The position numbers were made by a program, and so were the translations under genes. A stretch of 64,000 bases of DNA. Source: a bacterium (GTDB lineage Bacteria > BMS3Abin14). Below are positions 1 to 64,000 of the stretch, one piece after another (position 1 is the stretch's first letter; each line of letters starts with the position of its first letter). The stretch lies in NCBI GenBank assembly GCA_029210965.1, contig JARGFZ010000006.1, positions 1 through 64,000 of the forward strand. The letters are read 5' to 3'. The notes beneath the pieces were generated by a model. It was not told the origin of the DNA, searched no databases, and saw nothing but the letters and a program-made list of their open reading frames with translations.

Positions 1-54
1 CGCGAGCATCAGCATTGCTGCTGCAACAAGTAATATCGTAAAGTTCCTCTTCAT
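1..54 (-). CDS. N-terminus of an exported protein (partial)
   Basis: Eighteen codons from an ATG at position 54 run off the left edge of the window. They encode a basic start (MKRN) followed by a hydrophobic alanine/leucine-rich stretch, which is the beginning of a Sec signal peptide or lipoprotein signal. A good Shine-Dalgarno sequence (AAGGAG) lies 7-8 bases upstream of the ATG. The mature protein is outside the window, so no function can be given. Confidence 0.6.
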   Translation of the reverse strand, partial: MKRNFTILLVAAAMLMLA

Positions 55-156
55 CGATCAGCTCCTTTCCCCTCAGAAAATGTCTGCAGAATTATAGCCT
101 AAAGGTTTGAAAACGAAGTGTACATATAACATCGTTTTAAATCTACTTGTCAATAG

Positions 157-196
157 CTATGAAAAATGACCTCGGGATGTGGTTCATTTTTCATAG
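157..196 (-). terminator. 13-bp inverted repeat at the end of the acyl-CoA ligase gene
   Basis: CTATGAAAAATGA (157-169) and its exact complement (184-196) form a perfect 13-bp AT-rich stem with a 14-base loop. The left gene's TGA stop (184-186) lies inside one arm. It may act as a terminator or as a 3'-end stabilising hairpin. There is no long T-run after it, so intrinsic termination is uncertain. Confidence 0.4.
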
Positions 197-2019
197 AGGG
201 AGTCCAGCTCTTTCCAGTACCTTCGCGTGATCTCCTTGCGCTTGAGCTTGAGGGTCGGGGTCACCTCCCCATCCTCCTGGCTGAACTCCTGCTCCATGAG
301 CTTGAACTTTTTTACGCGCTCAAAGGGAGCGAACTCTTCAAGGGCCTTATCCACCCGGCGCTGGATGAGGGCGTTGATCACCGGATGATTGCACAGTTGG
401 GCGTGGGTGCTGAACTTGATCTTGTGTTCCCCGGCGTACTTTTCCACCCTCTCCCAATCCGGCACGATGAGAGCCGAGATGAATTTCCTCGCGTCACCAT
501 AAGCGAAGGCCTGGTCGATGAACTTGTCGGCCGAAAGGGCGTTCTCGATAGCGGCCGGTGCCACGTTCTTGCCCCCGGCGGTCACGATAAGTGATTTCTT
601 CCTGTCGGTGATCACGAGGAAACCGTCATCGTCAATGTGCCCGATATCTCCCGTATAAAACCAACCGTCGGCATCGATGGCCTCGGCAGTATCCTCCGGG
701 CGGTTATAATAACCCACCATTATGTTGGGACCCCTGGCCAATATCTCACCGTCCTCGACGATCTTTACCTCCACCTCGGGAATGGTGTGCCCCACCGTAC
801 CGAACTTCAGACTGTCGACAAAGTTGGCGGATATAACCGGAGATGTTTCCGTCAGGCCGTAACCTTCCAGTATAAGAAGTCCGGCGGCGTGGAAAAACTC
901 GGCGATATGTTTGTTTAAAGGCGCACCGCCGGAGATCATTAGCCTGATCCTGCCCCCAAAGGTTTCCCTAAGTTTGGAAAAAACCAGTTTGTCTGCGATC
1001 CTGTGGCCTCTGGCAAGAAAGCCTTCCACCGGCTGCCCGGCCTGGAGTCGCTGACTGACCTTGGCGCCTATTTTAAGGCAGGCCGCGAAGATCATTCTTC
1101 TCGGAAGCGCGCTCTCCCTCACACGGTCCAGGATCCGTCCGAAAGCCTTTTCGTAGATCCGGGGAACGCTCACCAGGATCGTCGGGTGGACCTCCGACAT
1201 GTTGTCTACGACAGTTTCGATGCTCTCGGCATAGTGGATGAGTCCTCCGGCATACAGGAACAGGTAAAGGGCGATGCGCTCAAACACATGGGAAAGGGGC
1301 AGGAAGGAAAGACAGCTATCTGTTTCCCCGACGTCGATGACCGCGAGAACCCCCCTCACGTTGGAGAGGAAGTTGTCGTGGGTGAGCACAACTCCCTTGG
1401 GTTCACCGGTAGTACCGGATGTGTAAATAAGAGTGGCAAAGTCGTTTTTGCGGCCTCCCGCTATTGAGCGGCCCATGCTCTCCCACACTTCGGGAGGAGC
1501 GTCACACCCCAGAGCGACAAGATCCTCAAGGTACATAACACCTTCGGGCAGCGTCCTTGACGGGATCTGGTCAAAAACGATTATCGCAGCCAGGTCCGGC
1601 AGCTCACTGCGGATCTGTAAGATACGGTCAAGGAAATCAGCATTGGATACAAAGACAGCCTTTGCGGCACTGTCCTTGAGGATATAACGGATCTGGGATG
1701 GTGTAAGGGTCCAGTAAAGAGGAACGACCACTCCCTTGGTGGCATAAATGCCGAGATCCGCAAAGGCCCATTCCGGACGATTCTCCGACAAGATGGCAAT
1801 GGAATCGCCATGACCGAGACCCAGCTGAAGAAGCCCCCTTGCCACATCCCTGTAGGCCCCGGCAAGTCTGCTCCAGGTCACGTCCACCCAGGATCCGTCC
1901 TGTTTGCTTTGCATGATGGTCCGGTCGCCGTATTTTGCTGCTCTCGCGTCCACCATCTGGACGATGGTCTCCTCCGACGAAAGGAGAGTTTTATCCTTTT
2001 TCGCTCCTGTCTCCGACAT
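184..2019 (-). CDS. Long-chain acyl-CoA synthetase (AMP-forming)
   Basis: A 611-residue member of the adenylate-forming (ANL) superfamily, of the FadD15/long-chain fatty acid:CoA ligase type. It activates a fatty acid to acyl-AMP and then acyl-CoA in the cytoplasm or at the inner membrane. The P-loop-like motif YTSGTTGEPKGV is at residues 199-210. The A5 motif GYGLTETSP, the YTGD motif and DRKKSLIVTAGGKNVAP, characteristic of the long-chain branch, follow in the expected order. Length is normal (about 600). It starts 5 bp after the stop of the GcvH-like gene, so the two are probably co-transcribed. Substrate chain length cannot be read from the sequence. Confidence 0.93.
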   Translation of the reverse strand: MSETGAKKDKTLLSSEETIVQMVDARAAKYGDRTIMQSKQDGSWVDVTWSRLAGAYRDVARGLLQLGLGHGDSIAILSENRPEWAFADLGIYATKGVVVPLYWTLTPSQIRYILKDSAAKAVFVSNADFLDRILQIRSELPDLAAIIVFDQIPSRTLPEGVMYLEDLVALGCDAPPEVWESMGRSIAGGRKNDFATLIYTSGTTGEPKGVVLTHDNFLSNVRGVLAVIDVGETDSCLSFLPLSHVFERIALYLFLYAGGLIHYAESIETVVDNMSEVHPTILVSVPRIYEKAFGRILDRVRESALPRRMIFAACLKIGAKVSQRLQAGQPVEGFLARGHRIADKLVFSKLRETFGGRIRLMISGGAPLNKHIAEFFHAAGLLILEGYGLTETSPVISANFVDSLKFGTVGHTIPEVEVKIVEDGEILARGPNIMVGYYNRPEDTAEAIDADGWFYTGDIGHIDDDGFLVITDRKKSLIVTAGGKNVAPAAIENALSADKFIDQAFAYGDARKFISALIVPDWERVEKYAGEHKIKFSTHAQLCNHPVINALIQRRVDKALEEFAPFERVKKFKLMEQEFSQEDGEVTPTLKLKRKEITRRYWKELDSLYEK

Positions 2020-2024
2020 AAGCC

Positions 2025-2420
2025 TCAGTCCTCCAAAACAAGGTCCGCGATATATTCTTCATACTCTTCCGGTGTCATAAGAAAATCGATCTGCTGAGGA
2101 TCGTCAAGTTGCACCCTGATAAGCCAGCCATCCCCGTAAGGGTCCTCGTTGATAAGTTCGGGTTCCCCCTCAAGATCTTTATTGATCCTCAATACCGTTC
2201 CAGTAACAGGAGCCGTCATGTCCGACACAGTCAATGTCGACTCTATGATACCGAAAGTTCCAGTGATCTCGATGTCATCCTCCACATCGGGCAGATCAAC
2301 AAAAATGACCTCACCAAGCTCCGACTGAAGATAATCACTCAGTCCAATGATCGCCTCGTTGCCTTCGGGTTTGACCCAGAGGTGATCCTTTGTATATCTG
2401 CAGTTTCCAGAAATGTTCAT
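2025..2420 (-). CDS. GcvH-like protein lacking the lipoylation lysine
   Basis: A 131-residue protein of the glycine cleavage H-protein/lipoyl-domain family, with the usual N-terminal YTKDHLWV and GLSDYLQSELGEVIFVDLP blocks. In true GcvH the lipoyl lysine sits in a motif like ESVKAASD. Here the aligned sequence is ESTLTVSD, with Leu63 (codon TTG) in place of the lysine and no lysine nearby. The protein therefore probably cannot carry lipoate and is unlikely to work in glycine cleavage. No gcvT or gcvP is nearby. The downstream acyl-CoA ligase, 5 bp away, is the only clear functional neighbour. The family call is sure; the function is unknown. Confidence 0.85.
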   Translation of the reverse strand: MNISGNCRYTKDHLWVKPEGNEAIIGLSDYLQSELGEVIFVDLPDVEDDIEITGTFGIIESTLTVSDMTAPVTGTVLRINKDLEGEPELINEDPYGDGWLIRVQLDDPQQIDFLMTPEEYEEYIADLVLED

Positions 2421-2552
2421 TTTTCCCCCCGCCAGTGCGTCAAAAACCCCTGAATCATCACTGAATATAGGGTGATACGATCCTGGAGCAACAAAAATTT
2501 TTACCCTGTCAATTTTGTACCCTGTTTTTACCCAGATATTCCTATGAATCTA

Positions 2553-3494
2553 TCAGGCTTTCTCTGCAGATTCACAGGAATGTTTTTCGACTCTGTTTCT
2601 TCCGTTCATTTTGGCCCTGTAGAGAGCTTTATCGGCCTGATTGACCAGACCATCCATATCCGTTTCGACACCTTCAACCAATGTGGCCACACCTATGCTG
2701 ACAGTTACATCCCCGGCTGCGGGCAAACCATCAAAATGGCAGCTCTCGATGGCAACCCTCAACCTTTCTGCAGCCCTCAAGGCACCATTGGTATCCGTAT
2801 GGGGCATGATCACCACGAACTCCTCACCCCCGTACCTGGCAACAAAATCAACCTTCCGCATAACCTCGAGCATGATCGATGCTGTTTTTTTTAAAACGGC
2901 ATCACCGCGAGGGTGGCCGTAAGTATCGTTCACAATTTTAAAACGATCCAGATCAGCCATGAGAATGCTCAGGGGATCCTCGTACCTCATGGACCGGTTG
3001 AATTCTTCCTCGAAGGACAACCTGAAAGAGCGCAGATTGGCAAGGTTGGTCAGGGAATCCCTGGTGGCCATTTCCTCCATCATGCCCCTCTGCGCCTTGA
3101 GAAGGTCCTGGAGGTGCTTGATGTGAAGCATGTTATTCAGACGGACCTTGAGAATGGAAGGGATAAACGGTTTGGAGATAAAATCGTTGGCACCGAGTTC
3201 GAACGCCTTGACCACATCGCTCACATCGGATTCCGATGTGAGCATGATAATAGGGGTGTTCATGAGACTGGGATTCGCTCTCCCAAGGCGGAGGAACTGG
3301 TAGCCGTCCATTTGCGGCATATTCAGGTCGCAACACACCACATCCACATCCTGCTCCGGATCGGAAAAAATCTTCAAACCCGACACGCCGTCCGAGGCCT
3401 GCAGAAAGCGGTTAAATTTGCCATCTGCAGTGAGGATCGATATCAATTCCTCCCGGACAGAAGCCGAATCGTCAATGATGAGAAGGGTTCCCAT
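2553..3494 (-). CDS. Response regulator with GGDEF output (diguanylate cyclase)
   Basis: About 313 residues: an N-terminal receiver (acidic pair D8/D9, phospho-acceptor D56 in CCDLNMP, K109) and a C-terminal GGDEF domain with an intact GGEEF active site (222-226). An RxxD inhibitory site (RKVD, 213-216) lies exactly five residues before it. This is the PleD/WspR-like arrangement: phosphorylation should activate synthesis of cyclic di-GMP, with product feedback. I chose the ATG at 3494, where the receiver begins; an in-frame ATG at 3539 would overlap the transaldolase gene and adds residues unlike any receiver. It lies 19 bp after the transaldolase gene and is likely co-transcribed with it. 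Confidence 0.9.
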   Translation of the reverse strand: MGTLLIIDDSASVREELISILTADGKFNRFLQASDGVSGLKIFSDPEQDVDVVCCDLNMPQMDGYQFLRLGRANPSLMNTPIIMLTSESDVSDVVKAFELGANDFISKPFIPSILKVRLNNMLHIKHLQDLLKAQRGMMEEMATRDSLTNLANLRSFRLSFEEEFNRSMRYEDPLSILMADLDRFKIVNDTYGHPRGDAVLKKTASIMLEVMRKVDFVARYGGEEFVVIMPHTDTNGALRAAERLRVAIESCHFDGLPAAGDVTVSIGVATLVEGVETDMDGLVNQADKALYRAKMNGRNRVEKHSCESAEKA

Positions 3495-3513
3495 ATCCAG
3501 TCTGCCCTCAGGT

Positions 3514-4155
3514 CTAGGGTACTTTTTTCCAGTCGGCAAGGAACTGATCTATTCCGATATCGGTAAGAGGGTGTTTTGAAAGCTGTCCGATCACCTTGAA
3601 CGGAATGGTGGCGATATCGGCCCCCAGAAGTGCGGATTCAAGCACATGGCCCGGATGGCGGACACTGGCCACTATAATTTCGCTGTCAAAATCATAGTTT
3701 TCCTTGATCTCCATGATATCCGCGATAACCTCCATCCCCGAAGCTCCAGTGTCATCAATACGACCAACGAAAGGGCTGATATAGGAAGCTCCCGCTTTGG
3801 CCGCCAGGAGGGCCTGAAGAGGTGAAAAAACAAGGGTCACGTTGGTCCGGATGCCCAACGAGTGGCAGATCCTGACAGCCTTGAGCCCCTCGGTGGTCAT
3901 GGGTACCTTGACCACAACGTTATCCCCGATCCTCACAAGATCCTGCGCCTCTTTTACCATCCCCTGGGCATCCGGGCTGACGGTTTCAAGGGAAACGGGC
4001 CCCGGGACTATTTTACATATTTCCTCAACCAGGGGACGGAACTCCCTGCCCTCCCGGGCCACGAGGGTCGGATTTGTGGTAACTCCGTCGATCAGCCCCA
4101 TATCGATAGCCTGGCGTATTTCGTCAAGGTTGGCTGTATCGAGAAAAAATTTCAT
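3514..4155 (-). CDS. tal: Transaldolase, small TalC/MipB type
   Basis: A 213-residue TIM-barrel aldolase of the fructose-6-phosphate aldolase/short transaldolase subfamily (about 215 residues; classical transaldolases exceed 315). It transfers a dihydroxyacetone unit between sugar phosphates in the pentose phosphate pathway. The N-terminus [14 protein letters not shown] and GVTTNPTL are diagnostic. The Schiff-base lysine is K83 in [13 protein letters not shown]. From sequence alone, transaldolase cannot be separated from fructose-6-phosphate aldolase, but this subtype in most bacteria is the transaldolase. It precedes the GGDEF regulator on the same strand. Confidence 0.92.
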
Positions 4156-4457
4156 TCTGGACCCTCCATGTACGTGCCGTTATCAAAAAAATAATCTCGC
4201 GCAAAGACGCAAAGGGAAATGCTGTGATTCGTAATTGGAAAGGGCCAGTGATCTAAGATCCAGAATCCAAGGTCCAAGGTTAACCCTGTGTACCCTGTGG
4301 TTAGCTGGCTTTAGCCGACTTTAAGGGAACCACTGTTTCCCCCTGAATTCCGCCCTTCTCAGTGTTCTCAGTGGTGAAAAACCCACTTTTAGAGCAACCG
4401 TTGTTTAACTCTGGATTCCGGGTCCTCGTTTCACTCGGCCCGGAATGACGAGAGTGG
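4156..4457. other. Intergenic region with interspersed repeats
   Basis: This 302-bp gap has no convincing gene. It contains a short repeat (4281-4303, ending CCCTGTGGTTAG) that recurs with a hairpin inserted at 53990-54038 and 56507-56547, and an exact 40-bp palindromic repeat at 4411-4450. The promoter of the transaldolase gene must lie at its left end, but I see no consensus sequence. Confidence 0.6.
4411..4450. repeat. 40-bp palindromic interspersed repeat, copy 1
   Basis: Identical over 40 bp to 9326-9365. Its outer parts, GGATTCCGGG and CCCGGAATG, form a hairpin. Similar GGATTCC...GGAATGACG palindromes are common in intergenic DNA of many proteobacteria. It lies just downstream of the outer-membrane protein gene (stop at 4458), so it could serve as a 3'-end hairpin. 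Confidence 0.8.
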
Positions 4458-5108
4458 TTAGAACTGATAGCCAACTCCGATATTCAACATGTTCTGCCCG
4501 AAAAGGTGAGCTTCAGCATTGAAGTAAAAATTGTAATCCATGAAATAATCCACGCCAAATAAAAGGTGACCCTGGCCATTTTCATTCTCGTTCAGACCTC
4601 CTCCGTCCAGGTTGAGGAAGGAGGCGGCAAACCCGGCGTAGGCGGTGGTCCCCCCGGTCCGGCCTGATGCGATGAGGGTCAATTGGCTTTCAAAGAACTT
4701 CAGGTTATCACCGGCCTCACTGCTCTGGGACCAGCCGCCCTGGGCGTCCAGGCTTAACCGGAAACCGGTCTCGCTCTCCTGGCCCACTAAATTCAGGAGT
4801 ACTCCAACTCCGTAGGCAAAATCCAGTGACCCCTTAATGCCGCCTGCCTCCAGATCAGCAAAACCCAGCTTCACGTAGGGCATGATCCGGCCATCGGTAT
4901 CAACGACCCCCTTGATTAGGAAGGATTTGCTTGTGACTTCCTCATCCCTGACGTCCAGTGTCGAATAGCCAATGGACCCGGACAGGGTGAATTCGCTCGT
5001 ATCGGAGGTGCGTGCGGGAGCTCCCACAGACATGGCATGGGCTGAAGGAACGGGACAAAATATCGCCGTCATGACCAAAGCAATTAAACAGGCAAATAAC
5101 GATCTCAT
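4458..5108 (-). CDS. Putative outer-membrane beta-barrel protein
   Basis: About 216 residues. It begins with a clear Sec signal peptide ending SAHA. The rest alternates polar and hydrophobic residues in the manner of beta-strands (for example SGSIGYSTLDV, ISYVKLG-like and GVGVLLNL stretches) and ends in the aromatic NIGVGYQF. A terminal phenylalanine is the usual BAM recognition signal. The start at 5108 is preferred over an in-frame ATG at 5120 because GGAG lies 8 bases upstream. I do not recognise a specific family; it resembles small porin-like or OmpW/OprF-N-type barrels. It stands alone between repeat-rich gaps. Confidence 0.7.
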   Translation of the reverse strand: MRSLFACLIALVMTAIFCPVPSAHAMSVGAPARTSDTSEFTLSGSIGYSTLDVRDEEVTSKSFLIKGVVDTDGRIMPYVKLGFADLEAGGIKGSLDFAYGVGVLLNLVGQESETGFRLSLDAQGGWSQSSEAGDNLKFFESQLTLIASGRTGGTTAYAGFAASFLNLDGGGLNENENGQGHLLFGVDYFMDYNFYFNAEAHLFGQNMLNIGVGYQF

Positions 5109-5127
5109 GGGGTTCTCCATAGAATCA

Positions 5128-5235
5128 GTGATCGGTGATCGGTGATCGGTTTAAATAATCGTGATTCGTGATAAAAAACAATGATCCAAGCGTTTTTGAT
5201 CTAATTCTGAGTTCTGCATTCTGCGTTCTGCATTC
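5128..5235. repeat. Heptanucleotide arrays upstream of the barrel gene
   Basis: Two short arrays: GTGATCG repeated 3.3 times (5128-5150), and TTCTGCG/TTCTGCA units (5206-5235). Both are period 7. The first lies within 20 bp of the barrel gene's start codon, and the second sits just after the stop of the next gene. Confidence 0.8.
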
Positions 5236-5254
5236 TTTTCTCAGATCCTGGACC

Positions 5255-5503
5255 CTAGGTCCTCGGACCTTTACTATATGACACTTCACATTCCCTTGAG
5301 CAAAAATAAACCGTCTTCCCCCCCACCCGCCGCTTCAGTGCGCTGCTGAGTGGAACATACACCCCGCACTGGGGGTCGCAGACCATCTCTTCGCCTTCCA
5401 CTTTCTGCTCCCTGCTGTCCGGTGTGCCGCTGCCCATCAACTTCCGCAGCGCCCAGTAAAGTGCTCCAACGAGAATCAACCAGATCAGGATACGCAAGAG
5501 CAC
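5255..5503 (-). CDS. PP0621-family small membrane protein with cysteine cluster
   Basis: 82 residues: an N-terminal transmembrane helix (about residues 2-20), a short polar linker, then a C-terminal cysteine module with CDPQCGVYVP and, about 25 residues later, YFCSRECEVSY. This matches the conserved small PP0621-type family, in which the cysteines form a TRASH/YHS-like metal-binding knuckle. The biochemical role is unknown; metal (zinc or heavy metal) binding at the cytoplasmic face is inferred from the cysteine spacing. It follows folE on the same strand after 28 bp. Confidence 0.75.
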   Translation of the reverse strand: MLLRILIWLILVGALYWALRKLMGSGTPDSREQKVEGEEMVCDPQCGVYVPLSSALKRRVGGKTVYFCSRECEVSYSKGPRT

Positions 5504-5531
5504 AACCTCAACCAGTCAGCCACAGTTAACC

Positions 5532-6101
5532 TCACCTTCGAGAGTTCCCATGAATGAGGGACAGTGTCTCGCTCCGTGTCCTTTCATCCCTCCTGAAGGA
5601 TCCCCTCACGGCGCTGGTGACCGTTGTCGAATTAGGTTTCCGCACTCCCCTCATGGACATGCACAGATGCTCCGCCTCGATCACAACCATGACTCCCTTG
5701 GGACTGAGCCCCTCCATTATGCTGTCAGCCACCTGGGTGGTCAAGCGTTCCTGGACCTGAGGTCTGGATGCGTAAGTCTCCAGCACCCGGACGATCTTCG
5801 AAAGCCCCACGATCCGTCCCCCCTCGGGTATGTAGGCCACGTGCGCCATTCCGGCAAAGGGGAGAAGGTGGTGTTCGCACACCGAATAAAGGGGAATCTC
5901 CTTGATAAGGACCATTTCATCGTGGGACTCACCTTCTACCGGCACCAGATGCTCCATGGGGTCAAGATCAATCCCTGAGAAGATCTCAGCATAAAGGTCC
6001 GCCACCCGGCGGGGCGTATCCAGAAGTCCGGGGCGTCCGGCATCCTCACCAACACCGTCAAGGATGAGTCGAACTCCCTCCTCAATCTTCTTTCTGTCCA
6101 T
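5532..6101 (-). CDS. folE: GTP cyclohydrolase I
   Basis: 189 residues from the ATG at 6101, which has GGAGG six bases upstream; the ATG at 6119 lacks one. It converts GTP to 7,8-dihydroneopterin triphosphate, the first step to tetrahydrofolate or queuosine. The zinc ligands are visible as C75 and H78 in [10 protein letters not shown] and C147 in [11 protein letters not shown]. Length is typical. The start lies inside the 3' end of larC (20-bp overlap), so translation of the two is probably coupled. Confidence 0.95.
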
Positions 6102-7287
6102 CTCCAACCTCCGAAACATAGGCCGCCACCGCCAGGTCTCTCATCTTCGCCGCAGGGATCCCGGCCTTTTCAGCCAGCCGCTGGACATCCTCGAACTCAG
6201 GCTTGAATCGCCATTGTCCTGACGGTGATCGCCATTTTTTGAACGATACCGGGCCGTATTGGGTAATCACGACTACCATCTCCCTGTCCAGCACTGTTCG
6301 ATCGGCTCCCCAGAACCGCAGCCCGGCGCTGCCTGACACTTCGAGGACCGCATCGATAAGTGTCTGTTTTTCCCCCACGGGGGCAAGCACCCTGAGAAGG
6401 ACCCCGATCCTCCCTTTTTTTGTAAAGGCAGGGATAACATGGACCTCCCGAGCCCCGGCTGCCTGAAGAGCCTCCGTGGCAGGAGCAAGGTATTCAGGGC
6501 TTACGTCGTCGATGCCGCACTCGATGATAACTGCGCTGAGAGTTTCCTCATCCTGGGCTTTGGATGCCAGAAAAATACGCAGCAGGTTGGGAAAGCCCTT
6601 AAAGTCCCTGCTTCCCGCTCCGTTGCCCGAATGGTGGATGGTCATGGGCCCGATGGGCCCGAACTCATCCACTATTTCTTTTAAAATGGAAGCCCCGGTG
6701 GGTGTGGTCAACTCGGCATCTGGACCGTCGGCAAACACCTTCATGCCCTCCACAAGGCGTGCCGTAGCTGGAGCAGGAACCGGCATCTTTCCGTGGCTTG
6801 TCTGGACATAACCCCGGCCAAGGTTGATGGCACCACAGCGGACCTTTTCGGGATCAAAATAATTTAAGGCCGTAATGGCACCGACGATGTCGGCAAGGGT
6901 GTCCTGACCGCCCAGCTCGTGCAGGTGAACTGGACCATCGGGCAGCCCGTGAGCCTTCCTTTCGGCCTCACCCAGGGATTCCAGAGTTCGGAGAACGCGC
7001 CCAACGACAGGGCCCGGGAGCCCTGATGCGGCCACAAGGTCCACCATCTCCCCCAGGGTCCTGCTCTGGGGCCCACCGAGGATCTTTACCTGGCAGGCCA
7101 CACCGGCCAGGCCGGACCGTGTGACCGGAAGTGCCGCAAGCTCCACCTCTCCCGGTATGACAGACTCAACCGCATCGAAGATCACTTCCAATGGAACTCC
7201 CAGTGAAAGAAAGGCCCCGAGGAGCATGTCACCGGACACACCGGAAAAGGGGTCGATATAAAGAATGCTGTTATCGGAAGTAGTCAA
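6082..7287 (-). CDS. larC: LarC, nickel insertion for the nickel-pincer cofactor
   Basis: A 401-residue protein with the family's N-terminal signature [22 protein letters not shown], followed by [16 protein letters not shown] and the TPTGA block. LarC is a CTP-dependent cyclometallase that inserts nickel into the sulfur-containing pyridinium pincer nucleotide used by lactate racemase and related enzymes. In Lactobacillus two frames (larC1/larC2) are joined by frameshifting; here it is one continuous frame. The start appears to be TTG at 7287; no in-frame ATG fits. It overlaps folE. larB lies upstream on the same strand; larE and larA are not in the window. Confidence 0.9.
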
Positions 7288-7371
7288 CTGTTGCTCACTT
7301 TTCTCGGCATTGGAAGGTTGTAATCTCAGATCTCAAGATTGATCAAAGATTCAATATCCAAGAACAATTGC

Positions 7372-7403
7372 GTGCACATGTGCACTGGTGCACCCGTGCA
7401 CCA
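7372..7403. repeat. Four 8-bp units of GTGCAC upstream of larC
   Basis: GTGCACAT, GTGCACTG, GTGCACCC and GTGCACCA follow one another without gaps, so four copies of the palindrome GTGCAC are spaced exactly 8 bp apart. They lie 85 bp upstream of the larC start and downstream of larB. The array is followed at 7411-7438 by a TTCACAG heptamer array. It could be an operator, or simply another of the region's short-period repeats. Confidence 0.75.
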
Positions 7404-7433
7404 AAACCCTGTTCACGTTTCACAGTTCACAGT

Positions 7434-8183
7434 TCACGATTCAATGCCTAAAATCATATGGGCCGCAACTGCCGCCCCGTAACCGTTGTCTATATTGACG
7501 ACGGTAAGGCCGCAGGCGCAGGATGCAAGCATGGTGAGCAAAGGAGTAAACCCGCCCAGAGACGCACCGTAGCCGATACTGGTTGGAACCCCTATGACGG
7601 GAACGGATACAAGACCTGCCACGACACCCGGAAGGGCGCCTTCCATGCCTGCCACTACAACGATAGCCCCAGCGCTGCTCATCTCATTGCTATGTGTGGC
7701 GAGCCTGTGGAGGCCTGCCACACCCACATCGTAAGCACGAAGTACATCCCGGCCCAGAAAAACAGCTGTTCTCGCCGCCTCTTCCGCCACAGGCAGGTCT
7801 GAAGTCCCGGCCGCAATTATAAGGAGCGGACTTCCCCCTGTCGGAGTAAGTGAACCCAGGTGGAGGGTTCGGGACTGGGGATCATGATCAGCTTCAGGCC
7901 ATCGGGCCACCACCAGGGCAGCTGCCTCCTCTGAAACCCTTGTTACCAGGACTGGATCGCCGTTGCCCGACAACCTATCAACGATACCAAGTATCTGCTC
8001 TGATGTTTTGCCCTCCCCGAAAACGGTTTCGGGGATACCGCGCCGCAAGTGGCGGTGGGTATCCAGATGTGCGTATTCCATCCTGGCCGAAGGGAAATCC
8101 ACCAGGTCGGCAAGGCCCTCATCAGGTGATGTTTCTCCGGAAGCTATGCGTTTTAATATATCTAATAGTTGTTTTCTATCCAT
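7434..8183 (-). CDS. larB: LarB, pyridinium-3,5-biscarboxylate mononucleotide synthase
   Basis: 249 residues with a C-terminal AIR-carboxylase (PurE)-like domain carrying IVVVAGMEGALPGVVAGLVSVPV, GVPTSIGYGASLGG and the terminal NIDNGYGAAVAAH, the signature of LarB. It carboxylates and hydrolyses nicotinic acid adenine dinucleotide to start the nickel-pincer cofactor pathway. It lies upstream of larC on the same strand, separated by 146 bp of repeat-rich DNA. The ribosome-binding site is weak. Confidence 0.92.
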   Translation of the reverse strand: MDRKQLLDILKRIASGETSPDEGLADLVDFPSARMEYAHLDTHRHLRRGIPETVFGEGKTSEQILGIVDRLSGNGDPVLVTRVSEEAAALVVARWPEADHDPQSRTLHLGSLTPTGGSPLLIIAAGTSDLPVAEEAARTAVFLGRDVLRAYDVGVAGLHRLATHSNEMSSAGAIVVVAGMEGALPGVVAGLVSVPVIGVPTSIGYGASLGGFTPLLTMLASCACGLTVVNIDNGYGAAVAAHMILGIES

Positions 8184-8193
8184 AGTTTTACCA

Positions 8194-8302
8194 GTGTAGG
8201 GTGTAAAGTGCAGAGTGCAGAGTAAGAATCATACAGAAAAATTCCGTGTACCCAAGTGTAACAGTGAGCAGTTCCTCTACACTCTACACATTGCACTCTG
8301 CA
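8194..8302. repeat. GTAGAGT/GCAGAGT heptamer arrays in both orientations
   Basis: Units like GTGCAGAGTGCAGAGT (8194-8223) are mirrored by CTCTACACTCTACAC and CACTCTGCACT (8275-8302), so the gap between larB and folD is bounded by arrays of the same 7-bp family in opposite orientation. The pair could fold into a long imperfect hairpin after folD. The last units touch the folD stop codon. Confidence 0.75.
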
Positions 8303-9223
8303 CTAGTTTATTCTCCATTGGGCTGCTTTCATCGTATTGGCCATCAAAAGGGCCCGGGTCATGGGGCCGACCCCTCCCGGCACAGGGGTTATCAGACTTG
8401 CAACCTCGGCCACGTCTGGCGAAACATCCCCCACCAGGGTGTAATTCTTCTTTTCAAAATCAGCGACCCTGGCTGGGTCATTCAGAATAAGCTGGGGAGC
8501 ATCCTCGGGGCCCATGGAGTTCATACCCACATCGATAACAACCGCCCCTTCCCTGACCCAGTCTTTCCTGATCATGAGAGGCTGGCCAACTGCCGCAACC
8601 AGGATATCCGCTGTACGGCAAACCTGGGCAAGATCCTGCGTCCGGGAATGACAGATCGTCACTGTGGCATGCCGGTGGAGAAGCATAAGTGCCATCGGCT
8701 TGCCAACGATATCGCTCCGTCCCACAATTACTGCGTTCTTTCCCTTGGGATCAACATTCTCCTCATCCAGCATGCGCATAACCCCTGCAGGAGTACAGGG
8801 TACCAGTACTCCCTCGTCTCCACGAACCAGCTTGCCCACGTTTTTCGGATTAAAACCATCAACATCCTTGGCAGGATCGATATGGTCCAGGATCATCCTG
8901 GTATTGATATGTCCAGACAAAGGCAGTTGAACAAGGAGACCGTCGACGTCCTGGTCCCTGTTGAGGGTATCCACCAGGTCGAGAAGTTCCTCAGTGGTGG
9001 TCTCAACAGGAAGCTTGTGGGAGAACGACTCGATACCGCACTTCCCGCAATCCCTGATCTTCATCCTCACGTAAACCGAACTTGCGGGATCCTCACCCAC
9101 CAGGACCACAGCCAGTCCGGGACTGCGGCCCTGGCTTTCCCTGAACTTTGCGGTATCTATCGAAACCTCTTCCAGCACCTTTGCCGCTATCACGTTACCA
9201 TCTATCAGCTTCGCGCCGCTCAT
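8303..9223 (-). CDS. folD: Methylenetetrahydrofolate dehydrogenase/cyclohydrolase
   Basis: 306 residues, slightly longer than usual (about 285-300). It interconverts 5,10-methylene-, methenyl- and 10-formyl-tetrahydrofolate with NADP. Visible motifs are YVRMK (catalytic Y51 and K55), [18 protein letters not shown], the nucleotide-binding [14 protein letters not shown] and the C-terminal [10 protein letters not shown]. It stands as a single gene, with folE nearby giving a folate theme. Confidence 0.96.
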
Positions 9224-9325
9224 TACGCCTCCCCTGTAGAGATCCCAAATTCAAGATTCAAGATTCAAGATAAAAACCTGAAAAATAAGTTCTCACACTC
9301 TCCGGCATGACCAGCAATAATCAAA

Positions 9326-9365
9326 CTGGATTCCGGGTCCTCGTTTCACTCGGCCCGGAATGACG
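9326..9365. repeat. 40-bp palindromic interspersed repeat, copy 2
   Basis: Exact copy of 4411-4450 in the same orientation. It lies in the gap between cheD and folD, downstream of cheD. Confidence 0.8.
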
Positions 9366-9385
9366 GTGATTGAGGTTTTCACTTC

Positions 9386-9453
9386 GATACCTGGATACCT
9401 GGATACAGCTCTTCCTCCTGGCTCCTGGCTCCTGGTTCCTGGTTCCTGGCTCC
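9386..9453. repeat. Short-period arrays after cheD
   Basis: An octamer array (CTGGATAC, 9386-9406) is followed by five heptamers of CCTGGCT/CCTGGTT (9413-9453). The second ends within five bases of the cheD stop. Confidence 0.8.
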
Positions 9454-9457
9454 TTTA

Positions 9458-9940
9458 TTATAACTGCTTCACCTCTCCCCGCAAGGTACGTACCACAAGG
9501 AGCCCACTTTCAGTAGCAAATTCCACTGTTCTCCCCGCCGTACCCCCTACGTCCTGGGCAACAAGGCGGATGCCGAATTTGTCGAGGGCCTTTCGAGCTG
9601 CAAGGATATTCCTGGCACCAATGCACCTGTCTGATCCCATGAACTTACCGGCAAACATATCAGCGCCACCGGCTATCTTCGCAATGAGCCTGGAAGGCCC
9701 TATACCTCGGATCTCCATCTGCTGTACCATTGCTGCCACTGCAGAGTCAGCGAATTTCCCGGGTGCTTCATTATCATGAGCGCTGTAGGCATGAGGCAGC
9801 AGAACGTGTGCCATAGACCCCATAATAGCCTCTTTGGCATAACATGTGATGGCCACACACGAACCCAGACCATAAGTGACCAGTTTATGGGGTGATTCGG
9901 CGAACTTGAATTCAGTAATCCCCACTACGATGTGGTTCAT
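9458..9940 (-). CDS. cheD: Chemoreceptor glutamine deamidase
   Basis: 160 residues, the usual CheD length. The catalytic triad is visible: C28 in YGLGSCVAI, H45 in MAHVLLPH and T22. CheD deamidates (and demethylates) receptor glutamines and also binds and stimulates CheC. Its start overlaps the cheC stop by 4 bp (ATGA), so it is translationally coupled to its known partner. It is the last gene of the chemotaxis operon. Confidence 0.95.
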   Translation of the reverse strand: MNHIVVGITEFKFAESPHKLVTYGLGSCVAITCYAKEAIMGSMAHVLLPHAYSAHDNEAPGKFADSAVAAMVQQMEIRGIGPSRLIAKIAGGADMFAGKFMGSDRCIGARNILAARKALDKFGIRLVAQDVGGTAGRTVEFATESGLLVVRTLRGEVKQL

Positions 9941-10554
9941 CGACCAGTTCTCAACCTGCCGGCCGCTTCCAGAAACAGTTCGATCCCTGCGTTTCCCGGG
10001 ATCAGAACAGACTTTACCAGGCTGGCATCTTCCAGACCAGTCAGGTTGAAGGTCAATGTCGTCACTTCGTCGGACAAGGTTCCAACCTCACCCAATATCG
10101 CGTCTAAAATAGCGCCTGCCATGTCTTGAACCAGGAACGGTGGAAGGTTGACAACAACCCTTTCAGAAAAACTCCAAAAGACCGTTAGAAGCGACCCGGT
10201 GATTATGTTGCCGATCTCAGCAAATGCCGACAAGCGGAGATCACCCTCTGCCTGCCCTGACGACCCGAACAGCATCTCCTCAAGCTCCTTGATCCCTGCC
10301 TCGGGAAAAAGGAGAAGGGCGTTACCTTCAATATCCCCCTGGAACGGGACAAGAACACCGATGGCCGGAGCATCCAACCCCCCAAAAAGGGCTGGTATGT
10401 CGCTGAGTTTTACATTGGTAACCTCGGGGACACCGACACGGATCGGGATTTTCAGCAGACGGGACAGAGCATTGCCAGCCTGACCTGCGGCGATCGTCGC
10501 GATCTCTTCGACAGCTGCGACCTGTTCCCTTGACAAAAAGGGGGTCTTTCTCAT
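9937..10554 (-). CDS. cheC: CheY-P phosphatase CheC
   Basis: 205 residues of the CheC/FliY/CheX family, which dephosphorylates CheY-P. CheC has two pseudo-symmetric active sites of the form E-x2-N. The second is intact (E113-I-G-N116 in FAEIGNIITG). In the first, the asparagine is replaced by threonine (E17-I-A-T20), so only one site is likely to work. It overlaps cheD by 4 bp and begins 4 bp after cheA. Confidence 0.93.
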   Translation of the reverse strand: MRKTPFLSREQVAAVEEIATIAAGQAGNALSRLLKIPIRVGVPEVTNVKLSDIPALFGGLDAPAIGVLVPFQGDIEGNALLLFPEAGIKELEEMLFGSSGQAEGDLRLSAFAEIGNIITGSLLTVFWSFSERVVVNLPPFLVQDMAGAILDAILGEVGTLSDEVTTLTFNLTGLEDASLVKSVLIPGNAGIELFLEAAGRLRTGR

Positions 10555-10558
10555 CAGC

Positions 10559-12607
10559 CTAGAACAGGTTGCCCAGATCGAGGATCGGAACGATTCTACC
10601 GTCTCCCAGGACGGTCATGCCTGAATATCTCTTGAGATATTGGATAGGGTAACAAAGGGGTTTTACAACGATGTCCACCTGGCCGACAACGCTATCGACA
10701 ACCAGACCTACCGTCCTGTTGGTAGCCTCCACCAGGACAACATTGAACACAGATCGACCATCCGTACGCCGCTCGATCTTAAGGAGTTCCCCCAGATCGA
10801 ATACGGAGACCAGTTCCTCATCCAGGTTCAGGTACTGTCGGCCCTGGCTTTCATTGAGGTCCTCCCTGGCTACACGGATCGTCCGGGCCACCCTCGTGAT
10901 GGGAACGGCAAAGGTGTGATCGAGAAGAGAGACGAGAAGCATCTTTACAATAGCTACCGTCAGGGGCAACCTGAGTGTAAAGGTTGTTCCCTCGCCGGTA
11001 TGGCTTTCAATGGAAAGAGATCCTCCGAGACTATCCACTGTGGATTGGACTACGTCCATTCCAACACCCCGCCCGGAAACATCAGTAACTTCAGCTGCCG
11101 TGGAAAACCCCGGCCGGCACACAAGCATGACGGTTTCTTCATCGCTTATGATTTTTGCCTGATCGCGGGAAATAAGACCTTTCTCCACTGCCTTGGTTTT
11201 GATCGCCTCAAGGTCAATGCCCCTGCCGTCGTCAATAATCTCAACATAAACCATGTCTCTTTCGCGGAAAGCCCTGAGAACAATGCGTCCGGTCGCATCC
11301 TTGCCGGCGGCCCCACGTCCTTCAGTTTCTTCCAGGCCATGATCCACGGCGTTTCTGAGTATGTGGATGAGCGGGTCCCCCAGCTCTTCTAAAATAGCAC
11401 GGTCCAGTTCGATATCGGCCCCTATCACTTCAAGGGAAACCTTCTTCTTGCGCTTGAGGGCCAAATCCCGGACCACTCTTGGCAGACGCTGAGTGACCGT
11501 TTCCAGGGGCATCATCCGGACTTTCATGACCTCACTATGCAGGCCACTTATGAGATGATCCACCCTTGTGAGGACCTGGTCAACATCTCTGGACCCACTG
11601 CCCGTGAGGAGATCGTTCAAGCGACTCTGAGTAACGATGAGTTCTCCGACCAGGTTTATAAATGTGTCTAACAGGGCTGTACTGATACGTACCGATTTAG
11701 CGCTGCCAGGAGGTGAACCTGACTCTTTTTTGGACTTCACAGCAACCTGTTCCACCGGTTTGGAAACTTCATCAACACCCTTTTGGGGCTGGGCTATTTC
11801 GCTGTCAGGATCCAAAACTGATATCTGGCCCATTTCAGCCAAAGATTGGAGAGTCTTTAAAATTTCGTCCTTTTTGACACCGCCGACCCAGGCAGTGACA
11901 TGGTCTGTGTAATTGCCTGCCTTTATCTCTTCAACTGACGGATCCGTACGATGGAGCTGACCCAGGGATTCCAGTTTTTTAACTGCCAGGTAAGCCCGGG
12001 CTGCGGGCACAAGGCTGTCAGGAGCAATTTCGAACCTTACCTCCAGAGCGCCCTCCAGGTCAGGATGGCTCTCCAGCGATAAAGTTACTTCCCCAGGCCC
12101 AGGTTCAGGGTCGGGATCGGGCACATCCTCCGGCCTGTCACCCGCAACTTCAGCGGAAAGGGATGCGGACTCCGGTTTGGGATCAGGGTCGGATCGTTCT
12201 TCTTTTACAGCGGTGGCCTCCACCGTTCCCTGAGTTGCATTCAGGACCTTGAGCAGAAGCGAAGAGGTATCAGCCTCTTCGAGGTTCTTGTCCTGCTCCA
12301 CACCATCCACCATATTTTCCAAAGCATCGACACCTTCCAGGAGGATGTCAGTGACACTCGAAGAAATAGTCAGCTGCCCCTTACGGACCACATCCATCAT
12401 GTCCTCAAGGTGGTGGCTCAGTTCAGCGATCTTGGAGTATCCCATGGAAGCCGACATCCCCTTGACGGAATGCGCATGGCGGAACAGTTCATTGATGCTC
12501 TGTTCTGAAGCTGGTTCCTTTTCCAGAACGAGTATGCAGGTACTCATACCCTGGACATGCTCCCTGGCTTCGGAGATAAAAAGATCCCTGTATTTGGACA
12601 TGTCCAT
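10559..12607 (-). CDS. cheA: Chemotaxis histidine kinase
   Basis: About 682 residues from the ATG at 12607 (GGGAGG lies 13 bases upstream; an ATG two codons on is also possible). Order: Hpt domain with phospho-acceptor H46 in RHAHSVKG; an acidic linker (about 130-180); a P2-like segment; a P3 dimerisation helix pair; a HATPase domain with N-box HILRNAVDHGLEE, G1 DDGRGID and G2 GRGVGMDVV; and a C-terminal CheW-like domain. It phosphorylates CheY. An in-frame ATG at 12694 would add residues unlike CheA and is rejected. The 100 bp between cheY and this start looks non-coding. Confidence 0.95.
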   Translation of the reverse strand: MDMSKYRDLFISEAREHVQGMSTCILVLEKEPASEQSINELFRHAHSVKGMSASMGYSKIAELSHHLEDMMDVVRKGQLTISSSVTDILLEGVDALENMVDGVEQDKNLEEADTSSLLLKVLNATQGTVEATAVKEERSDPDPKPESASLSAEVAGDRPEDVPDPDPEPGPGEVTLSLESHPDLEGALEVRFEIAPDSLVPAARAYLAVKKLESLGQLHRTDPSVEEIKAGNYTDHVTAWVGGVKKDEILKTLQSLAEMGQISVLDPDSEIAQPQKGVDEVSKPVEQVAVKSKKESGSPPGSAKSVRISTALLDTFINLVGELIVTQSRLNDLLTGSGSRDVDQVLTRVDHLISGLHSEVMKVRMMPLETVTQRLPRVVRDLALKRKKKVSLEVIGADIELDRAILEELGDPLIHILRNAVDHGLEETEGRGAAGKDATGRIVLRAFRERDMVYVEIIDDGRGIDLEAIKTKAVEKGLISRDQAKIISDEETVMLVCRPGFSTAAEVTDVSGRGVGMDVVQSTVDSLGGSLSIESHTGEGTTFTLRLPLTVAIVKMLLVSLLDHTFAVPITRVARTIRVAREDLNESQGRQYLNLDEELVSVFDLGELLKIERRTDGRSVFNVVLVEATNRTVGLVVDSVVGQVDIVVKPLCYPIQYLKRYSGMTVLGDGRIVPILDLGNLF

Positions 12608-12707
12608 GGTGGTCAACGACCTCCCAAAACAGCAGCCTCTATCAAGGCGCACCTGGCCGACCGTGGGGCAAGTCCCCCCGGCGCGGTCCTTCACTCAACA
12701 GAAACGA

Positions 12708-13100
12708 TCAGCGGCCCCGGGTCTCATCCAGGATGCGGGTCACAACATCAAGGACCTTTTCGGGCTGGAACGGCTTGACTATGAAATCCTTCGCCCCGGC
12801 ATCCAACGCTTCCATGACAAGGCTGTCCTGACCAAGAGCGCTGCACATGATCACATTGGCTCCGGGGTCCAGACCCATGATCTCCTTGAGAGCTTCGATC
12901 CCGGTCATTTCGGGCATTACGATATCCATGGTCACAATGTCGGGATCATGCTCCTTGTACTTGTCCACTGCTTCAATGCCGTTTTCCGCCTCTGCCACTA
13001 CCTGGTAGTCCTCTTCCTTGTATTTTTTTCCGTTGAAGATCTCAGCGATCATGTTGCGCATAAACATGGCGTCATCAACGATCAAAACCTTAACTGCCAT
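12708..13100 (-). CDS. cheY: Chemotaxis response regulator CheY
   Basis: 130 residues, a single receiver domain with all key residues: D9/D10, phospho-acceptor D59 in TMDIVMPEMTG, and K109 in DFIVKPFQ. It is phosphorylated by CheA and should bind the flagellar switch or another motor. The ATG overlaps the cheW TGA by one base, and GGGGAGG lies just upstream. Confidence 0.96.
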   Translation of the reverse strand: MAVKVLIVDDAMFMRNMIAEIFNGKKYKEEDYQVVAEAENGIEAVDKYKEHDPDIVTMDIVMPEMTGIEALKEIMGLDPGANVIMCSALGQDSLVMEALDAGAKDFIVKPFQPEKVLDVVTRILDETRGR

Positions 13101-13594
13101 CAGCCCTCCCCTTTCGTGAACTCACTATCGATCCAAACCCGGAGTTTCTCAGGGTTGATCAGTGAAATGAGCCTGCCGTTGTCCCGAAAAACACCCTCAA
13201 TGATCTCCACCCCATGATCTTTAGTGTGCGCATCACGGGCCACTTCCTCCAATGTCACATAGGAGGTAAAACCGGTTGTTGTGTCAACATGAAGACCGAT
13301 ACCTCCGTGATCTGAAGTCAGGATGAGCAAAAGGCCTTCCTCCTGCGTATCTTCCAACCCCAGGATCCTTCCAAGGGATAGCACCGAGGCCAGGTTACCG
13401 TGAACGTTTATCACGCCCACCAGATAGGATGGGGCCAATGGAAGCGACGTGATCTCCGCAACCTTAAAGATCTCGGCCAGAGATTCGAGGGGTAGAGCAA
13501 AGTACTCCCTGCCTACAGCACACACTACAACTTCATACGCCGGAAGGTTCGGAACCTGCTCTGAGCCGGAGTCTGGGGGCAAAAGTCGGGCCAT
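13100..13594 (-). CDS. cheW: Chemotaxis coupling protein CheW
   Basis: 164 residues from the ATG at 13594. The frame stays open further upstream, but only through the 3' end of the receptor gene. It carries the CheW/SH3-like fold: YFALPLESLAEIFKVAEIT, the conserved GVINVHGNLASVLSLGRILGL block and a C-terminal LINPEKL. It links CheA to receptors. It starts 4 bp after the receptor stop and is coupled to cheY by a one-base overlap. Confidence 0.95.
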   Translation of the reverse strand: MARLLPPDSGSEQVPNLPAYEVVVCAVGREYFALPLESLAEIFKVAEITSLPLAPSYLVGVINVHGNLASVLSLGRILGLEDTQEEGLLLILTSDHGGIGLHVDTTTGFTSYVTLEEVARDAHTKDHGVEIIEGVFRDNGRLISLINPEKLRVWIDSEFTKGEG

Positions 13595-13598
13595 GGTA

Positions 13599-14858
13599 TC
13601 AGACCTTGAACTCCTCGGATAGCTTTCGCAGCTTATCTGACAGCGCGGTAAGGTCCTGAGCGGAAGCTGCCAGCTCTTCCATGGAAGCTGTCTGCTCCTC
13701 TGTTGCCGCCGACACTTCCTCCGTGGACGCGGCGTTGTCTTCGGCAACCTTTGAAACCTCGTCAATAATATCGGTTATATCTTTTGCAGCGGCACTTTGT
13801 GTCTCTGTGAGCTGCGATATTTCCTGGGCATGGGTGGTAGATTCCATAACTGCCCTGACGATCTCATCCAGTGATTCTCCCATGCTCTGAATAATATCCT
13901 GCCCTTCATCGAGCACACCGGTAACATCTTTCATGGAAACCAGAACCTGCTCGCTTTCATTCTGGATACGGCCGACTATTCCTGAGATCCTTTCGGCGAA
14001 CTGCTCCGTGTTGGCTGCCAGTTTCCGGATCTCCTCTGCCACAACAGCAAAGCCCCTCCCCGCCTCTCCGGCTCTGGCTGCCTCGATGGTGGCGTTAAGC
14101 GCGAGAAGGGTCGTCTGCTGGGCGACATTGGTGATAATGTCGACGATCTGACTGATCTCTTTACTGCTCTCTCCAAAGGACATGACCGAATCACCAGCCT
14201 TGGAAACGTTATCGAAAACCTGGCCTATCTTGGTGATCATGTTCTCCGATTGTTTTCTCCCTGCTTCAGCGGTAAGCCCGGCCTCTGATGAGACCTTTGC
14301 AGATTCCTGGCCTTTTTTCGCCACCGCCGCCAGGCTCTGGGCCATATGATGAATCGTGCTGGACATCCTCTCCACCTGACTGGCCTGAGTTTCTGCACCC
14401 TTGCTTATACCGTCAATGGCAGCGGCTATTTCCTCAGTTGAAGCATTCATCTCTTCAGCAGTGGCTGAAAGGGTCTGGGCCGAATCATGTACATCCTCGG
14501 AAGAGGTCTTGAGACCTTTCGCCAGAAGAGAGAGCCGCTGGACCATCACACGGAAAGCCTCCCTGAAATCGGTAATGTCATCCTCAAAATTCCTCCTCAT
14601 CGGCGTGAGATCCAGGGTAAGATCGCCCTCACTGATCCTCAAAGCCACATCTCTCATTTCCCGGATGTCACGTGTAATACCGTTGGCAAAAAAACTGCCA
14701 AGGCCAAGTCCCACGGCGATAGCCGTAAAACCCGCCCCCATTTCCTTCCAGGCTCCCTCCTTCACCCCAAGCAGATCGAAAATATAGGGAACAAAGATCA
14801 CTACGGCAACAACGAACAGGAATGCAAGGATCAGCTTGTATCTTATTTCCATTCTCAT
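13599..14858 (-). CDS. Chemoreceptor without a periplasmic domain
   Basis: 419 residues. Two transmembrane helices (about 8-29 and 40-58) are joined by only about 10 residues, so there is no periplasmic sensor. A HAMP domain follows (about 60-112), then a long coiled-coil signalling domain with the hairpin tip around [17 protein letters not shown]. Glutamate/alanine-rich helices contain likely methylation sites for CheR and deamidation sites for CheD. It should sense a membrane state, an intracellular cue or a partner protein. Being inside the che operon, it is probably the dedicated receptor of this CheA. Confidence 0.93.
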
Positions 14859-14898
14859 GGCAGGGGACTCCTTTCCCGCTAAATGAGCTCAAATGTAA

Positions 14899-15768
14899 CT
14901 ACAAATTATCTGACAGCGGCGATTCCCTTAATCGGTAAATACGCTCAGTGGGTGAGACGCTCTGAAAATAAAACCTGTTTTTTCCTATCAGAGTCTCAGC
15001 CTTTCCCAGCATGAGATAACCGCCATCGAAAAGGTTCCTGGAAAAACCCGAGATGATCTTCTCCTGGTTCTCCCTTTCAAAATAGATCAACAGGTTCCTG
15101 CAAACGATAAGACTGTGCATTGGGCCGGGGTTGTATTTCAGGATATCACCCGTGCGAAAGGTGACACATTCCCTGACCTCACTGCTGATACTGTAGCCTT
15201 TCTCCTCCTCCCTGAAAAATTCCTTTATATCCTCTTCTTCCAGATTCTTCAGGGACTCTCTGCTGTATATCCCCGTTTTGGCCCTTGCCAGAATGGCTCT
15301 GTCTACATCGGTGGCAAGAACATGAAAAGGGGTACGAATCCTGTGCCTCCTTTTGACTCGCAAAAGAGATATAGCCAGGCTGTAAGGTTCCTCTCCGCTT
15401 GAACACCCGGCACTCCAGACCTCAAAGGTACCATGGAGGCTGTGCTCTGCCATTACTCGAGGGAATATCATTTTCTCGAGATACTGAAATGCCGATGGGT
15501 TCCTGAAGAATTCAGTGACATTGATCGTCAGATACTGAAATAACTGTTCCAGCTCTTCAGGATCCCGGCTGAGAACCCGATAATAGACACCCAGGTCTTT
15601 GTAACCCCTGGAGCGCACTTTCAGGTAGATCCTCCGCAGGATGCACCGTTCCTTGTACGCCTCCAGGTCAAACCCCTTTTCCCGGACAAAGAGTTCCTTC
15701 AAGGCCTCAAAAGCCCAGGCATCCTTTTCAGGAAGGTGACCGATTTCCGAAGCCCTGACAGCTACCAT
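14899..15768 (-). CDS. cheR: Chemoreceptor methyltransferase CheR
   Basis: 289 residues: an N-terminal helical CheR domain (YLTINVTEFFRNPSAFQYL) and a SAM-binding methyltransferase domain with WSAGCSSGEEPYSLAI and later DILKYNPGP and CRNLLIYF. It methylates receptor glutamates. No cheB methylesterase is present in the window; CheD may partly fill that role. It is the first gene of the che operon, 40 bp before the receptor gene. Confidence 0.95.
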   Translation of the reverse strand: MVAVRASEIGHLPEKDAWAFEALKELFVREKGFDLEAYKERCILRRIYLKVRSRGYKDLGVYYRVLSRDPEELEQLFQYLTINVTEFFRNPSAFQYLEKMIFPRVMAEHSLHGTFEVWSAGCSSGEEPYSLAISLLRVKRRHRIRTPFHVLATDVDRAILARAKTGIYSRESLKNLEEEDIKEFFREEEKGYSISSEVRECVTFRTGDILKYNPGPMHSLIVCRNLLIYFERENQEKIISGFSRNLFDGGYLMLGKAETLIGKNRFYFQSVSPTERIYRLRESPLSDNL

Positions 15769-15990
15769 TGGGCAGCTTTCGTAACTTCTGAAGATTTATC
15801 CGTTTTTTGTATCATAGCGAATTTTAGGGGTCAACGACCAACGGTGACTGCGTCACCGTTCGAGGTTCCGGGTTCCGAGTTCCAGGTTTTAGGTTTCAGG
15901 GAAATACGATCTCATATCTCATATCTCAGAGGTAATCGCATAAAACTTTTCAGCTTTCTCCTGCGTTCTGCGTTCTGTCTCTACCAAACC
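15769..15990. repeat. Repeat-packed gap between cheR and the GAF kinase
   Basis: This 222-bp gap consists largely of short-period units: GGTTCCG/AGTTCCA (15865-15900), ATCTCAT (15908-15935), CTGCGTT (15960-15978) and the start of a TTTGATG family (15985-16000). A CTCTGGA heptamer array at 16015-16045 continues inside the kinase gene. The cheR promoter would have to lie here, but I cannot see one. Confidence 0.7.
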
Positions 15991-17673
15991 TCAAACATCA
16001 AACTCTTTCCTTCCCTCTGGACTCTGGACTTGGGACTCTGGACTCTCTGTTATAACCTTCCTCCAGGAGTCGAGGGACGGGAGGGTCACGATTACTTTAC
16101 AGCCATCCACATAAGTCTCATCGATCCTTATTGTTCCACGGTGTCCTGCCACGATGGCTTTTGCAATAGGCAGGCCCAGCCCGGTGCCCTCCGGTTTTTC
16201 TGTCATAATATCACCACCTTGTTCAAAACGATCAAAGATCCGGGTCACATCCTCACGGGGAACTCCGGAACCGGAATCCTCAACCGATACGAGAACTCCA
16301 CCTTCGCTGTTGCTCTGGGCCTTTATCCTGGTGTAGCCTCCCTTTGGCGTAAACTTCAACGCATTCTCCAGTAGTTTGTCAAAAACTTTTATCATCTTGG
16401 CCTGGTCGACCCAGATCAGGGGCAAACTGTCGGGAAGGTCGAGGCTCAGTTCGACCCCCTTGGATCCGAACCTGGGCCATTGTCCCCTTACCGATTCCTC
16501 CAGAAAATAGTGTAATTGTGCCTCCTGAAAATGGAAGGGCGCTGATCCGGTATCCAGCCTGAGCAAATCGGTACTGTCGTCGATGAGGCTGGATAAGCGG
16601 TTGGCGGCCTCCATGGCAACGCTGACTTTTTCCATATGAGAAGGTTCGCTCAGTGTGCTTCTTAACAGTTCGAGGTAACCGAGAATGATGGTGACCGGTG
16701 TTCTGTACTCATGGGACACATTAATGATGAAATCCGACTTTACCTGATCGACAACCTTGAGCTTCCCGTAGGCATCCTCCAGCTCCTCGGCTTTCCGCTC
16801 CAGGTTGTGATAAAGCCTTACCCGCTCGATACTCACGGAAATGTGGGTGGCGAATACAGACAGGATACGCAGGTCAAACTCATTCAGAGGACCGGATCGG
16901 CTTTTGTTGTTGGCGTTAAGAACACCAATAACACGGTCACCCACTTTGAGGGGAACACAGATGAGGGATTTGGTCGTGTACCGGTCGTGGCTCCTGACTT
17001 TTGCGAACCGTTCCTCCGCTTCCACATCCTTCAACAGAAGAGGCTCCCCGGACTGGGCGACGGAACCCGAAACACCTTTCCCTATCTCCATCCTCGATGT
17101 CTCTATGATCCTCTGGCTTAACCCCTTGGCTGCCCGGATCGTAAGGTAATTTTCCTTTTCGTCCAGGAGCATAATGGAGACAATGGCATACCCGAGATCA
17201 TCCGAAAGATGTTGGACGATCTTTTCGAGCACATCCTCGATGCTCAATTCGGGGCCAAGTTCCAGGGCGAGGTCCAGGAGCACGGAAGCTTCTCCGTATC
17301 TCTCCTCCATCTGGTGCCACATGGAAAAACCATCGCGGTATTTCAAGTGTTGATTCCCAGCCTCTAAAAGGATTTCATTGATCAGGCCGGGTCTCATTCC
17401 AGGGTGAAGGAACCCCATCACCCTTATCCCCAGGAGGTCATTGGGGTCTGTCTCTTGCGAGGATGCCATAAGAAGAATTTGCGGATGCAAGTCGATCCGC
17501 TCCTGCAAATACTCGTGACGATGCAACCTTTCCGGCATCGTTACCAGGACATCTGGAGGTTTGGCACCGGGAGTGCCAGGGGAAACTTCCCACCCCAACT
17601 GTCCCGCTGCTTCCGTAATGAGTTCCAGGTGGGCCTTGTCGACAAGGTCGATATGAATTTTAAGGGAAGTCAT
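15991..17673 (-). CDS. Histidine kinase with pseudo-receiver and GAF domains
   Basis: About 560 residues. Residues 1-110 have the strand/helix pattern of a receiver domain but lack the phospho-acceptor (DVLVTMPE where VLxDxxMP is expected), so I infer a pseudo-receiver. A GAF domain follows (about 135-290), then HisKA with H323 in VSHEYRTP and a HATPase with N-box LLENALKFTPKGG and GTGLGLPIAK. There are no transmembrane helices, so it is cytoplasmic. The start is ATG 17673, or GTG 17679 overlapping the upstream stop. The last 19 residues (ESPESQVQSPEGRKEFDV region) are encoded by two intergenic repeat families, including the stop codon. Confidence 0.9.
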   Translation of the reverse strand: MTSLKIHIDLVDKAHLELITEAAGQLGWEVSPGTPGAKPPDVLVTMPERLHRHEYLQERIDLHPQILLMASSQETDPNDLLGIRVMGFLHPGMRPGLINEILLEAGNQHLKYRDGFSMWHQMEERYGEASVLLDLALELGPELSIEDVLEKIVQHLSDDLGYAIVSIMLLDEKENYLTIRAAKGLSQRIIETSRMEIGKGVSGSVAQSGEPLLLKDVEAEERFAKVRSHDRYTTKSLICVPLKVGDRVIGVLNANNKSRSGPLNEFDLRILSVFATHISVSIERVRLYHNLERKAEELEDAYGKLKVVDQVKSDFIINVSHEYRTPVTIILGYLELLRSTLSEPSHMEKVSVAMEAANRLSSLIDDSTDLLRLDTGSAPFHFQEAQLHYFLEESVRGQWPRFGSKGVELSLDLPDSLPLIWVDQAKMIKVFDKLLENALKFTPKGGYTRIKAQSNSEGGVLVSVEDSGSGVPREDVTRIFDRFEQGGDIMTEKPEGTGLGLPIAKAIVAGHRGTIRIDETYVDGCKVIVTLPSLDSWRKVITESPESQVQSPEGRKEFDV

Positions 17674-17675
17674 GG

Positions 17676-18095
17676 TCACCCTGAAGCAAGATGCTTCTCA
17701 TGCTCCTTGGTAAGTGTCAGCAAAGTTTTTCTCGTGGTTTCCTTATCCAGGTCTCCAATAGAATTGAAAACCCAGGTTTTAACGGCAACGGGCCTTTCGT
17801 TGGATTGTACCCAATGGGCAATGGACTTTGCCTCTTTCCATGAAGCATCGTCACCGGAAGGGATCAGGATCAGGATACCATCCATCTGGACACCCCCCTC
17901 GAACAGCTTGATGGTCATATTCTGGAGCTTGCCCGAAACACCTGTTCCTACCACCTCCAGCGCCCCTCCTTTAACAGGGAGAACGACTTTCTCCCCACGC
18001 CCCTTGGGAGATAGTTCAAAGGTTCCGAATAGCCCGCCAAGGAAAGCCTGCCTGGCTTCCTCCACAGGTGAAAGAATCATGTACCGGATAATCAC
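17676..18095 (-). CDS. Putative degenerate Ras/MglA-like GTPase (P-loop lost)
   Basis: 139 residues with no recognised domain name. The central block GALEVVGTGVSGKLQNMT...GVQMDGILILIPSGDDASW...EAKSIAHWV lines up by eye with small bacterial GTPases of the MglA/SRPRB-like type around switch II (FGTPGQERF...GAxGxIxLVDSSDPxS...AkxI). The P-loop position reads SPVEEARQ instead of GxxxxGKT, and the NKxD specificity motif reads KTWV. If the alignment is right, this is a pseudo-GTPase unable to bind nucleotide normally. It lies between a REC-PATAN regulator (12 bp upstream) and the GAF kinase (4-bp overlap). The call is inferential; otherwise it is a hypothetical protein. Confidence 0.5.
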   Translation of the reverse strand: MIIRYMILSPVEEARQAFLGGLFGTFELSPKGRGEKVVLPVKGGALEVVGTGVSGKLQNMTIKLFEGGVQMDGILILIPSGDDASWKEAKSIAHWVQSNERPVAVKTWVFNSIGDLDKETTRKTLLTLTKEHEKHLASG

Positions 18096-18107
18096 ATCAA
18101 CACCTCG

Positions 18108-19085
18108 TCAGAGTTTTTCCAGGACTGTTCTTATCTTTCGAAGCAGATCGATTTTCATCGCCGCATCTGTTGGCCCGATGAGAAGTCCCTTGCTCAAGGC
18201 TTGGCTCGTAAGCGGATAGAAGCGGTATGGGGGAAACCCGGAAATATCCAAAGCCCAGATGATGTCTGCTCCACCTGAATAAGCCTTGACCACGTTTCTC
18301 AGCTCACCTGCAATATCGTCTGTATCATCTGCAGGTTGGAGGATCGTTTCCAATGGCGGCAGGCTCCGGAGCGATTCTTCCATCTCATCGGCAAGCCTGA
18401 CACCTTCCATGAGAAGTTCCTGGCTGCCGCTGTGCTCGATATTCGGTTCAATGGAAACTGCTTTCTGGTCCAGCTTGAACCGCCCCTCTTTCCAGGAGAG
18501 CATTGTGTAAAAAGCCTCGAGGCCCTCCCATTTCTCCGTCATCGCGTATACCGGGACCCCCAACTCGAAATATACACGGCCCGGGCCCGGTGAGGATTCC
18601 AGCAGAAGCATCCCTGTTTTTCTGCCCATTTCAATGAGTTGTATAACATCAACAAGATCCACTTCCTTTAAAAGTCCTTCCAGGCTGCCGAGTTCCTTCA
18701 TGTCTTTTATCTTCTTGGTGATGGAACGGACCTTGGCCCTGAGCTCCTTGATAGAGAACGGCTTGGTAATGTAATCATCCGCTCCCATTTCCAGACCCTC
18801 GACCCGTTCATCCACATCCTTCTTGGCACTCAGGAAAATAAAGGGGATGGAGGCTGTCTCGGGCCTGGATTTTATTTTCCTGTACAACCCATAACCATCC
18901 AGGCGGGGCATCATGATGTCAGAAAGGATAATGTGTGGTCTGAACTCCAGCGCCTTATCAACGGCATCCAATCCATCAACGGCCTCCAAAACTTCAAAAC
19001 CCTCCTCGAAAGCAAGACGCAGAAGATGCCTGATGTTCTCTTCGTCATCTACAATGAGAATTCTAATGCGTACTTCATCACCCAT
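18108..19085 (-). CDS. Response regulator with PATAN (DUF4388) domain
   Basis: 325 residues. An N-terminal receiver (D13/D14, phospho-acceptor D56 in LSDIMMPRLDG, K in DDYITKPF) is followed by a DUF4388/PATAN domain at about 130-230 (GSLEGLLKEVDLVDVIQLIEMGRKTGMLLLE, VYFELGVPVYA, FYTMLSWKEGRF). A C-terminal segment of about 90 residues is unassigned. PATAN domains act in protein-protein contacts, for example with type IV pilus or motility machinery in cyanobacteria. I chose the ATG at 19085 (GGGGAG six bases upstream); it overlaps the HD-GYP gene by 8 bp. Confidence 0.88.
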   Translation of the reverse strand: MGDEVRIRILIVDDEENIRHLLRLAFEEGFEVLEAVDGLDAVDKALEFRPHIILSDIMMPRLDGYGLYRKIKSRPETASIPFIFLSAKKDVDERVEGLEMGADDYITKPFSIKELRAKVRSITKKIKDMKELGSLEGLLKEVDLVDVIQLIEMGRKTGMLLLESSPGPGRVYFELGVPVYAMTEKWEGLEAFYTMLSWKEGRFKLDQKAVSIEPNIEHSGSQELLMEGVRLADEMEESLRSLPPLETILQPADDTDDIAGELRNVVKAYSGGADIIWALDISGFPPYRFYPLTSQALSKGLLIGPTDAAMKIDLLRKIRTVLEKL

Positions 19086-20670
19086 GGATGCTCCCCTCAA
19101 TGGCGCCGATAAAGGCTCCGACCACTTCAGGATCGAACTGACTACCTGCATTATTCTTTAGTTCGGCAAGCGCCTCCCCATGATTCAGCTTGACCCTGTA
19201 TGGGCGATCTGTAGTCATGGCATCGTAAGCATCGGCTACAGATATGATCCTTCCCACCAGGGGGATATCATTCCCTTCCAGCCCGAGAGGATAACCCCTG
19301 CCATCAAAGTGTTCATGGTGGTGGCGGATCCCCGGAACAATATCGACGAAGGGTTTGAATTTACCCAGGATCTGGGCACCGATCGATGGGTGTTCCTGCA
19401 TGGCCTGCATTTCGCTTTCACTCAAACGGCCCTGCTTGGTCAGGATGTGTTCCCTTACCCCGATCTTGCCGAAATCGTGAAGCTGTCCGGCGATTTTGAG
19501 CATGGTGATGAACTTCGAACTGAAATCCATGCCCTGGGCGGCCAACACAGCGTATTCGGCCACCCGCTGGGAGTGACCGTGGGTATAGGGATCCTTGGCG
19601 TCAACGGCCGAGGAAAGGGCTCCCAAGGTCGCAAACAGAAGATCAGCAAGCTCCTGATACAGCTGCATGGCGTGGAGGACAGAGGCGGCCTGGCTGGACA
19701 GCGCAAGTGCAAACTTCAACTCCCCGTCTCCAATCATCCCCTTCTTTTCCCACCCGAAAACGAGGAACCCCTCCCTGGAATTTCGAAGCCGGAAGGGGAC
19801 AACGAGAAGATCTCCTGTATTGGGTGCCACCTCAACATCCCGGAACCCGGGTCCCAGTATGAGTGACGGGCCTTGGCAGCCGCGGATTATTCCCAGGAGA
19901 AAGGGATCAGGACCTGATTCTTCAGGCCACGGCAGTTTGCCGCAGGCATCAAGCAGTTCAAGTTTGCCATCCACTTCCGCCTCGAAAATCATGAACAATC
20001 CCCACCTGGCGTTCAGCCTCTGAACACCCTTATCAAGGATGACCGCCAGAGCCTTCTGGTGACCACTATCCGGACTGAGACTTTCAGTTATGGCATAGAG
20101 GAACATGAGTTCCTCGTATTTCTGAAACAGGTACTCAGTGGTATCCTCGAGAGCGACGTGGGAGATCACCTTTTCCAAAAGCTGCTGCTGAATAAAACTC
20201 CCCAAAGTCTCGAGGCGGGAACGCATGAATACGGGAATCCCTGCTGCTGACGCAACCAGCCTGTCAATGTCATCCGGTGCTATCTCGGAGCCGATATCCC
20301 TGATATGCTTCTTATGCTCATCCGACAGCCCCTCAATGGCCGCCTGTCCCATTACAACAGTACCGAAATCAGTACCCTCGCGGGAAACAATGGGAATGAC
20401 GACCTCTGCCAACCGTGCATGGCACAGGTCAAACTCTGGTTTACCGCTTTGCATGGCCTTGAGTCTCAAGGAATCTGCGAAAGACTTGCATTTTGAAGCA
20501 CCCTCGCTTGAAGTCTTTAACTGCAGGCAGAAGGACGACTCCCCAACTATAATGTCCGGGAGGTCTGAACCTTGGGGAATATACCCCATGTACAGGCCCG
20601 TTATCCTGAAAAGTGACTGGAGAAAATCCTTCAGATCTTCTCTTGGCAGGGGATACCCAGGCTGCTTCAT
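19078..20670 (-). CDS. PocR-GAF-HD-GYP protein (c-di-GMP phosphodiesterase)
   Basis: 530 residues. A PocR-like sensory domain (about 20-165) has cysteines at C48, C61 and C83. A GAF domain follows (about 190-340), then a C-terminal HD-GYP domain with H398/D399 in LHDFGKIG, HHEHFDGRGYP (GYP at 459-461) and VADAYDAMTTDRPYR. HD-GYP enzymes hydrolyse cyclic di-GMP; all metal-binding motifs are present, so activity is likely. PocR domains bind small molecules such as hydrocarbons or diols. It is coupled to the upstream kinase gene by a TAATG junction. Confidence 0.92.
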   Translation of the reverse strand: MKQPGYPLPREDLKDFLQSLFRITGLYMGYIPQGSDLPDIIVGESSFCLQLKTSSEGASKCKSFADSLRLKAMQSGKPEFDLCHARLAEVVIPIVSREGTDFGTVVMGQAAIEGLSDEHKKHIRDIGSEIAPDDIDRLVASAAGIPVFMRSRLETLGSFIQQQLLEKVISHVALEDTTEYLFQKYEELMFLYAITESLSPDSGHQKALAVILDKGVQRLNARWGLFMIFEAEVDGKLELLDACGKLPWPEESGPDPFLLGIIRGCQGPSLILGPGFRDVEVAPNTGDLLVVPFRLRNSREGFLVFGWEKKGMIGDGELKFALALSSQAASVLHAMQLYQELADLLFATLGALSSAVDAKDPYTHGHSQRVAEYAVLAAQGMDFSSKFITMLKIAGQLHDFGKIGVREHILTKQGRLSESEMQAMQEHPSIGAQILGKFKPFVDIVPGIRHHHEHFDGRGYPLGLEGNDIPLVGRIISVADAYDAMTTDRPYRVKLNHGEALAELKNNAGSQFDPEVVGAFIGAIEGSIHG

Positions 20671-22727
20671 TATTGTACCTGTGTTCCCTCAGTCTTCATC
20701 GGTGCCTGCGCAGGCAGGGTAAAGAAAAGGACACTTCCACCACCCTCTGCAGGCTCGGCTCCTATAATTCCGCCGTTCATTTCAGCGAGCCTTTTACATA
20801 TTGGCAGACCAAGGCCGACCCCGTGGGTATCGACATCACTGAACAGCCGATGCTCCCCGTACTTTTCAAATATGGCATCCCTCTTGTCATCCGGCACACC
20901 GGGACCAAAATCCCTCACAAAAATCTCCTGTGCGTTTACTTGCCCTGGACGGGAGCAGACTCGGGCACCTATAACTATATCAGAGTCAGGTGGGCTGTAC
21001 TTGATGGCGTTGGCAACAAGCCTGTTTATAACATCTGCCACACTTTCCTTGTCCGCATGAACCTGTCCGAGCCCTTCGGCCACATCCGATTTAAGGGTGA
21101 GTCCCTTGGTCTGGGCAGCAGCCTGGTTGTTGATCATGGCGGTAAGGAGCGTATCGGAAATGGAGAAATCCTCGGGAACAACCCTGAAATCTGTAAGCTC
21201 TATCTTTGAGAGGCTGAGGAGGTCCTCCACTATTTCAGCGAGTTTGCCTGTCTCCTCGTTCATCACGTCCAGATACTCTCGCTGTCGGGGCGGGGCGCTG
21301 GAGTAGATATCATCCCACAACAGATCAAGAAAACCTTTCAAAGAGGTCAAGGGGCTTCTGAGATGGTTGGAGACGTTTTCGAGAAACTTGCTCTTGAGGT
21401 GATCCAGTTCATCCTCTGCCGACATGTCCCTGAGGAGGATGATGAGTCCGAGGGTCTGTTCCTCCTTCTCGTCCACAACAGCCACGCTGGCCACCAACGG
21501 AAAATTTTCCTTGATGGCACTGAAACGTACAGTCCATGTGGGGTTTTTTACACCAATACGCTGCTCCTCCAGTATACCGAAAGTATCCCGGGGTATATGG
21601 TCGAAAAGATGCTGCCCTTCAAGAGTCCCATCGACACCAAGGAACTGGAGGGCTAACGGATTGGCGTGGATGATCCGGTAGGACCAGTCGGTGACGAGAA
21701 CACCTTCCGCCATATTCCGAAGGATCGCTTCTACCCTGTTCTTTTCAAGCTCAAGAATAGCCAGCTGTCGATCCCTTTCCTGCAGGAGCTGCACGTTGTC
21801 GAGCAACACCGAGAGCTGAGATGAGATCATTTCCACAAGAACCTCGTCATCAGGGACAAAGAACTCCTTGCGGCTTGAAAAGAGAGTGATGCTGCCAAGG
21901 ACGCCGCTGGAAGAACGCAGAGCGATGGTAAACTCTGACGAAGATGCTTTTCTCGTGTTACCCCCCGTAAGCTCGGAATCCTCAATGAGCCTGATCTCGA
22001 GATCCCTTATGGCAGAGATCTCCACCCCCCTGTCAAGGGCAAGCATTTCACTGCCGCTTTTGATGACATTCTTCTTTGATACCTTCAGGGACTGATTCCG
22101 GTAGCGGATCGCAACGAGTTTCTCATTGGCGCCTGGAAGTACCGCGAAGATGGCACCCAGGTCGTAGTCAACAACCTGGCAGATGAGCATGAGAACATTC
22201 TGCAGGAGGGCATCGGGTCTGTCCAGGTACGTAAAGAGTTTGCCGGTCTCGTTGATGATAGTCATTTCCAGGAGCTTTCGCTCCAGGATATCGTCGGCCC
22301 TCCCTTTGAGAGTTTCGCTTGTCAACTCCTCAGGACTGACCGGTTTTATGGGGTCACGTTTTTCCTTGAGCAGAGACAAGATCGTCTCGATCAAGCTCTG
22401 TTCTTCTATTGGTTTTGTGATATAGGCATCAGCACCTACTTCCAGACCCCAGAAGCGGTCTTTCTGGGTATCCTTGGCGGTCATCATGACCACCGGAAGA
22501 GCCTTTAGTCGTTCATCGCTCCTGATAAGACGGCAGACCTGGTATCCGCTCATTTCAGGCATTATGATGTCCAGCAGAACAAGATCAGGAGGGTCTTCCC
22601 CTATGGCCTGCATGGCCTCGTGACCGTTCATCGCACGGTCAACTTCGTATCCCTCCCTGACCAGGATATCCTTGACCAGTTCCAGAATGAAGGGGCTGTC
22701 ATCTACTACGAGGATTCGGTGCCCCAT
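20670..22727 (-). CDS. REC-GAF-PAS sensor histidine kinase
   Basis: 685 residues in the order receiver (1-125, phospho-acceptor D53 in LLDIIMPEMSG), GAF (about 155-315), PAS (about 335-440), HisKA with H455 in NVSNHLRSPLTS, and HATPase with DFGPGVP and GVGLGLPICK. The H-box lacks the usual acidic residue after histidine (NHLRSP rather than SHELRTP), which may alter autokinase or phosphatase balance. There are no membrane segments. The N-terminal receiver without an output domain suggests a relay intermediate. It abuts the next kinase upstream (one-base overlap at 22727). Confidence 0.92.
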   Translation of the reverse strand: MGHRILVVDDSPFILELVKDILVREGYEVDRAMNGHEAMQAIGEDPPDLVLLDIIMPEMSGYQVCRLIRSDERLKALPVVMMTAKDTQKDRFWGLEVGADAYITKPIEEQSLIETILSLLKEKRDPIKPVSPEELTSETLKGRADDILERKLLEMTIINETGKLFTYLDRPDALLQNVLMLICQVVDYDLGAIFAVLPGANEKLVAIRYRNQSLKVSKKNVIKSGSEMLALDRGVEISAIRDLEIRLIEDSELTGGNTRKASSSEFTIALRSSSGVLGSITLFSSRKEFFVPDDEVLVEMISSQLSVLLDNVQLLQERDRQLAILELEKNRVEAILRNMAEGVLVTDWSYRIIHANPLALQFLGVDGTLEGQHLFDHIPRDTFGILEEQRIGVKNPTWTVRFSAIKENFPLVASVAVVDEKEEQTLGLIILLRDMSAEDELDHLKSKFLENVSNHLRSPLTSLKGFLDLLWDDIYSSAPPRQREYLDVMNEETGKLAEIVEDLLSLSKIELTDFRVVPEDFSISDTLLTAMINNQAAAQTKGLTLKSDVAEGLGQVHADKESVADVINRLVANAIKYSPPDSDIVIGARVCSRPGQVNAQEIFVRDFGPGVPDDKRDAIFEKYGEHRLFSDVDTHGVGLGLPICKRLAEMNGGIIGAEPAEGGGSVLFFTLPAQAPMKTEGTQVQ

Positions 22728-24229
22728 TAAATATCTCCCCTGTCCCTGGCGTCCATAACAAAAATAAAGCTGCTGCCGTGTCTTCCGTCGCGGCCCTCCA
22801 GGCGGATCGAACCGCCATGCAGATCCACGATCTTTCTGACGATGGCAAGCCCCAGTCCGCTGCCTTTACCGCGCCCGGATGAAATCCGTTCCCCCTGATG
22901 GTATTTCTCAAAGATAATTTCTCTTTCCCCGGGAGGAACACCAGGGCCATCGTCCAAAACTTCCACGAGAACCGATCCGTCTTCCCTGCGGACCACCGTT
23001 TCAACTTCGGAGCCTTCAGGGGTGAACTGGATGGCATTGGAAAGAAGGTTGACGAACACCTGAAGCAGCCTTCTACGGTCCGCAAGAACCTCCAGTGTAC
23101 CCGGGCCCTGTCCGCTGAAGGTCAGGGAAACTCCTTTCCGGGCAGCCAGTCCCTCCATACTTCTCACGGTATATGCGGCCAGTTCATCCAACTGGACCGC
23201 CTCCATGTGCAGCGCCATTTTTCCGGACTCCAGACGCCCAAGATCAAGAAGGTCGTTGATCAGACTGATCATCCTGTCGGCTTCAGAATCCAGGATCCCG
23301 AGATATTCCCGAAGTTTCTCCGGAGAATCGTAATCTCCTCCCAATAAAACCTCCACAAAACCTTTCATGGAGGTCAGGGGGGTCCTCAAATCATGGGAAA
23401 CGATGGCAAGAAACTCCTCCCGGTTCTTCTCCATGTCCCTGATCCCGGTAAGGTCCCTGAAGCCAAGAAGAATGCGGGATGGACCTGCTTCCCGCACCAT
23501 GGATAACCCCACAAGTTCTATCTGTTTGTTTTGACCTGCCTTGCCGGGGAGAGTCAGCAGAGATCTCAAAGGTTGTCCGGCCCCGGCTTTTACGGCAGCA
23601 ATAAAACCCTCCGGCATGGGAAACTCAGTTTTATGAAAGTCCGTGCCGGCCAGGGGTGCGTCGGAATTACTCAGGAGCTCCACAGCTTTCGGGTTAAGGT
23701 CGAAGATCCTTCCGCTGTCTTCCATGATGAGGAGCCCTTCGTCCAGGATGCGGAAAACCTCCTCCTTTTCCCGGCTCATTGTCTTCATCTCCTCGATACG
23801 AGCCTGCAGCTGATGTACCAGCTGTTGGTTGCGCATAGCCAATTGCTGCCTTTCGATGGCCCGTTCAACAGCGTACAGCAGGTCTTCTTTCACGATTGGT
23901 TTTTTAATGTAATCGTAGGCACCCGCCTTGAGAGCCTCTATGGCGCTTTCCATGCTGGCGTAGGCCGTGACCATGATAACAGCGACATCTGGATCCCTTT
24001 CCCTTACTCTGGCGAGCACCTCGGTTCCCATGATGTCCTGCAGCACGAGATCCAGCACTACCACATGAAACTCTCCCTCACTGCAGGCCTTGAGGGCCTC
24101 CTCTCCGGAACCCGCTATCTGAACCTGATAGCCCTCCTGAGTGAGAATGTTAGCCATCAGATCCTGAAAAAACTTCTCGTCATCTACAACGAGGATCGGG
24201 CCGAACTGTCTCTTGTCAACGTTTTGCAT
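22727..24229 (-). CDS. REC-PAS sensor histidine kinase
   Basis: 500 residues: receiver (D60 in VVLDLVLQDIMG, K110), a coiled-coil linker (about 125-155), a PAS domain (about 155-265), HisKA with a standard H-box (H279 in IVSHDLRTPLTS) and HATPase with DDGPGVPPGE and GSGLGLAIVRKI. It is cytoplasmic. Together with the two downstream kinases it forms a set of receiver-kinase proteins that could phosphorylate one another. Its start overlaps the end of lon by 14 bp, so its expression is tied to the protease gene. Confidence 0.92.
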   Translation of the reverse strand: MQNVDKRQFGPILVVDDEKFFQDLMANILTQEGYQVQIAGSGEEALKACSEGEFHVVVLDLVLQDIMGTEVLARVRERDPDVAVIMVTAYASMESAIEALKAGAYDYIKKPIVKEDLLYAVERAIERQQLAMRNQQLVHQLQARIEEMKTMSREKEEVFRILDEGLLIMEDSGRIFDLNPKAVELLSNSDAPLAGTDFHKTEFPMPEGFIAAVKAGAGQPLRSLLTLPGKAGQNKQIELVGLSMVREAGPSRILLGFRDLTGIRDMEKNREEFLAIVSHDLRTPLTSMKGFVEVLLGGDYDSPEKLREYLGILDSEADRMISLINDLLDLGRLESGKMALHMEAVQLDELAAYTVRSMEGLAARKGVSLTFSGQGPGTLEVLADRRRLLQVFVNLLSNAIQFTPEGSEVETVVRREDGSVLVEVLDDGPGVPPGEREIIFEKYHQGERISSGRGKGSGLGLAIVRKIVDLHGGSIRLEGRDGRHGSSFIFVMDARDRGDI

Positions 24230-26666
24230 TAGTTGAACCCTTCACCAAACTGCGGGCTTTCCCGCTGCGACCGGTCTTTGAAAAGGTGTCCTTTTTAAAA
24301 ATTGCTGACAGGGCCTCATCCATGTCCTTCACCGGAACGATCTGGATCCCTCTGGTCACATAGGAAGGTATCTCCTTCAGATCGGGTAAATTGAGAGAGG
24401 GGATGATCACCTTGTTGATCGACGCCCTTTTTGCGGCAAGGAGCTTTTCCCGCAGGCCGCCGATGGGAAGCACACGGCCCGTCAAGGTGATCTCCCCTGT
24501 CATGGCAACCGCCGGGAGAGGCAGCTTGCCTGTTAAAGACGAGATCATGGCCGAAGTTATGGCGATCCCCGCCGAGGGACCGTCTTTGAAAGTCGCTCCA
24601 GCCGGAACGTGAACATGAATGTCGGTCGTAAGAATGCTCTGGGGCGTCACACCAAGGTCGTTGCCCCGGGAACGGATATAGCTCAGCGAGGCCTGGGCAG
24701 ACTCTTTCATGACATCTCCAAGAGAACCGGTCAGGGTGAGAGTACCGTTACCTTTGACAGCCGAAACCTCTATGTTGAGGGTATCCCCTCCGACAGGAGT
24801 CCAGGCCAGACCCACGGATACACCTATTCTCGCCTCATCCTCCCTGCGAGCTCCCCGGAACCTGGGAACACCGAGATAACTGTCCAGATTCCTGGCAGTG
24901 ACCACGGTATGCGTCTTTTTCCCCAAGGCTATCGCTTTGGCCACCTTCCGGCAAACGCTGCCTATCTCCCGCTCAAGGTTCCGAACCCCGGCTTCTCTGG
25001 TGTATTCAGTGATGATCCTGTCCAGGGCGCCGTCAGACAGGGACAATAACTCGGGTGTGAGGCCGTTCCTGTCTAACTGTCGATCGACAAGATACCTTCT
25101 CGCTATATGCCGTTTCTCCACAGCTGTGTAACCTGAAAGCTGGATGATCTCCATCCTGTCCCTGAGAGCCTGGGGTATAGGATCGGCCATGTTAGCGGTG
25201 GCGATGAACATGACGGCAGACAGATCGTAAGGTACCGCCAGGTAGTGATCACGGAAATTATGGTTCTGCTCAGGATCAAGCACCTCCAGTAGAGCGGAGG
25301 AAGGATCTCCCCTGAAATCGGAGCCCAGTTTGTCGATCTCATCCAGCATGAAGACCGGGTTGCGTGATCCTGCTTGTTTCATTCCCTGAATAATACGTCC
25401 CGGGAGCGCTCCGACATAGGTCCTCCGGTGCCCCCTTATCTCTGCCTCATCCCTTACCCCGCCAAGGGACATGCGGATGAACTGCCGTCCCATGGCCCTG
25501 GCAATGGATTTCCCAAGGGATGTCTTTCCGACTCCCGGCGGACCCACAAGACAGAGGATAGGTCCCTTGAGCTCCTTCTTGAGTTTAAGAACCCCGAGGT
25601 ACTCAAGAATCCGCTCCTTTATCTTTTCCAGATCGTAATGGTCCTCATTGAGAACATCGGAAGCAACCCTGAGATCCAGCTTGTCCTTCGTGGACTTTTT
25701 CCAGGGGATCTCCACAATCCAGTCCAGGTAGGTTCTGACAGTTGAAGCCTCTGCTGAGTCAGGATGCATTTTCGCCAGCCTGTCAAGCTGTTTGCCCACC
25801 TCCTGTTTCACATCCACGGGCATCCCGGCTTTTTCGATACTCTCCCGGATCCCCTCGATCTCAACCTCACGGTCATCCTTGTCCCCGAGCTCCTGCTGAA
25901 TGGCCTTGAGCTGCTGGCGAAGATAATAATCCTTCTGAGTCTTACTCATCTCCTCCTGGGCCTGATTATGGATCTTCTGCTGCATCTCGTTGATCTTCAA
26001 TTCCTTGTCCAGGATCTCGTGAACATATTCAAGACGTTCATAAGGATCAATAGTCCCCAGTACCTGCTGCGCCTCTTCAAGGCTGAGCCCCAGACTCGAC
26101 CCTATAAGGTCTGCAAGGCGCCCGGGATCATCAACGTTCCCGGCCACTGACAAGACATCAGGCGGGACAGGCTTGCCTAGTTCCACGATCCGCATCAGGC
26201 CTTCTTTCATGGCCCTCACCATGGCCTCTATCTTCAGTGGCGGCGGCTCATGCAGTTCTTCGTTAACCAGATCAAGGCGCACGGAGAAGAAAGGATCGGT
26301 CTGCAGAAACTCGGCAACCTGCCCCCTCTGCAACCCCTGAACGAGGATCTTCGCTTTCCCGTCGGGGGTCTTCAACATCCGGATAATGATACTAACAGTA
26401 CCCAGCTCGTGGAGATCCTCTGTGCCGGGTTCCTCCAGATCCCCCGCCTGCTGAGCCGTCAGGAAGATAAGTCGATCGCCCTTGAGGGCCTCATCAAGGG
26501 CGCGGATCGACTTCTCCCTTCCCACGACCAGGGGGACGATCATGTAGGGAAATACAACAATATCCCTTATGGGAAGAAGTGGCAGAACCTCCGGAATTAC
26601 AGTCCCTTCAGACCCTGAACCCCGCTCACTGCCTTCCTCAATGATCCCGTTTCGCTCCTTACTCAT
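24216..26666 (-). CDS. lon: ATP-dependent protease Lon
   Basis: 816 residues, standard for LonA. It has an N-terminal substrate-binding domain (LPLLPIRDIVVFPYMIVPL), an AAA+ module with Walker A GPPGVGKT and Walker B VFMLDEIDK, and a C-terminal Ser-Lys protease domain with the catalytic serine in KDGPSAGIAI and lysine in the LLAAKRA region. It degrades misfolded and regulatory proteins in the cytoplasm. It is the first gene of a run of overlapping signalling genes on the minus strand. A short gap with three hairpins separates it from hsp20. Confidence 0.96.
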   Translation of the reverse strand: MSKERNGIIEEGSERGSGSEGTVIPEVLPLLPIRDIVVFPYMIVPLVVGREKSIRALDEALKGDRLIFLTAQQAGDLEEPGTEDLHELGTVSIIIRMLKTPDGKAKILVQGLQRGQVAEFLQTDPFFSVRLDLVNEELHEPPPLKIEAMVRAMKEGLMRIVELGKPVPPDVLSVAGNVDDPGRLADLIGSSLGLSLEEAQQVLGTIDPYERLEYVHEILDKELKINEMQQKIHNQAQEEMSKTQKDYYLRQQLKAIQQELGDKDDREVEIEGIRESIEKAGMPVDVKQEVGKQLDRLAKMHPDSAEASTVRTYLDWIVEIPWKKSTKDKLDLRVASDVLNEDHYDLEKIKERILEYLGVLKLKKELKGPILCLVGPPGVGKTSLGKSIARAMGRQFIRMSLGGVRDEAEIRGHRRTYVGALPGRIIQGMKQAGSRNPVFMLDEIDKLGSDFRGDPSSALLEVLDPEQNHNFRDHYLAVPYDLSAVMFIATANMADPIPQALRDRMEIIQLSGYTAVEKRHIARRYLVDRQLDRNGLTPELLSLSDGALDRIITEYTREAGVRNLEREIGSVCRKVAKAIALGKKTHTVVTARNLDSYLGVPRFRGARREDEARIGVSVGLAWTPVGGDTLNIEVSAVKGNGTLTLTGSLGDVMKESAQASLSYIRSRGNDLGVTPQSILTTDIHVHVPAGATFKDGPSAGIAITSAMISSLTGKLPLPAVAMTGEITLTGRVLPIGGLREKLLAAKRASINKVIIPSLNLPDLKEIPSYVTRGIQIVPVKDMDEALSAIFKKDTFSKTGRSGKARSLVKGSTNAKR

Positions 26667-26736
26667 TTGGCCGCCTCTCGGGACAGAATTTGATAAGTTC
26701 GTAATAAATCTCTACGAGCTTTCTGAAGGGCGGTCA

Positions 26737-26837
26737 TCACGCCTGTGGCGTGAGGGGCGTCATCCCCCGCCAACCTATGTGAATTCGCCCCGCGCCAATG
26801 GCGCGGTCCCACCCCAGTCCAGCCGGTGGCGGGACTG
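26737..26837. repeat. Cluster of three GC-rich hairpins between hsp20 and lon
   Basis: Three stems lie side by side: TCACGCC/GGCGTGA (26737-26753), CCGCGCC/GGCGCGG (26790-26806) and CAGTCC/GGACTG (26815-26837). The first stem's arms recur as a hairpin at about 57972 in another gap. A 71-codon open frame crosses this stretch but looks like repeat sequence, not a gene. Confidence 0.6.
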
Positions 26838-26867
26838 CCTGATGGACTTTTGGCGTACCCATGAAGT

Positions 26868-27314
26868 TTAATCATCAATCCTCACATCCACAGCTGTCTG
26901 GCGTCTTTCAGTGACTTTAGGAAGCTTTATTTTCAGCACTCCGTCAACCAAAGCCGCACGCACTCCTGACCCATCCACGCTTACCGGGACCTCAACGATC
27001 CTCCTGAAAACCCCGAACTCCCGCTCCAGGCAGAGATATCTGAGGCACTCGCTGTCACCACCGCTGTGTTTGAAACCCTGGATGCTCAGTCGATCCCTGT
27101 CGAGTCTGATGTTCAGTTCATCCCGGCTCATGCCCGGGACCTCCAGCTCAACATGAACTTCTACCTCATCCTCAAAGATGTCCATGGGCGGATGTGAAGT
27201 CTCCCCGGCCCAATCCGGGGGAGAAGGCATTTTCCCGGAAACCTGGTGAACCAGACGGCTGAATTTCGTTAAACTCCAGCCCGTCTCCCATATGAAATCT
27301 CTTTTTCTCTTCAT
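26868..27314 (-). CDS. Small heat-shock protein, Hsp20 family
   Basis: 148 residues with a central alpha-crystallin domain (about 45-140): VEVHVELEVPGMSRDELNIRLD, then FRRIVEVPVSVD, and the conserved ALVDGVLKIKLPK. It is an ATP-independent holdase that binds unfolding proteins. It overlaps the galU stop by one base and precedes lon, consistent with a protein-quality theme. No heat-shock promoter or operator is visible in front of it. Confidence 0.93.
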   Translation of the reverse strand: MKRKRDFIWETGWSLTKFSRLVHQVSGKMPSPPDWAGETSHPPMDIFEDEVEVHVELEVPGMSRDELNIRLDRDRLSIQGFKHSGGDSECLRYLCLEREFGVFRRIVEVPVSVDGSGVRAALVDGVLKIKLPKVTERRQTAVDVRIDD

Positions 27315-28189
27315 TATTTTTTGGTAATAGCCATTTTATCAGCCATAAATTGCAGCAATCGGGGAGCAAGCTCATCATCCTTGAGAGCATAATGGATATT
27401 GGCTTTGAGGAGCCCCAGCCTGTCACCAGCGTCGTATCTTAAACCTTCAAACACCACTCCGTATACACCATCTGTTCCTGCAAGGCTGTTTAAGGCATCG
27501 GTAAGCTGGATCTCACCTCCGACACCTCTTTCCTGAGATTCAAGAAGAGAGAAAATATCTGGAGCCAGAATGTACCTTCCGATGACAGCTAAATTGGAAG
27601 GTGCAGTACCGGGCGGGGGTTTTTCCACAAAACTGTCAACACGATAGACACCAGCCTCTGTCTTTTGCCCCTGGATGATGCCGTACATGTGGGTCTGATC
27701 ATCAGGCACCTCCTGCAGAGCAACCACAGATTTCCCGGTCCTTGCAAAAATATCGAGGAGCTGTGCCAGACACGGCTTGGCGGCATCGATGAGGTCATCC
27801 GGGAGTATCACCGCGAAAGGCTCAAGACCCACAAGATCCCGGGCGCAAAGCACTGCATGCCCCAATCCAAGGGGTTCTTTCTGCCTGACAAAGGACACCT
27901 GGATCATACGGGAAATTTCCCTGATCCGTTGAAGCACCCCTTTGTCACCCTTCCTTTCGAGGAAGCTTTCCAGACCGGGATCAATATCAAAATAATCCTC
28001 CATGGCAGACTTACCTCTGGCTGTGACAAGTATCAGGTTGCTTATGCCTGAGGCGACGGCCTCGTCCACAACCTCCTGAATAAGAGGACGATCAACCAGC
28101 GGGAACAGCTCCTTGGGTACAACTTTGGTGGCAGGGAGGAACCGGGTTCCCATGCCTGCAGCAGGTAAAACAACTTTTCGAACTTCCAA
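27314..28189 (-). CDS. galU: UTP-glucose-1-phosphate uridylyltransferase
   Basis: About 291 residues. It makes UDP-glucose for envelope polysaccharides. The nucleotidyltransferase signature VRKVVLPAAGMGTRFLPATK is at the very N-terminus, with VVPKELFPLVDRP and later VILPDDLID and FVEKPPPG. I chose a TTG start at 28189 because AAAGGAG lies five bases before it and the protein then begins at the family's normal position; an upstream frame adds 10 residues without support. Confidence 0.95.
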   Translation of the reverse strand: MEVRKVVLPAAGMGTRFLPATKVVPKELFPLVDRPLIQEVVDEAVASGISNLILVTARGKSAMEDYFDIDPGLESFLERKGDKGVLQRIREISRMIQVSFVRQKEPLGLGHAVLCARDLVGLEPFAVILPDDLIDAAKPCLAQLLDIFARTGKSVVALQEVPDDQTHMYGIIQGQKTEAGVYRVDSFVEKPPPGTAPSNLAVIGRYILAPDIFSLLESQERGVGGEIQLTDALNSLAGTDGVYGVVFEGLRYDAGDRLGLLKANIHYALKDDELAPRLLQFMADKMAITKK

Positions 28190-28380
28190 AGGGACTCCTT
28201 TCCTGTAAAAAACTATCACGAAAATATAACAGAAAAGGTTAAGTAAATAAATGCAGTTATCGGTGAACAGTTAACGGTGAACTGTAACAAAAATGGAGTC
28301 AAAATAGTCACCTTGAACCCTGCAGATCAAGAATTTTACTGCAAATCGCAAATAGTCAACTGTTAACCGATTCTAACTGC

Positions 28381-28409
28381 TTGACAAATGATAGGGCTTT
28401 GAAAATAAT
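28381..28409 (+). promoter_or_regulatory. Sigma-70 promoter of tRNA-Leu
   Basis: A perfect -35 box TTGACA (28381-28386) is separated by 17 bp from AATAAT (28404-28409, one mismatch to TATAAT). The tRNA begins 15 bases after the -10 box. Confidence 0.8.
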
Positions 28410-28423
28410 GGGCCCTCAATTTT

Positions 28424-28510
28424 GCCGAAGTGGTGGAACTGGTAGACACGCCATCTTGAGGGGGTGGTGGGTTAACGCCCGTGCGAGTTCGAGTCTCGCC
28501 TTCGGCACCA
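28424..28510 (+). tRNA. tRNA-Leu (GAG)
   Basis: 87 nt with encoded CCA. The seven-base acceptor stem (GCCGAAG pairing with CTTCGGC), long variable arm and the GTTCGAGTC T-loop are visible. The anticodon stem CCATC/GGTGG encloses the loop TTGAGGG, giving anticodon GAG. It is followed directly by an intrinsic terminator. Confidence 0.95.
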
Positions 28511-28515
28511 TACAT

Positions 28516-28547
28516 AAAAAAATCGCCCCATCCGGGGCGTTTTTTTA
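28516..28547 (+). terminator. Intrinsic terminator of tRNA-Leu
   Basis: Stem CGCCCC (28524-28529) and GGGGCG (28534-28539) with a four-base loop, followed by seven T (28540-28546) and preceded by an A-run, so it could work on both strands. Confidence 0.9.
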
Positions 28548-28560
28548 TGTCCACGTGATT

Positions 28561-28652
28561 GGCGAGACGGGAACCTGGCCGCAAGGCCATTAGTGAGCTT
28601 GCCCGCCGCAGCTCCTAAAGAGCGGAGGTGGGAGTCTCGCCTTCGGCACCAT
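28561..28652 (+). pseudogene. Duplicated 3' end of tRNA-Leu
   Basis: A 21-base stretch at 28632-28652 exactly repeats the T-arm/acceptor end of the tRNA (28491-28511), including CCA. The sequence in front (28561-28631) is not a tRNA body, but begins with GGCGAGAC, which pairs with GTCTCGCC of the repeat and could fold as a long hairpin. It may be the scar of an integration event at the tRNA gene, or a decayed second tRNA copy. Confidence 0.65.
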
Positions 28653-28657
28653 CCAAT

Positions 28658-28687
28658 AAAAACGGCCCCTTCGGGGGCCTTTTTTAT
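28658..28687 (+). terminator. Intrinsic terminator after the tRNA-Leu 3' copy
   Basis: Stem GGCCCC (28664-28669) and GGGGCC (28674-28679) closed by a stable TTCG tetraloop and followed by seven T. Each copy of the tRNA 3' end thus carries its own strong terminator, with different stem sequences. Confidence 0.88.
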
Positions 28688-29128
28688 TGGAGTGCAAAGT
28701 GTAGAGTGCAGAGGAAAGGGATAGCCCAAAGGCCCAAAGAGGCACAGAACGTCCAGCGACCATAGACGTTAACCCGGAGTGTAAAAATTCTAATGTTCCT
28801 GCCTTATCTCATCTGCCACTTTTGGTGAGGATTTTCGTGAGGTCTTGATGTCCTTCACATATCTAGTTTGGTGTAATAAAAAGAACTCTGTAATCCGATC
28901 CTCGCTATACTCTGTTCTGAATGACCAACCAGGAGCCTCTAAGGACCTGAAATGTTATAGCTTTTGACTCTCTTCTGCATCCTGCGTTCTGCGTACTGCG
29001 TCCTGGTTAAAACTCTGCACTCTACACTCTCCTATCCTACACCTTCTTCTTCCTTGACATCCGACAAGACCTGCACTTTACTGTAACTAAGTGAACTATT
29101 TCACTCTTTCCGTTAGTTGGGGGTCAAG
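28688..29128. other. Intergenic region, possible gene remnant
   Basis: Heptamer repeats lie at both ends: GTAGAGT units at 28690-28715, CTGCGTT units at 28975-29003 and CACTCTA units at 29010-29032. On the minus strand, 28790-28954 is an open stretch of 54 codons without a start codon, which reads like ordinary protein (for example EYSEDRITEFFLLHQTRYV). It may be the tail of a decayed gene. Nothing else is seen. Confidence 0.4.
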
Positions 29129-29362
29129 ATGGAATATGACTGGACCCGCGTTAAGGGATACTCCATCACCGGTTGGAAAAACCGTTCCACAAAGTTCTTC
29201 ATGGGCTTCCTGGGCTTTTTGATCCTGGTTTCCTTCCTCGGATCTGCACCCTTCTGGATAACCTTCTCTTCACTTACTCCCATTCTCCTTCTTTACTTCC
29301 CACTGCTTGGCTTTATGATCGAAACCTTAGAAGGAGACTGGAAGGACTGGCATCCATGGTAG
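29129..29362 (+). CDS. Small membrane protein of unknown function
   Basis: 77 residues from the ATG at 29129, which has GGGGG seven bases upstream. Two closely spaced hydrophobic helices (about residues 22-41 and 46-63) form a likely membrane hairpin. The ends are charged and tryptophan-rich (MEYDWTRVKGY at the start, GDWKDWHPW at the end). I do not recognise the family. It stands alone before the PerR-like regulator. Confidence 0.6.
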   Translation: MEYDWTRVKGYSITGWKNRSTKFFMGFLGFLILVSFLGSAPFWITFSSLTPILLLYFPLLGFMIETLEGDWKDWHPW

Positions 29363-29567
29363 AACAGCAGTACCCGGTACCCGGTGCCCGGTAGGCAACA
29401 AACAAGATCAAGACCACAGCCAAATTCCGCACACATTATTACTCCACACCTAAAATGTAATATTTACTTTCAGCCCTTTAAATATTATGCTCCGACCTTG
29501 AGGTCTGACCAATCGGCGGAAAACTTAACTAACACAATGGTGAATAGAGACAAATGAGGGATGACAA

Positions 29568-29984
29568 ATGAGGGATATCGAAAAGATCGTTAAAAGGTTT
29601 CGTGAAGCAGGTTTGAAGATCACACCTCAGAGGCTGAGCATCTTTAAGCTTCTCCAGAGAAACCGCACTCATCCCTCAGCGGAGGACATCTACCGGGAGA
29701 TCCTCAAGGTCCACCCCTCGATCTCCTTTACGACAGTTTACAAAACCCTGCAGACCCTGAGGGACATGGGCGAACTTCAGGAGTTAAGCATCAACCCCGA
29801 AAGATCGCACTTCGATCCGGACATGAGCGAGCACGCCCATACCTTCTGCAGATCCTGCAAGCAAATCGGTGACCTTGAAATTACCCCGGAAACCCATCTT
29901 CTGAAACTGCCAAATGAACCGCACAGCTTTGAAGTTCATAGTGTTCAGGTGCACGCCGTGGGCCTTTGTGGGGAATGCCGGTGA
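29568..29984 (+). CDS. Fur-family regulator, PerR-like
   Basis: 138 residues: an N-terminal winged helix (LKITPQRLSIFKLL, SISFTTVYKTLQTL) and a C-terminal metal-binding dimer domain. It has the two structural zinc CxxC pairs (C94/C97 and C134/C137) and the regulatory ligands expected of PerR: H35, D83, H89, H91 and D102. It probably senses peroxide by metal-catalysed oxidation and represses oxidative-stress genes. The immediately downstream rubredoxin-like gene supports PerR over Fur. Upstream is a CCCGGTA heptamer array (29371-29393). Confidence 0.85.
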   Translation: MRDIEKIVKRFREAGLKITPQRLSIFKLLQRNRTHPSAEDIYREILKVHPSISFTTVYKTLQTLRDMGELQELSINPERSHFDPDMSEHAHTFCRSCKQIGDLEITPETHLLKLPNEPHSFEVHSVQVHAVGLCGECR

Positions 29985-30055
29985 GGCAGAACGTAGAACG
30001 TAGAATGTAGAACACAGAATAAACATTGAACATTGAACATTGAAGGGAGTATGAC

Positions 30056-30163
30056 ATGGCAGTATTCAAGTGCAAGGAGTGCGGCGAGACCAAAGAGGGC
30101 CGCTGTAAACCCAGGAAGTGCCAGGCCTGCGGGGCGACGGAGAGCTTTGAGAAGCAGGAGTAA
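30056..30163 (+). CDS. RCKP-type rubredoxin-like microprotein
   Basis: Only 35 residues, but clearly a gene: ATG at 30056 with GGGAG six bases upstream, a zinc/iron knuckle C6KEC9, the RCKPRKC motif, a second C22QAC25 knuckle and a charged tail. The RCKP-type rubredoxin-like domain is known from anaerobes, often next to PerR and rubrerythrin or desulfoferrodoxin genes. It probably binds one iron or zinc with four cysteines and may act in electron transfer to peroxide-reducing enzymes. It follows the PerR-like gene by 71 bp and is probably co-transcribed with it. Confidence 0.85.
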   Translation: MAVFKCKECGETKEGRCKPRKCQACGATESFEKQE

Positions 30164-30168
30164 AAGAC

Positions 30169-30229
30169 GTGAAGCGTGAAGCGTGAAGCGTGAAGCGTGA
30201 AGCGTGAAGCGTGAAGCGTGAAGCGTGAA
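30169..30229. repeat. Heptamer tandem array GTGAAGC, 8.7 copies
   Basis: Eight perfect copies of GTGAAGC plus five bases, beginning five bases after the stop codon of the rubredoxin-like gene. Perfect identity suggests recent slippage expansion, so copy number may vary between strains. Confidence 0.97.
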
Positions 30230-30351
30230 AACAAAAATTCAATCCAGTTAATTGTCAAGCATGCAGTTGAGAAAATTGAGGTGCATGTTGCTTTTTTGAC
30301 ATTTCGGATAACAGATTACTGATAACCGATCACCGATTGACTGATCTGTGA

Positions 30352-31119
30352 TCAGTCAATCTCCACAACCATCCCATCCTCGGCAACGATTACCTCCCCC
30401 TCAAAGTGTCTCATCGCCTCTTTCATGATGGCCATGGACCCTGAACCCGGATTGATATGACACAGGATCAGTTTTTTGGAACCGCACATCTGGGCAAGGT
30501 CACCCGCCTGGGCCGGGTTCATGTGTCCTTCCACCAACATCCCCGGGCCAGCGGCGCATTCGGCAACAAGAGCATGATCCGCCGAGCTTGCCAGATCCAT
30601 CAGTTCATCGGTGGCCTGGCCGTCACCGGTGATAACGATCCCGCAATTACCCGCATCTACAGTATCAATACGCCACGCCAGGTTGGGCACAGAGTGAGAG
30701 GTTAGCGCAGCATTGATAATACATCCGGTCCATGAAAGCTCGCCATGGGTCCATTCCTCGAGGGTCAGGCGGAACCCGGCAGGAGCTACATTATGCGCCC
30801 AGATCGCCTGAAGGTTACGGTAATGTTCATGGAGCCCCCGGGGACCAAGAATGAGCAGGGGTGAGGTTCTGGCTAGTTCCCCGGAGCACAAGGCAAACAG
30901 GAGGGGTGCCAGATCCGCGCAATGATCCATGTGAAAATGAGTGAACAGGAGAAGATCAATATCCCGGAGATCGACACCACCGTGCCGGACAAGACCCCAG
31001 GCGGATCCCGGCCCCAGATCTATGACCACGGTCCGGCCACCCACCCTGACAAGATGACAGGGTGCAGACCTCCCGCTCTGAGGAATAGCCGTACCGGAGC
31101 CAATTGTGATGTACTGCAT
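30352..31119 (-). CDS. Metallo-beta-lactamase-fold hydrolase (RNase Z-like)
   Basis: 255 residues from the ATG at 31119 (GGAGG seven bases upstream). It has the metal-binding THFHMDHCADL motif, further histidines in TSHSVPNLAWRI and the aspartate in VITGDGQATDEL, and a late LCHINPGSG. The early YITIGSGTAIPQSGRSAPCHLV is characteristic of the RNase Z/AtsA-like branch of the superfamily. It is shorter than tRNase Z (over 300) and lacks an obvious exosite arm, so I call it only a hydrolase. It is divergent from the BamD-like gene. Confidence 0.85.
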   Translation of the reverse strand: MQYITIGSGTAIPQSGRSAPCHLVRVGGRTVVIDLGPGSAWGLVRHGGVDLRDIDLLLFTHFHMDHCADLAPLLFALCSGELARTSPLLILGPRGLHEHYRNLQAIWAHNVAPAGFRLTLEEWTHGELSWTGCIINAALTSHSVPNLAWRIDTVDAGNCGIVITGDGQATDELMDLASSADHALVAECAAGPGMLVEGHMNPAQAGDLAQMCGSKKLILCHINPGSGSMAIMKEAMRHFEGEVIVAEDGMVVEID

Positions 31120-31321
31120 GTGGTTTCCTCCGGAAACGAGTATGGGAGTGTGGGGGTATGGGAGGCACTTCAACCCATTACCCATTACCGTTCTTGACAC
31201 AATCACGTCTTCTTCTACATACTAGGCGAAAATCTGATTGTGTACCAGACTATCCGGCAGGCTATCGGAAACCCCTGGAGCCTGCCAGATTTGTCAATTG
31301 TTACCGTCCCTGGAGGCAACC

Positions 31322-32023
31322 CTGAAAATAAAACCGTTTAAAATAGCCCTGATACTGGTCCTTTCATTCCTTGCATTTTCCTGCTCGGCTCCTATTCTCC
31401 AGGAATCAACCCCGGAGGAAAGGGTTAGCGATGCTCGGAAGGATATAAAAAAACGCAAAAATGAGAAAGCATACGAGACCCTCGAAGAGCTGAGATTTGT
31501 TACAGCCGGTACCCGTCTCGGGGGGGAGGTGCAGTTTCTCCTTGGAGAAGCCGGATTTAATTTGGGCAAGTATCCTGAAGCGGAATCACACTACGCTACT
31601 TACCTGAATACATATCCAGACGGTCCATTTTCCGAACAAGCTGTCTACAAGCAGGCATTGTCAAAGGTAAAACAGATCCAGAAACGGAAAATAACCGGTA
31701 AATCATATATACCCCATGACAGGGATATTTCCTTGCTCAGGGAAGCAAGGATCCTCTTCGAAATATATGTGGAAAAATACCCGGACGGAGAATGGATCGA
31801 AGTTGCCACACAGCGGGCAGAGGAACTCCTGACCAAGGAGGGCCAGCACGAACTGGGGATAGCCTCTTTCTACCTCAAGAAAAAAAATCCGCATTCTGCC
31901 ATTGAAAGGGCTAAGCGGATAATGAACGGCAGCTACCCCAACACTATCAAGACTGAGGCTCGGGAGCTCATCCGCAAAGCCGAGGAATCACTACCTCAGA
32001 CAGAGGATGGCCAGAACCTCTGA
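31322..32023 (+). CDS. BamD-like outer-membrane assembly lipoprotein
   Basis: About 233 residues. A lipoprotein signal with lipobox LAFSC is followed by TPR-like repeats typical of BamD/YfiO (AYETLEEL, GEAGFNLGKYPEAESHYATYLNTYPDGP, EIYVEKYPDGEWIEVA). BamD is the essential lipoprotein partner of BamA in beta-barrel assembly. No ATG or GTG stands before the signal sequence. The best start is CTG at 31322, with GGAGG five bases upstream. An in-frame TTG at 31298 without a ribosome-binding site is the alternative. A TPR gene follows 61 bp downstream. Confidence 0.8.
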   Translation: MKIKPFKIALILVLSFLAFSCSAPILQESTPEERVSDARKDIKKRKNEKAYETLEELRFVTAGTRLGGEVQFLLGEAGFNLGKYPEAESHYATYLNTYPDGPFSEQAVYKQALSKVKQIQKRKITGKSYIPHDRDISLLREARILFEIYVEKYPDGEWIEVATQRAEELLTKEGQHELGIASFYLKKKNPHSAIERAKRIMNGSYPNTIKTEARELIRKAEESLPQTEDGQNL

Positions 32024-32084
32024 TTCCGACAAACTGCTCGCAGCGTGATGGATTGTTCTGACACGCTTCGAGGTGGAGGACAGG

Positions 32085-32819
32085 ATGGATTTTAAGCAGC
32101 TTACAGTCGCGGAGATCGATGACCTTATTAGTCACGGACAGTTCGATGAGGCTGAAGAGGCCCTCATCTCGATCTACCAAAAAAATCCTGATTTTGCAGA
32201 TATCTGTAACAGATTGGGCCAGATCTACTACCTGAAAGGTGAGTACACCAGTGCCAGGGAGTTCCTCGATAAGGCCGTGCGCTTGAACCCGGATTACACG
32301 GAGGCATCCCTTAACCTCGCCGTCACACTCAATGAGATGAAACAGTACGGGCGGGCCAAGGAGGTAATCGAAAAGGCACAGCTCAGAGCCACCCGGAAAA
32401 GGACCGCCTTGGAACCGTTCATCGCAGGGAAGCTTGCCAACAAACACAAGGAGATCGGAGATATTTACCGTGAACTGGGTATGTTCCTGGAGAGTATTGT
32501 GGAGTATCGAAAAGCCCTCAACGTCTCCCCCGGATTCCCTGATATCCAGGTCAAGCTGGCCGTTACACTTCGCGAATTAGGAATGACTGATGAGGCCCTG
32601 GACATTCTGACCAGAGCCACCGAGCATCGACCCGACTACATGGATGCACGCATCCAGCTGGGGATCACCTATTTTTCCAGGGGTTTCCTTGACAGGGCTA
32701 AAGAACAATGGGAACAGGTGCTGAAAACAGATCCTTCTCATACCAAAGCACTCATGTATATGAGCTTTCTTAATAAAAACACCGGTATGGCATCTAACAA
32801 CTCCGCAAGCATTACCTAA
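32085..32819 (+). CDS. Tetratricopeptide-repeat protein
   Basis: 244 residues, with GGAGGACAGG directly before the ATG at 32085. It is made almost entirely of about six TPR units (for example FDEAEEALISIYQKNPDFADICNRLGQIYYLKGEY and the following repeats). There is no signal peptide, so it is probably cytoplasmic. TPRs mediate protein contacts; no catalytic domain is present. It lies between two envelope genes, suggesting a scaffold role in envelope assembly, but this is only context. Confidence 0.85.
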   Translation: MDFKQLTVAEIDDLISHGQFDEAEEALISIYQKNPDFADICNRLGQIYYLKGEYTSAREFLDKAVRLNPDYTEASLNLAVTLNEMKQYGRAKEVIEKAQLRATRKRTALEPFIAGKLANKHKEIGDIYRELGMFLESIVEYRKALNVSPGFPDIQVKLAVTLRELGMTDEALDILTRATEHRPDYMDARIQLGITYFSRGFLDRAKEQWEQVLKTDPSHTKALMYMSFLNKNTGMASNNSASIT

Positions 32820-32970
32820 ACCATTGTCTTGACAGGGGTTTTTGCGAAGCCTATCATTTAAATCTACTTTTGAGGTTTGAGGTTGGGAGTTTGACCTTCG
32901 GGGTTGAGGGTAGAACCCCTTTACAGAATACGCATATTATACAGGGGCCCTTTTAAAAAAGGAGAGCACC

Positions 32971-34044
32971 ATGAAGCGAACAGGCTATGCTGTGGCCGCG
33001 GCTGTTACTGCGCTTGTCGTGTTGACCTTACTGACGACCGCGCCATGCATTTCACAAGCCTCAGGAAAAGTTCACATCGTTGTAAAGGGTGATACACTTT
33101 GGGACATCACGTCCTTCTATCTGTACGACCCCTTCCAGTGGCCGCAGGTGTGGAGCGTCAATCGCGAGATTGAAAATCCTCACCTTATTTATCCCGGCCA
33201 GGAGATAGTGATCCCTGAAATGACTGCCAGGACAGCTCCTCCTCCCCAGGAACCCAGACCGCTCCTGCCGCCGCCTCCTCCGCCAGAGCCTGTAACCGCA
33301 GAATCCGTCCAGGCAGAACCCGAGCCTATGCCTGAGATCGAACCGGAACCAGCTCCAGTGACCGAAGAGGTCAAACAGGAGATGATCCTGGCAATGAGTA
33401 CCTACGGATTCATTATAGATGACGAGGAGATCGGGATCGGAACCATCACATCCACTGAGGAGAACCGGCTCCTTATCACTGCGGGAATGAAAGTTTATGT
33501 TGAATCAGAAGGAAAAACACCACTGCTGACCGACCGCCGCTATTCCATTGTCCGTGTATTTGACCAGGTCTCTCACCCGGTAACCAAAAAGAAGATCGGA
33601 TTCCTGGCGAGGGTTCTCGGTGACTTGAATGTGGTGCATTCAAAGGGGAAGCTCTCCACAGCTATCGTTGGAGAGGTCTACAAGGAAATCCAGGTGGGCG
33701 ACCATGTCATTGAACACCTCGACTACATGACCTGGATCCCGAAGGAAGAGAACGATCTTGCAGGTGACCTCACTGGCTACATTTTGATCAACACTGAGGG
33801 CCAAACCATCATGGGTAAAGGTAATGTCGTTTTCATAGACCTGGGGATAGAGGATGGCCTGAAGACTGGTGACACTCTGGATCTGGTAGGAACGAAAAAA
33901 ACTGTGGGGGGTGTGGTGACACCCCCGCAGATCATCGGGGAAATTCAGGTGCTCGTTCCTCGACCGGGAACTTCAATGGCCAGGATCACCAAGAGTTTTC
34001 GGGATATCGGACTCGGCACCGAAGTGGTGACAGCCACCCGGTAG
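32971..34044 (+). CDS. LysM-domain periplasmic protein
   Basis: 357 residues. A signal peptide (about 1-30) is followed by one LysM domain (about 34-82: VVKGDTLWDITSFYLYDPFQWPQVW...YPGQEIVIP), which binds peptidoglycan. A proline/glutamate-rich linker (about 88-132) spans the periplasm. The C-terminal 220 residues, rich in beta-strands (GTITSTEENRLLITAGMKVYVE, FIDLGIEDGLKTGDTLDLVG), are not a domain I recognise by name; similar LysM proteins occur in deltaproteobacteria. GGAGAG lies eight bases before the ATG. It is convergent with secG, with 10 bp between stops. Confidence 0.85.
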   Translation: MKRTGYAVAAAVTALVVLTLLTTAPCISQASGKVHIVVKGDTLWDITSFYLYDPFQWPQVWSVNREIENPHLIYPGQEIVIPEMTARTAPPPQEPRPLLPPPPPPEPVTAESVQAEPEPMPEIEPEPAPVTEEVKQEMILAMSTYGFIIDDEEIGIGTITSTEENRLLITAGMKVYVESEGKTPLLTDRRYSIVRVFDQVSHPVTKKKIGFLARVLGDLNVVHSKGKLSTAIVGEVYKEIQVGDHVIEHLDYMTWIPKEENDLAGDLTGYILINTEGQTIMGKGNVVFIDLGIEDGLKTGDTLDLVGTKKTVGGVVTPPQIIGEIQVLVPRPGTSMARITKSFRDIGLGTEVVTATR

Positions 34045-34054
34045 GAGATAAAGC

Positions 34055-34444
34055 CTACTGAGCCTTAGTGCCTGTCTCCTCCCCGGTGGCAGAAGGAATG
34101 GATGCGCCCCCATCCGGAGTTTGGGAAGCTTCAGGGACAACCTCCGGTGAAGTTTGGGCCGGGAACTGTGCGGGAACCTCTTGCGCTGCTGGGAGTTGAA
34201 CACCGCCCATCCTGTTGGCGGACGAAACATAAGCCAACCCGAGGGATGTCACCATGAAGCACACCGCCGCTGCGGTCGTCAGCTTTGCCATGAACCCTGC
34301 GGGCCCTGCGCCACCGAACAGGGTCTGGCTTGAGCCACCGAAAGCGGCTCCCATTTCAGCTCCCTTCCCCGTCTGGAGCAGGACCACAAGAATAAGGAAC
34401 ACTGCAACAGCGATGTGAAGGATTTTAATCAGAAGGATCAGCAT
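34055..34444 (-). CDS. secG: Preprotein translocase subunit SecG
   Basis: 129 residues: two transmembrane helices (about 2-22 and 52-72) separated by the conserved loop LLQTGKGAEMGAAFGGSSQTLFGGAGPAGF, followed by a proline/alanine-rich cytoplasmic or periplasmic tail of low complexity. It is the small accessory subunit of the SecYEG channel. It is the last gene of the gap-pgk-tpiA-secG cluster, as in many bacteria, separated from tpiA by a 158-bp repeat element. Confidence 0.93.
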   Translation of the reverse strand: MLILLIKILHIAVAVFLILVVLLQTGKGAEMGAAFGGSSQTLFGGAGPAGFMAKLTTAAAVCFMVTSLGLAYVSSANRMGGVQLPAAQEVPAQFPAQTSPEVVPEASQTPDGGASIPSATGEETGTKAQ

Positions 34445-34535
34445 TGTTTTATAAACCTCCAGTTCAGTAATCAGAAATAAGGGAACCGTGAACCGAACAC
34501 ATTAACGCTGTACTTTTTTTTGTCAACTCCAAACC

Positions 34536-34692
34536 TTGACAGGGTCGCAAAAAGTCCGTTATCGGCTTTTTGCTCCTCGGAAAGGGAAAAGCGTGGTTTT
34601 CCCTTTCCTCACAGATCAATGACTTATATCGACAGTCATTGATCCGGGCGCCCCCCTCGGGGCGCGTTGATGACTTTTTGCGAAATCATCAA
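34536..34692 (+). repeat. MITE-like five-hairpin element, copy A
   Basis: About 157 bp, in the orientation where the unit begins TTGAC...TCGCAAAAAGTC. The five stems are CAAAAAG/CTTTTTG, GGAAAGGGAAAA/TTTTCCCTTTCC, GATCAATGACT/AGTCATTGATC, GCGCCCC/GGGGCGC (imperfect here) and GATGA/TCATC at the end. The element ends 3 bp from the tpiA stop codon and splits tpiA from secG. Confidence 0.88.
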
Positions 34693-34695
34693 CCT

Positions 34696-35451
34696 TCAAA
34701 CGGAATTAATTATTCCCGCAAAACTGTCCGGATCCATGCTGGCTCCGCCAACAAGGGCACCATCAATGTCAGCCATGCTCATGAGGACACCGGCGTTTTC
34801 AGGTTTGACCGAACCTCCATAAAGGATGCGGATAGATCCCGCGACATCATTGCCGAAAATATCAGCAAGCTGGCTTCTGGCAAAGGAGTGGACCTCCTGG
34901 GCCTCTTCTGGGCCAGCTGTTTTACCGGTCCCTATAGCCCACACAGGTTCGTAGGCAAGGACAAGTTCCTGACCGCTCTGAAGCACAACATCAGCAAGCC
35001 CTCCGTGGATCTGGCCCCCAACGGTATCGAAGGTCTTGCCATAATCCCTTTCACCAAGGGTTTCGCCAACACAAAGAACTGGAACGATCCCCTCCTGTAA
35101 AGCTGCCAGCACTTTCCTCGAGACTTCACCGTCCCCTTCTCCGAAATACTGCCTTCGTTCCGAATGACCAAGGATCACATAACGGCATCCGGCATCCCTT
35201 AGCATAACAGGGCTGATCTCTCCAGTATAGGCGCCCGCTTCTTCCCAGTGCATGTTCTGGGCAGCCAGTGCAACCGAGCTCCCTTGCAGCGCTTCGGAAA
35301 CGGGCATCAGGGAAATATAGGAAGGCGCAAGGGCCATGTCCACATCCTCCACACCTGAAACCAGGGGGAGGAACTCCTCAACAAAATCCACAGATTCGTC
35401 GACGGTTTTGTTCATTTTCCAGTTGGCAACGATAAACCGTCTTCTTTCCAT
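34696..35451 (-). CDS. tpiA: Triosephosphate isomerase
   Basis: 251 residues, normal length. It interconverts dihydroxyacetone phosphate and glyceraldehyde 3-phosphate. Motifs are VANWKMNKT (active-site Asn and Lys), GHSERRQYF (catalytic His), LAYEPVWAIGTGKTA (catalytic Glu and the flexible loop) and ILYGGSVKPENA (phosphate binding). It lies between pgk and secG. Confidence 0.97.
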   Translation of the reverse strand: MERRRFIVANWKMNKTVDESVDFVEEFLPLVSGVEDVDMALAPSYISLMPVSEALQGSSVALAAQNMHWEEAGAYTGEISPVMLRDAGCRYVILGHSERRQYFGEGDGEVSRKVLAALQEGIVPVLCVGETLGERDYGKTFDTVGGQIHGGLADVVLQSGQELVLAYEPVWAIGTGKTAGPEEAQEVHSFARSQLADIFGNDVAGSIRILYGGSVKPENAGVLMSMADIDGALVGGASMDPDSFAGIINSV

Positions 35452-35542
35452 GGTATACCTCCCCGAAGCAGGCGGGCTATATCATCTGTGCTATATCGTA
35501 TCAACTTGATCCGCTAAAAACCCATTAAACAATTCCGCCATC

Positions 35543-35563
35543 GGTCCCGCCGATGGCGGGACC
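35543..35563. repeat. 9-bp hairpin between pgk and tpiA
   Basis: GGTCCCGCC (35543-35551) and its exact complement (35555-35563) close a three-base loop. There is no T-run, so it is not a classical terminator. It may stabilise the pgk mRNA end or tune tpiA expression. Confidence 0.55.
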
Positions 35564-35618
35564 AGTTGTAATAATCTCCCAGGAACTTTTTACCAGGTTA
35601 TCCATATCACGGCCGGGA

Positions 35619-36809
35619 TCAGGCATCGTCCAGGGCATTGAAGCCCGGCAGTTCGCCTTTCTCGAGAAGCCTGATGAAAGCCCCTCCTCCCGTGGAAATG
35701 TAGTCGATCTTGTCGGAATTTCCCGTGGCATGCACAGCGACATCGGTGTCCCCGCCCCCGATGATCGTCAGCCCCCTGCAGTTGGCCAGGGTATCGACCA
35801 TGGAGAAGGTCCCCTTGCTGAAGGGTGAAAGCTCAAACACTCCCATTGGACCGTTCCATACGATAGTTCTGGCCTGCTCGAGCACGTGATTAAAAAGTAT
35901 CACCGTTGCAGGGCCTATATCCAGGCCCATCATATCATCCGGGATCTCCTGGGCAGGCACGACCATGGTCTTGGCCTTTTCCTCCCTGGCATCAGCCGCA
36001 ATGCAGTCCACCGGGAGGTAAAAGGGGATACCTCTTGACCTTGCCTGCCCCATGATATCCGCAGCCAGATCCAACATGTCCTCCTCCACCAGGGACTTGC
36101 CTAAATGATAACCCATGGTCTTCAAAAAGGTGAAAGCCATCCCTCCACCGATGATGATCTTGTCCACCTTTTCCATAAGGCTCTCAATCGTCTTTATCTT
36201 ATCCGAGGTCTTGGCGCCTCCCAGCATGGCCACAAGGGGACGTACCGGTTCGGCTAAAGCCTTGTTGAAGTAGTTGATCTCCTTTTCCATGAGGAACCCG
36301 GCGATGGCGGGATGCAGATATGAGGGGACACCAATTACAGAAGCGTGTTCCCGGTGGGAATTAGCAAAAGCGTCGTCAATGTAAATATCAGCAAGCGCAG
36401 CCAGTTGGCGGGAAAAATCGGGATCGTTTTTTGTTTCCCCAGGATGGAACCTGAGGTTTTCAAGCATTAAGACACTACCGGGTTTCAGTCCATTTGCAGC
36501 CCTCTGAACCTCGTCGCCTATGCAGTTGGGCATAAACTGGACTTCAAGCTTGAGGAGCCGGCTGAGACGCTTTGACACGGGAGCCAGGCTCAGGGATGGT
36601 TCCGGTTTGTCCTTGGGCCGACCCAGGTGGCTAATGATGATCAGACTGCCGCCGTTGTCCAGGATGTGGTTGATAGTGGGCAATGTCGCCCTTATCCTGG
36701 TGTCATCTGTGATATGGCCACTGGCATCCAGGGGAACATTATAGTCCACCCTGACAAGGGCCCGTTTTCCTTTGAAGTCTATAGAATCTAAAGTTTTTTT
36801 CTTAAGCAC
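35619..36809 (-). CDS. pgk: Phosphoglycerate kinase
   Basis: 396 residues from a GTG at 36809 that lies 1 bp after the gap stop. The frame is open upstream, but only through gap coding sequence. Motifs are RALVRVDYNVPLD, SHLGRPK, ENLRFHPGE, FANSHREHASV, PLVAMLGGAKTSDKI and the ATP site GGGDTDVAV. It produces ATP and 3-phosphoglycerate. GGGG lies eight bases before the GTG. It is part of a classical gap-pgk-tpiA operon. Confidence 0.96.
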   Translation of the reverse strand: MLKKKTLDSIDFKGKRALVRVDYNVPLDASGHITDDTRIRATLPTINHILDNGGSLIIISHLGRPKDKPEPSLSLAPVSKRLSRLLKLEVQFMPNCIGDEVQRAANGLKPGSVLMLENLRFHPGETKNDPDFSRQLAALADIYIDDAFANSHREHASVIGVPSYLHPAIAGFLMEKEINYFNKALAEPVRPLVAMLGGAKTSDKIKTIESLMEKVDKIIIGGGMAFTFLKTMGYHLGKSLVEEDMLDLAADIMGQARSRGIPFYLPVDCIAADAREEKAKTMVVPAQEIPDDMMGLDIGPATVILFNHVLEQARTIVWNGPMGVFELSPFSKGTFSMVDTLANCRGLTIIGGGDTDVAVHATGNSDKIDYISTGGGAFIRLLEKGELPGFNALDDA

Positions 36810-36810
36810 A

Positions 36811-37821
36811 TCAAACCCCGTAGAGGTATTTAGCCAGGTCCCTGAGCCGGGATGCGTATCCGTATTCGTTATCGTACCAGGACATGACCTTCGCCAAGGT
36901 ACCATCCACGACCTTGGTCAGCGGGGCATCAAAGATGGAAGAGGCTTCCCACCCGTTGAAGTCGACGGAAACCAGGGGTTCGTCATTGTAGACCAGGAAC
37001 CCGGCCAACGGCCCATTTTCCGCAGCTTTCTTCATTTCGGCATTGATGGAGTCGGCATCGGTGCCCTTTTTAAGCTCCACCGAAAGGTCCACGAGGGATA
37101 CGTTGGGCGTTGGCACCCGGACCGCCAGCCCGTCCAGTTTACCCTTGAGCTGGGGAAGGACCTCACCAACGGCGGAAGCCGCGCCAGTGGTTGTGGGGAT
37201 CATGGAAAGGGCCGCAGCCCTGGCTCTGCGCAGGTCTCTATGAGGCTGATCGAGGATCCGCTGATCGCTGGTGTAGGCGTGAACGGTGGTCATAACACCG
37301 TGGATGATACCGAAATTCTCATCCAGCACCTTGGCCACCGGAGCGAGACAGTTGGTCGTACATGAGGCGTTGGAGATCACCCTATGCTTCTCAGGGTCCA
37401 GGTCTGAATGGTTCACACCCATGACTACAGTAAGATCCACACCCTTGCCGGGAGCGGAGATGATCACATGAGAAGCCCCGGCGTCAAGGTGCGCTGCCGC
37501 ACTCTCTCGAGTTGTGAACAGGCCTGTACATTCCAGGACTACATCCACACCAAGCTCCTTCCACGGGAGTTTGGAAGGATCCCTTTCAGAAAAGACCTTT
37601 ACCCCCCTTCCGCCGATAATAATACTGTCCCCGGAGGTTTCGCTCACTTGTTTACCCGTAAGGCTTCCGTGGATCGAATCATGGCAGAACAGGTAATTCA
37701 GTGTTTTGGCGTCGGTCAGATCGTTAATAGCAACAAACTCGATTCCCGGATCGTTCATTGCGCTGCGAAGGGTTAATCTCCCTATTCGACCAAACCCGTT
37801 GATCGCCACTTTGACAGCCAT
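36811..37821 (-). CDS. gap: Glyceraldehyde-3-phosphate dehydrogenase
   Basis: 336 residues from the ATG at 37821 (AAGGAGG six bases upstream; the ATG at 37827 has no spacing). The N-terminal AINGFGRIGR Rossmann motif, the NAD-type INDL after the second strand, the catalytic cysteine in SNASCTTNCLAP and the C-terminal WYDNEYGYASRL identify type I GAPDH. It is the first gene of the glycolytic operon, divergent from a receiver-kinase gene. Confidence 0.97.
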   Translation of the reverse strand: MAVKVAINGFGRIGRLTLRSAMNDPGIEFVAINDLTDAKTLNYLFCHDSIHGSLTGKQVSETSGDSIIIGGRGVKVFSERDPSKLPWKELGVDVVLECTGLFTTRESAAAHLDAGASHVIISAPGKGVDLTVVMGVNHSDLDPEKHRVISNASCTTNCLAPVAKVLDENFGIIHGVMTTVHAYTSDQRILDQPHRDLRRARAAALSMIPTTTGAASAVGEVLPQLKGKLDGLAVRVPTPNVSLVDLSVELKKGTDADSINAEMKKAAENGPLAGFLVYNDEPLVSVDFNGWEASSIFDAPLTKVVDGTLAKVMSWYDNEYGYASRLRDLAKYLYGV

Positions 37822-38277
37822 TGTCATCCTCCTTACAGGTAGTTTTAATTATCGTTTTGATTATCTTGGAGTAACATTTTACGTATGCAAATATCATTTA
37901 TCATTGAACTACCATGGAAAAGCGCCATTGTAAACGGCGGCATCATCAGGTCAAACTCTTTCTCCCTGAAACCGGGGCCTTGAAGGTCCATTCCAATTAC
38001 AGGAAAAAAGAGTTTGCTGAATTTCTTGAAAAATTTGGGAATAGATCACAGGCTGCGTGCCGAAAACATTCGAAACGATGTAAAACATGAACAGAATCAG
38101 CCAGAAATATTCACATTTTCTCCACCCGAGGGGGGATAACGTAAAACCAGGCACTGATTTTACGTTATTGGTTCAGCTTGACACTCACCCCGATACCTAT
38201 AGTATGATAACTAGTAAACTGTTAAGTGACAATTTACACTAACGATATCTGTACAGGGATGTCTACCCGGGATAACA
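37822..38277. other. Divergent control region between gap and a kinase gene
   Basis: 456 bp without a convincing gene. Both promoters must lie here. On the plus strand, TTGACA at 38178-38183 and TATGAT at 38203-38208 are spaced 19 bp. The gap side is AT-rich, but no consensus promoter is clear. Unlike most gaps in the window, it has no short-period repeat array. Confidence 0.6.
38178..38208 (+). promoter_or_regulatory. Candidate promoter of the REC-GAF kinase gene
   Basis: TTGACA and TATGAT are spaced by 19 bp, slightly longer than the ideal 17. They end 70 bp before the start codon. An alternative -10, TATAGT, would be too close (14 bp). Confidence 0.35.
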
Positions 38278-39993
38278 ATGACGCCTAATCGAAAACCCGC
38301 CAGGATCCTTATCATTGAGGATGACCCTGTATCCAGGAACCTCCTGAAAAACATTTTCCGGAACGAAGGTTATGATGTCGAGGAAGCGGCTGACGGGATC
38401 AAGGGGCTCGAAATGGCCCTCCTCGATCCGCCGCCGGACCTTATCTGTCTCGACATAATCCTGCCGGGTCTGTCCGGTTACGAGGTCTGCCAATCCATTA
38501 AACATAGCGAGGCCGGCGTAACGATCCCTGTCCTCATGGTAACTTCCCTCACCAAGAAGGAGGATATCGTAAAGGGCCTGAAATCAGGTGCAACCGACTA
38601 CATAACAAAGCCGTTCTCCCCGGTGGAGGTACTGGCCCGGGTAAAGGTCAACATTGAGAACCGGTTCGCCATGCAGGAACTGCTGGGAAGGTCGGGCCGA
38701 TTTGAGTTGGCCTGTGATGTCCTGGAAACAACAACATCGTCACTGGATTTGAAGCAGGTCCTCTTCCATCTTGTGTCGAAAACGGCCGAATTCCTCGATG
38801 GCGAACGCTGTTCCATAATCACCGTGGACGGAAGCTGGGGTAACGATGAAGATATTCCCGTGGGCCGCCTCCTGGTATCCCATGAGGACCCCAACATTTC
38901 CGAACTGGCCATCGACCTTATAAAATACCCCGAGATACTCAAATCGTTCCGCACGGGGGAAGTTGTGGTGGTGAAGGACGTCCTGAACGATCCGCTCATG
39001 GCGGATGTTAAACAAAACATGACCAACCTTCCTTTCAGGTCGGTCATGGCCCTTCCCCTTGCTTTCCGCGGAGAGATCCTGGGTGCCATGCTTTTGAGAG
39101 CTACCAGGGAAGAGACCGGTTTCACCGACAACGAGATCATCATGGCCAGGATCATTGCCGGAGCCAGTACCAACGCACTGAGAAACGCCGCCTTGTACCA
39201 GCGCATCAACAAAAAAAACGAAGTCCTCGAAAAAATGAATGAGGAACTGAGCATCGCAAACCAGGAGCTCGAAAACCTCAGTCAAGCCAAATCGGATTTC
39301 GTGTCTATGGTCTCCCATGAACTCAGAACGCCCCTGACCTCCATTATCGGTTTTTCCGAACTGCTCGCGGAGGCTCATGTTGGTGAACTCACCGATGAAC
39401 AGGAGGAGTACATAAGGCAGATCCTCCGCAAGGGCAAGGACCTGCTCGCCCTCATCAACGACCTGCTGGACACCGGCCGCCTGGAATCCGGGAAACTTGC
39501 TCTTCGTTACAGGGAAGTGGACCTGGAAGACGTTATCCTTTCAGTTCGATCCTCCACACGGCACGTGACCGAAAACCTGCCTATCATAAATACCCACATA
39601 CCTGTCGACCTGCCGGCCTTTGAGGGAGATGCGGAAAAGATAGCGCAAGTTCTCACCAACCTGGTCACCAACGCCCTGAAGTTCTCCCCTCCCGGCTCAC
39701 AGGTGGATATCATCGCTTCGATGATCCATGGGCGAAGGGACAGTGACCGGGGAGATCTGATTCAGATCAGTGTGAAGGATAGAGGGATCGGAATCCCGGA
39801 GAACGAAAGACAAAGGATATTCGACCAGTTCATCCAGGTCCAGCAAGGAAATTCCCGTACTTTCCAGGGTGCCGGCCTGGGGCTTTTTATCTGCCGCTCC
39901 TTTGTAGAGCTTCACGGCGGCAAGATCTGGGTCGACTCAAATGTGGGAGAAGGAAGCACCTTCCACTTCTCGATACCGATAAAACAAAGCTGA
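38278..39993 (+). CDS. REC-GAF sensor histidine kinase
   Basis: 571 residues: receiver (phospho-acceptor D59 in ICLDIILPGLSG, K111), GAF (about 150-310), a short coiled coil (about 312-337), HisKA with H347 in MVSHELRTPLTS, and HATPase with N-box VTNALKFSPPGS, DRGIGIP and GAGLGLFICR. It is cytoplasmic. It has the same receiver-first design as the two kinases downstream of lon but stands alone on the other strand. No output regulator is adjacent. The ribosome-binding site is weak. Confidence 0.92.
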   Translation: MTPNRKPARILIIEDDPVSRNLLKNIFRNEGYDVEEAADGIKGLEMALLDPPPDLICLDIILPGLSGYEVCQSIKHSEAGVTIPVLMVTSLTKKEDIVKGLKSGATDYITKPFSPVEVLARVKVNIENRFAMQELLGRSGRFELACDVLETTTSSLDLKQVLFHLVSKTAEFLDGERCSIITVDGSWGNDEDIPVGRLLVSHEDPNISELAIDLIKYPEILKSFRTGEVVVVKDVLNDPLMADVKQNMTNLPFRSVMALPLAFRGEILGAMLLRATREETGFTDNEIIMARIIAGASTNALRNAALYQRINKKNEVLEKMNEELSIANQELENLSQAKSDFVSMVSHELRTPLTSIIGFSELLAEAHVGELTDEQEEYIRQILRKGKDLLALINDLLDTGRLESGKLALRYREVDLEDVILSVRSSTRHVTENLPIINTHIPVDLPAFEGDAEKIAQVLTNLVTNALKFSPPGSQVDIIASMIHGRRDSDRGDLIQISVKDRGIGIPENERQRIFDQFIQVQQGNSRTFQGAGLGLFICRSFVELHGGKIWVDSNVGEGSTFHFSIPIKQS

Positions 39994-40061
39994 AAACCAG
40001 TGTCTGGTGTCTAGGATCTAGTGTCTGGAAAAGACAGAATCCAGGAGCCAGAAACCAGAAA

Positions 40062-42653
40062 CTAGACACTGTCTTTTTCGAATATTATTTCCCCATCTTT
40101 CACATCCCCAACGATCGCATCCCCATCCTTGAACTTCCCTGAAAGGATCTGAACGGCCAGTACATCCTGAACCTTTTTCTGGATGACCCTGCGAAGGGGC
40201 CTTGCACCGTAAACCGGGTCGTAACCCTCTCCTGCGAGCAGTTCCTGGGCTTCACCGGTAAGAGTCAGAGCTATCCCTCTCTCGTGGAGCAGGCTGCCGA
40301 GTTTCTGTACCTGGATCGTGACGATGGCCCTCAACTGTTCCCTGGTCAGAGGATGGAAGATGATCACGTCATCGATGCGGTTTATAAACTCAGGGCGAAA
40401 GTGTGCCGTCAATGCCTCCAGCACCCGTCTCTCCATCTCCACGGTATCCTGACCTTGCAGATCAGCGATGGCCCCACTGCCGATATTGGATGTCATGATG
40501 ACCACTGCGTTCCTGAAGTCCACCGTTCTGCCCTGTCCATCCGTTAGTCGCCCGTCATCGAGGAGCTGAAGCAATACGTTAAACACCTCCTGGTGAGCTT
40601 TTTCTATCTCATCAAGGAGAATGACACTATAGGGTCTGCGGCGAACCGCTTCGGTAAGGTACCCACCTTCCTCGTACCCGACATACCCGGGTGGTGCTCC
40701 AATGAGGCGGGAGACAGAGTGCTTCTCCATGAACTCAGACATGTCGATCCTGACCATGGCCCCATCATCATCGAACAGAAAATGTGCCAGTGCCTTGGCC
40801 AGTTCAGTCTTTCCAACCCCTGTCGGTCCCATAAATATAAAGGATCCAATGGGTCGATCCGGGTCCTGGAGTCCTGCCCTTGCCCTCCTTACGGCATTGG
40901 ATACCGCCTGGATCGCTTCATCCTGACCTATGACCCTTTGTGCGATCCTCTCTTCCATGTGAACCAGCTTTTCCATCTCCCCTTCGAGGAGACGGCTTAC
41001 GGGAACCCCTGTCCAGTTGGAAACTATGAGAGCGATGTCCTCGGAATCAACCTCTTCCTTGAGCATCCTCTGGGCTGACTGCAATTCGGCGAGCCTTTTT
41101 TCGGCCTCTTCAGATCTTTGCTGCAGTTCCGGGATATCCCCGTACTTAAGCTGGGCCGCCTCTTCCAGATCCCCTGCCTGTTCAGCTTTCTGAGCCCGAT
41201 AGCGGGTATCCTCCATCTGCTCCTTGAGCCGGCGAAGCTCCTGGATGCTCCCCTTTTCCGTCTCCCAGTGGACCTTCATGGAATCGCCTTTCTCACTGAG
41301 ATCAGCGACCTCCTTTTCGATCTTTGCCAGTCGTTCCCTGGATGGGGCATCCTTTTCCTTCTTGAGCGCTTCCTTCTCTATCTGCAGCTGGACAATACGG
41401 CGCTGGATCTCGTCGATCTCCTGGGGCATGCTGTCGATCTCAATGCGCAGCCGGGAAGCCGCCTCGTCTACAAGATCAATGGCCTTATCCGGCAGGAAGC
41501 GGTCAGCGATATACCTGTTTGACAGGGTCGCGGCAGAAACGATGGCCGAATCGGTGATCCTGATCCCGTGGTGGATCTCATAGCGTTCCTTGAGCCCCCG
41601 AAGGATCGCGATGGTATCCTCCACCGAAGGCTCCGGCACCTTCACGGGCTGGAACCGCCTTTCCAGGGCTGCATCTTTTTCAATGTTATTTCGGTACTCA
41701 TCCAGAGTCGTGGCCCCGACACACTTGAGCTCCCCCCGGGCAAGGGCGGGTTTGAGCATGTTGGAGGCATCCATCGAGCCTTCAGCGCGACCGGCGCCTA
41801 CCAGATTGTGCAGTTCATCAATGAACAGGATCACCTCGCCGGCTGCCTCTTCAACCTCTTGAAGAACCGCCTTGAGTCGCTCCTCGAACTGGCCCCGGTA
41901 TTTGGCCCCGGCGACAAGGGCTCCCATGTCGAGGGCTATTATCCTCTTGCCCGAAAGGCCATCAGGAACATCGCCGTCGGAGATCCTCTGGGCAAGCCCT
42001 TCGGCGATGGCCGTCTTGCCCACCCCCGGCTCTCCGATGAGAACAGGGTTGTTCTTGGTCCGCCTGTTCAGAACCTGGATCACCCGCCGGATCTCGTCGT
42101 CGCGCCCGATAACCGGATCTAACTTCCCCTGCCGGGCCAACTCCGTCAGGTCTTTGCCGTACCTGAGCAGGGACTGGTAACGATCCTCCGGGTTCTGGTC
42201 GGTAACCCTGTGGCTGCCTCTCACGCCTTTAAGGGCCGCGAGGACCATCTTCCTGTCCAGTCCGTACTGTTCGAGAACCTTGGCTACAGGACTCTTGCTA
42301 TCGACCATGGCGAGGAACAGATGTTCCGTGCTGACGTATTCGTCCTTGAGCTCCTCAGCCTCCTTGTGGGCGGTGTTAAACAGTATATTGAGATCCCCTC
42401 CGAGGTGGACCTGGGTGATACCGTGGATCTTGGGCAACTTGCCCAGTGTCTCTTCGAGAACGACATTTAAAGCAGAGATATCCGCTCCCACCTTTTCGAT
42501 GATGGGTACAACAACCCCGCCTTCCTGGGCAAGGAGAGCTAAAAGGAGATGCTCGACACCGATCTCCTGATGTCCCCTGTTCTCGGCATCCTTCTGGGAT
42601 TCCTGAAGAGCCTCCTGGGCCTTGACTGTCAACTTGTCAAAATTAATTGCCAT
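40062..42653 (-). CDS. clpB: Disaggregase ClpB
   Basis: 863 residues from the ATG at 42653, which gives the standard N-terminus [16 protein letters not shown]. It has a Clp-N domain, a first AAA+ module with Walker [14 protein letters not shown], a middle coiled-coil (M) domain of about 120 residues, and a second AAA+ module with [15 protein letters not shown] and [16 protein letters not shown]. It works with DnaK/DnaJ/GrpE to dissolve aggregates. The stop codon lies inside an ACTAGACAC-type repeat. dnaJ and grpE are 8 kb away; dnaK is not in the window. Confidence 0.97.
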
Positions 42654-43111
42654 TATGTCTACCTCTATTCTCACATGTACTGGTGTGTTTTATTCTCCAC
42701 ATAGAATTTAACCATCCACGGTACACTGTCAAATGGGGGACGGTAGGAGTGTAGAGTGCAGGGTGCAGAGTGTAGAGGGAAAAACGTGTTTGAGGTTTGA
42801 TGTTTGAGGTTCAAACCTTGATAGAGTCGCAAAAAGTCCAATCCGGGACTTTTCACTCCATGGAAAGGGAAAAGCGTTGTTTTCCCTTTCCTTACAAATC
42901 AATGATTTACGGAGTGAGTCATTGATTTGGGCGCCCCGCGCGGGGCGCATTGATGACTTTTTGCGAAGTCATCAACCTTAAACCCTGAAGTCAAGAAACG
43001 GCACGACGCGCGAGTTACAACTCCGAGCACCTGGAACAGGACTCTACACTCTACACTGTTTCAACTTTGCTTACTTTTAATGTAAACTCACCTTAGAGGA
43101 ATTTTGAATCT
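42654..43111. other. Repeat-filled gap upstream of clpB
   Basis: 458 bp without a gene. It holds a GTAGAGT/GCAGAGT array (42746-42780), a TTTGAGG/TTTGATG array (42786-42813), copy B of the 158-bp element (42818-42975) and another CTCTACA array (43032-43050). The clpB promoter must lie close to 42654-42740, but I see no clear sigma-32 site. Confidence 0.65.
42818..42975 (+). repeat. MITE-like five-hairpin element, copy B
   Basis: 158 bp and the best-preserved copy. Stems: AAAAGTCC/GGACTTTT, GGAAAGGGAAAA/TTTTCCCTTTCC, AAATCAATGA/TCATTGATTT (extended by U-G pairs), GCGCCCCGC/GCGGGGCGC and TTGATGACTT/AAGTCATCAA. Both ends carry TTGAT and TCGCAAAAAGTC in opposite orientation as imperfect terminal inverted repeats. 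Confidence 0.92.
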
Positions 43112-43510
43112 ATGATCATCTATGACCTACAGTGTGCGCGCGACCACAAATTCGAGGGCTGGTTCAAGTCCAGGGAGGAGTATGACCGCGAGTACCAGGC
43201 CAAAAGGCTTTCGTGCCCCCTTTGCGGCGATTCACAGATAACCTTCCTGCCCGCGGGCGGGCACGTTTCGATAAAGGAACGGACCTCGAATTACGACAAC
43301 CAGAAGAAAATGGTCAAGGCCTTTTCGGAATTTGTGGAAAAGAACTTTGATAATGTGGGGCCTGATTTCGCCAAAGAGGCGCTTAAAATTCACTTTGAGG
43401 AGGTCGGCCACCGGAATATCCTGGGCACCATGACCGATGGGGAGGAGAAGGAACTTCAGGAAGAAGGGGTCCAGTACGTCAAGGTACCGGTTAGAAAATT
43501 ATCCAGTTGA
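43112..43510 (+). CDS. DUF1178 family protein
   Basis: 132 residues starting MIIYDLQCARDHKFEGWF, the DUF1178 signature. Two cysteine pairs or singles (C8, and CPLCGD at about 36-41) suggest a zinc ribbon. The rest is helical and charged. The function is unknown; members are widespread in proteobacteria and often single genes. AGAGGA lies about 10 bases before the ATG. The stop is followed by heptamer repeats (CCAGGAGC, 43520-43550). Confidence 0.85.
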   Translation: MIIYDLQCARDHKFEGWFKSREEYDREYQAKRLSCPLCGDSQITFLPAGGHVSIKERTSNYDNQKKMVKAFSEFVEKNFDNVGPDFAKEALKIHFEEVGHRNILGTMTDGEEKELQEEGVQYVKVPVRKLSS

Positions 43511-43582
43511 AAGAACAGGAGCCAGTACCCAGGAGCCGGGAGCCAGGAGAACTACTGTAACCCGGAACCTGGAACACTACCA

Positions 43583-43609
43583 ATAAAAACGGGCCCGAGA
43601 AGGGTCCGT
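43583..43609 (-). terminator. Terminator of tRNA-Val
   Basis: Read on the minus strand: CGGACCC, loop TTCTC, GGGCCCG (one A-C mismatch) and five T. It lies 8 bp after the tRNA end. Confidence 0.8.
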
Positions 43610-43616
43610 ATGTTTG

Positions 43617-43691
43617 TGGTGGGCGATACTGGATTTGAACCAGTGACTTCTGCCGTGTGAAGGCAGCACTCTCCCACTGAGTTAATCGCCC
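43617..43691 (-). tRNA. tRNA-Val (CAC)
   Basis: 75 nt with encoded CCA. The acceptor stem GGGCGAT/ATCGCCC, anticodon stem CTGCC/GGCAG with loop TTCACAC (anticodon CAC) and T-loop GGTTCAAATCC are all present. Confidence 0.95.
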
Positions 43692-43703
43692 GAAGTTTGA
43701 GAG

Positions 43704-43731
43704 ATTATAACTACGGAGCCTCAAGTGTCAA
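43704..43731 (-). promoter_or_regulatory. Consensus sigma-70 promoter of tRNA-Val
   Basis: On the minus strand, TTGACA (43726-43731) and TATAAT (43704-43709) are spaced 16 bp, a perfect match in both boxes. The tRNA starts 13 bases downstream of the -10 box. Confidence 0.88.
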
Positions 43732-43909
43732 GGGAAAGGCCGTTGACACGGGAAAGGCCGTGACTGGTAACTCGTGATTAGTGATTGGTAAAAACGCGGC
43801 TGTAATAAAACAAATTAAGTGATTTCACACAAACCGGGTCTCTAAAACCTCTGGCGAAGTAAGATGAAATCTGGCGGTCCTGATCCCCTTGTGGTATTAA
43901 TTCTGCGTT

Positions 43910-44632
43910 ATGACAAAAAAACTTCTCCTTATAATGATACTTCTACTTGCTCTGGTTCTCTCCCCTGCCCCATCTTTTGCCGGTTCCGCCATGGACTCAC
44001 TCATCGACCGGGTCCTTTTCGCCTACGGCGGGAAGAAGCTCGACTCGGTCAATGCCTACCGGATGGAAGGCGCTGTGGCTGCCAGGATGAGGCAGACCGA
44101 GGGGTCCATGGTCAGACTCTTCTCCAGACCCGACCGCCTCTATGTGGACCTCGCTTACAAAACCAATCCCGAGCGCAGGTTTCTCGACAGGGAGCGGGGC
44201 TGGCGAACCGATCCTGGGGGAGACGGCATCAATGAGGTCGGAGGCCACCTTTTAAAATCCATGGTTCTGCAGGCGGCCCGGTCCAACATACCGTGGGTGC
44301 TTTCTGAGCGCAGGGATGATGTCACCCAGATCCCGCCACTCAAAATAGAGGACCGCATGACCATCGGTTTGCAGGTGCTGCTAGAGCCCGGCCTCTTCCT
44401 TCGCCTCTACGCCGACCCAAAGACCGCCCGCATCGTCTATAGCCAGGCCATCCTGAATACCGAGTCTCTCAAGACCCACTTCGAGACGGCCTACTCGGAA
44501 TTTAGGGAGGTGGACGGGGTGCTTTTCGCCTTCCACGAAGAGAACTGGGCATCAGGATTTAATACGGGGATGACGGAGATACGGAAAATAACTGTTAATC
44601 CGGCCACAAAGCCCGAAGACTTCAGGCCCTAG
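43910..44632 (+). CDS. Exported LolA-like protein of unknown function
   Basis: 240 residues. A clear Sec signal peptide (MTKKLLLIMILLLALVLSPAPSFAG) precedes a beta-rich domain (VNAYRMEGAVAARM, SRPDRLYVDLAY, VLLEPGLFLRLY, FREVDGVLFAFHEENWA), the pattern of LolA/LolB-like unclosed barrels or lipoprotein-sorting-like proteins. It probably binds a lipid or other hydrophobic ligand in the periplasm. It has a weak ribosome-binding site and stands alone between tRNA-Val and nikR. The fold assignment is tentative. Confidence 0.65.
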   Translation: MTKKLLLIMILLLALVLSPAPSFAGSAMDSLIDRVLFAYGGKKLDSVNAYRMEGAVAARMRQTEGSMVRLFSRPDRLYVDLAYKTNPERRFLDRERGWRTDPGGDGINEVGGHLLKSMVLQAARSNIPWVLSERRDDVTQIPPLKIEDRMTIGLQVLLEPGLFLRLYADPKTARIVYSQAILNTESLKTHFETAYSEFREVDGVLFAFHEENWASGFNTGMTEIRKITVNPATKPEDFRP

Positions 44633-45123
44633 TAATTTTCAATCTCAAATCTCAGATCTCAAATCTCAAAAAGTTCCAAACCAACTGTCAGGCATTTCAC
44701 TACTCACATAAATGCGGCAAAAGCACTTAAGGCAGCCTGTCCGCCATCTTGTCCGTCGTAGCCTGAAAGGCGAAGTCGGAAGCTCGTAGAGCGACGGCGG
44801 AAGGACACAGGGCAGCCATTGACAGGCTGCTATCGCCCACTTGACAACTGACAGACATATCAGATTGCCGCGTCACCCACGACTATCTCGATGTTATCAT
44901 TCACCCCCACCTCGGTCCTCCCCCCTCAATAGGGGGAGGAAGCATTAGGAAGATGACTATTTTATACTCGCAATGACAAGCAGCTCTACTAGACACCAGA
45001 CACTGCCGTTCCCCCTTCGCGTCCTCAGCGTTAAAATCCACCTCAATTACCAGAAATATAAAGCCGGGGCGTTAGCGCCCCGGCTTTATTTGAGATCTGA
45101 GATTTGAGATCTGAGATTCGCTT
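44633..45123. other. Intergenic region with repeats and hairpins
   Basis: 491 bp without a gene. It has an ATCTCAA heptamer array just after the LolA-like gene (44641-44669), a long imperfect palindrome flanked by GGCAGCC at 44731-44820, a hairpin TCCTCCCCC...GGGGGAGGA at 44917-44941, the strong hairpin at 45060-45090 and a GAGATCT/GAGATTT array at 45090-45118 directly after nikR. Confidence 0.6.
45060..45090 (-). terminator. 12-bp hairpin terminator after nikR
   Basis: AAAGCCGGGGCG and its exact complement enclose TTAG. Runs of A and T on both sides (TTTATTT and AAATATA) let it act in either direction. It serves nikR and perhaps transcripts from the left. Confidence 0.8.
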
Positions 45124-45540
45124 TTAGAACGATCGCCCCACCGTCGCGGCCGTCAGTTTCCCATGAACCACTCCCTTGGTCCCGATGAGCCGGTCAGCTA
45201 CCTTCCGGATCTCACTGCTCTTCCCCTTCACGAGGACCACCTCCAGGCACGTGTGGTGGTCCAGATGAACGTGAAGGGTTGAAATAACGGCCTCTCCCAT
45301 CTCATGCTGGATAGAGTTGAGCTCATCAGAAAGTTCCCGCACGTGGTGATCGTAGACGAGGGTCACCGTTCCGATGGTCTCCTCATCGGATTCCCACTCG
45401 GCCTCCACAAGGAAATCCCGAATTAAGTCCCTCAGGGCTTCGGACCGGTTACTGTAGCCCTTCTCCTGTATGAGCCCGTCAAAACGCTCCAGAAGGCGGT
45501 TGGGTATGGAAACACCGAACCTGGTGGTCTTTTCCTCCAC
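45124..45540 (-). CDS. nikR: Nickel-responsive regulator NikR
   Basis: 138 residues: an N-terminal ribbon-helix-helix domain (TRFGVSIPNRLLERFDGLI) and a C-terminal ACT-like nickel-binding domain. The four high-affinity nickel ligands of E. coli NikR (H76, H87, H89, C95) are present as H79, H90, H92 and C98. It represses nickel uptake genes when nickel is plentiful. No nickel transporter is adjacent, but larB and larC elsewhere in the window need nickel. It lies 11 bp after the AT-hook protein gene, so the two may share a transcript. Confidence 0.95.
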   Translation of the reverse strand: MEEKTTRFGVSIPNRLLERFDGLIQEKGYSNRSEALRDLIRDFLVEAEWESDEETIGTVTLVYDHHVRELSDELNSIQHEMGEAVISTLHVHLDHHTCLEVVLVKGKSSEIRKVADRLIGTKGVVHGKLTAATVGRSF

Positions 45541-45551
45541 CCGATAACCTT

Positions 45552-46034
45552 CTATACCTTATCGGCGCTGTCGATCCTGGGTGGCCTGCCCCGGCGTTTC
45601 GGTGCGGCAGGTTGCGCCTTGGCTGAGGCTGCCTTGGGTGGACGTCCCCTTCGTTTCGGAGCTGCGGATGATGCCCTGGATGAGCCTGACTTGGAAGGGC
45701 GTCCCCTTTTCCCAGAAACCGGCTTGTCGTTCCTGACAGCCTTCAGGGTCCTCTTGAGACTGGCTATATTTTTTTCAACTTCCGCGATGTGTGTCACCGC
45801 TTCGGCTACCTCCGCCTCGCCCTTTTTACTCGGCTTGGTAATGTTCAAGTAGAAAAGCTCGCCAAGCTCCTGGTACAGGTCTTTTTTCTGTCTGTTGAGG
45901 GACCCGATCTCTATCTTCACCTGGGCGACCTTTGTGACTTTGTCAGCCTCACCCTTGCCCTTCTTCACGGCCTCGATCACCTTCTTGCCGAAATCCTCGA
46001 GAGCGGATTTAACCTTTTCCATTTCCTTGTCCAC
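45552..46034 (-). CDS. Coiled-coil protein with three AT-hooks
   Basis: 160 residues from a GTG at 46034 (AAAGGAG six bases upstream). The first two thirds are helical and likely coiled coil (KVKSALEDFGKKVIEAVKKG, HIAEVEKNIASLKRTLKAV). The tail carries three AT-hook cores with GRP at about 111-113, 130-132 and 149-151; the last two have near-identical KRRGRPP contexts. AT-hooks bind the minor groove of AT-rich DNA, so this is probably a nucleoid-associated or architectural protein. The 244-bp region in front is strikingly AT-rich and could be a target. Confidence 0.8.
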   Translation of the reverse strand: MDKEMEKVKSALEDFGKKVIEAVKKGKGEADKVTKVAQVKIEIGSLNRQKKDLYQELGELFYLNITKPSKKGEAEVAEAVTHIAEVEKNIASLKRTLKAVRNDKPVSGKRGRPSKSGSSRASSAAPKRRGRPPKAASAKAQPAAPKRRGRPPRIDSADKV

Positions 46035-46061
46035 GGGGTTCTCCTTTCGTAATCTGTGATC

Positions 46062-46105
46062 CATAAATCCATAAATCTATAAATCTATAAATCTATAAAT
46101 AAATA
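46062..46105. repeat. ATAAATCT octamer array
   Basis: About five near-perfect 8-bp units just upstream of the AT-hook gene. They are part of an AT-rich stretch to about 46290 that also contains runs such as TTATTTTTTTATTATC. This is the only AT-rich array in the window. Confidence 0.85.
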
Positions 46106-46308
46106 TTCTACAGGCAATTATTAATTATTCAAAACATTTTTATCGGGAATTTCCAATATTTATTAAAGGGTTAAATATGCAATTGCAGTCATAAATGTGC
46201 AGGGCAATTATTTTTTTATTATCAAAAAAATAATTGGTGCTAAAGTGCAGAAGTACGGAAGGATTTCCAATAATTGAAATTTATCTGAGATCTGAGATTA
46301 ACTGGGAT

Positions 46309-46950
46309 TTATCCCCCGAGCGCTAATTTTCCCCCATACCACACGAACCAGACACCCAGGACAACCAGAATGGCCGCGCACAGGAAAAGCACCCGGCAAT
46401 AGTGGTAGGTCCCCAGGAATTTTTTCCCTCTTGCCGCCCCCACCGAAACAAGGGTGTACCAGGCAAGGTCACCCGAAATGTGGCCCAGGAAAAAAACCGT
46501 GATACCCAGGGGGCCGCTTTTAGCTGCCGTGGTGAGAAAGGCTAATCCCACCGTCGCCCACCAGAGGGTCCAGTAGGGGTTGGATATGCTGGTAAGGATA
46601 CCAAGCCACACAGCCCGGTTGCTTCCCGCCACAGCCCCCTCCTGGGTTCCGATCCCCCCTCCTGCCCTGGCCATGGCGACCATCCCCCAACTCATCCAGA
46701 TGAGGATGGCTCCTCCCACAAGCCCGACGATGGACTGGACTGCGCCGGATTTGAGGAGGGGACCGGCTCCCAGAAAAACAAGGCTGATAAGCCCCAGCTC
46801 CAGGATGGCATGGCCCAGGATGGCCAAGGGGCCGAAGGTCCACCCGAACCGGGGAGAGTGGGCCACCGTAACTGTGAGGAGGGGGCCAGGCATAAGCGCA
46901 CCTGAAAGGGCCACTACAAAAGCTGAAGCAAAAAGCAGAGGGAGGTTCAA
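46309..46950 (-). CDS. LysE family amino-acid exporter
   Basis: 213 residues, about six transmembrane helices, with the family's N-terminal FVVALSGALMPGPLLTVTVAH. It exports amino acids or related small solutes across the inner membrane; the substrate cannot be told. Its start overlaps the endonuclease IV stop by 4 bp (ATGA). Confidence 0.88.
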   Translation of the reverse strand: MNLPLLFASAFVVALSGALMPGPLLTVTVAHSPRFGWTFGPLAILGHAILELGLISLVFLGAGPLLKSGAVQSIVGLVGGAILIWMSWGMVAMARAGGGIGTQEGAVAGSNRAVWLGILTSISNPYWTLWWATVGLAFLTTAAKSGPLGITVFFLGHISGDLAWYTLVSVGAARGKKFLGTYHYCRVLFLCAAILVVLGVWFVWYGGKLALGG

Positions 46951-47801
46951 GCCGCTCCCCCCGCGAGCTTTTTCAGAAGCTGAACCTGGGGACGATAGCG
47001 GCCATCTCCATCCGGCAGGGGCTGGGTTTCCAGGATCCCCGGAACGTTAGTGAACACTTCCTCACTGAGGATGACCCTGAAACCATTTTTTCCGATGTGT
47101 CCCTCGCCTATCCGCTCATGACGGTCCACCCTGGAACCTAGCTCCTTCATGGAGTCGTTAAGGTGAACAACTCTGATATTATCCAAACCTGCCTCACCAT
47201 CGATTCGTGTTAAGGCTGATTTGACTTTTTTTCTATCCCTCATGTCATAACCGGCGGCAAAGGCGTGGGCTGTATCAAAACAGAAACGGACACGATCCGG
47301 GAAACCCGCCAGTTCCCTTATGGCTGCCAACTGGGAAAAGGAACAACCCACGGATGAACCAGAGCCGGCGGTGTTTTCGAGGAGAATGTCCGGCCCGGCC
47401 ACATTTTCCTCCAGGACAGCCTGAACCATTTCAGCGGCCCGGCGAAGACCATCCTCCACAGAAGTATCCTTGTGGCTGCCGGGGTGGATAATAAGTTGGC
47501 CTATGCCGAGAGCCATACACCGGGTGTACTCTTCTTTTAATGCCACCAGGGAACGGATCCACAAGTCAGGATCGGGGCTGGCAGGGTTGATGAGGTAGGC
47601 GCCGTGGACAACGATGGGGAGATCCCCGTTGGCCGCCAAAGCCTCCTTGAATGCCTGGGTCGTATTGGGATCTACAGGCGGGACTTTCCACCTGCCAGGG
47701 GGCCCGGTGAAGATCTGGAAGCACTCGCACTCGTCCTCCACTGCCCTGTGAATAGACTTTTCGAAGCTACCGGATATGGATTCATGGGCACCTATGAGCA
47801 A
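46947..47801 (-). CDS. nfo: Endonuclease IV (AP endonuclease)
   Basis: 284 residues, a TIM-barrel trinuclear zinc enzyme. It cuts 5' of abasic sites in base-excision repair. Motifs are LIGAHESISG, IIHPGSHK, ILLENTAGSG, FCFDTAHAFAAGYD, VHLNDSMKELGSRVDRHERIGEGHIG; metal ligands H and E/D are in place. It is coupled to the lysE gene. Confidence 0.95.
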   Translation of the reverse strand: MLIGAHESISGSFEKSIHRAVEDECECFQIFTGPPGRWKVPPVDPNTTQAFKEALAANGDLPIVVHGAYLINPASPDPDLWIRSLVALKEEYTRCMALGIGQLIIHPGSHKDTSVEDGLRRAAEMVQAVLEENVAGPDILLENTAGSGSSVGCSFSQLAAIRELAGFPDRVRFCFDTAHAFAAGYDMRDRKKVKSALTRIDGEAGLDNIRVVHLNDSMKELGSRVDRHERIGEGHIGKNGFRVILSEEVFTNVPGILETQPLPDGDGRYRPQVQLLKKLAGGAA

Positions 47802-48083
47802 AAAAATCTCCTCCCTGTTTGCGGAAAAAGAACGCCATTATATCTAAGGTTGAAGAAAAAGAAATGTGCAAAGAGGAAGTTTTCTTTCAGTGGTCGGTGG
47901 TCGGTGATCAAAAAAATGGCAGTGCCCATTAATGAAGAAGGAAGATGTTGAGACAGGGAGGCAGGCGGAGGAAATCTGATCCTGGGAAAATCTTTGAAAT
48001 ATGAGATCTGAGATTGAAACCGACCACTGATCACGGGTTCGGGTTCGGGATTTTATCGATCACTGATCACAAACCCCCAGGAC

Positions 48084-50258
48084 TCAAGCGTCCTTACCAG
48101 TTTTGAATATCTCCAGATCATGGTGCAGCGCCTCCATGCGCTGGTGGAGATCATCAATGACCCCCTGTAGTCCGTGCACCGTTTCCTTGTTCCTCTGGAT
48201 GACACTCGTGAGGTTCTCCGTCAATCGCAGTACCTTCGCACCATTGACAACCTGAATCTCTGTGGATTCGGAAATATTTCTCACGGTGTCTGTTATTCTG
48301 GTCAGGTCCTTGTTGATCTGCTGGCTTGTCAGGGTCTGTTCCTCGGTGCTCGTCTTGACCTTCTCGGCTGCCTGCTGGATCTGTCTGGACATCTGTAAAA
48401 GCTTTTCACCTGCCTCGGACTGCTGCTCACTGAGAGCCTTGATATTTCCGACAGACTCCGTAAGGTTCTGGGTGGTTTCAAGAACCCTGTTGCTCGTGCT
48501 GGCCTGTTCAGAAGTCGTCTGGGCGATCTCCTCGATCCGGTGAGAAACAAGCAACGTGTTGTCCATGATACTCTTGAGGGCTTTGGTGACCTCTTCCGTA
48601 AGGTTGACGCCTTCGTCTACCTTCTGATTGGAATCCTCTACAGCCTCACTCGCCCTGACCACCTCTTCCCTGAGCCCATCGATCACTTCCCCGATACGGT
48701 TGGTCTGGGCCTTGGTGCTCTGGGCAAGTTCGTTGATCTCGTCCGCGACGACGCCGAACCCCTTACCCTGGGCTCCCGCCTGGGCTGCAATGATGGCCGC
48801 GTTTAATGCAAGCAGGTTGGTTTTCCCGGTGATCTCGGTAATAAAGCGCAGGATCTCATCGATCTCCTCGATACGGTCAGACACCAGGGATATGGTCTGG
48901 CTGACCTGAGCCGAACTCTTCTTGATAGCCCCCATACCTTCCCGGGCGTTCTTTGATACTTCCATCCCCTTCTCGGCCACCTGGGTCATCTGAACCGCAT
49001 CCTGCGCCGTGCTTTCCGCGGTGCCGCGCACCTGGACAATGCTTGCGCTCATTTCGTTCATAGCTCCTGCCGTTTCCTCAGCGGCACCCGACAAGGAGGC
49101 AAGGTTTTTGCTGATCTGCTCAATTGAGTTCGAGAGTTCCTCGATGGCCGTGTTGGACTCGTTCACCGAATTGAAGAGAGAATCGGACATGGAGGATACC
49201 TCTTCTATGGAAGCACCCATCTCCATGACGTTGGAAAAGCTGTCGTTTGAAGAGTTTTCAAGGACATGGATCCCCCCGGTGACCTCGTCGGTCATTTTTT
49301 TACTGCTCATTACCGATTCCATGGTTTCCGATGCCAGACCGACCTGCTGTTCGATCCCCTCCTGTACGTCGGTATAGACCTGGGCGATATTTACGTTGGC
49401 TTGGGAAATACTTTCGTAGGAAAGGTCCACTCTTTCTATGATCACGCCGAGCTGAGCCAGTGTGCTGTTCAGGTGGGTGGCAAGATCCAGGAATTCATCC
49501 CGGCTGGTAACATTTACCCTGGCAGTGAGGTCCCCGGCTCCGACCCTCACGAGCACATTAATAAACGTATTCATATGCCGGAGCAGATAGATAACGACCA
49601 GGTGAAGAAGGATGATCCCCAGGATCGAAGCAATGGCGCACTGAATGACAAGATTTTTCGTGATCTGGTTAAGTTCACTCACAATGTGACCGTAGTCCAT
49701 GCCCACTCTAACCGCACCGGCGCGCCCGAAAAGGATGGGGACAGCCACCTCCAGAACATCCCCCACCTCCTCTATCTCAAAACGGGCGATCTTGTATTCC
49801 TCCTCACCCGTTATGGGGTTAAGTCCGAGAAGGTTCTCCGAAAAGCCCCTCTTAAAGGTGCCGGCAGTCAGTTTCCCACCCGAATCCTGGACCAAAATAT
49901 AGTTGACCCCGCGGACGTCTTTATAGGTATCCGTAAGAGACTGGATCGCGGTGAAATCCCTGCTGATGAGTTTGTCCTCACTGGACCTCGCTATGGAAAG
50001 GGCGATAGCCTTGGCCTTGCTCTCAAACTCGCGGTTCATGGTCGCGCTGAAGCGGTCGCGGATGAACAGGACATTGACCACAGCCAGTACAGTCATCACG
50101 ATCACGACGACGGAAGTTATCTTCCACCCGATCGTCATCCCGATCCCTTCCTTTTTAACCGGACCAGTAGTTTTCAATTCGCGAGCTCCTATAATACCGG
50201 AAATGGATTGATCTTCTGGTTTGGGGGCTTTTGGAATGGTTTCAGGTGTGTCAATCAT
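48084..50258 (-). CDS. Chemoreceptor with periplasmic sensor domain
   Basis: 724 residues. A 40-residue polar N-terminus precedes a transmembrane helix (about 46-68), a periplasmic domain of about 135 residues resembling a single Cache or four-helix sensor (LTDTYKDVRGVNYILVQDSGGKL), a second helix (about 205-228), HAMP and a long signalling coiled coil with tip GKGFGVVADEINELAQST. There is no C-terminal NWETF-like pentapeptide. An ATG at 50138 with GGAAGGG upstream would remove the polar N-terminus and is an equally good start. It is a single gene away from the che operon. Confidence 0.92.
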   Translation of the reverse strand: MIDTPETIPKAPKPEDQSISGIIGARELKTTGPVKKEGIGMTIGWKITSVVVIVMTVLAVVNVLFIRDRFSATMNREFESKAKAIALSIARSSEDKLISRDFTAIQSLTDTYKDVRGVNYILVQDSGGKLTAGTFKRGFSENLLGLNPITGEEEYKIARFEIEEVGDVLEVAVPILFGRAGAVRVGMDYGHIVSELNQITKNLVIQCAIASILGIILLHLVVIYLLRHMNTFINVLVRVGAGDLTARVNVTSRDEFLDLATHLNSTLAQLGVIIERVDLSYESISQANVNIAQVYTDVQEGIEQQVGLASETMESVMSSKKMTDEVTGGIHVLENSSNDSFSNVMEMGASIEEVSSMSDSLFNSVNESNTAIEELSNSIEQISKNLASLSGAAEETAGAMNEMSASIVQVRGTAESTAQDAVQMTQVAEKGMEVSKNAREGMGAIKKSSAQVSQTISLVSDRIEEIDEILRFITEITGKTNLLALNAAIIAAQAGAQGKGFGVVADEINELAQSTKAQTNRIGEVIDGLREEVVRASEAVEDSNQKVDEGVNLTEEVTKALKSIMDNTLLVSHRIEEIAQTTSEQASTSNRVLETTQNLTESVGNIKALSEQQSEAGEKLLQMSRQIQQAAEKVKTSTEEQTLTSQQINKDLTRITDTVRNISESTEIQVVNGAKVLRLTENLTSVIQRNKETVHGLQGVIDDLHQRMEALHHDLEIFKTGKDA

Positions 50259-50365
50259 GCCCCCATGGTTCCATCAGACAACAACCGCTTTATACAACAA
50301 GCATTATGATAAGAAGGAAATCTATCAGAAAACATTAACCCGCACAACGGGCAGGAGGGATGTTG

Positions 50366-50409
50366 AACACAGAACGCAGAATCCAGAACGCAGAACGCAG
50401 AACGCAGGA
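50366..50409. repeat. AACGCAG heptamer array
   Basis: Six units of the AGAACGC/CTGCGTT family with one variant (AGAATCC), in the same gap as element copy C. Confidence 0.85.
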
Positions 50410-50544
50410 TATACGGATTACGGATAACGAACGTGGAACGTATCAAACATGCCAGGGAAAACTTCCGTCATTCCGGGCCCCGCCTGCCCTAGAATGGTTT
50501 AATCTGGGGACTCGGAATCCAGTTGGATATTTGATGCTTAAAGT

Positions 50545-50702
50545 TTGATGACTTCGCAAAAAGTCATCAATGCGCCCCGCGCGGGGCGCCCAAATCAATG
50601 ACTTACTCCGTAAGTCATTGATTTGTAAGGAAAGGGAAACGAACGCTTTTCCCTTTCCGTGGAGCGAAAAGTCCCGGATTGGACTTTTTGCGACTCTATC
50701 AA
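50545..50702 (-). repeat. MITE-like five-hairpin element, copy C
   Basis: 158 bp, inverted relative to copies A, B and D. Its middle stem is the longest: AAATCAATGACTTAC with a perfect 15-bp partner where copy B has U-G pairs. The flanks read AAACTT, close to the AAACCTT next to copies A and B. Confidence 0.92.
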
Positions 50703-50743
50703 GTTTGAAATTTAAATACCGATCACGGTTCACCTATTACCGC

Positions 50744-51862
50744 TCACCTCTCCTTGTACTTCATGAATTTCTTCGAGAACTGGGAGACAGCCTTGTATGC
50801 CGAATGCTTGGACTCGGCTGTGAACTGCTCAAGAAGCTGCTTCTGTTTTTTTGATATTTTGGATGGGACCTCAACGTTAATACGAACGTACTGATCACCC
50901 CTCCCCGACCCCTGCAGCCTGGGAACTCCCTTGCCTCTCAGGTTAAACACTTGCCCAGGCTGGGTGCCGGAGGGGATCTTAAGTTCCGTAGGGCCGTCGA
51001 GGGTGGGTATTTCAACCGTGCCTCCAACGGCAGCCACCTCCATCCTGATGGGCACCTCGCAGATGATATCTTCATTCTCCCTGCGAAAGAATGGGTGCTC
51101 CTGTACCTCGATCTGTACAAACAAATCTCCCGATCCGCCACCAGACAAGCCGCCGTCTCCTTCACCTCTGATCCTGAGACGGTTGCCCTCATCCACACCC
51201 GGCGGGATGCGCACAGTAAGGTTACGCTGCTTTTTTTCCCTGCCTTCACCCTTACATTTGGTACATGGATGTTCAACTATTCTGCCCCTCCCGCCGCAAC
51301 CGGGGCAGGTCCGGGACATGGTAAAGAAGGCCTGCTGGTATCGGACCTCGCCTTTTCCGTCACATACGGTGCAAACCACGGGGCTGTGCCCCGGCTCGAC
51401 ACCGTCTCCGAGACACTTTTCACACTCTGTGAGCCTAGGATAGATGATCTCTTTCTCGGCTCCGAAAACAGCCTCTTCAAAGGTGACTGCCATGCGGTAA
51501 CGGAGATCGTCCCCCCGGTACCCCCTCTGCTGGTTTCCTTGCCTGCCGCCTCCGAAGAAATCCTGAAAAATGTCAGAAAAAACATCTGAAAATGAACCGG
51601 AAAAATCGAACCCCCCGGGGAACCCTCCGTTGCCGGACACTCCAGCGTGACCGAACTGATCGTACCGACTCCTTTTTTCCTGGTCGGAGAGGATGGAATA
51701 GGCTTCGCTCAGCTCCTTGAACTTGTCTTCGGCCTCCTGGTTGTCCGGGTTTCGGTCCGGGTGGTACTGGATGGCCAATTTTCGATAGGCCTTTTTTATC
51801 TCTTCAGAGCCGGAATCACGCCCGACCTCCAGGATCTCGTAGTAGTCTCTTTGCTCTGCCAT
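50744..51862 (-). CDS. dnaJ: Chaperone DnaJ
   Basis: 372 residues from the ATG at 51862, 4 bp after the grpE stop; the upstream frame lies in grpE. J domain with HPD in IQYHPDRNP, a glycine/phenylalanine-rich stretch (GGFPGGFDFSGSF), four zinc CxxCxGxG repeats (CEKCLGDG, CTVCDGKG, CPGCGGRG, CTKCKGEG) and the C-terminal substrate-binding domains. It stimulates DnaK ATPase and delivers substrates. It ends the hrcA-grpE-dnaJ operon; dnaK is absent. Confidence 0.97.
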   Translation of the reverse strand: MAEQRDYYEILEVGRDSGSEEIKKAYRKLAIQYHPDRNPDNQEAEDKFKELSEAYSILSDQEKRSRYDQFGHAGVSGNGGFPGGFDFSGSFSDVFSDIFQDFFGGGRQGNQQRGYRGDDLRYRMAVTFEEAVFGAEKEIIYPRLTECEKCLGDGVEPGHSPVVCTVCDGKGEVRYQQAFFTMSRTCPGCGGRGRIVEHPCTKCKGEGREKKQRNLTVRIPPGVDEGNRLRIRGEGDGGLSGGGSGDLFVQIEVQEHPFFRRENEDIICEVPIRMEVAAVGGTVEIPTLDGPTELKIPSGTQPGQVFNLRGKGVPRLQGSGRGDQYVRINVEVPSKISKKQKQLLEQFTAESKHSAYKAVSQFSKKFMKYKER

Positions 51863-51866
51863 CTGA

Positions 51867-52481
51867 TCAGTTGTCTCCCTCGTTGTCTTTGTCCCCGGAT
51901 GGTGGGCCAGCCACATGAACCATGGAAGGCCTCAGGATCTTTCCTTTCAGGCTGTATCCTTTTTGAAGCTCCGAAATAACGGTGCCCTCATCGTGCTCCA
52001 GTGAGGGCAGGACCCCCACAGCTTCATGATACTGAGGGTCGAATAGACCACCAACAGCATCCACCGGCTCAAGTCCGCAGGCACCCAGAACGGAATAGAG
52101 CTGATCGCTAACCATACGCACACCTTCCAGGACACTGTCGATCCCGGCCTGATCCAGTTTTATGGAAAGGGCTCTCTGAAGGTTATCCAGAATAGGCAGA
52201 AGCTTGTAGATGAGGTTTTCGTTGGCAAAACAGACGATATCCGTTTTCTCCTTTTCCGCACGTTTGCGGAAGTTCTCGAAATCGGCCACAGCCAGGAGGT
52301 ACTGTTCCCTGAAATGGGCAGCCTGAGCTATGAGACCTTCGTATTCCTCCCTGGAAATGGTCACAGGTTCCGTCTCAACAGGCTCGTCTTTGGTAGTTTC
52401 GACTGTCATTTCTTCAATATCGGTCACCGGAACATTGACCCCGTTGCCGTTGCCTTTATCATTTCTGCCTGAACGGTTCAA
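51867..52481 (-). CDS. grpE: Nucleotide exchange factor GrpE
   Basis: 204 residues. An N-terminal polar/acidic tail, a long coiled coil (AAHFREQYLLAVADFENFRKRAEKEKTD) and a C-terminal beta domain (FDPQYHEAVGVLPSLEHDEGTVISELQKGYSLKGKILRPSMVHVA) identify GrpE. It releases ADP from DnaK. It starts with TTG overlapping the hrcA stop (TTGA), with AGGAGGG six bases upstream; the strong site makes the rare start believable. Confidence 0.95.
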   Translation of the reverse strand: MNRSGRNDKGNGNGVNVPVTDIEEMTVETTKDEPVETEPVTISREEYEGLIAQAAHFREQYLLAVADFENFRKRAEKEKTDIVCFANENLIYKLLPILDNLQRALSIKLDQAGIDSVLEGVRMVSDQLYSVLGACGLEPVDAVGGLFDPQYHEAVGVLPSLEHDEGTVISELQKGYSLKGKILRPSMVHVAGPPSGDKDNEGDN

Positions 52482-53548
52482 ATATTTCCCTCCTGGGGGT
52501 TATCAGTGTTGGTAAAGTTTTCGCTCACAGCCTCCGCTGCCGATCTGACCAAGGGGATAACCTGGTTATAATCCATCCTTGAAGGACCCATAACACCCAC
52601 AGCTCCCAAGGGTCCCGTTTCGCGGCCGTATGTCGAGACCACCAGGCTTATCCCCTTCATTTCGGTTATCCCGCTTTCAGACCCGATGAAGACCATCATG
52701 TCCTTGGCATTGATAGTCTGGTCGAGAAGGGCCACCAGACCTCTCTTTTCCTCGAACAGGCGGAAGATCCCCCTCATTCCTTCCATGTCAGCCATGAACT
52801 CCGGCATATCCAGGAAGCGGGAACCTCCTTCAAGGTAGACCTCATCACTATCCGGACCGTCGAACATTCGTTTTCCCAGGTGCAGGGCAGACTTCATCCA
52901 CAGGTCCAAACTCTCAAGGTCCTGCTCGAGGTCTTTTTCCACCCTCCCTTTCATTTCGTCCAGGCTCAAACCGGAATAACGCTGGTTCAGGTAGCTGGAC
53001 ATGCTGTCTAAAGCCTTCTGGGAGAGATCTTCCCCGGTGTGGACCAGCTTGTTGCGAGTCACACCCGATACGGAGACAAGGACTGTGAGCACCCTTTCTC
53101 TGCTGATACGTACGAAGGTAACCTTTTTGAAAAGGCTGCCTAAACGTTTCGGAGGTATAACGATTCCGGCATAACGGGACATGTCCGAAAGAATCCTGGA
53201 AGTCCACTTGAGAAGATCCTCCACTCCACCGGAAAACTGCCGAAGTGCCAGCTGGATATTTTTGGCATGGACCCGGTTATCTGAGAACCGTTGCCCCATC
53301 AGGTTGTCCACATAATAGCGGTAGGCTTTTTCGGTTGGGACCCTGCCGGCTGAAGTATAAGGCTGGCTCAGGTACCCCTCGCCCTCAAGCTCAGCCAGAA
53401 CGCTCCTCACGGTGGCCGGGCTGATGCCAAGACGGCACCGCTCCACCAGGGTCTTGGAGCCCACCTGTTCCGCTGTTCCAATATGGAACCGGATAAGTGC
53501 CATGAGTATCTCGTGATGGCGCTCTGACCACAGGGCCTGGCTCGACAT
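52478..53548 (-). CDS. hrcA: Heat-inducible transcription repressor HrcA
   Basis: 356 residues from the ATG at 53548: a winged-helix N-terminus (RHHEILMALIRFHIGTAEQVGSKTLVERCRLGISPATVRSVLAELEGEGYL) and the HrcA ligand/dimer domain. HrcA normally binds CIRCE (TTAGCACTC-N9-GAGTGCTAA). The frame is open for 44 further codons upstream, but these are translated repeat element, so the start is at 53548. Its ribosome-binding site, GAGGTGATC, lies within element copy D. No CIRCE is visible upstream. Confidence 0.95.
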   Translation of the reverse strand: MSSQALWSERHHEILMALIRFHIGTAEQVGSKTLVERCRLGISPATVRSVLAELEGEGYLSQPYTSAGRVPTEKAYRYYVDNLMGQRFSDNRVHAKNIQLALRQFSGGVEDLLKWTSRILSDMSRYAGIVIPPKRLGSLFKKVTFVRISRERVLTVLVSVSGVTRNKLVHTGEDLSQKALDSMSSYLNQRYSGLSLDEMKGRVEKDLEQDLESLDLWMKSALHLGKRMFDGPDSDEVYLEGGSRFLDMPEFMADMEGMRGIFRLFEEKRGLVALLDQTINAKDMMVFIGSESGITEMKGISLVVSTYGRETGPLGAVGVMGPSRMDYNQVIPLVRSAAEAVSENFTNTDNPQEGNI

Positions 53549-53682
53549 TTGATCACCTCGCAAAAAGTCCATTAGTGGCTTTTTGCTCCACGGAAATCGA
53601 AAAGTGTCATTTTCGCTTTCCTCACAAATCAATGACATAATTTGCCGGTCATTGATTTGGGCGCCCCGCTCGGGGCGCATTT
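53549..53682 (+). repeat. MITE-like element, copy D (3' truncated)
   Basis: 134 bp, lacking the last hairpin. It begins at the base directly before the hrcA start codon. Its second stem reads GGAAATCGAAAA with TTTTCGCTTTCC, where a G-to-C change on one arm is matched by C-to-G on the other. The third stem is AAATCAATGAC/GTCATTGATTT, and the fourth GCGCCCCGC/CGGGGCGC. Confidence 0.88.
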
Positions 53683-54078
53683 TCTCCTGTTAATATGAAC
53701 AAGTCTGCACACTGACCCCTCGCCGTCATCTATCTTGAAGACGCCGAGCTGATGATGGGTTGTAACATAACCAGAGAAACGCATTAGGGCAAGAGGCGAG
53801 GCGTTTCTCTGGTGAGCACGCAGAACGCAGGAGGAAAAGCATTGTTTCCGTAAAAGTGGTAAAAGCTGATTTACCGCAGGGTACGCCGCGCGGTCATTCC
53901 CAGACCGCATCGCAGAGTTTAATAACCTTATATTTTCCAACCATCTGCTTCCTGCTTCAATTTTCCCCCGGTCATCCTTATCAAAATTTACCCTGCGTAA
54001 CCCTGCCGAGCGGCCTGCAGTCGGCCGCGCTGCGGTTAGACAGCTTTTGAATTTTCCCTGCGTGCTGCGTGCTGAAAC
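53683..54078. other. Intergenic region with a hairpin insertion repeat
   Basis: 396 bp without a supported gene. At 53990-54038 is the filled form of a short repeat: CCCTGC, then hairpin GCGGCC/GGCCGC (54010-54028), then CTGC and GGTTAG. CTGCGTG units (54057-54072) touch the hemW stop. The hrcA promoter should lie here, but no consensus is seen. Confidence 0.6.
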
Positions 54079-55194
54079 CTACCCATCCCCCAGTATCCGA
54101 ACAAAAACTTCATTAGATAACAACATTCCTCTCGTTGTTAATCTCACCCGACCCGCGCTGAACCGTATCAGCCCCAGTTCCGTCAGTTCGGAAAGGTGCG
54201 GTTTCAAAAATTCCATGGAGTCCGAACCGTACCTGTGGGCAAAGGTGAGCCTGTTCACCCCCTTTGTCATGCGCAGGCCCAGGATGAGGGCCTCCCTGGC
54301 CCGGTCCGTCCCCCCCTCCCGGGAAAGCTCTTCCCGGCAAGATAGGGGATCTTTCAAATAGGCCTCTATGTCGGGGCGGTTTCGCCAACGGATCCTCGTG
54401 CCATCCACAGTCCCACCAACTGTAACCGCACTGTGGGCCGAAGGCCCGAGGCCGATAAAATTCCTGTCCTCCCAGTACACCGTGTTGTGCAGACTGTCGT
54501 GCCCGGGCCGGGCAAAGTTGGTGATTTCATACTGCCTGTAGCCGGCGGCGCCCAGGACACGGGCCGACTCTCTGAACATGGCAGCCGCCAGGTCAGGGTC
54601 ACCTTCTTCCGGCCCCCCGGTCTCCGGCCCTTCCAGCATATACAGGCTGATATGGTCCGGATCCAGGTTGACTGTTCGCTCCAGATCCCCCACGAGGTCC
54701 TCCAGAGTCTGGTCTTCAATACCGTATATAAGGTCCAAACCCACGGAAGAGAATCCGGCCGAACGTGCGCTTGCCACGGGATCGGGTTCCAGCAGTCCCC
54801 CCACACCCAGGATCTTCCTTATCCGGGGATCGAAGGATTTCACTCCAACGCTCACGCGGTCAAAACCAGCCTGGGCGTATTGGGCAAGCTCCTCAAAACT
54901 GACCACCCCGTCCGTTTCCATCGTCGCCTCTGCCAACGTGGTCAGGTCGAAACGGTCCCCGATGGATTCAAAAAGGGAACGATAGAACTCAGGCGGCAGC
55001 AAGGTGGGTGTCCCCCCGCCGACATAGAGTGTGTGAATAGCTTCCCTGGCAGGTTCTTTTTCCAGGGCGTAAAGCTCCCTGGTCACGGCATCGAGATACG
55101 CCTTCCAGCCTGGTATCTCAGGAACCCGGTAGAAGTGGCAGTAGGGGCAGAGCCTCTTACAAAATGGAATATGTAAATATATAGATAGGGACAT
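54079..55194 (-). CDS. hemW: Heme chaperone HemW (radical SAM)
   Basis: 371 residues. Radical SAM cluster motif with C12, C16 and C19 (FCKRLCPYCHF), the HemN/HemW-type YVGGGTPTLLP, SVGVKSFD and the C-terminal HemW domain. HemW, formerly called HemN-like coproporphyrinogen oxidase, lacks oxidase activity and is a heme chaperone; the CxxxCxxC followed by H/F rather than AC supports HemW. It lies upstream of the hrcA operon but with a 530-bp gap. Confidence 0.9.
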   Translation of the reverse strand: MSLSIYLHIPFCKRLCPYCHFYRVPEIPGWKAYLDAVTRELYALEKEPAREAIHTLYVGGGTPTLLPPEFYRSLFESIGDRFDLTTLAEATMETDGVVSFEELAQYAQAGFDRVSVGVKSFDPRIRKILGVGGLLEPDPVASARSAGFSSVGLDLIYGIEDQTLEDLVGDLERTVNLDPDHISLYMLEGPETGGPEEGDPDLAAAMFRESARVLGAAGYRQYEITNFARPGHDSLHNTVYWEDRNFIGLGPSAHSAVTVGGTVDGTRIRWRNRPDIEAYLKDPLSCREELSREGGTDRAREALILGLRMTKGVNRLTFAHRYGSDSMEFLKPHLSELTELGLIRFSAGRVRLTTRGMLLSNEVFVRILGDG

Positions 55195-55198
55195 AATA

Positions 55199-55364
55199 GT
55201 CGTAGTCCTGGTCCTCGTCGTAGTACTGGTTCAAGAAGGACCTTTACTAGGCACCAGGTCAAGGACTAGGTCTAGGTCCAGGTCTAGGTCTAGGTCTAGC
55301 TCTGGGTTCGAGGTTCTAGGTTCTAGGTCTTGATCTTCTCCTGCGTTCTGCGTTCTGCGTTCTG
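55199..55364. repeat. GGTCTA hexamer and CTGCGTT heptamer arrays
   Basis: GTCGTAG/GTCCTGG units at 55199-55230, GGTCTA hexamers (about six, 55269-55301), GGTTCTA heptamers (55306-55329) and CTGCGTT (three units, 55340-55364) fill the gap between hemW and oppF. Confidence 0.85.
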
Positions 55365-55376
55365 TATTTCAAGACC

Positions 55377-56387
55377 TTATCTCAAATGGCACGCCGCTCT
55401 ATGCCCTTCTCCTGCACGTTCGGTGAGCTCCGGCGTATGCTGTCGGCAGATGTCCTTTGCCAGAGGACAGCGCGGGTGAAACGCACACCCTGGAGGAGGG
55501 TTCATAGGGCTGGGAACCTCTCCGGGAAGCCCGTCACCGCGGATGGACAGCTCGGGATCCGGTTCGGGGATGGCCCGGATCAGTTCCTCCGTGTAGGGAT
55601 GGACCGGACGCTGATAGAGTTCTTCGACCTTTCCCTCTTCCACTACACGCCCCAGGTACATGACAGCCACCCGGTCGCAGATACTGCGCACAACCCTCAG
55701 GTCGTGGGAAATGAAAAACATCGTAAAGGACAGGTGACCCTTGAGAGCCATAAGAAGGTTCAGAATCTGGGCCTGGATGGAAACGTCGAGGGCTGAAACA
55801 GGTTCATCTGCCACAAGGAACTCGGGGTGCAGAATGATCGCCCTGGCGATCCCGATCCTCTGCCGCTGCCCGCCGGAAAATTCGTGAGGGTAACGGCCCA
55901 CGCTGTCCGGGGCCAACCCCACAAGTTCGATCATCTCCTGCACTTTTTCCCGGACCTCGGTTCCTGTCAGGCCGGCGATGCGGAGGGGCTCCCCAACAAT
56001 GGAATCGATAGTTTTTCTGGGATTCAGGGAACCGAAGGGATCCTGAAAGATGATCTGCATACGTTTTCTGAACACCCGCATCCGGTGCCTGTCCAGATCG
56101 GTGATGTCGATACCATCGAAAAAGATCCGGCCGCCGCTCGGTTCGATGAGCCTGAGGATCATACGCCCCAGGGTCGTCTTTCCGCACCCCGATTCCCCCA
56201 CGAGACCGAAGACCTCGTCCCGGTGGATGTCCAGGGAAACCCCATCCACCGCCTTGACGCCACCGATGATCCTGCTCAGGACACCCCCCTTGACCGGGAA
56301 GGTCTTGGAGAGATCACGGACTTGTAGAATCAGATCGACGGAAGAAGCAGCAGTAGAAGTAGGAGTAGGAGTAGAAGTATCAGTCAT
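55377..56387 (-). CDS. Peptide ABC transporter ATPase, OppF/DppF type
   Basis: 336 residues from the ATG at 56387. Walker A GESGCGKTTLGR, signature LSGGQRQRIGIARAI, Walker B LVADEPVSALD, and the C-terminal oligopeptide/dipeptide extension with CAFHPRCPLAKDIC. It energises uptake of peptides or nickel-peptide-like substrates with its partner OppD. The N-terminal TDTSTPTPTSTAASS is read from a GTAGAAGTAGGA-type repeat (56349-56385). No permease or binding protein is in the window. Confidence 0.9.
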   Translation of the reverse strand: MTDTSTPTPTSTAASSVDLILQVRDLSKTFPVKGGVLSRIIGGVKAVDGVSLDIHRDEVFGLVGESGCGKTTLGRMILRLIEPSGGRIFFDGIDITDLDRHRMRVFRKRMQIIFQDPFGSLNPRKTIDSIVGEPLRIAGLTGTEVREKVQEMIELVGLAPDSVGRYPHEFSGGQRQRIGIARAIILHPEFLVADEPVSALDVSIQAQILNLLMALKGHLSFTMFFISHDLRVVRSICDRVAVMYLGRVVEEGKVEELYQRPVHPYTEELIRAIPEPDPELSIRGDGLPGEVPSPMNPPPGCAFHPRCPLAKDICRQHTPELTERAGEGHRAACHLR

Positions 56388-56506
56388 AATTATTGATCCA
56401 ATTTCCAAGATCCAAAATCTAAAAAAAGATAATTCACCACAGTATTGAATTAACTGCCGCATTTACGGGAACCCGCTTTTTTCCCTTAACTTGGTTTCCC
56501 CTGTGT

Positions 56507-56547
56507 CACCCTGTGGAGCGGCCTCCAGCTGGCCGCGCTGTGGTTAG
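56507..56547. repeat. Short repeat with hairpin insertion, second filled copy
   Basis: CCCTGTG is followed by hairpin GCGGCC (56518-56523)/GGCCGC (56531-56536), a second CTGTG and GGTTAG. Compared with 4281-4303, about 27 bp appear inserted, flanked by the direct repeat CTGTG. Confidence 0.7.
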
Positions 56548-56609
56548 TTAGTTTTTGATCTTATTCTGCGTTCTGTGTTCTGCGTTCTATCTTTCCCCGC
56601 GTCTTTGTG

Positions 56610-57590
56610 TCACCGCGTCGCCGTGTCGGCTCCTTCCCTTCCCGGGAAAAAACATCTCACCGCCCTTCCCTCCTTCTCCACCAACTCCGGTTCCTCTTTA
56701 CTGCACACCTCCCGGGCCCGGGGGCATCGAGGATGGAACCGGCAGCCGGATGGCATGTCAACCAGGTCGGGCACCGATCCGGGGATGGGGTTGAAACTCC
56801 TTTGGCCTGGGGACGGAAGGGAGGCCATGAGCCCAATGGTGTAGGGGTGCCAGGGATCCTTGAACAGGGGCTTCACCGAGCTTATCTCCACGATAACCCC
56901 TGCGTACATGACACAGACACGGTCTGCCACCTCGGCGACCACTCCCAGATCGTGAGTGATGAGAAGGAGAGAACGGTCATGCCCCCGGATGAGGCGCTCC
57001 ATGAGCCTGAGGATCTGGGCCTGCACAGTCACATCCAGGGCAGTTGTAGGCTCGTCGGCAATGAGGAGGTCCGGTTCACAGGCCATGGCCATGGCGATGA
57101 GAGCCCTTTGCTGCATTCCTCCTGACATCTGGTGCGGGTATTCACCCGCACGCCGTTGGGGGTCGGGGATCCCCACCTGTCCCAGAAGCTCCACCGCTTT
57201 CTGGCCAGCATCCTCACGATTCATCCCCCTGTGAACCCTGAGAACCTCCGACACCTGATCGCCCAGAGAGAAGACGGGGTTTAGGGCTGACATGGGTTCC
57301 TGAAAGACCATGGAGATGCGATCCCCCCTGATGAGCCTTATTTCTTCTGCTTCCATTTTCAGGAGGTCCCGGCCATCGAAGAGTACTTCACCCCCGGTGA
57401 TGCTCCCCGGAGGAGGGACCAACTGGAGGATGCTCAGGGCGGTCATGCTCTTTCCGCAGCCCGACTCCCCCACGAGGCAAAGTACCTCTCCCTTCTCAAG
57501 GCTGAAGGAGACACCATCCACAGCCTTGAGGAGACCGCCCTCGCCGGGGAAGGAGGTAGTGAGGTTTTTTAGTTCGAGAAGAGCGGTCAT
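56610..57590 (-). CDS. Peptide ABC transporter ATPase, OppD/DppD type
   Basis: 326 residues. Walker A GESGCGKSMTALSIL, signature MSGGMQQRALIAMAMAC, Walker B LLIADEPTTALD and the C-terminal CRFHPRCPRAREVC of the dipeptide/oligopeptide group. It forms the heterodimeric motor with the neighbouring OppF-type protein. The last residues (GREGADTATR) and stop are encoded by a CCGTGTC/CCGCGTC repeat. It is separated from oppF by 222 bp of repeats rather than overlapping it, which is unusual for this pair. Confidence 0.9.
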   Translation of the reverse strand: MTALLELKNLTTSFPGEGGLLKAVDGVSFSLEKGEVLCLVGESGCGKSMTALSILQLVPPPGSITGGEVLFDGRDLLKMEAEEIRLIRGDRISMVFQEPMSALNPVFSLGDQVSEVLRVHRGMNREDAGQKAVELLGQVGIPDPQRRAGEYPHQMSGGMQQRALIAMAMACEPDLLIADEPTTALDVTVQAQILRLMERLIRGHDRSLLLITHDLGVVAEVADRVCVMYAGVIVEISSVKPLFKDPWHPYTIGLMASLPSPGQRSFNPIPGSVPDLVDMPSGCRFHPRCPRAREVCSKEEPELVEKEGRAVRCFFPGREGADTATR

Positions 57591-58210
57591 GTGAATCTCA
57601 TATCTCAGATCTCAGATCTCAAAAGATGGCCGTGAATCGTCAACCGTGAATAGTGAATGGAGTAGATTTAAACTGTTCACAGTTGGCAGAGTCTACCATA
57701 TTTCCCTGTATGCTCTAGTAAGAATGCAATTCATGCCTGACCGTTCACTGTTCACTGATCTTTTCCCCGTGCCTGCCAGCTGTCGCCTTGGCGAAGGTTG
57801 GTCCCCGTGTCTATATCTTCTCCCGGCTCCCGGCTCCTGCCCTAAACGCACCCCCTCCCCCTCTCGCCCACTCTCCCTCTCCGATTTAATCCCCGTGTCC
57901 CCGCGTCGCCGTGTCACCGTGTCAGACGGTTTCCAGGATCTTTTCCCCGATACACCGATACAAAGCCTGTCACGCCAAAGGCGTGAACACCCCGATACCT
58001 GCTTTTCTGCGTCCTGCGTGCTGCTTTTTATATACCTGCCCTTGACACCCCGTGATATGGTTACAGATTACGGTTCTCGGATGCATGACTCATTCGAGAA
58101 CCGTGTTTGAAGTTTGAGGTTTGATGTTTGAAGTTACCATTCACTATTCACTATTCACCGTTCACTGGATTTCTGAGATATGAGATCTGAGATTTGAGAT
58201 AAGGGTTTAT
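57591..58210. other. Largest gap: repeat families only
   Basis: 620 bp without a supported gene. Arrays of ATCTCAG (57594-57622), TTCACTG/GTTCACAG (57670-57690 and 57740-57760), CCGTGTC octamers (57891-57925), the hairpin TCACGCC/GGCGTGA (about 57972-57988), CTGCGTC (58007-58025), TTTGAAG/TTTGAGG (58104-58130), ATTCACT (58137-58165) and GAGATAT/GAGATCT (58168-58203). The uvrA promoter must be near the right end. Confidence 0.65.
58070..58104. promoter_or_regulatory. 10-bp inverted repeat upstream of uvrA
   Basis: ACGGTTCTCG and its exact complement CGAGAACCGT flank a 15-base spacer, 107 bp before uvrA. It could be an operator (uvrA is SOS-controlled in many bacteria) or a weak hairpin terminator. 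It does not match the E. coli LexA box. Confidence 0.4.
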
Positions 58211-61033
58211 ATGGCCACCGACACCATCATCATAAAAGGCGCAAGAGAACACAACCTAAAGAATGTGAACGTCAGCATCCCCAGGGATTCCCTCACCGTT
58301 ATCACCGGCGTTTCGGGATCTGGTAAATCCTCCCTGGCTTTTGACACCCTCTATGCGGAAGGCCAGCGAAGGTATGTGGAATCCCTGTCGGCCTACGCCC
58401 GCCAGTTCCTGGAGCAGATGGACAAACCTGATGTGGATTCCATCGAGGGGCTTTCCCCTGCCATCTCCATTGAGCAGAAGACGGTGAGCCGGAACCCGAG
58501 ATCCACCGTGGGCACCGTCACAGAGATCTACGACTATCTCCGGCTGCTGTTCGCCAGGATCGGCATTCCCTTCTGTTATAACTGCGGCCGCCTCATCGAT
58601 GCCCGCTCATCGCAGCAGGTCATCGACGCCCTTATGGAGCTGAACTCTGGAAGCAGACTCACCCTCCTGGCACCGGTTGTCCGGGGGCGGAAGGGAGAGT
58701 ACCGCAAGGAGCTTGAGAAGTTCGCACGCCAGGGGTTCCTCAGGGCCCGTATCGACGGGAATATTGTGGGGCTGGATGAGGAGATCAACCTCGACCGGAA
58801 TAAGAAGCACGACATCGAGATCGTCGTTGACCGGATCGTTATCAAACCGGAGGTCCGCAACCGCCTGGCAGATTCGGTGGAGCTTGCCCTCAAGGTAGGG
58901 GATGGCCTCCTTATAAGCCTGACTGGTGAGGGGCAAGAGAACATATTTTCAGAAAAGCTGGCGTGCGCCACCTGCCAGATAAGCTACCCGGAGATCTCCC
59001 CGAGGTTCTTCTCCTTTAACAACCCCACAGGGGCCTGTTCTGCCTGCGGCGGCCTCGGCTTTACAACCGAGATCGATCCGGAACTGGTCATCCCCGACCC
59101 CGGTGTATCCATCAGGGAAGGGGCTCTTGCTCCGTGGCGCAAACGCAGCAGCATGTTCTACCATCAGCTCCTCCAGTCCCTTGCCGGCCATTACAAGTTT
59201 GACCTCAATACCCCTTTCAAGGATCTACCGGAGATAGCCAAGCGGGTGATCCTCTACGGTTCCGGTTCCCAGGCGGTGAACATCCAGTATGAGGACGCAA
59301 GCCAGCAGTGGAAAACCAGAAATCCCTTTGAGGGTGTCATACCCAACCTGAAGAGGCGCTATTTTGAGACCAGTTCAGAGCACAGCCGGGAGGAGATAGA
59401 GGCGTTCATGAGCAACAGGACATGCGAGTCCTGCAAAGGCGCCCGCCTGCGCCAGGAAAGCCTCCATGTAAAGGTGGGGGAAAGAAACATTCACGAGGTG
59501 ACCACCCTTTCCATCGGGGAAGCTTTGAACTTTTTCCGGGAGCTTTCCCTTACGGAAAAGGAACAGGAGATCGGCTCGAGGATACTGAAAGAGATCCAGG
59601 AGCGCCTGGGGTTCCTGAGGGATGTGGGGCTGGACTACCTGGCCCTGAACAGGACCTCCGGCACCCTCTCCGGAGGGGAGGGGCAGCGTATCCGCCTGGC
59701 CACCCAGATCGGCTCGAGCCTCATGGGAGTCCTTTACATCCTGGACGAACCGAGTATCGGCCTTCACCCCCGGGACAACAAACGCCTCCTCAGAACACTC
59801 CTGCAGCTAAGAGACATGGGAAACACCGTCATCGTGGTGGAACACGACCCCGACACCATCAGAGAGTCGGATTATGTCGTAGACATGGGACCAGGTGCCG
59901 GTGTGCGGGGCGGCAAAGTCGTGGCCCAGGGCACCCCCAAGACCATCATGGAATCGGATGAATCTCTCACGGGAAAGTACCTGTCAGGCAGGATGAGCAT
60001 TGAGATACCCAGGACGCGGCGTAAGGCCGGAGCGCTGGGTTGCCTCAATATAACGGGCGCTTCCCAGAACAATCTGAAGGATATCGACGTGTCCTTTCCC
60101 CTGGGAACCTTCACCTGTGTCACAGGAGTTTCAGGTTCGGGGAAATCCTCCCTGGTCATAGAGACCCTCTACAGGACACTGGCGAAGAGCAAGTCCATCT
60201 CGGCTACCCGGCCGGGAACCCACAACGGCATTCAGGGAGCCCAGTTCATAGACAGGGTCATCGACATTGACCAGTCACCCATCGGCCGCACTCCCCGCTC
60301 CAACCCGGCCACCTATACCGGAGCGTTTACCCCCATCAGGGAGCTTTTTTCAGAGGTACCCGAATCCCGGATCAGGGGCTACAAACCGGGACGGTTCAGC
60401 TTCAACGTCAAAGGAGGCCGGTGTGAGGTATGTCAGGGCGATGGGGTAAAAAAGATCGAGATGCACTTCCTTCCCGACATCCACGTAAGGTGTGAGGTCT
60501 GCGAAGGCAGGAGGTTCAACCGTGAGACCCTTGAGATCACCTACAAGGGAGTCAATATCGCTGAAGTGCTGTCTAAAACTGTGAACCAGACCGCAGATCT
60601 GTTCGCTGAAGTGCCCACCATCGCCCGGAAACTCCACACTCTCCAGGAAGTGGGCATGGGATATATTCAACTGGGTCAGGCCGCCACAACCCTATCCGGG
60701 GGTGAAGCACAGCGTGTAAAACTTTCCCGGGAACTATCCAAGCGGGACACAGGCAGCACACTGTACATCCTCGACGAACCAACGACAGGGCTGCATTTCG
60801 ACGATGTGGTCAAGCTGCTCGGTGTGCTCAACAACCTGGTGGAAAAGGGCAACACTGTCATCGTCATCGAACACAACCTGGAGGTGATCAAGTCAGCCGA
60901 CCACATCATCGACCTTGGTCCGGAGGGAGGCGATGAGGGAGGGGAACTGGTCGCATCAGGGACTCCCGAAGAGGTGGCAAAAGTGAAAGGGAGCTATACG
61001 GGGAAGTTTCTTAAGGAAATACTTGCGAAATAG
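58211..61033 (+). CDS. uvrA: Excinuclease ABC subunit A
   Basis: 940 residues, standard for UvrA. Two ABC ATPase modules with Walker [15 protein letters not shown] and [14 protein letters not shown], signatures [12 protein letters not shown] and [12 protein letters not shown], and zinc fingers CATCQ...CSACGG (about 255-280) and CEVCQGDG...CEVCEGRR (about 740-770). It recognises DNA lesions and loads UvrB. The start is preceded only by a modest AAGGG. The gene ends exactly where a 12-unit heptamer array begins. Confidence 0.97.
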
Positions 61034-61117
61034 CACGCAGGACGCAGGACGCAGGACGCAGGACGCAGGACGCAGGACGCAGGACGCAGGACGCAGGACG
61101 CAGGACGCAGGACGCAG
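61034..61117. repeat. Heptamer tandem array GACGCAG, 12 copies
   Basis: Eleven perfect GACGCAG units (61041-61117) preceded by one variant (CACGCAG). It begins at the base directly after the uvrA stop codon. It is the longest array in the window and probably variable by slippage. Confidence 0.97.
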
Positions 61118-61304
61118 CTAAGTCTGATCACCTTGTTCCTGATGTCAAGGTGATCACTGGTATTTCTCCCGCGTTCAGGTTTTTCCCCGATACTCCGATA
61201 CCTGGACACATATCTTTCCCTCCGTGTCCCCGTGTCTCCGCGTCTCCGTGTCAGGCGCTCCCCCTCTCCCTCGTTTCGAGAGTCCCTCCTGAGCCTCCAA
61301 ACTC

Positions 61305-61333
61305 TTGACATAGGCTCAGGTTGCCCTTACCCT
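61305..61333 (+). promoter_or_regulatory. Promoter of tRNA-Sec
   Basis: TTGACA (61305-61310) and TACCCT (61328-61333) are spaced 17 bp. The -10 box keeps the conserved T, A and final T. The tRNA begins 8 bases later, close to the expected transcription start. Confidence 0.7.
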
Positions 61334-61340
61334 GATCTAC

Positions 61341-61438
61341 GGGAGTGCGTAGGGCACTGGTGGCCCTCCTGGACTTCAAATCCAGTGGTACTGGCTAAAA
61401 CCCGGTACGGTGGGTTCGATTCCCATGCACTTCCGCCA
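61341..61438 (+). tRNA. selC: tRNA-Sec (UCA), selenocysteine tRNA
   Basis: 98 nt with encoded CCA. The 8-bp acceptor stem (GGGAGTGC with GCACTTCC), a long extra arm, T-loop GGTTCGATTCC and anticodon stem CTGGA/TCCAG with loop CTTCAAA (anticodon TCA) are the marks of bacterial SelC. It reads UGA as selenocysteine with SelB and a SECIS element. Confidence 0.96.
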
Positions 61439-61448
61439 AGATAAAATC

Positions 61449-61482
61449 AAAGGACCCCGAATCAACGGGGTCCTTTAATTTT
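61449..61482 (+). terminator. Terminator of tRNA-Sec
   Basis: Stem AAAGGACCCCG (61449-61459) with its exact complement (61466-61476), six-base loop, then AATTTT. Confidence 0.88.
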
Positions 61483-61610
61483 ATACCTCACCCGTAAGCG
61501 GTCCCTGTTTAGGGGTTGATAGACAGAAAATTGCGGTTATATTTTAATTCGACCCTGTAATAATTGTAGATACACTCAGGTTACACATTGATCCTTTAAC
61601 GGGGGTAATA

Positions 61611-62060
61611 ATGAAAAAGATGGCTCTTCTCGCAGTTGCCTTTCTGGTCCTGCTGCCAGGCTTGGTAAAAGCTGATGAATTCAGTCTATACGGTGTCAAA
61701 ATGGGGATGGCACGGGCAGAGGTTGAAACTCACTGGCAAAAACTGGACGAAGATAAATATCACATAGAAGACTCCATCCTGATGAATGTCATGCCGGAGT
61801 TCGACCACATGGACCGGCTGTACCAATTAAGTTTTTCTATTCCCATTCCCCTCCTTGACCAACATCCCGGTCCCTATGTAACAACGACTTTTCAGGACCT
61901 GATTCAGGAACGCTGGGCAAGTGACGATCAGATAGTGAGCCTGAGGACAGGCCGGGGCAATGCGGGTATCATGATAACCAGCAAACACCTTCAGGTTGAA
62001 TATACCGGGCATATTCGCACTCAGATGGAACTCCAGCTTGGCATTCTCCTTAAACCTTGA
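61611..62060 (+). CDS. Exported protein of unknown function
   Basis: 149 residues. A Sec signal peptide (MKKMALLAVAFLVLLPGLVKA) precedes a mixed alpha/beta domain with no cysteines and no recognised family (EFSLYGVKMGMARAEVE is its best-defined block; similar ygVklGms blocks occur in small periplasmic proteins). GGGGG lies eight bases before the ATG. The next gene starts inside its stop codon (TTGA), suggesting that the two belong to one operon with the MoxR gene. Confidence 0.7.
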   Translation: MKKMALLAVAFLVLLPGLVKADEFSLYGVKMGMARAEVETHWQKLDEDKYHIEDSILMNVMPEFDHMDRLYQLSFSIPIPLLDQHPGPYVTTTFQDLIQERWASDDQIVSLRTGRGNAGIMITSKHLQVEYTGHIRTQMELQLGILLKP

Positions 62061-63151
62061 AACATCACTTTAAACCCGAAAACGGATCAACAAAATCCTC
62101 TTCCCTTGAGGTCCTTAGACGTCTCAGGCATCTAAGAACACTTCATGCCCTGAACCGTTTTCTTCATATTCTCACCTTTACCCTTACGGCTGACCTCCTC
62201 CTTGGTATTATTTCCATTGCTCTTTTCAGGCTCTTTGGTTGGAAAGCAGCTCTCCCGCATTTTTTTGAACTGCTGTTAATAGTCCTCCTCGTCAGGGAGT
62301 TCAAGCATTTGAAAATGGAACAATTTTCCAAATTCCTTGACCGCCACTTCGCCCTGAAGGACAGGCTTTACAGCCTTATCTGGTATATTGTCCCCGGAAA
62401 CGCCCCGCAGGGCGTGATCGAGGCCCATTCAAACGGGTGCCTTTCAGACATCGATTTTGAGAAAATAAAAAGAGGGCTTCGTTTCCATATCCCAAAACTC
62501 CTGCCCTTCGTCCTGTTTCTGTTCGCCGGGACCATGTACCTGTCATGGAACGCCGACTACCGTCCGCCGGGGATTACAAGCCGGATTGTGCTTAAACCCT
62601 TATCATCAGGCGAAGAAGGTTCCCGGCAGTTAAATGAGGAATCCAACTCTGATTTGGGACAGAACCCGGAGTCGGAAGGCCCGGTGCCTGAAGGAGAAGG
62701 AGCTGAAAATCCATTATCTGAAGCTAAAAGCGAAGAAGAGCAGTTGGGAGAGCGCCAGGAACAGCCTGGAGCAACCGGAGAAGACTCTGCATCCAGTGGG
62801 AACGGTCTCTCTCCCATGGGTTCTGGAGCCGGCGGTCAGGAAGGATCCGGTGAAGGGCGTCAGGTGGATCTCGCTGCGCCGGATACAATCGAATCCATCA
62901 CGGTCACAGACAAGGTTTCCCCGCCAGTGCCATCCAACCTTGAATCCCGAACCGAAAAGGAATTTGCCACACTCCCCGATGCCAAAGAGTTCTTAAATCT
63001 CATCCCGGGACAGGGAGGAGAAGGAGTGGCCCCGCTCGACCAGTCGGTCATAGAAAATTTCAGATCATTAATGGTCAACTACCCAACCGTTTACAGGGAA
63101 CAACTGGAAACCTATTACAGGGAGCTGATGAAATGGGAAGAAAAGCGATAA
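62057..63151 (+). CDS. Membrane protein of the MoxR-associated operon
   Basis: 364 residues with two or three N-terminal transmembrane helices (about 38-60, 65-80 and 145-165), then a long acidic, glycine/serine-rich low-complexity region (about 180-270) and a C-terminal helix ending in a short conserved-looking block (VNYPTVYREQLETYYRELMKWEEK). It resembles the large membrane proteins placed beside MoxR and DUF58 genes, but I do not recognise a family with certainty. It starts with TTG overlapping the previous stop, without a strong ribosome-binding site, so translation is probably coupled. The MoxR gene starts 19 bp before its end. Confidence 0.65.
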   Translation: MKHHFKPENGSTKSSSLEVLRRLRHLRTLHALNRFLHILTFTLTADLLLGIISIALFRLFGWKAALPHFFELLLIVLLVREFKHLKMEQFSKFLDRHFALKDRLYSLIWYIVPGNAPQGVIEAHSNGCLSDIDFEKIKRGLRFHIPKLLPFVLFLFAGTMYLSWNADYRPPGITSRIVLKPLSSGEEGSRQLNEESNSDLGQNPESEGPVPEGEGAENPLSEAKSEEEQLGERQEQPGATGEDSASSGNGLSPMGSGAGGQEGSGEGRQVDLAAPDTIESITVTDKVSPPVPSNLESRTEKEFATLPDAKEFLNLIPGQGGEGVAPLDQSVIENFRSLMVNYPTVYREQLETYYRELMKWEEKR

Positions 63152-64000
63152 CCGATTTCTCCAGAGCAATCGAGGAGGTTCGCAGGGATCTGTCCCGGGT
63201 TCAGGAGCAGTTCGAAAAACGTATAGTTGGCAATACGGACATTCTCAGATCCATCCTCAAGGCACTGTTCTCTAACGGGCATATTCTTCTGGAAGGGGCA
63301 CCGGGACTTGGAAAAACCTTGATGGTCAGGACTATGGCTGAGATTCTGGATCTGGATTTCAAAAGGACACAGTTCACCCCCGACCTCATGCCTGCCGACA
63401 TTATCGGAACGAATATCATTATTGAAGACGAGAGGGGTAATCGCCATTTCCGTTTCGAGAAAGGTCCCGTTTTCACCCAGGTCCTTCTCGCCGATGAAAT
63501 TAACCGGGCCAGCCCCAAGACCCAGTCTGCGCTCCTGCAGGCCATGGAAGAACACGAGGCTACCGTGTTCGGAACCACATATTCCATGGATGATATTTTC
63601 ATCACCCTTGCCACACAGAACCCCATCGAGATGGCAGGAACTTATCCTCTTCCTGAGGCTCAGCTGGACCGGTTTTTTTTCAAGGTTGTCATCAGCTACC
63701 CTTCAGAAGAATCCTTGAAAGAGATCGCGCGAAGGAACGCTACGGAGTTTGGCGACCAGTTACATGTGGAAAAAGTCCTTTCACAAGAACGCATCCTCCA
63801 GATAAGACAGATGCTTTTCCAACTCCCTATTACCGACAGGATCTATGACTTTGCCGTGCAGCTTGTCCGAATGACCCACCCGGATGTGAAGGGCACGACA
63901 GATACGATCAAACGGCTCGTCCGATATGGTGCCTCCCCCAGGGGAGTCAACGCCCTGCTGGCAGCTTCGCGCCTATCGGCAGTAATCGACGGGAGGGTGA
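63133..64000 (+). CDS. MoxR-type AAA+ ATPase (partial, runs off the window)
   Basis: The ATG at 63133 has GGGAG nine bases upstream and lies inside the preceding gene. At least 289 residues are present and the frame is open at 64000. Walker A GAPGLGKT is at 55-62, Walker B VLLADEINRA at about 117-126, sensor 1 LATQNPIE and an arginine finger region DRFFFK follow. MoxR ATPases act as chaperone-like assembly factors for enzymes, cofactors or surface proteins, usually followed by DUF58 and von Willebrand-type genes. Confidence 0.93.
   Translation, partial: MGRKAITDFSRAIEEVRRDLSRVQEQFEKRIVGNTDILRSILKALFSNGHILLEGAPGLGKTLMVRTMAEILDLDFKRTQFTPDLMPADIIGTNIIIEDERGNRHFRFEKGPVFTQVLLADEINRASPKTQSALLQAMEEHEATVFGTTYSMDDIFITLATQNPIEMAGTYPLPEAQLDRFFFKVVISYPSEESLKEIARRNATEFGDQLHVEKVLSQERILQIRQMLFQLPITDRIYDFAVQLVRMTHPDVKGTTDTIKRLVRYGASPRGVNALLAASRLSAVIDGRV

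Follow-up and report, generated by a model that had tools for sequence, protein, structure and literature searches.

A putative pseudo-GTPase next to a REC-PATAN response regulator in a bacterial chemosensory operon

Within the window, the 64,000-nucleotide stretch of DNA that was analysed, a short reading frame is located between the genes for a REC-PATAN (REC-DUF4388) response regulator and a GAF histidine kinase. A preliminary description, made from the letters of the sequence, had suggested that its 139-residue product is a GTPase-like protein devoid of nucleotide-binding motifs and a partner of the PATAN regulator. The questions raised by this locus are whether the frame is a functional gene, whether its product has the fold of a G domain, and what such a protein would do beside a PATAN regulator.

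The gene and its chemosensory cluster

The gene claimed for this place is real and functional, with its ends as first drawn; its strand is minus (Table 1). The frame starts with GTG at 18095, a GAGG stretch being located 7 bases upstream from this codon, and is closely packed between signalling genes, in agreement with the preliminary description: 12 bp separate it from the upstream REC-DUF4388 gene, its stop and the GTG start of the GAF kinase gene overlap by 4 bp, and the domains of the flanking genes were confirmed by Pfam. The true start of the REC-DUF4388 gene is possibly an in-frame ATG at 19085. On the same strand, the genes are aligned in the order HSP20, Lon, two REC-kinases, PocR-GAF-HD-GYP, REC-PATAN, the 139-residue protein, GAF kinase, CheR, MCP, CheW, CheY, CheA, CheX/CheC and CheD, indicating the location of the gene within a nearly complete chemosensory cluster.

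Table 1. Features of the locus (positions in the window)
Feature	Position	Strand	Basis
Putative pseudo-GTPase, 139 aa	17676..18095	minus	orthologues, AlphaFold2 fold, Foldseek, dN/dS
Degenerate P-loop (G1), residues 9-16, SPVEEARQ	18048..18071	minus	orthologue and joint alignments, model
Degenerate G3/switch II, residues 50-55, GTGVSG replacing GTPGQ	17931..17948	minus	alignments
Degenerate G4, residues 106-109, KTWV replacing NKxD	17769..17780	minus	alignments
C-terminal helix, residues 118-138, DKETTRKTLLTL...	17682..17744	minus	model and joint alignments
REC-DUF4388 (PATAN) response regulator, 347 aa, presumed partner	18108..19151	minus	Pfam Response_reg 1.6e-27, DUF4388 2.5e-23
GAF histidine kinase	15991..17679	minus	Pfam GAF, HisKA and HATPase
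PocR-GAF-HD-GYP protein, putative c-di-GMP phosphodiesterase, same operon	19078..20670	minus	
REC-GAF-PAS histidine kinase, same operon	20670..22727	minus	
REC-histidine kinase, same operon	22727..24229	minus	
CheR methyltransferase	14899..15768	minus	
Methyl-accepting chemotaxis protein (MCP)	13599..14858	minus	
CheW, about 164 aa	13100..13594	minus	CheW match of the L010 and L013 orthologues; start inferred from L010:4663-5157
CheY-like single receiver	12708..13100	minus	
CheA kinase	10559..12694	minus	
CheX/CheC-like phosphatase	9937..10554	minus	
CheD	9458..9940	minus	

Two other observations concern this cluster. The order HSP20-Lon-kinases-HD-GYP-REC-PATAN-che (window 9458-27314) is kept across the phylum, and the association of Lon and HSP20 with a chemosensory cluster appears unusual. 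The N-terminal 145 or so residues of the GAF kinase gave no Pfam match and are absent from the L013 orthologue; by eye, residues 1-145 (17245-17679, minus strand) resemble a degenerate receiver, with alternating strands and helices and no phosphoacceptor Asp. The counterparts of this kinase in L015 and L016 are also shorter.

The pseudo-GTPase gene was detected, as a single copy each, in 9 of the 12 genomes of this small phylum, one copy being a fragment at a contig end. The 8 full-length copies (the window and seven other genomes) are spread over six genera, and the orthologues are 42-79 % identical to the window copy. A survey of the neighbours of these copies showed that the REC-PATAN gene is located directly upstream in all 8 full loci, together with much of the cluster order. 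In G001 and G008, where the pseudo-GTPase gene is not present, the REC-PATAN gene exists and the contig stops at or just past it; G011 (71 % complete) carries neither the pseudo-GTPase gene nor a close REC-PATAN orthologue. Outside the phylum, the family profile gave no match in 374 genomes, and no homologue was found among viral contigs or in a first scan of genome contigs. The second scan of genome contigs returned four copies from the same phylum and one Pseudomonas match (L037); the latter, unrelated and picked up through the search pattern, was rejected as a homologue.

By the Nei-Gojobori method, dN/dS is about 0.2 overall, with a pairwise range of 0.14-0.34 where computable; synonymous sites are saturated in most pairs, and the sole unsaturated pair, G005/G010, gave a dN/dS of 0.21 at a dS of 0.38. 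The gene evolves under purifying selection. The orthologues found at this position in seven further genomes, the fragment in an eighth and this level of dN/dS altogether indicate a functional gene rather than a chance frame.

Predicted fold and degenerate G motifs

No match to the 139-residue protein was obtained with Pfam, NCBIfam, PHROGs or PADLOC, and the sequence searches of PDB yielded nothing beyond designed beta-trefoils and further spurious matches. The AlphaFold2 model, based on an alignment of the eight orthologues (pLDDT 89.1, pTM 0.84), is composed of beta1 (residues 2-8), alpha1 (12-23), beta2 (35-41), beta3 (44-51), alpha2 (57-66), beta4 (73-79), alpha3 (83-98), beta5 (104-110) and a C-terminal helix (118-138). 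The fold predicted by this model is of small-G-domain topology, including the beta2/beta3 hairpin typical of G domains, and it fits the six-stranded small G domain through beta5 and alpha5, with alpha4 and one strand being absent. With Foldseek, 47 PDB entries matched at E<1e-3. Small GTPases or other G domains, including Rheb, Rab, Ras, Rho and Arl as well as septin, EF-Tu and FeoB, make up nearly all of them, and one is a purine nucleoside phosphorylase. Ras and Rab proteins also stood at the head of the matches in a second Foldseek library (viral proteins), where most top matches were GTPases. The TM-scores lie in a moderate range (0.4-0.6) and the rmsd is high, pointing to a divergent and truncated G domain. 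The G-domain fold proposed in the preliminary description is supported by the structure prediction.

In an intact relative, modelled in the same way and matching MglA at 3.8e-12, the P-loop residues 10-15 are placed ahead of a helix starting at residue 16, and alpha4-beta6 are present. In the model of the pseudo-GTPase, helix alpha1 begins at residue 12 instead of 16, four residues early, from which a collapsed phosphate loop is predicted; a loop of this form would predict the absence of nucleotide binding.

The strings quoted in the preliminary description, such as SPVEEARQ at the P-loop and KTWV at the NKxD site, are all present. When the family was aligned jointly with intact GTPases of bacteria, SPVEEARQAFL stood opposite GPFAAGKTTFI with no gaps, so that SPVEEARQ is aligned with GPFAAGKT and Arg15 occupies the position of the Walker-A Lys. 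Pro10 and Arg15 are invariant in the 8 orthologues, and the family has lost the P-loop glycines along with the lysine and the Thr that binds magnesium. The stretches [S/C]PxxxxR and K[TS]WV are kept in 8/8 full-length orthologues; an intact P-loop, GxxxxGK[ST], was sought in these homologues and found in none (0/8). The stretch SPxxxxR...FGxxELxPxGxGE, corresponding to the old P-loop and switch I, is among the best-conserved parts of the family.

At G3, the letters PGQ are replaced by variable ones (GTGVSG and variants). The region after the P-loop had been described as kept from GTPases, which is correct for the beta3/alpha2/beta4 pattern and incorrect for the PGQ of G3. At G4, K[TS]WV is found in place of NKxD, with K106, W108 and V109 being invariant; of the two joint alignments, one places KTWV beside NKxD. 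For the G5 region, no counterpart exists. The switch I region is shortened by about 20 residues, and about 25 residues including alpha4 and one strand are gone. The two joint alignments conflict with respect to the last remaining strand, which is beta5 in one and beta6 in the other. The C-terminal helix that follows is the counterpart of alpha5 (NKESVKHVLLEL) of the intact relatives.

Probable kinship with PATAN-linked GTPases

A sequence of the conservon (CvnD) type served as bait, and the comparisons were made with the retrieved sequences only. With this bait, intact GTPases were found in several other families; within the phylum, no intact CvnD-type GTPase was detected at E<1e-4, and intact MglA genes are present. 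The PATAN-linked CvnD-type GTPases are presumably COG2229-like. In L081-L086 and L088, an intact GTPase gene is located directly after a DUF4388 gene, the spacing ranging from a 4 bp overlap to a 68 bp gap, and the DUF4388 domain was confirmed by Pfam in L081, L082, L083, L084 and L086. A natural single-chain fusion of receiver-like, DUF4388 and GTPase parts was also identified (L098:517-1992 and L099:1492-2967), and the GTPase of the L098 fusion keeps the P-loop (GLPTSGKS) and has lost PGQ.

Several related loci were noted in parallel. The L098 and L099 fusion genes are followed by a second DUF4388 gene, and apparently represent a half-degenerate relative outside the phylum. Receiver-like proteins in L087 (476-1501), L090 (491-1498) and L093 (445-1497) overlap or adjoin the GTPase genes that follow; their middle regions, unrecognised by Pfam, are possibly divergent PATAN domains. 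In the genome of the window, contig 13 encodes a 536-aa MglA with a long, acidic and repetitive C-terminal extension (L071:11939-13549), a few kb from a DUF4388 gene, and a separate canonical MglA is encoded on contig 48.

By hhalign, the pseudo-GTPase family was aligned with PATAN-linked GTPases at E 6e-4 to 1.5e-3 and with MglA at E 6e-3 to 0.025, as compared with 0.12-0.45 for 10 decoy families from the operon and 0.69 for a reversed control. Of 200 column-shuffled profiles, 0-1 scored as high as the observed one, and the profile score was no better with a more complete CvnD alignment. When the family profile was run over 1,951 ORFs, the only non-orthologue matches were intact PATAN-linked GTPases (E 0.015 and 0.13); one further match was rejected as an artefact selected by the search pattern. 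Judged by sequence, the homology to any GTPase is marginal; homology is likely when the weak sequence signal, the fold and the gene position are taken together.

The MglA-like kinship suggested in the preliminary description holds as a weak similarity to GTPases, the comparison favouring CvnD-type (Group 2 MglA-like) GTPases over MglA proper as the nearest intact kin. The most likely ancestors of the pseudo-GTPase are GTPases of the CvnD type, which in other phyla are partnered with PATAN (DUF4388) proteins. MglA of Groups 1 and 5 have also been reported near PATAN genes (PMC4316618), and therefore the gene slot alone is insufficient to fix descent from the CvnD type.

Proposed role and known systems

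Based on these observations, we can propose a role for the protein, which is probably a class-i pseudo-GTPase, derived from the CvnD type and bound to REC-PATAN as a fixed, nucleotide-independent adaptor. In this class assignment, the G-domain fold is predicted and not solved, and the G motifs are lost in 8/8 orthologues. As a small bacterial G domain that, according to the model, would bind no nucleotide, the protein would stay docked on the REC-PATAN regulator encoded just upstream, as an intact GTPase would in one nucleotide state, and would serve as a nucleotide-independent adaptor or stabiliser of the regulator. The on/off information would no longer be provided by GTP, as it once was; its source would be the receiver, phosphorylated by CheA or an operon kinase. 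The partnership proposed in the preliminary description is supported by the adjacency in 8/8 full loci, by the intact relatives in the same slot elsewhere and by the natural fusion; the complex is a predicted one. The fold apparently being kept, the G motifs lost and the gene under selection beside REC-PATAN, it is suggested that a former switch is now a fixed protein connector.

At the output end, the REC-PATAN/pseudo-G complex would act on a surface machine, the most plausible candidates being the type IV pilus and the MglA polarity apparatus. This output is favoured because the phylum is without a flagellar switch: FliM was detected in 0/12 genomes in a search that included positive controls. 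PilB-like ATPases were found in 12/12 genomes, seven of them above the curated PilB cut-off; the best match in the genome of the window (596 bits) is under this cut-off, and thus the canonical pilus ATPase is only putative there. Cyanobacterial PATAN response regulators relay chemosensory or photosensory signals to type IV pili, PixE through PilB1 (PMC7690835). We infer the loss of nucleotide binding, a physical complex with REC-PATAN and the pilus output. As a broader and tentative proposal, the whole phylum may share a chemosensory output module whose response regulator has acquired a former Ras-like GTPase as an obligate subunit free of nucleotide, with receiver phosphorylation taking over from the GTP cycle.

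Other explanations were considered. The pseudo-GTPase is unlikely to be derived from MglA proper and to act as a decoy or competitor of intact MglA, for instance by holding MglB-like or other MglA partners: intact MglA genes do exist in the same genomes, the MglA profile also beats its shuffles (0/200), and MglA of Groups 1 and 5 sometimes adjoin PATAN genes (PMC4316618), but hhalign prefers the CvnD type about 4-fold or more, the C-terminal DKETxRKxLLxL helix fits the CvnD-type alpha5, and the family profile over 1,951 ORFs found PATAN-linked GTPases and not MglA. We give an equally low probability to a rebuilt pocket still binding a nucleotide or another small ligand, which would make the protein a new kind of switch and not a fixed adaptor. 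The cluster of invariant R4, R15, E27, P30, G32, G34 and E35 could form the site for such a ligand, and few parts of the family are as well conserved as the old P-loop/switch I stretch; strong conservation is, however, equally well explained by a protein-binding surface, the model with alpha1 starting at residue 12 would leave no room for a phosphate loop, and the Walker lysine, the Ser/Thr ligand of magnesium and G4 are all lost.

Considerably less probable is a degenerate receiver (CheY-like) or another Rossmann-like domain merely resembling a G domain, even though CheY and Ras have a common general topology (PMC5593906) and the operon is rich in receivers. Receivers are all-parallel (beta-alpha)5 folds of five parallel strands, whereas the model has the beta2/beta3 hairpin, and not one receiver is among the top 50 PDB Foldseek matches; on these grounds a receiver-like fold was rejected. 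In addition, the 139-residue protein has no Pfam Response_reg match, and the REC-containing families of the operon itself score at the decoy level in hhalign. The loss of every catalytic motif might also be taken for a decaying remnant without function, but this is highly improbable, given a single copy at a fixed position, dN/dS of about 0.2 and reading frames free of stop codons and frameshifts in eight orthologues over six genera; a decaying pseudogene, contradicted by purifying selection, was rejected.

If the pseudo-GTPase is bound to the PATAN regulator, the docking and switching roles of the PATAN-GTPase pair would be separated, and a natural nucleotide-free case would be available for learning what the PATAN domain recognises. 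The location of PATAN genes near MglA-type GTPases is already known (Wuichet and Sogaard-Andersen 2014, PMC4316618, citing Makarova 2006). In that 2014 survey of prokaryotic small GTPases, motif-less G domains of less than 150 aa were dropped as likely truncations (PMC4316618), and families of this kind would thus escape notice; the pseudo-GTPase family indicates that at least one G domain of this short, motif-less sort is encoded by a conserved gene. In the literature searched, no case was found of a PATAN-linked GTPase being replaced by a bacterial G domain that is conserved and motif-less, and no stand-alone bacterial pseudo-GTPase was named, CheY being cited for fold resemblance only. If the reading as an obligate subunit is true, this would be, as far as the literature searched shows, the first stand-alone bacterial class-i pseudo-GTPase described.

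The known class-i pseudo-GTPases, p190RhoGAP pG1/pG2, CENP-M and fungal dynein LIC, are eukaryotic (PMC5593906, PMC4359372), whereas the present candidate is bacterial, stands alone as a protein and is encoded in a chemosensory operon, its lack of nucleotide being predicted. MglA of Myxococcus and Thermus is similar in its bacterial small-G-domain fold and in being connected with chemosensory systems and with type IV pili (PMC4316618, PMC11580455). In contrast, MglA binds GTP, pairs with MglB and is about 195 aa long, as compared with 139 aa and no G motifs for the pseudo-GTPase, and no MglB-like gene was seen beside the gene for the latter. The cyanobacterial PixE, PixG and LsiR resemble the present system in combining a REC and PATAN regulator, chemosensory or photosensory input and a link to type IV pili, and the available part of the source on them mentions no pseudo-GTPase partner (PMC7690835). 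The PATAN-linked CvnD-type GTPases differ in keeping GxxxxGK[ST], TTVAxD, PGQ, NKxD-like motifs and alpha4-beta6, all of which the pseudo-GTPase family has lost; the two have in common the slot directly 3' of the DUF4388 gene, a similar beta3-alpha2-beta4-alpha3 pattern, the alpha5 motif and the core of the predicted fold.
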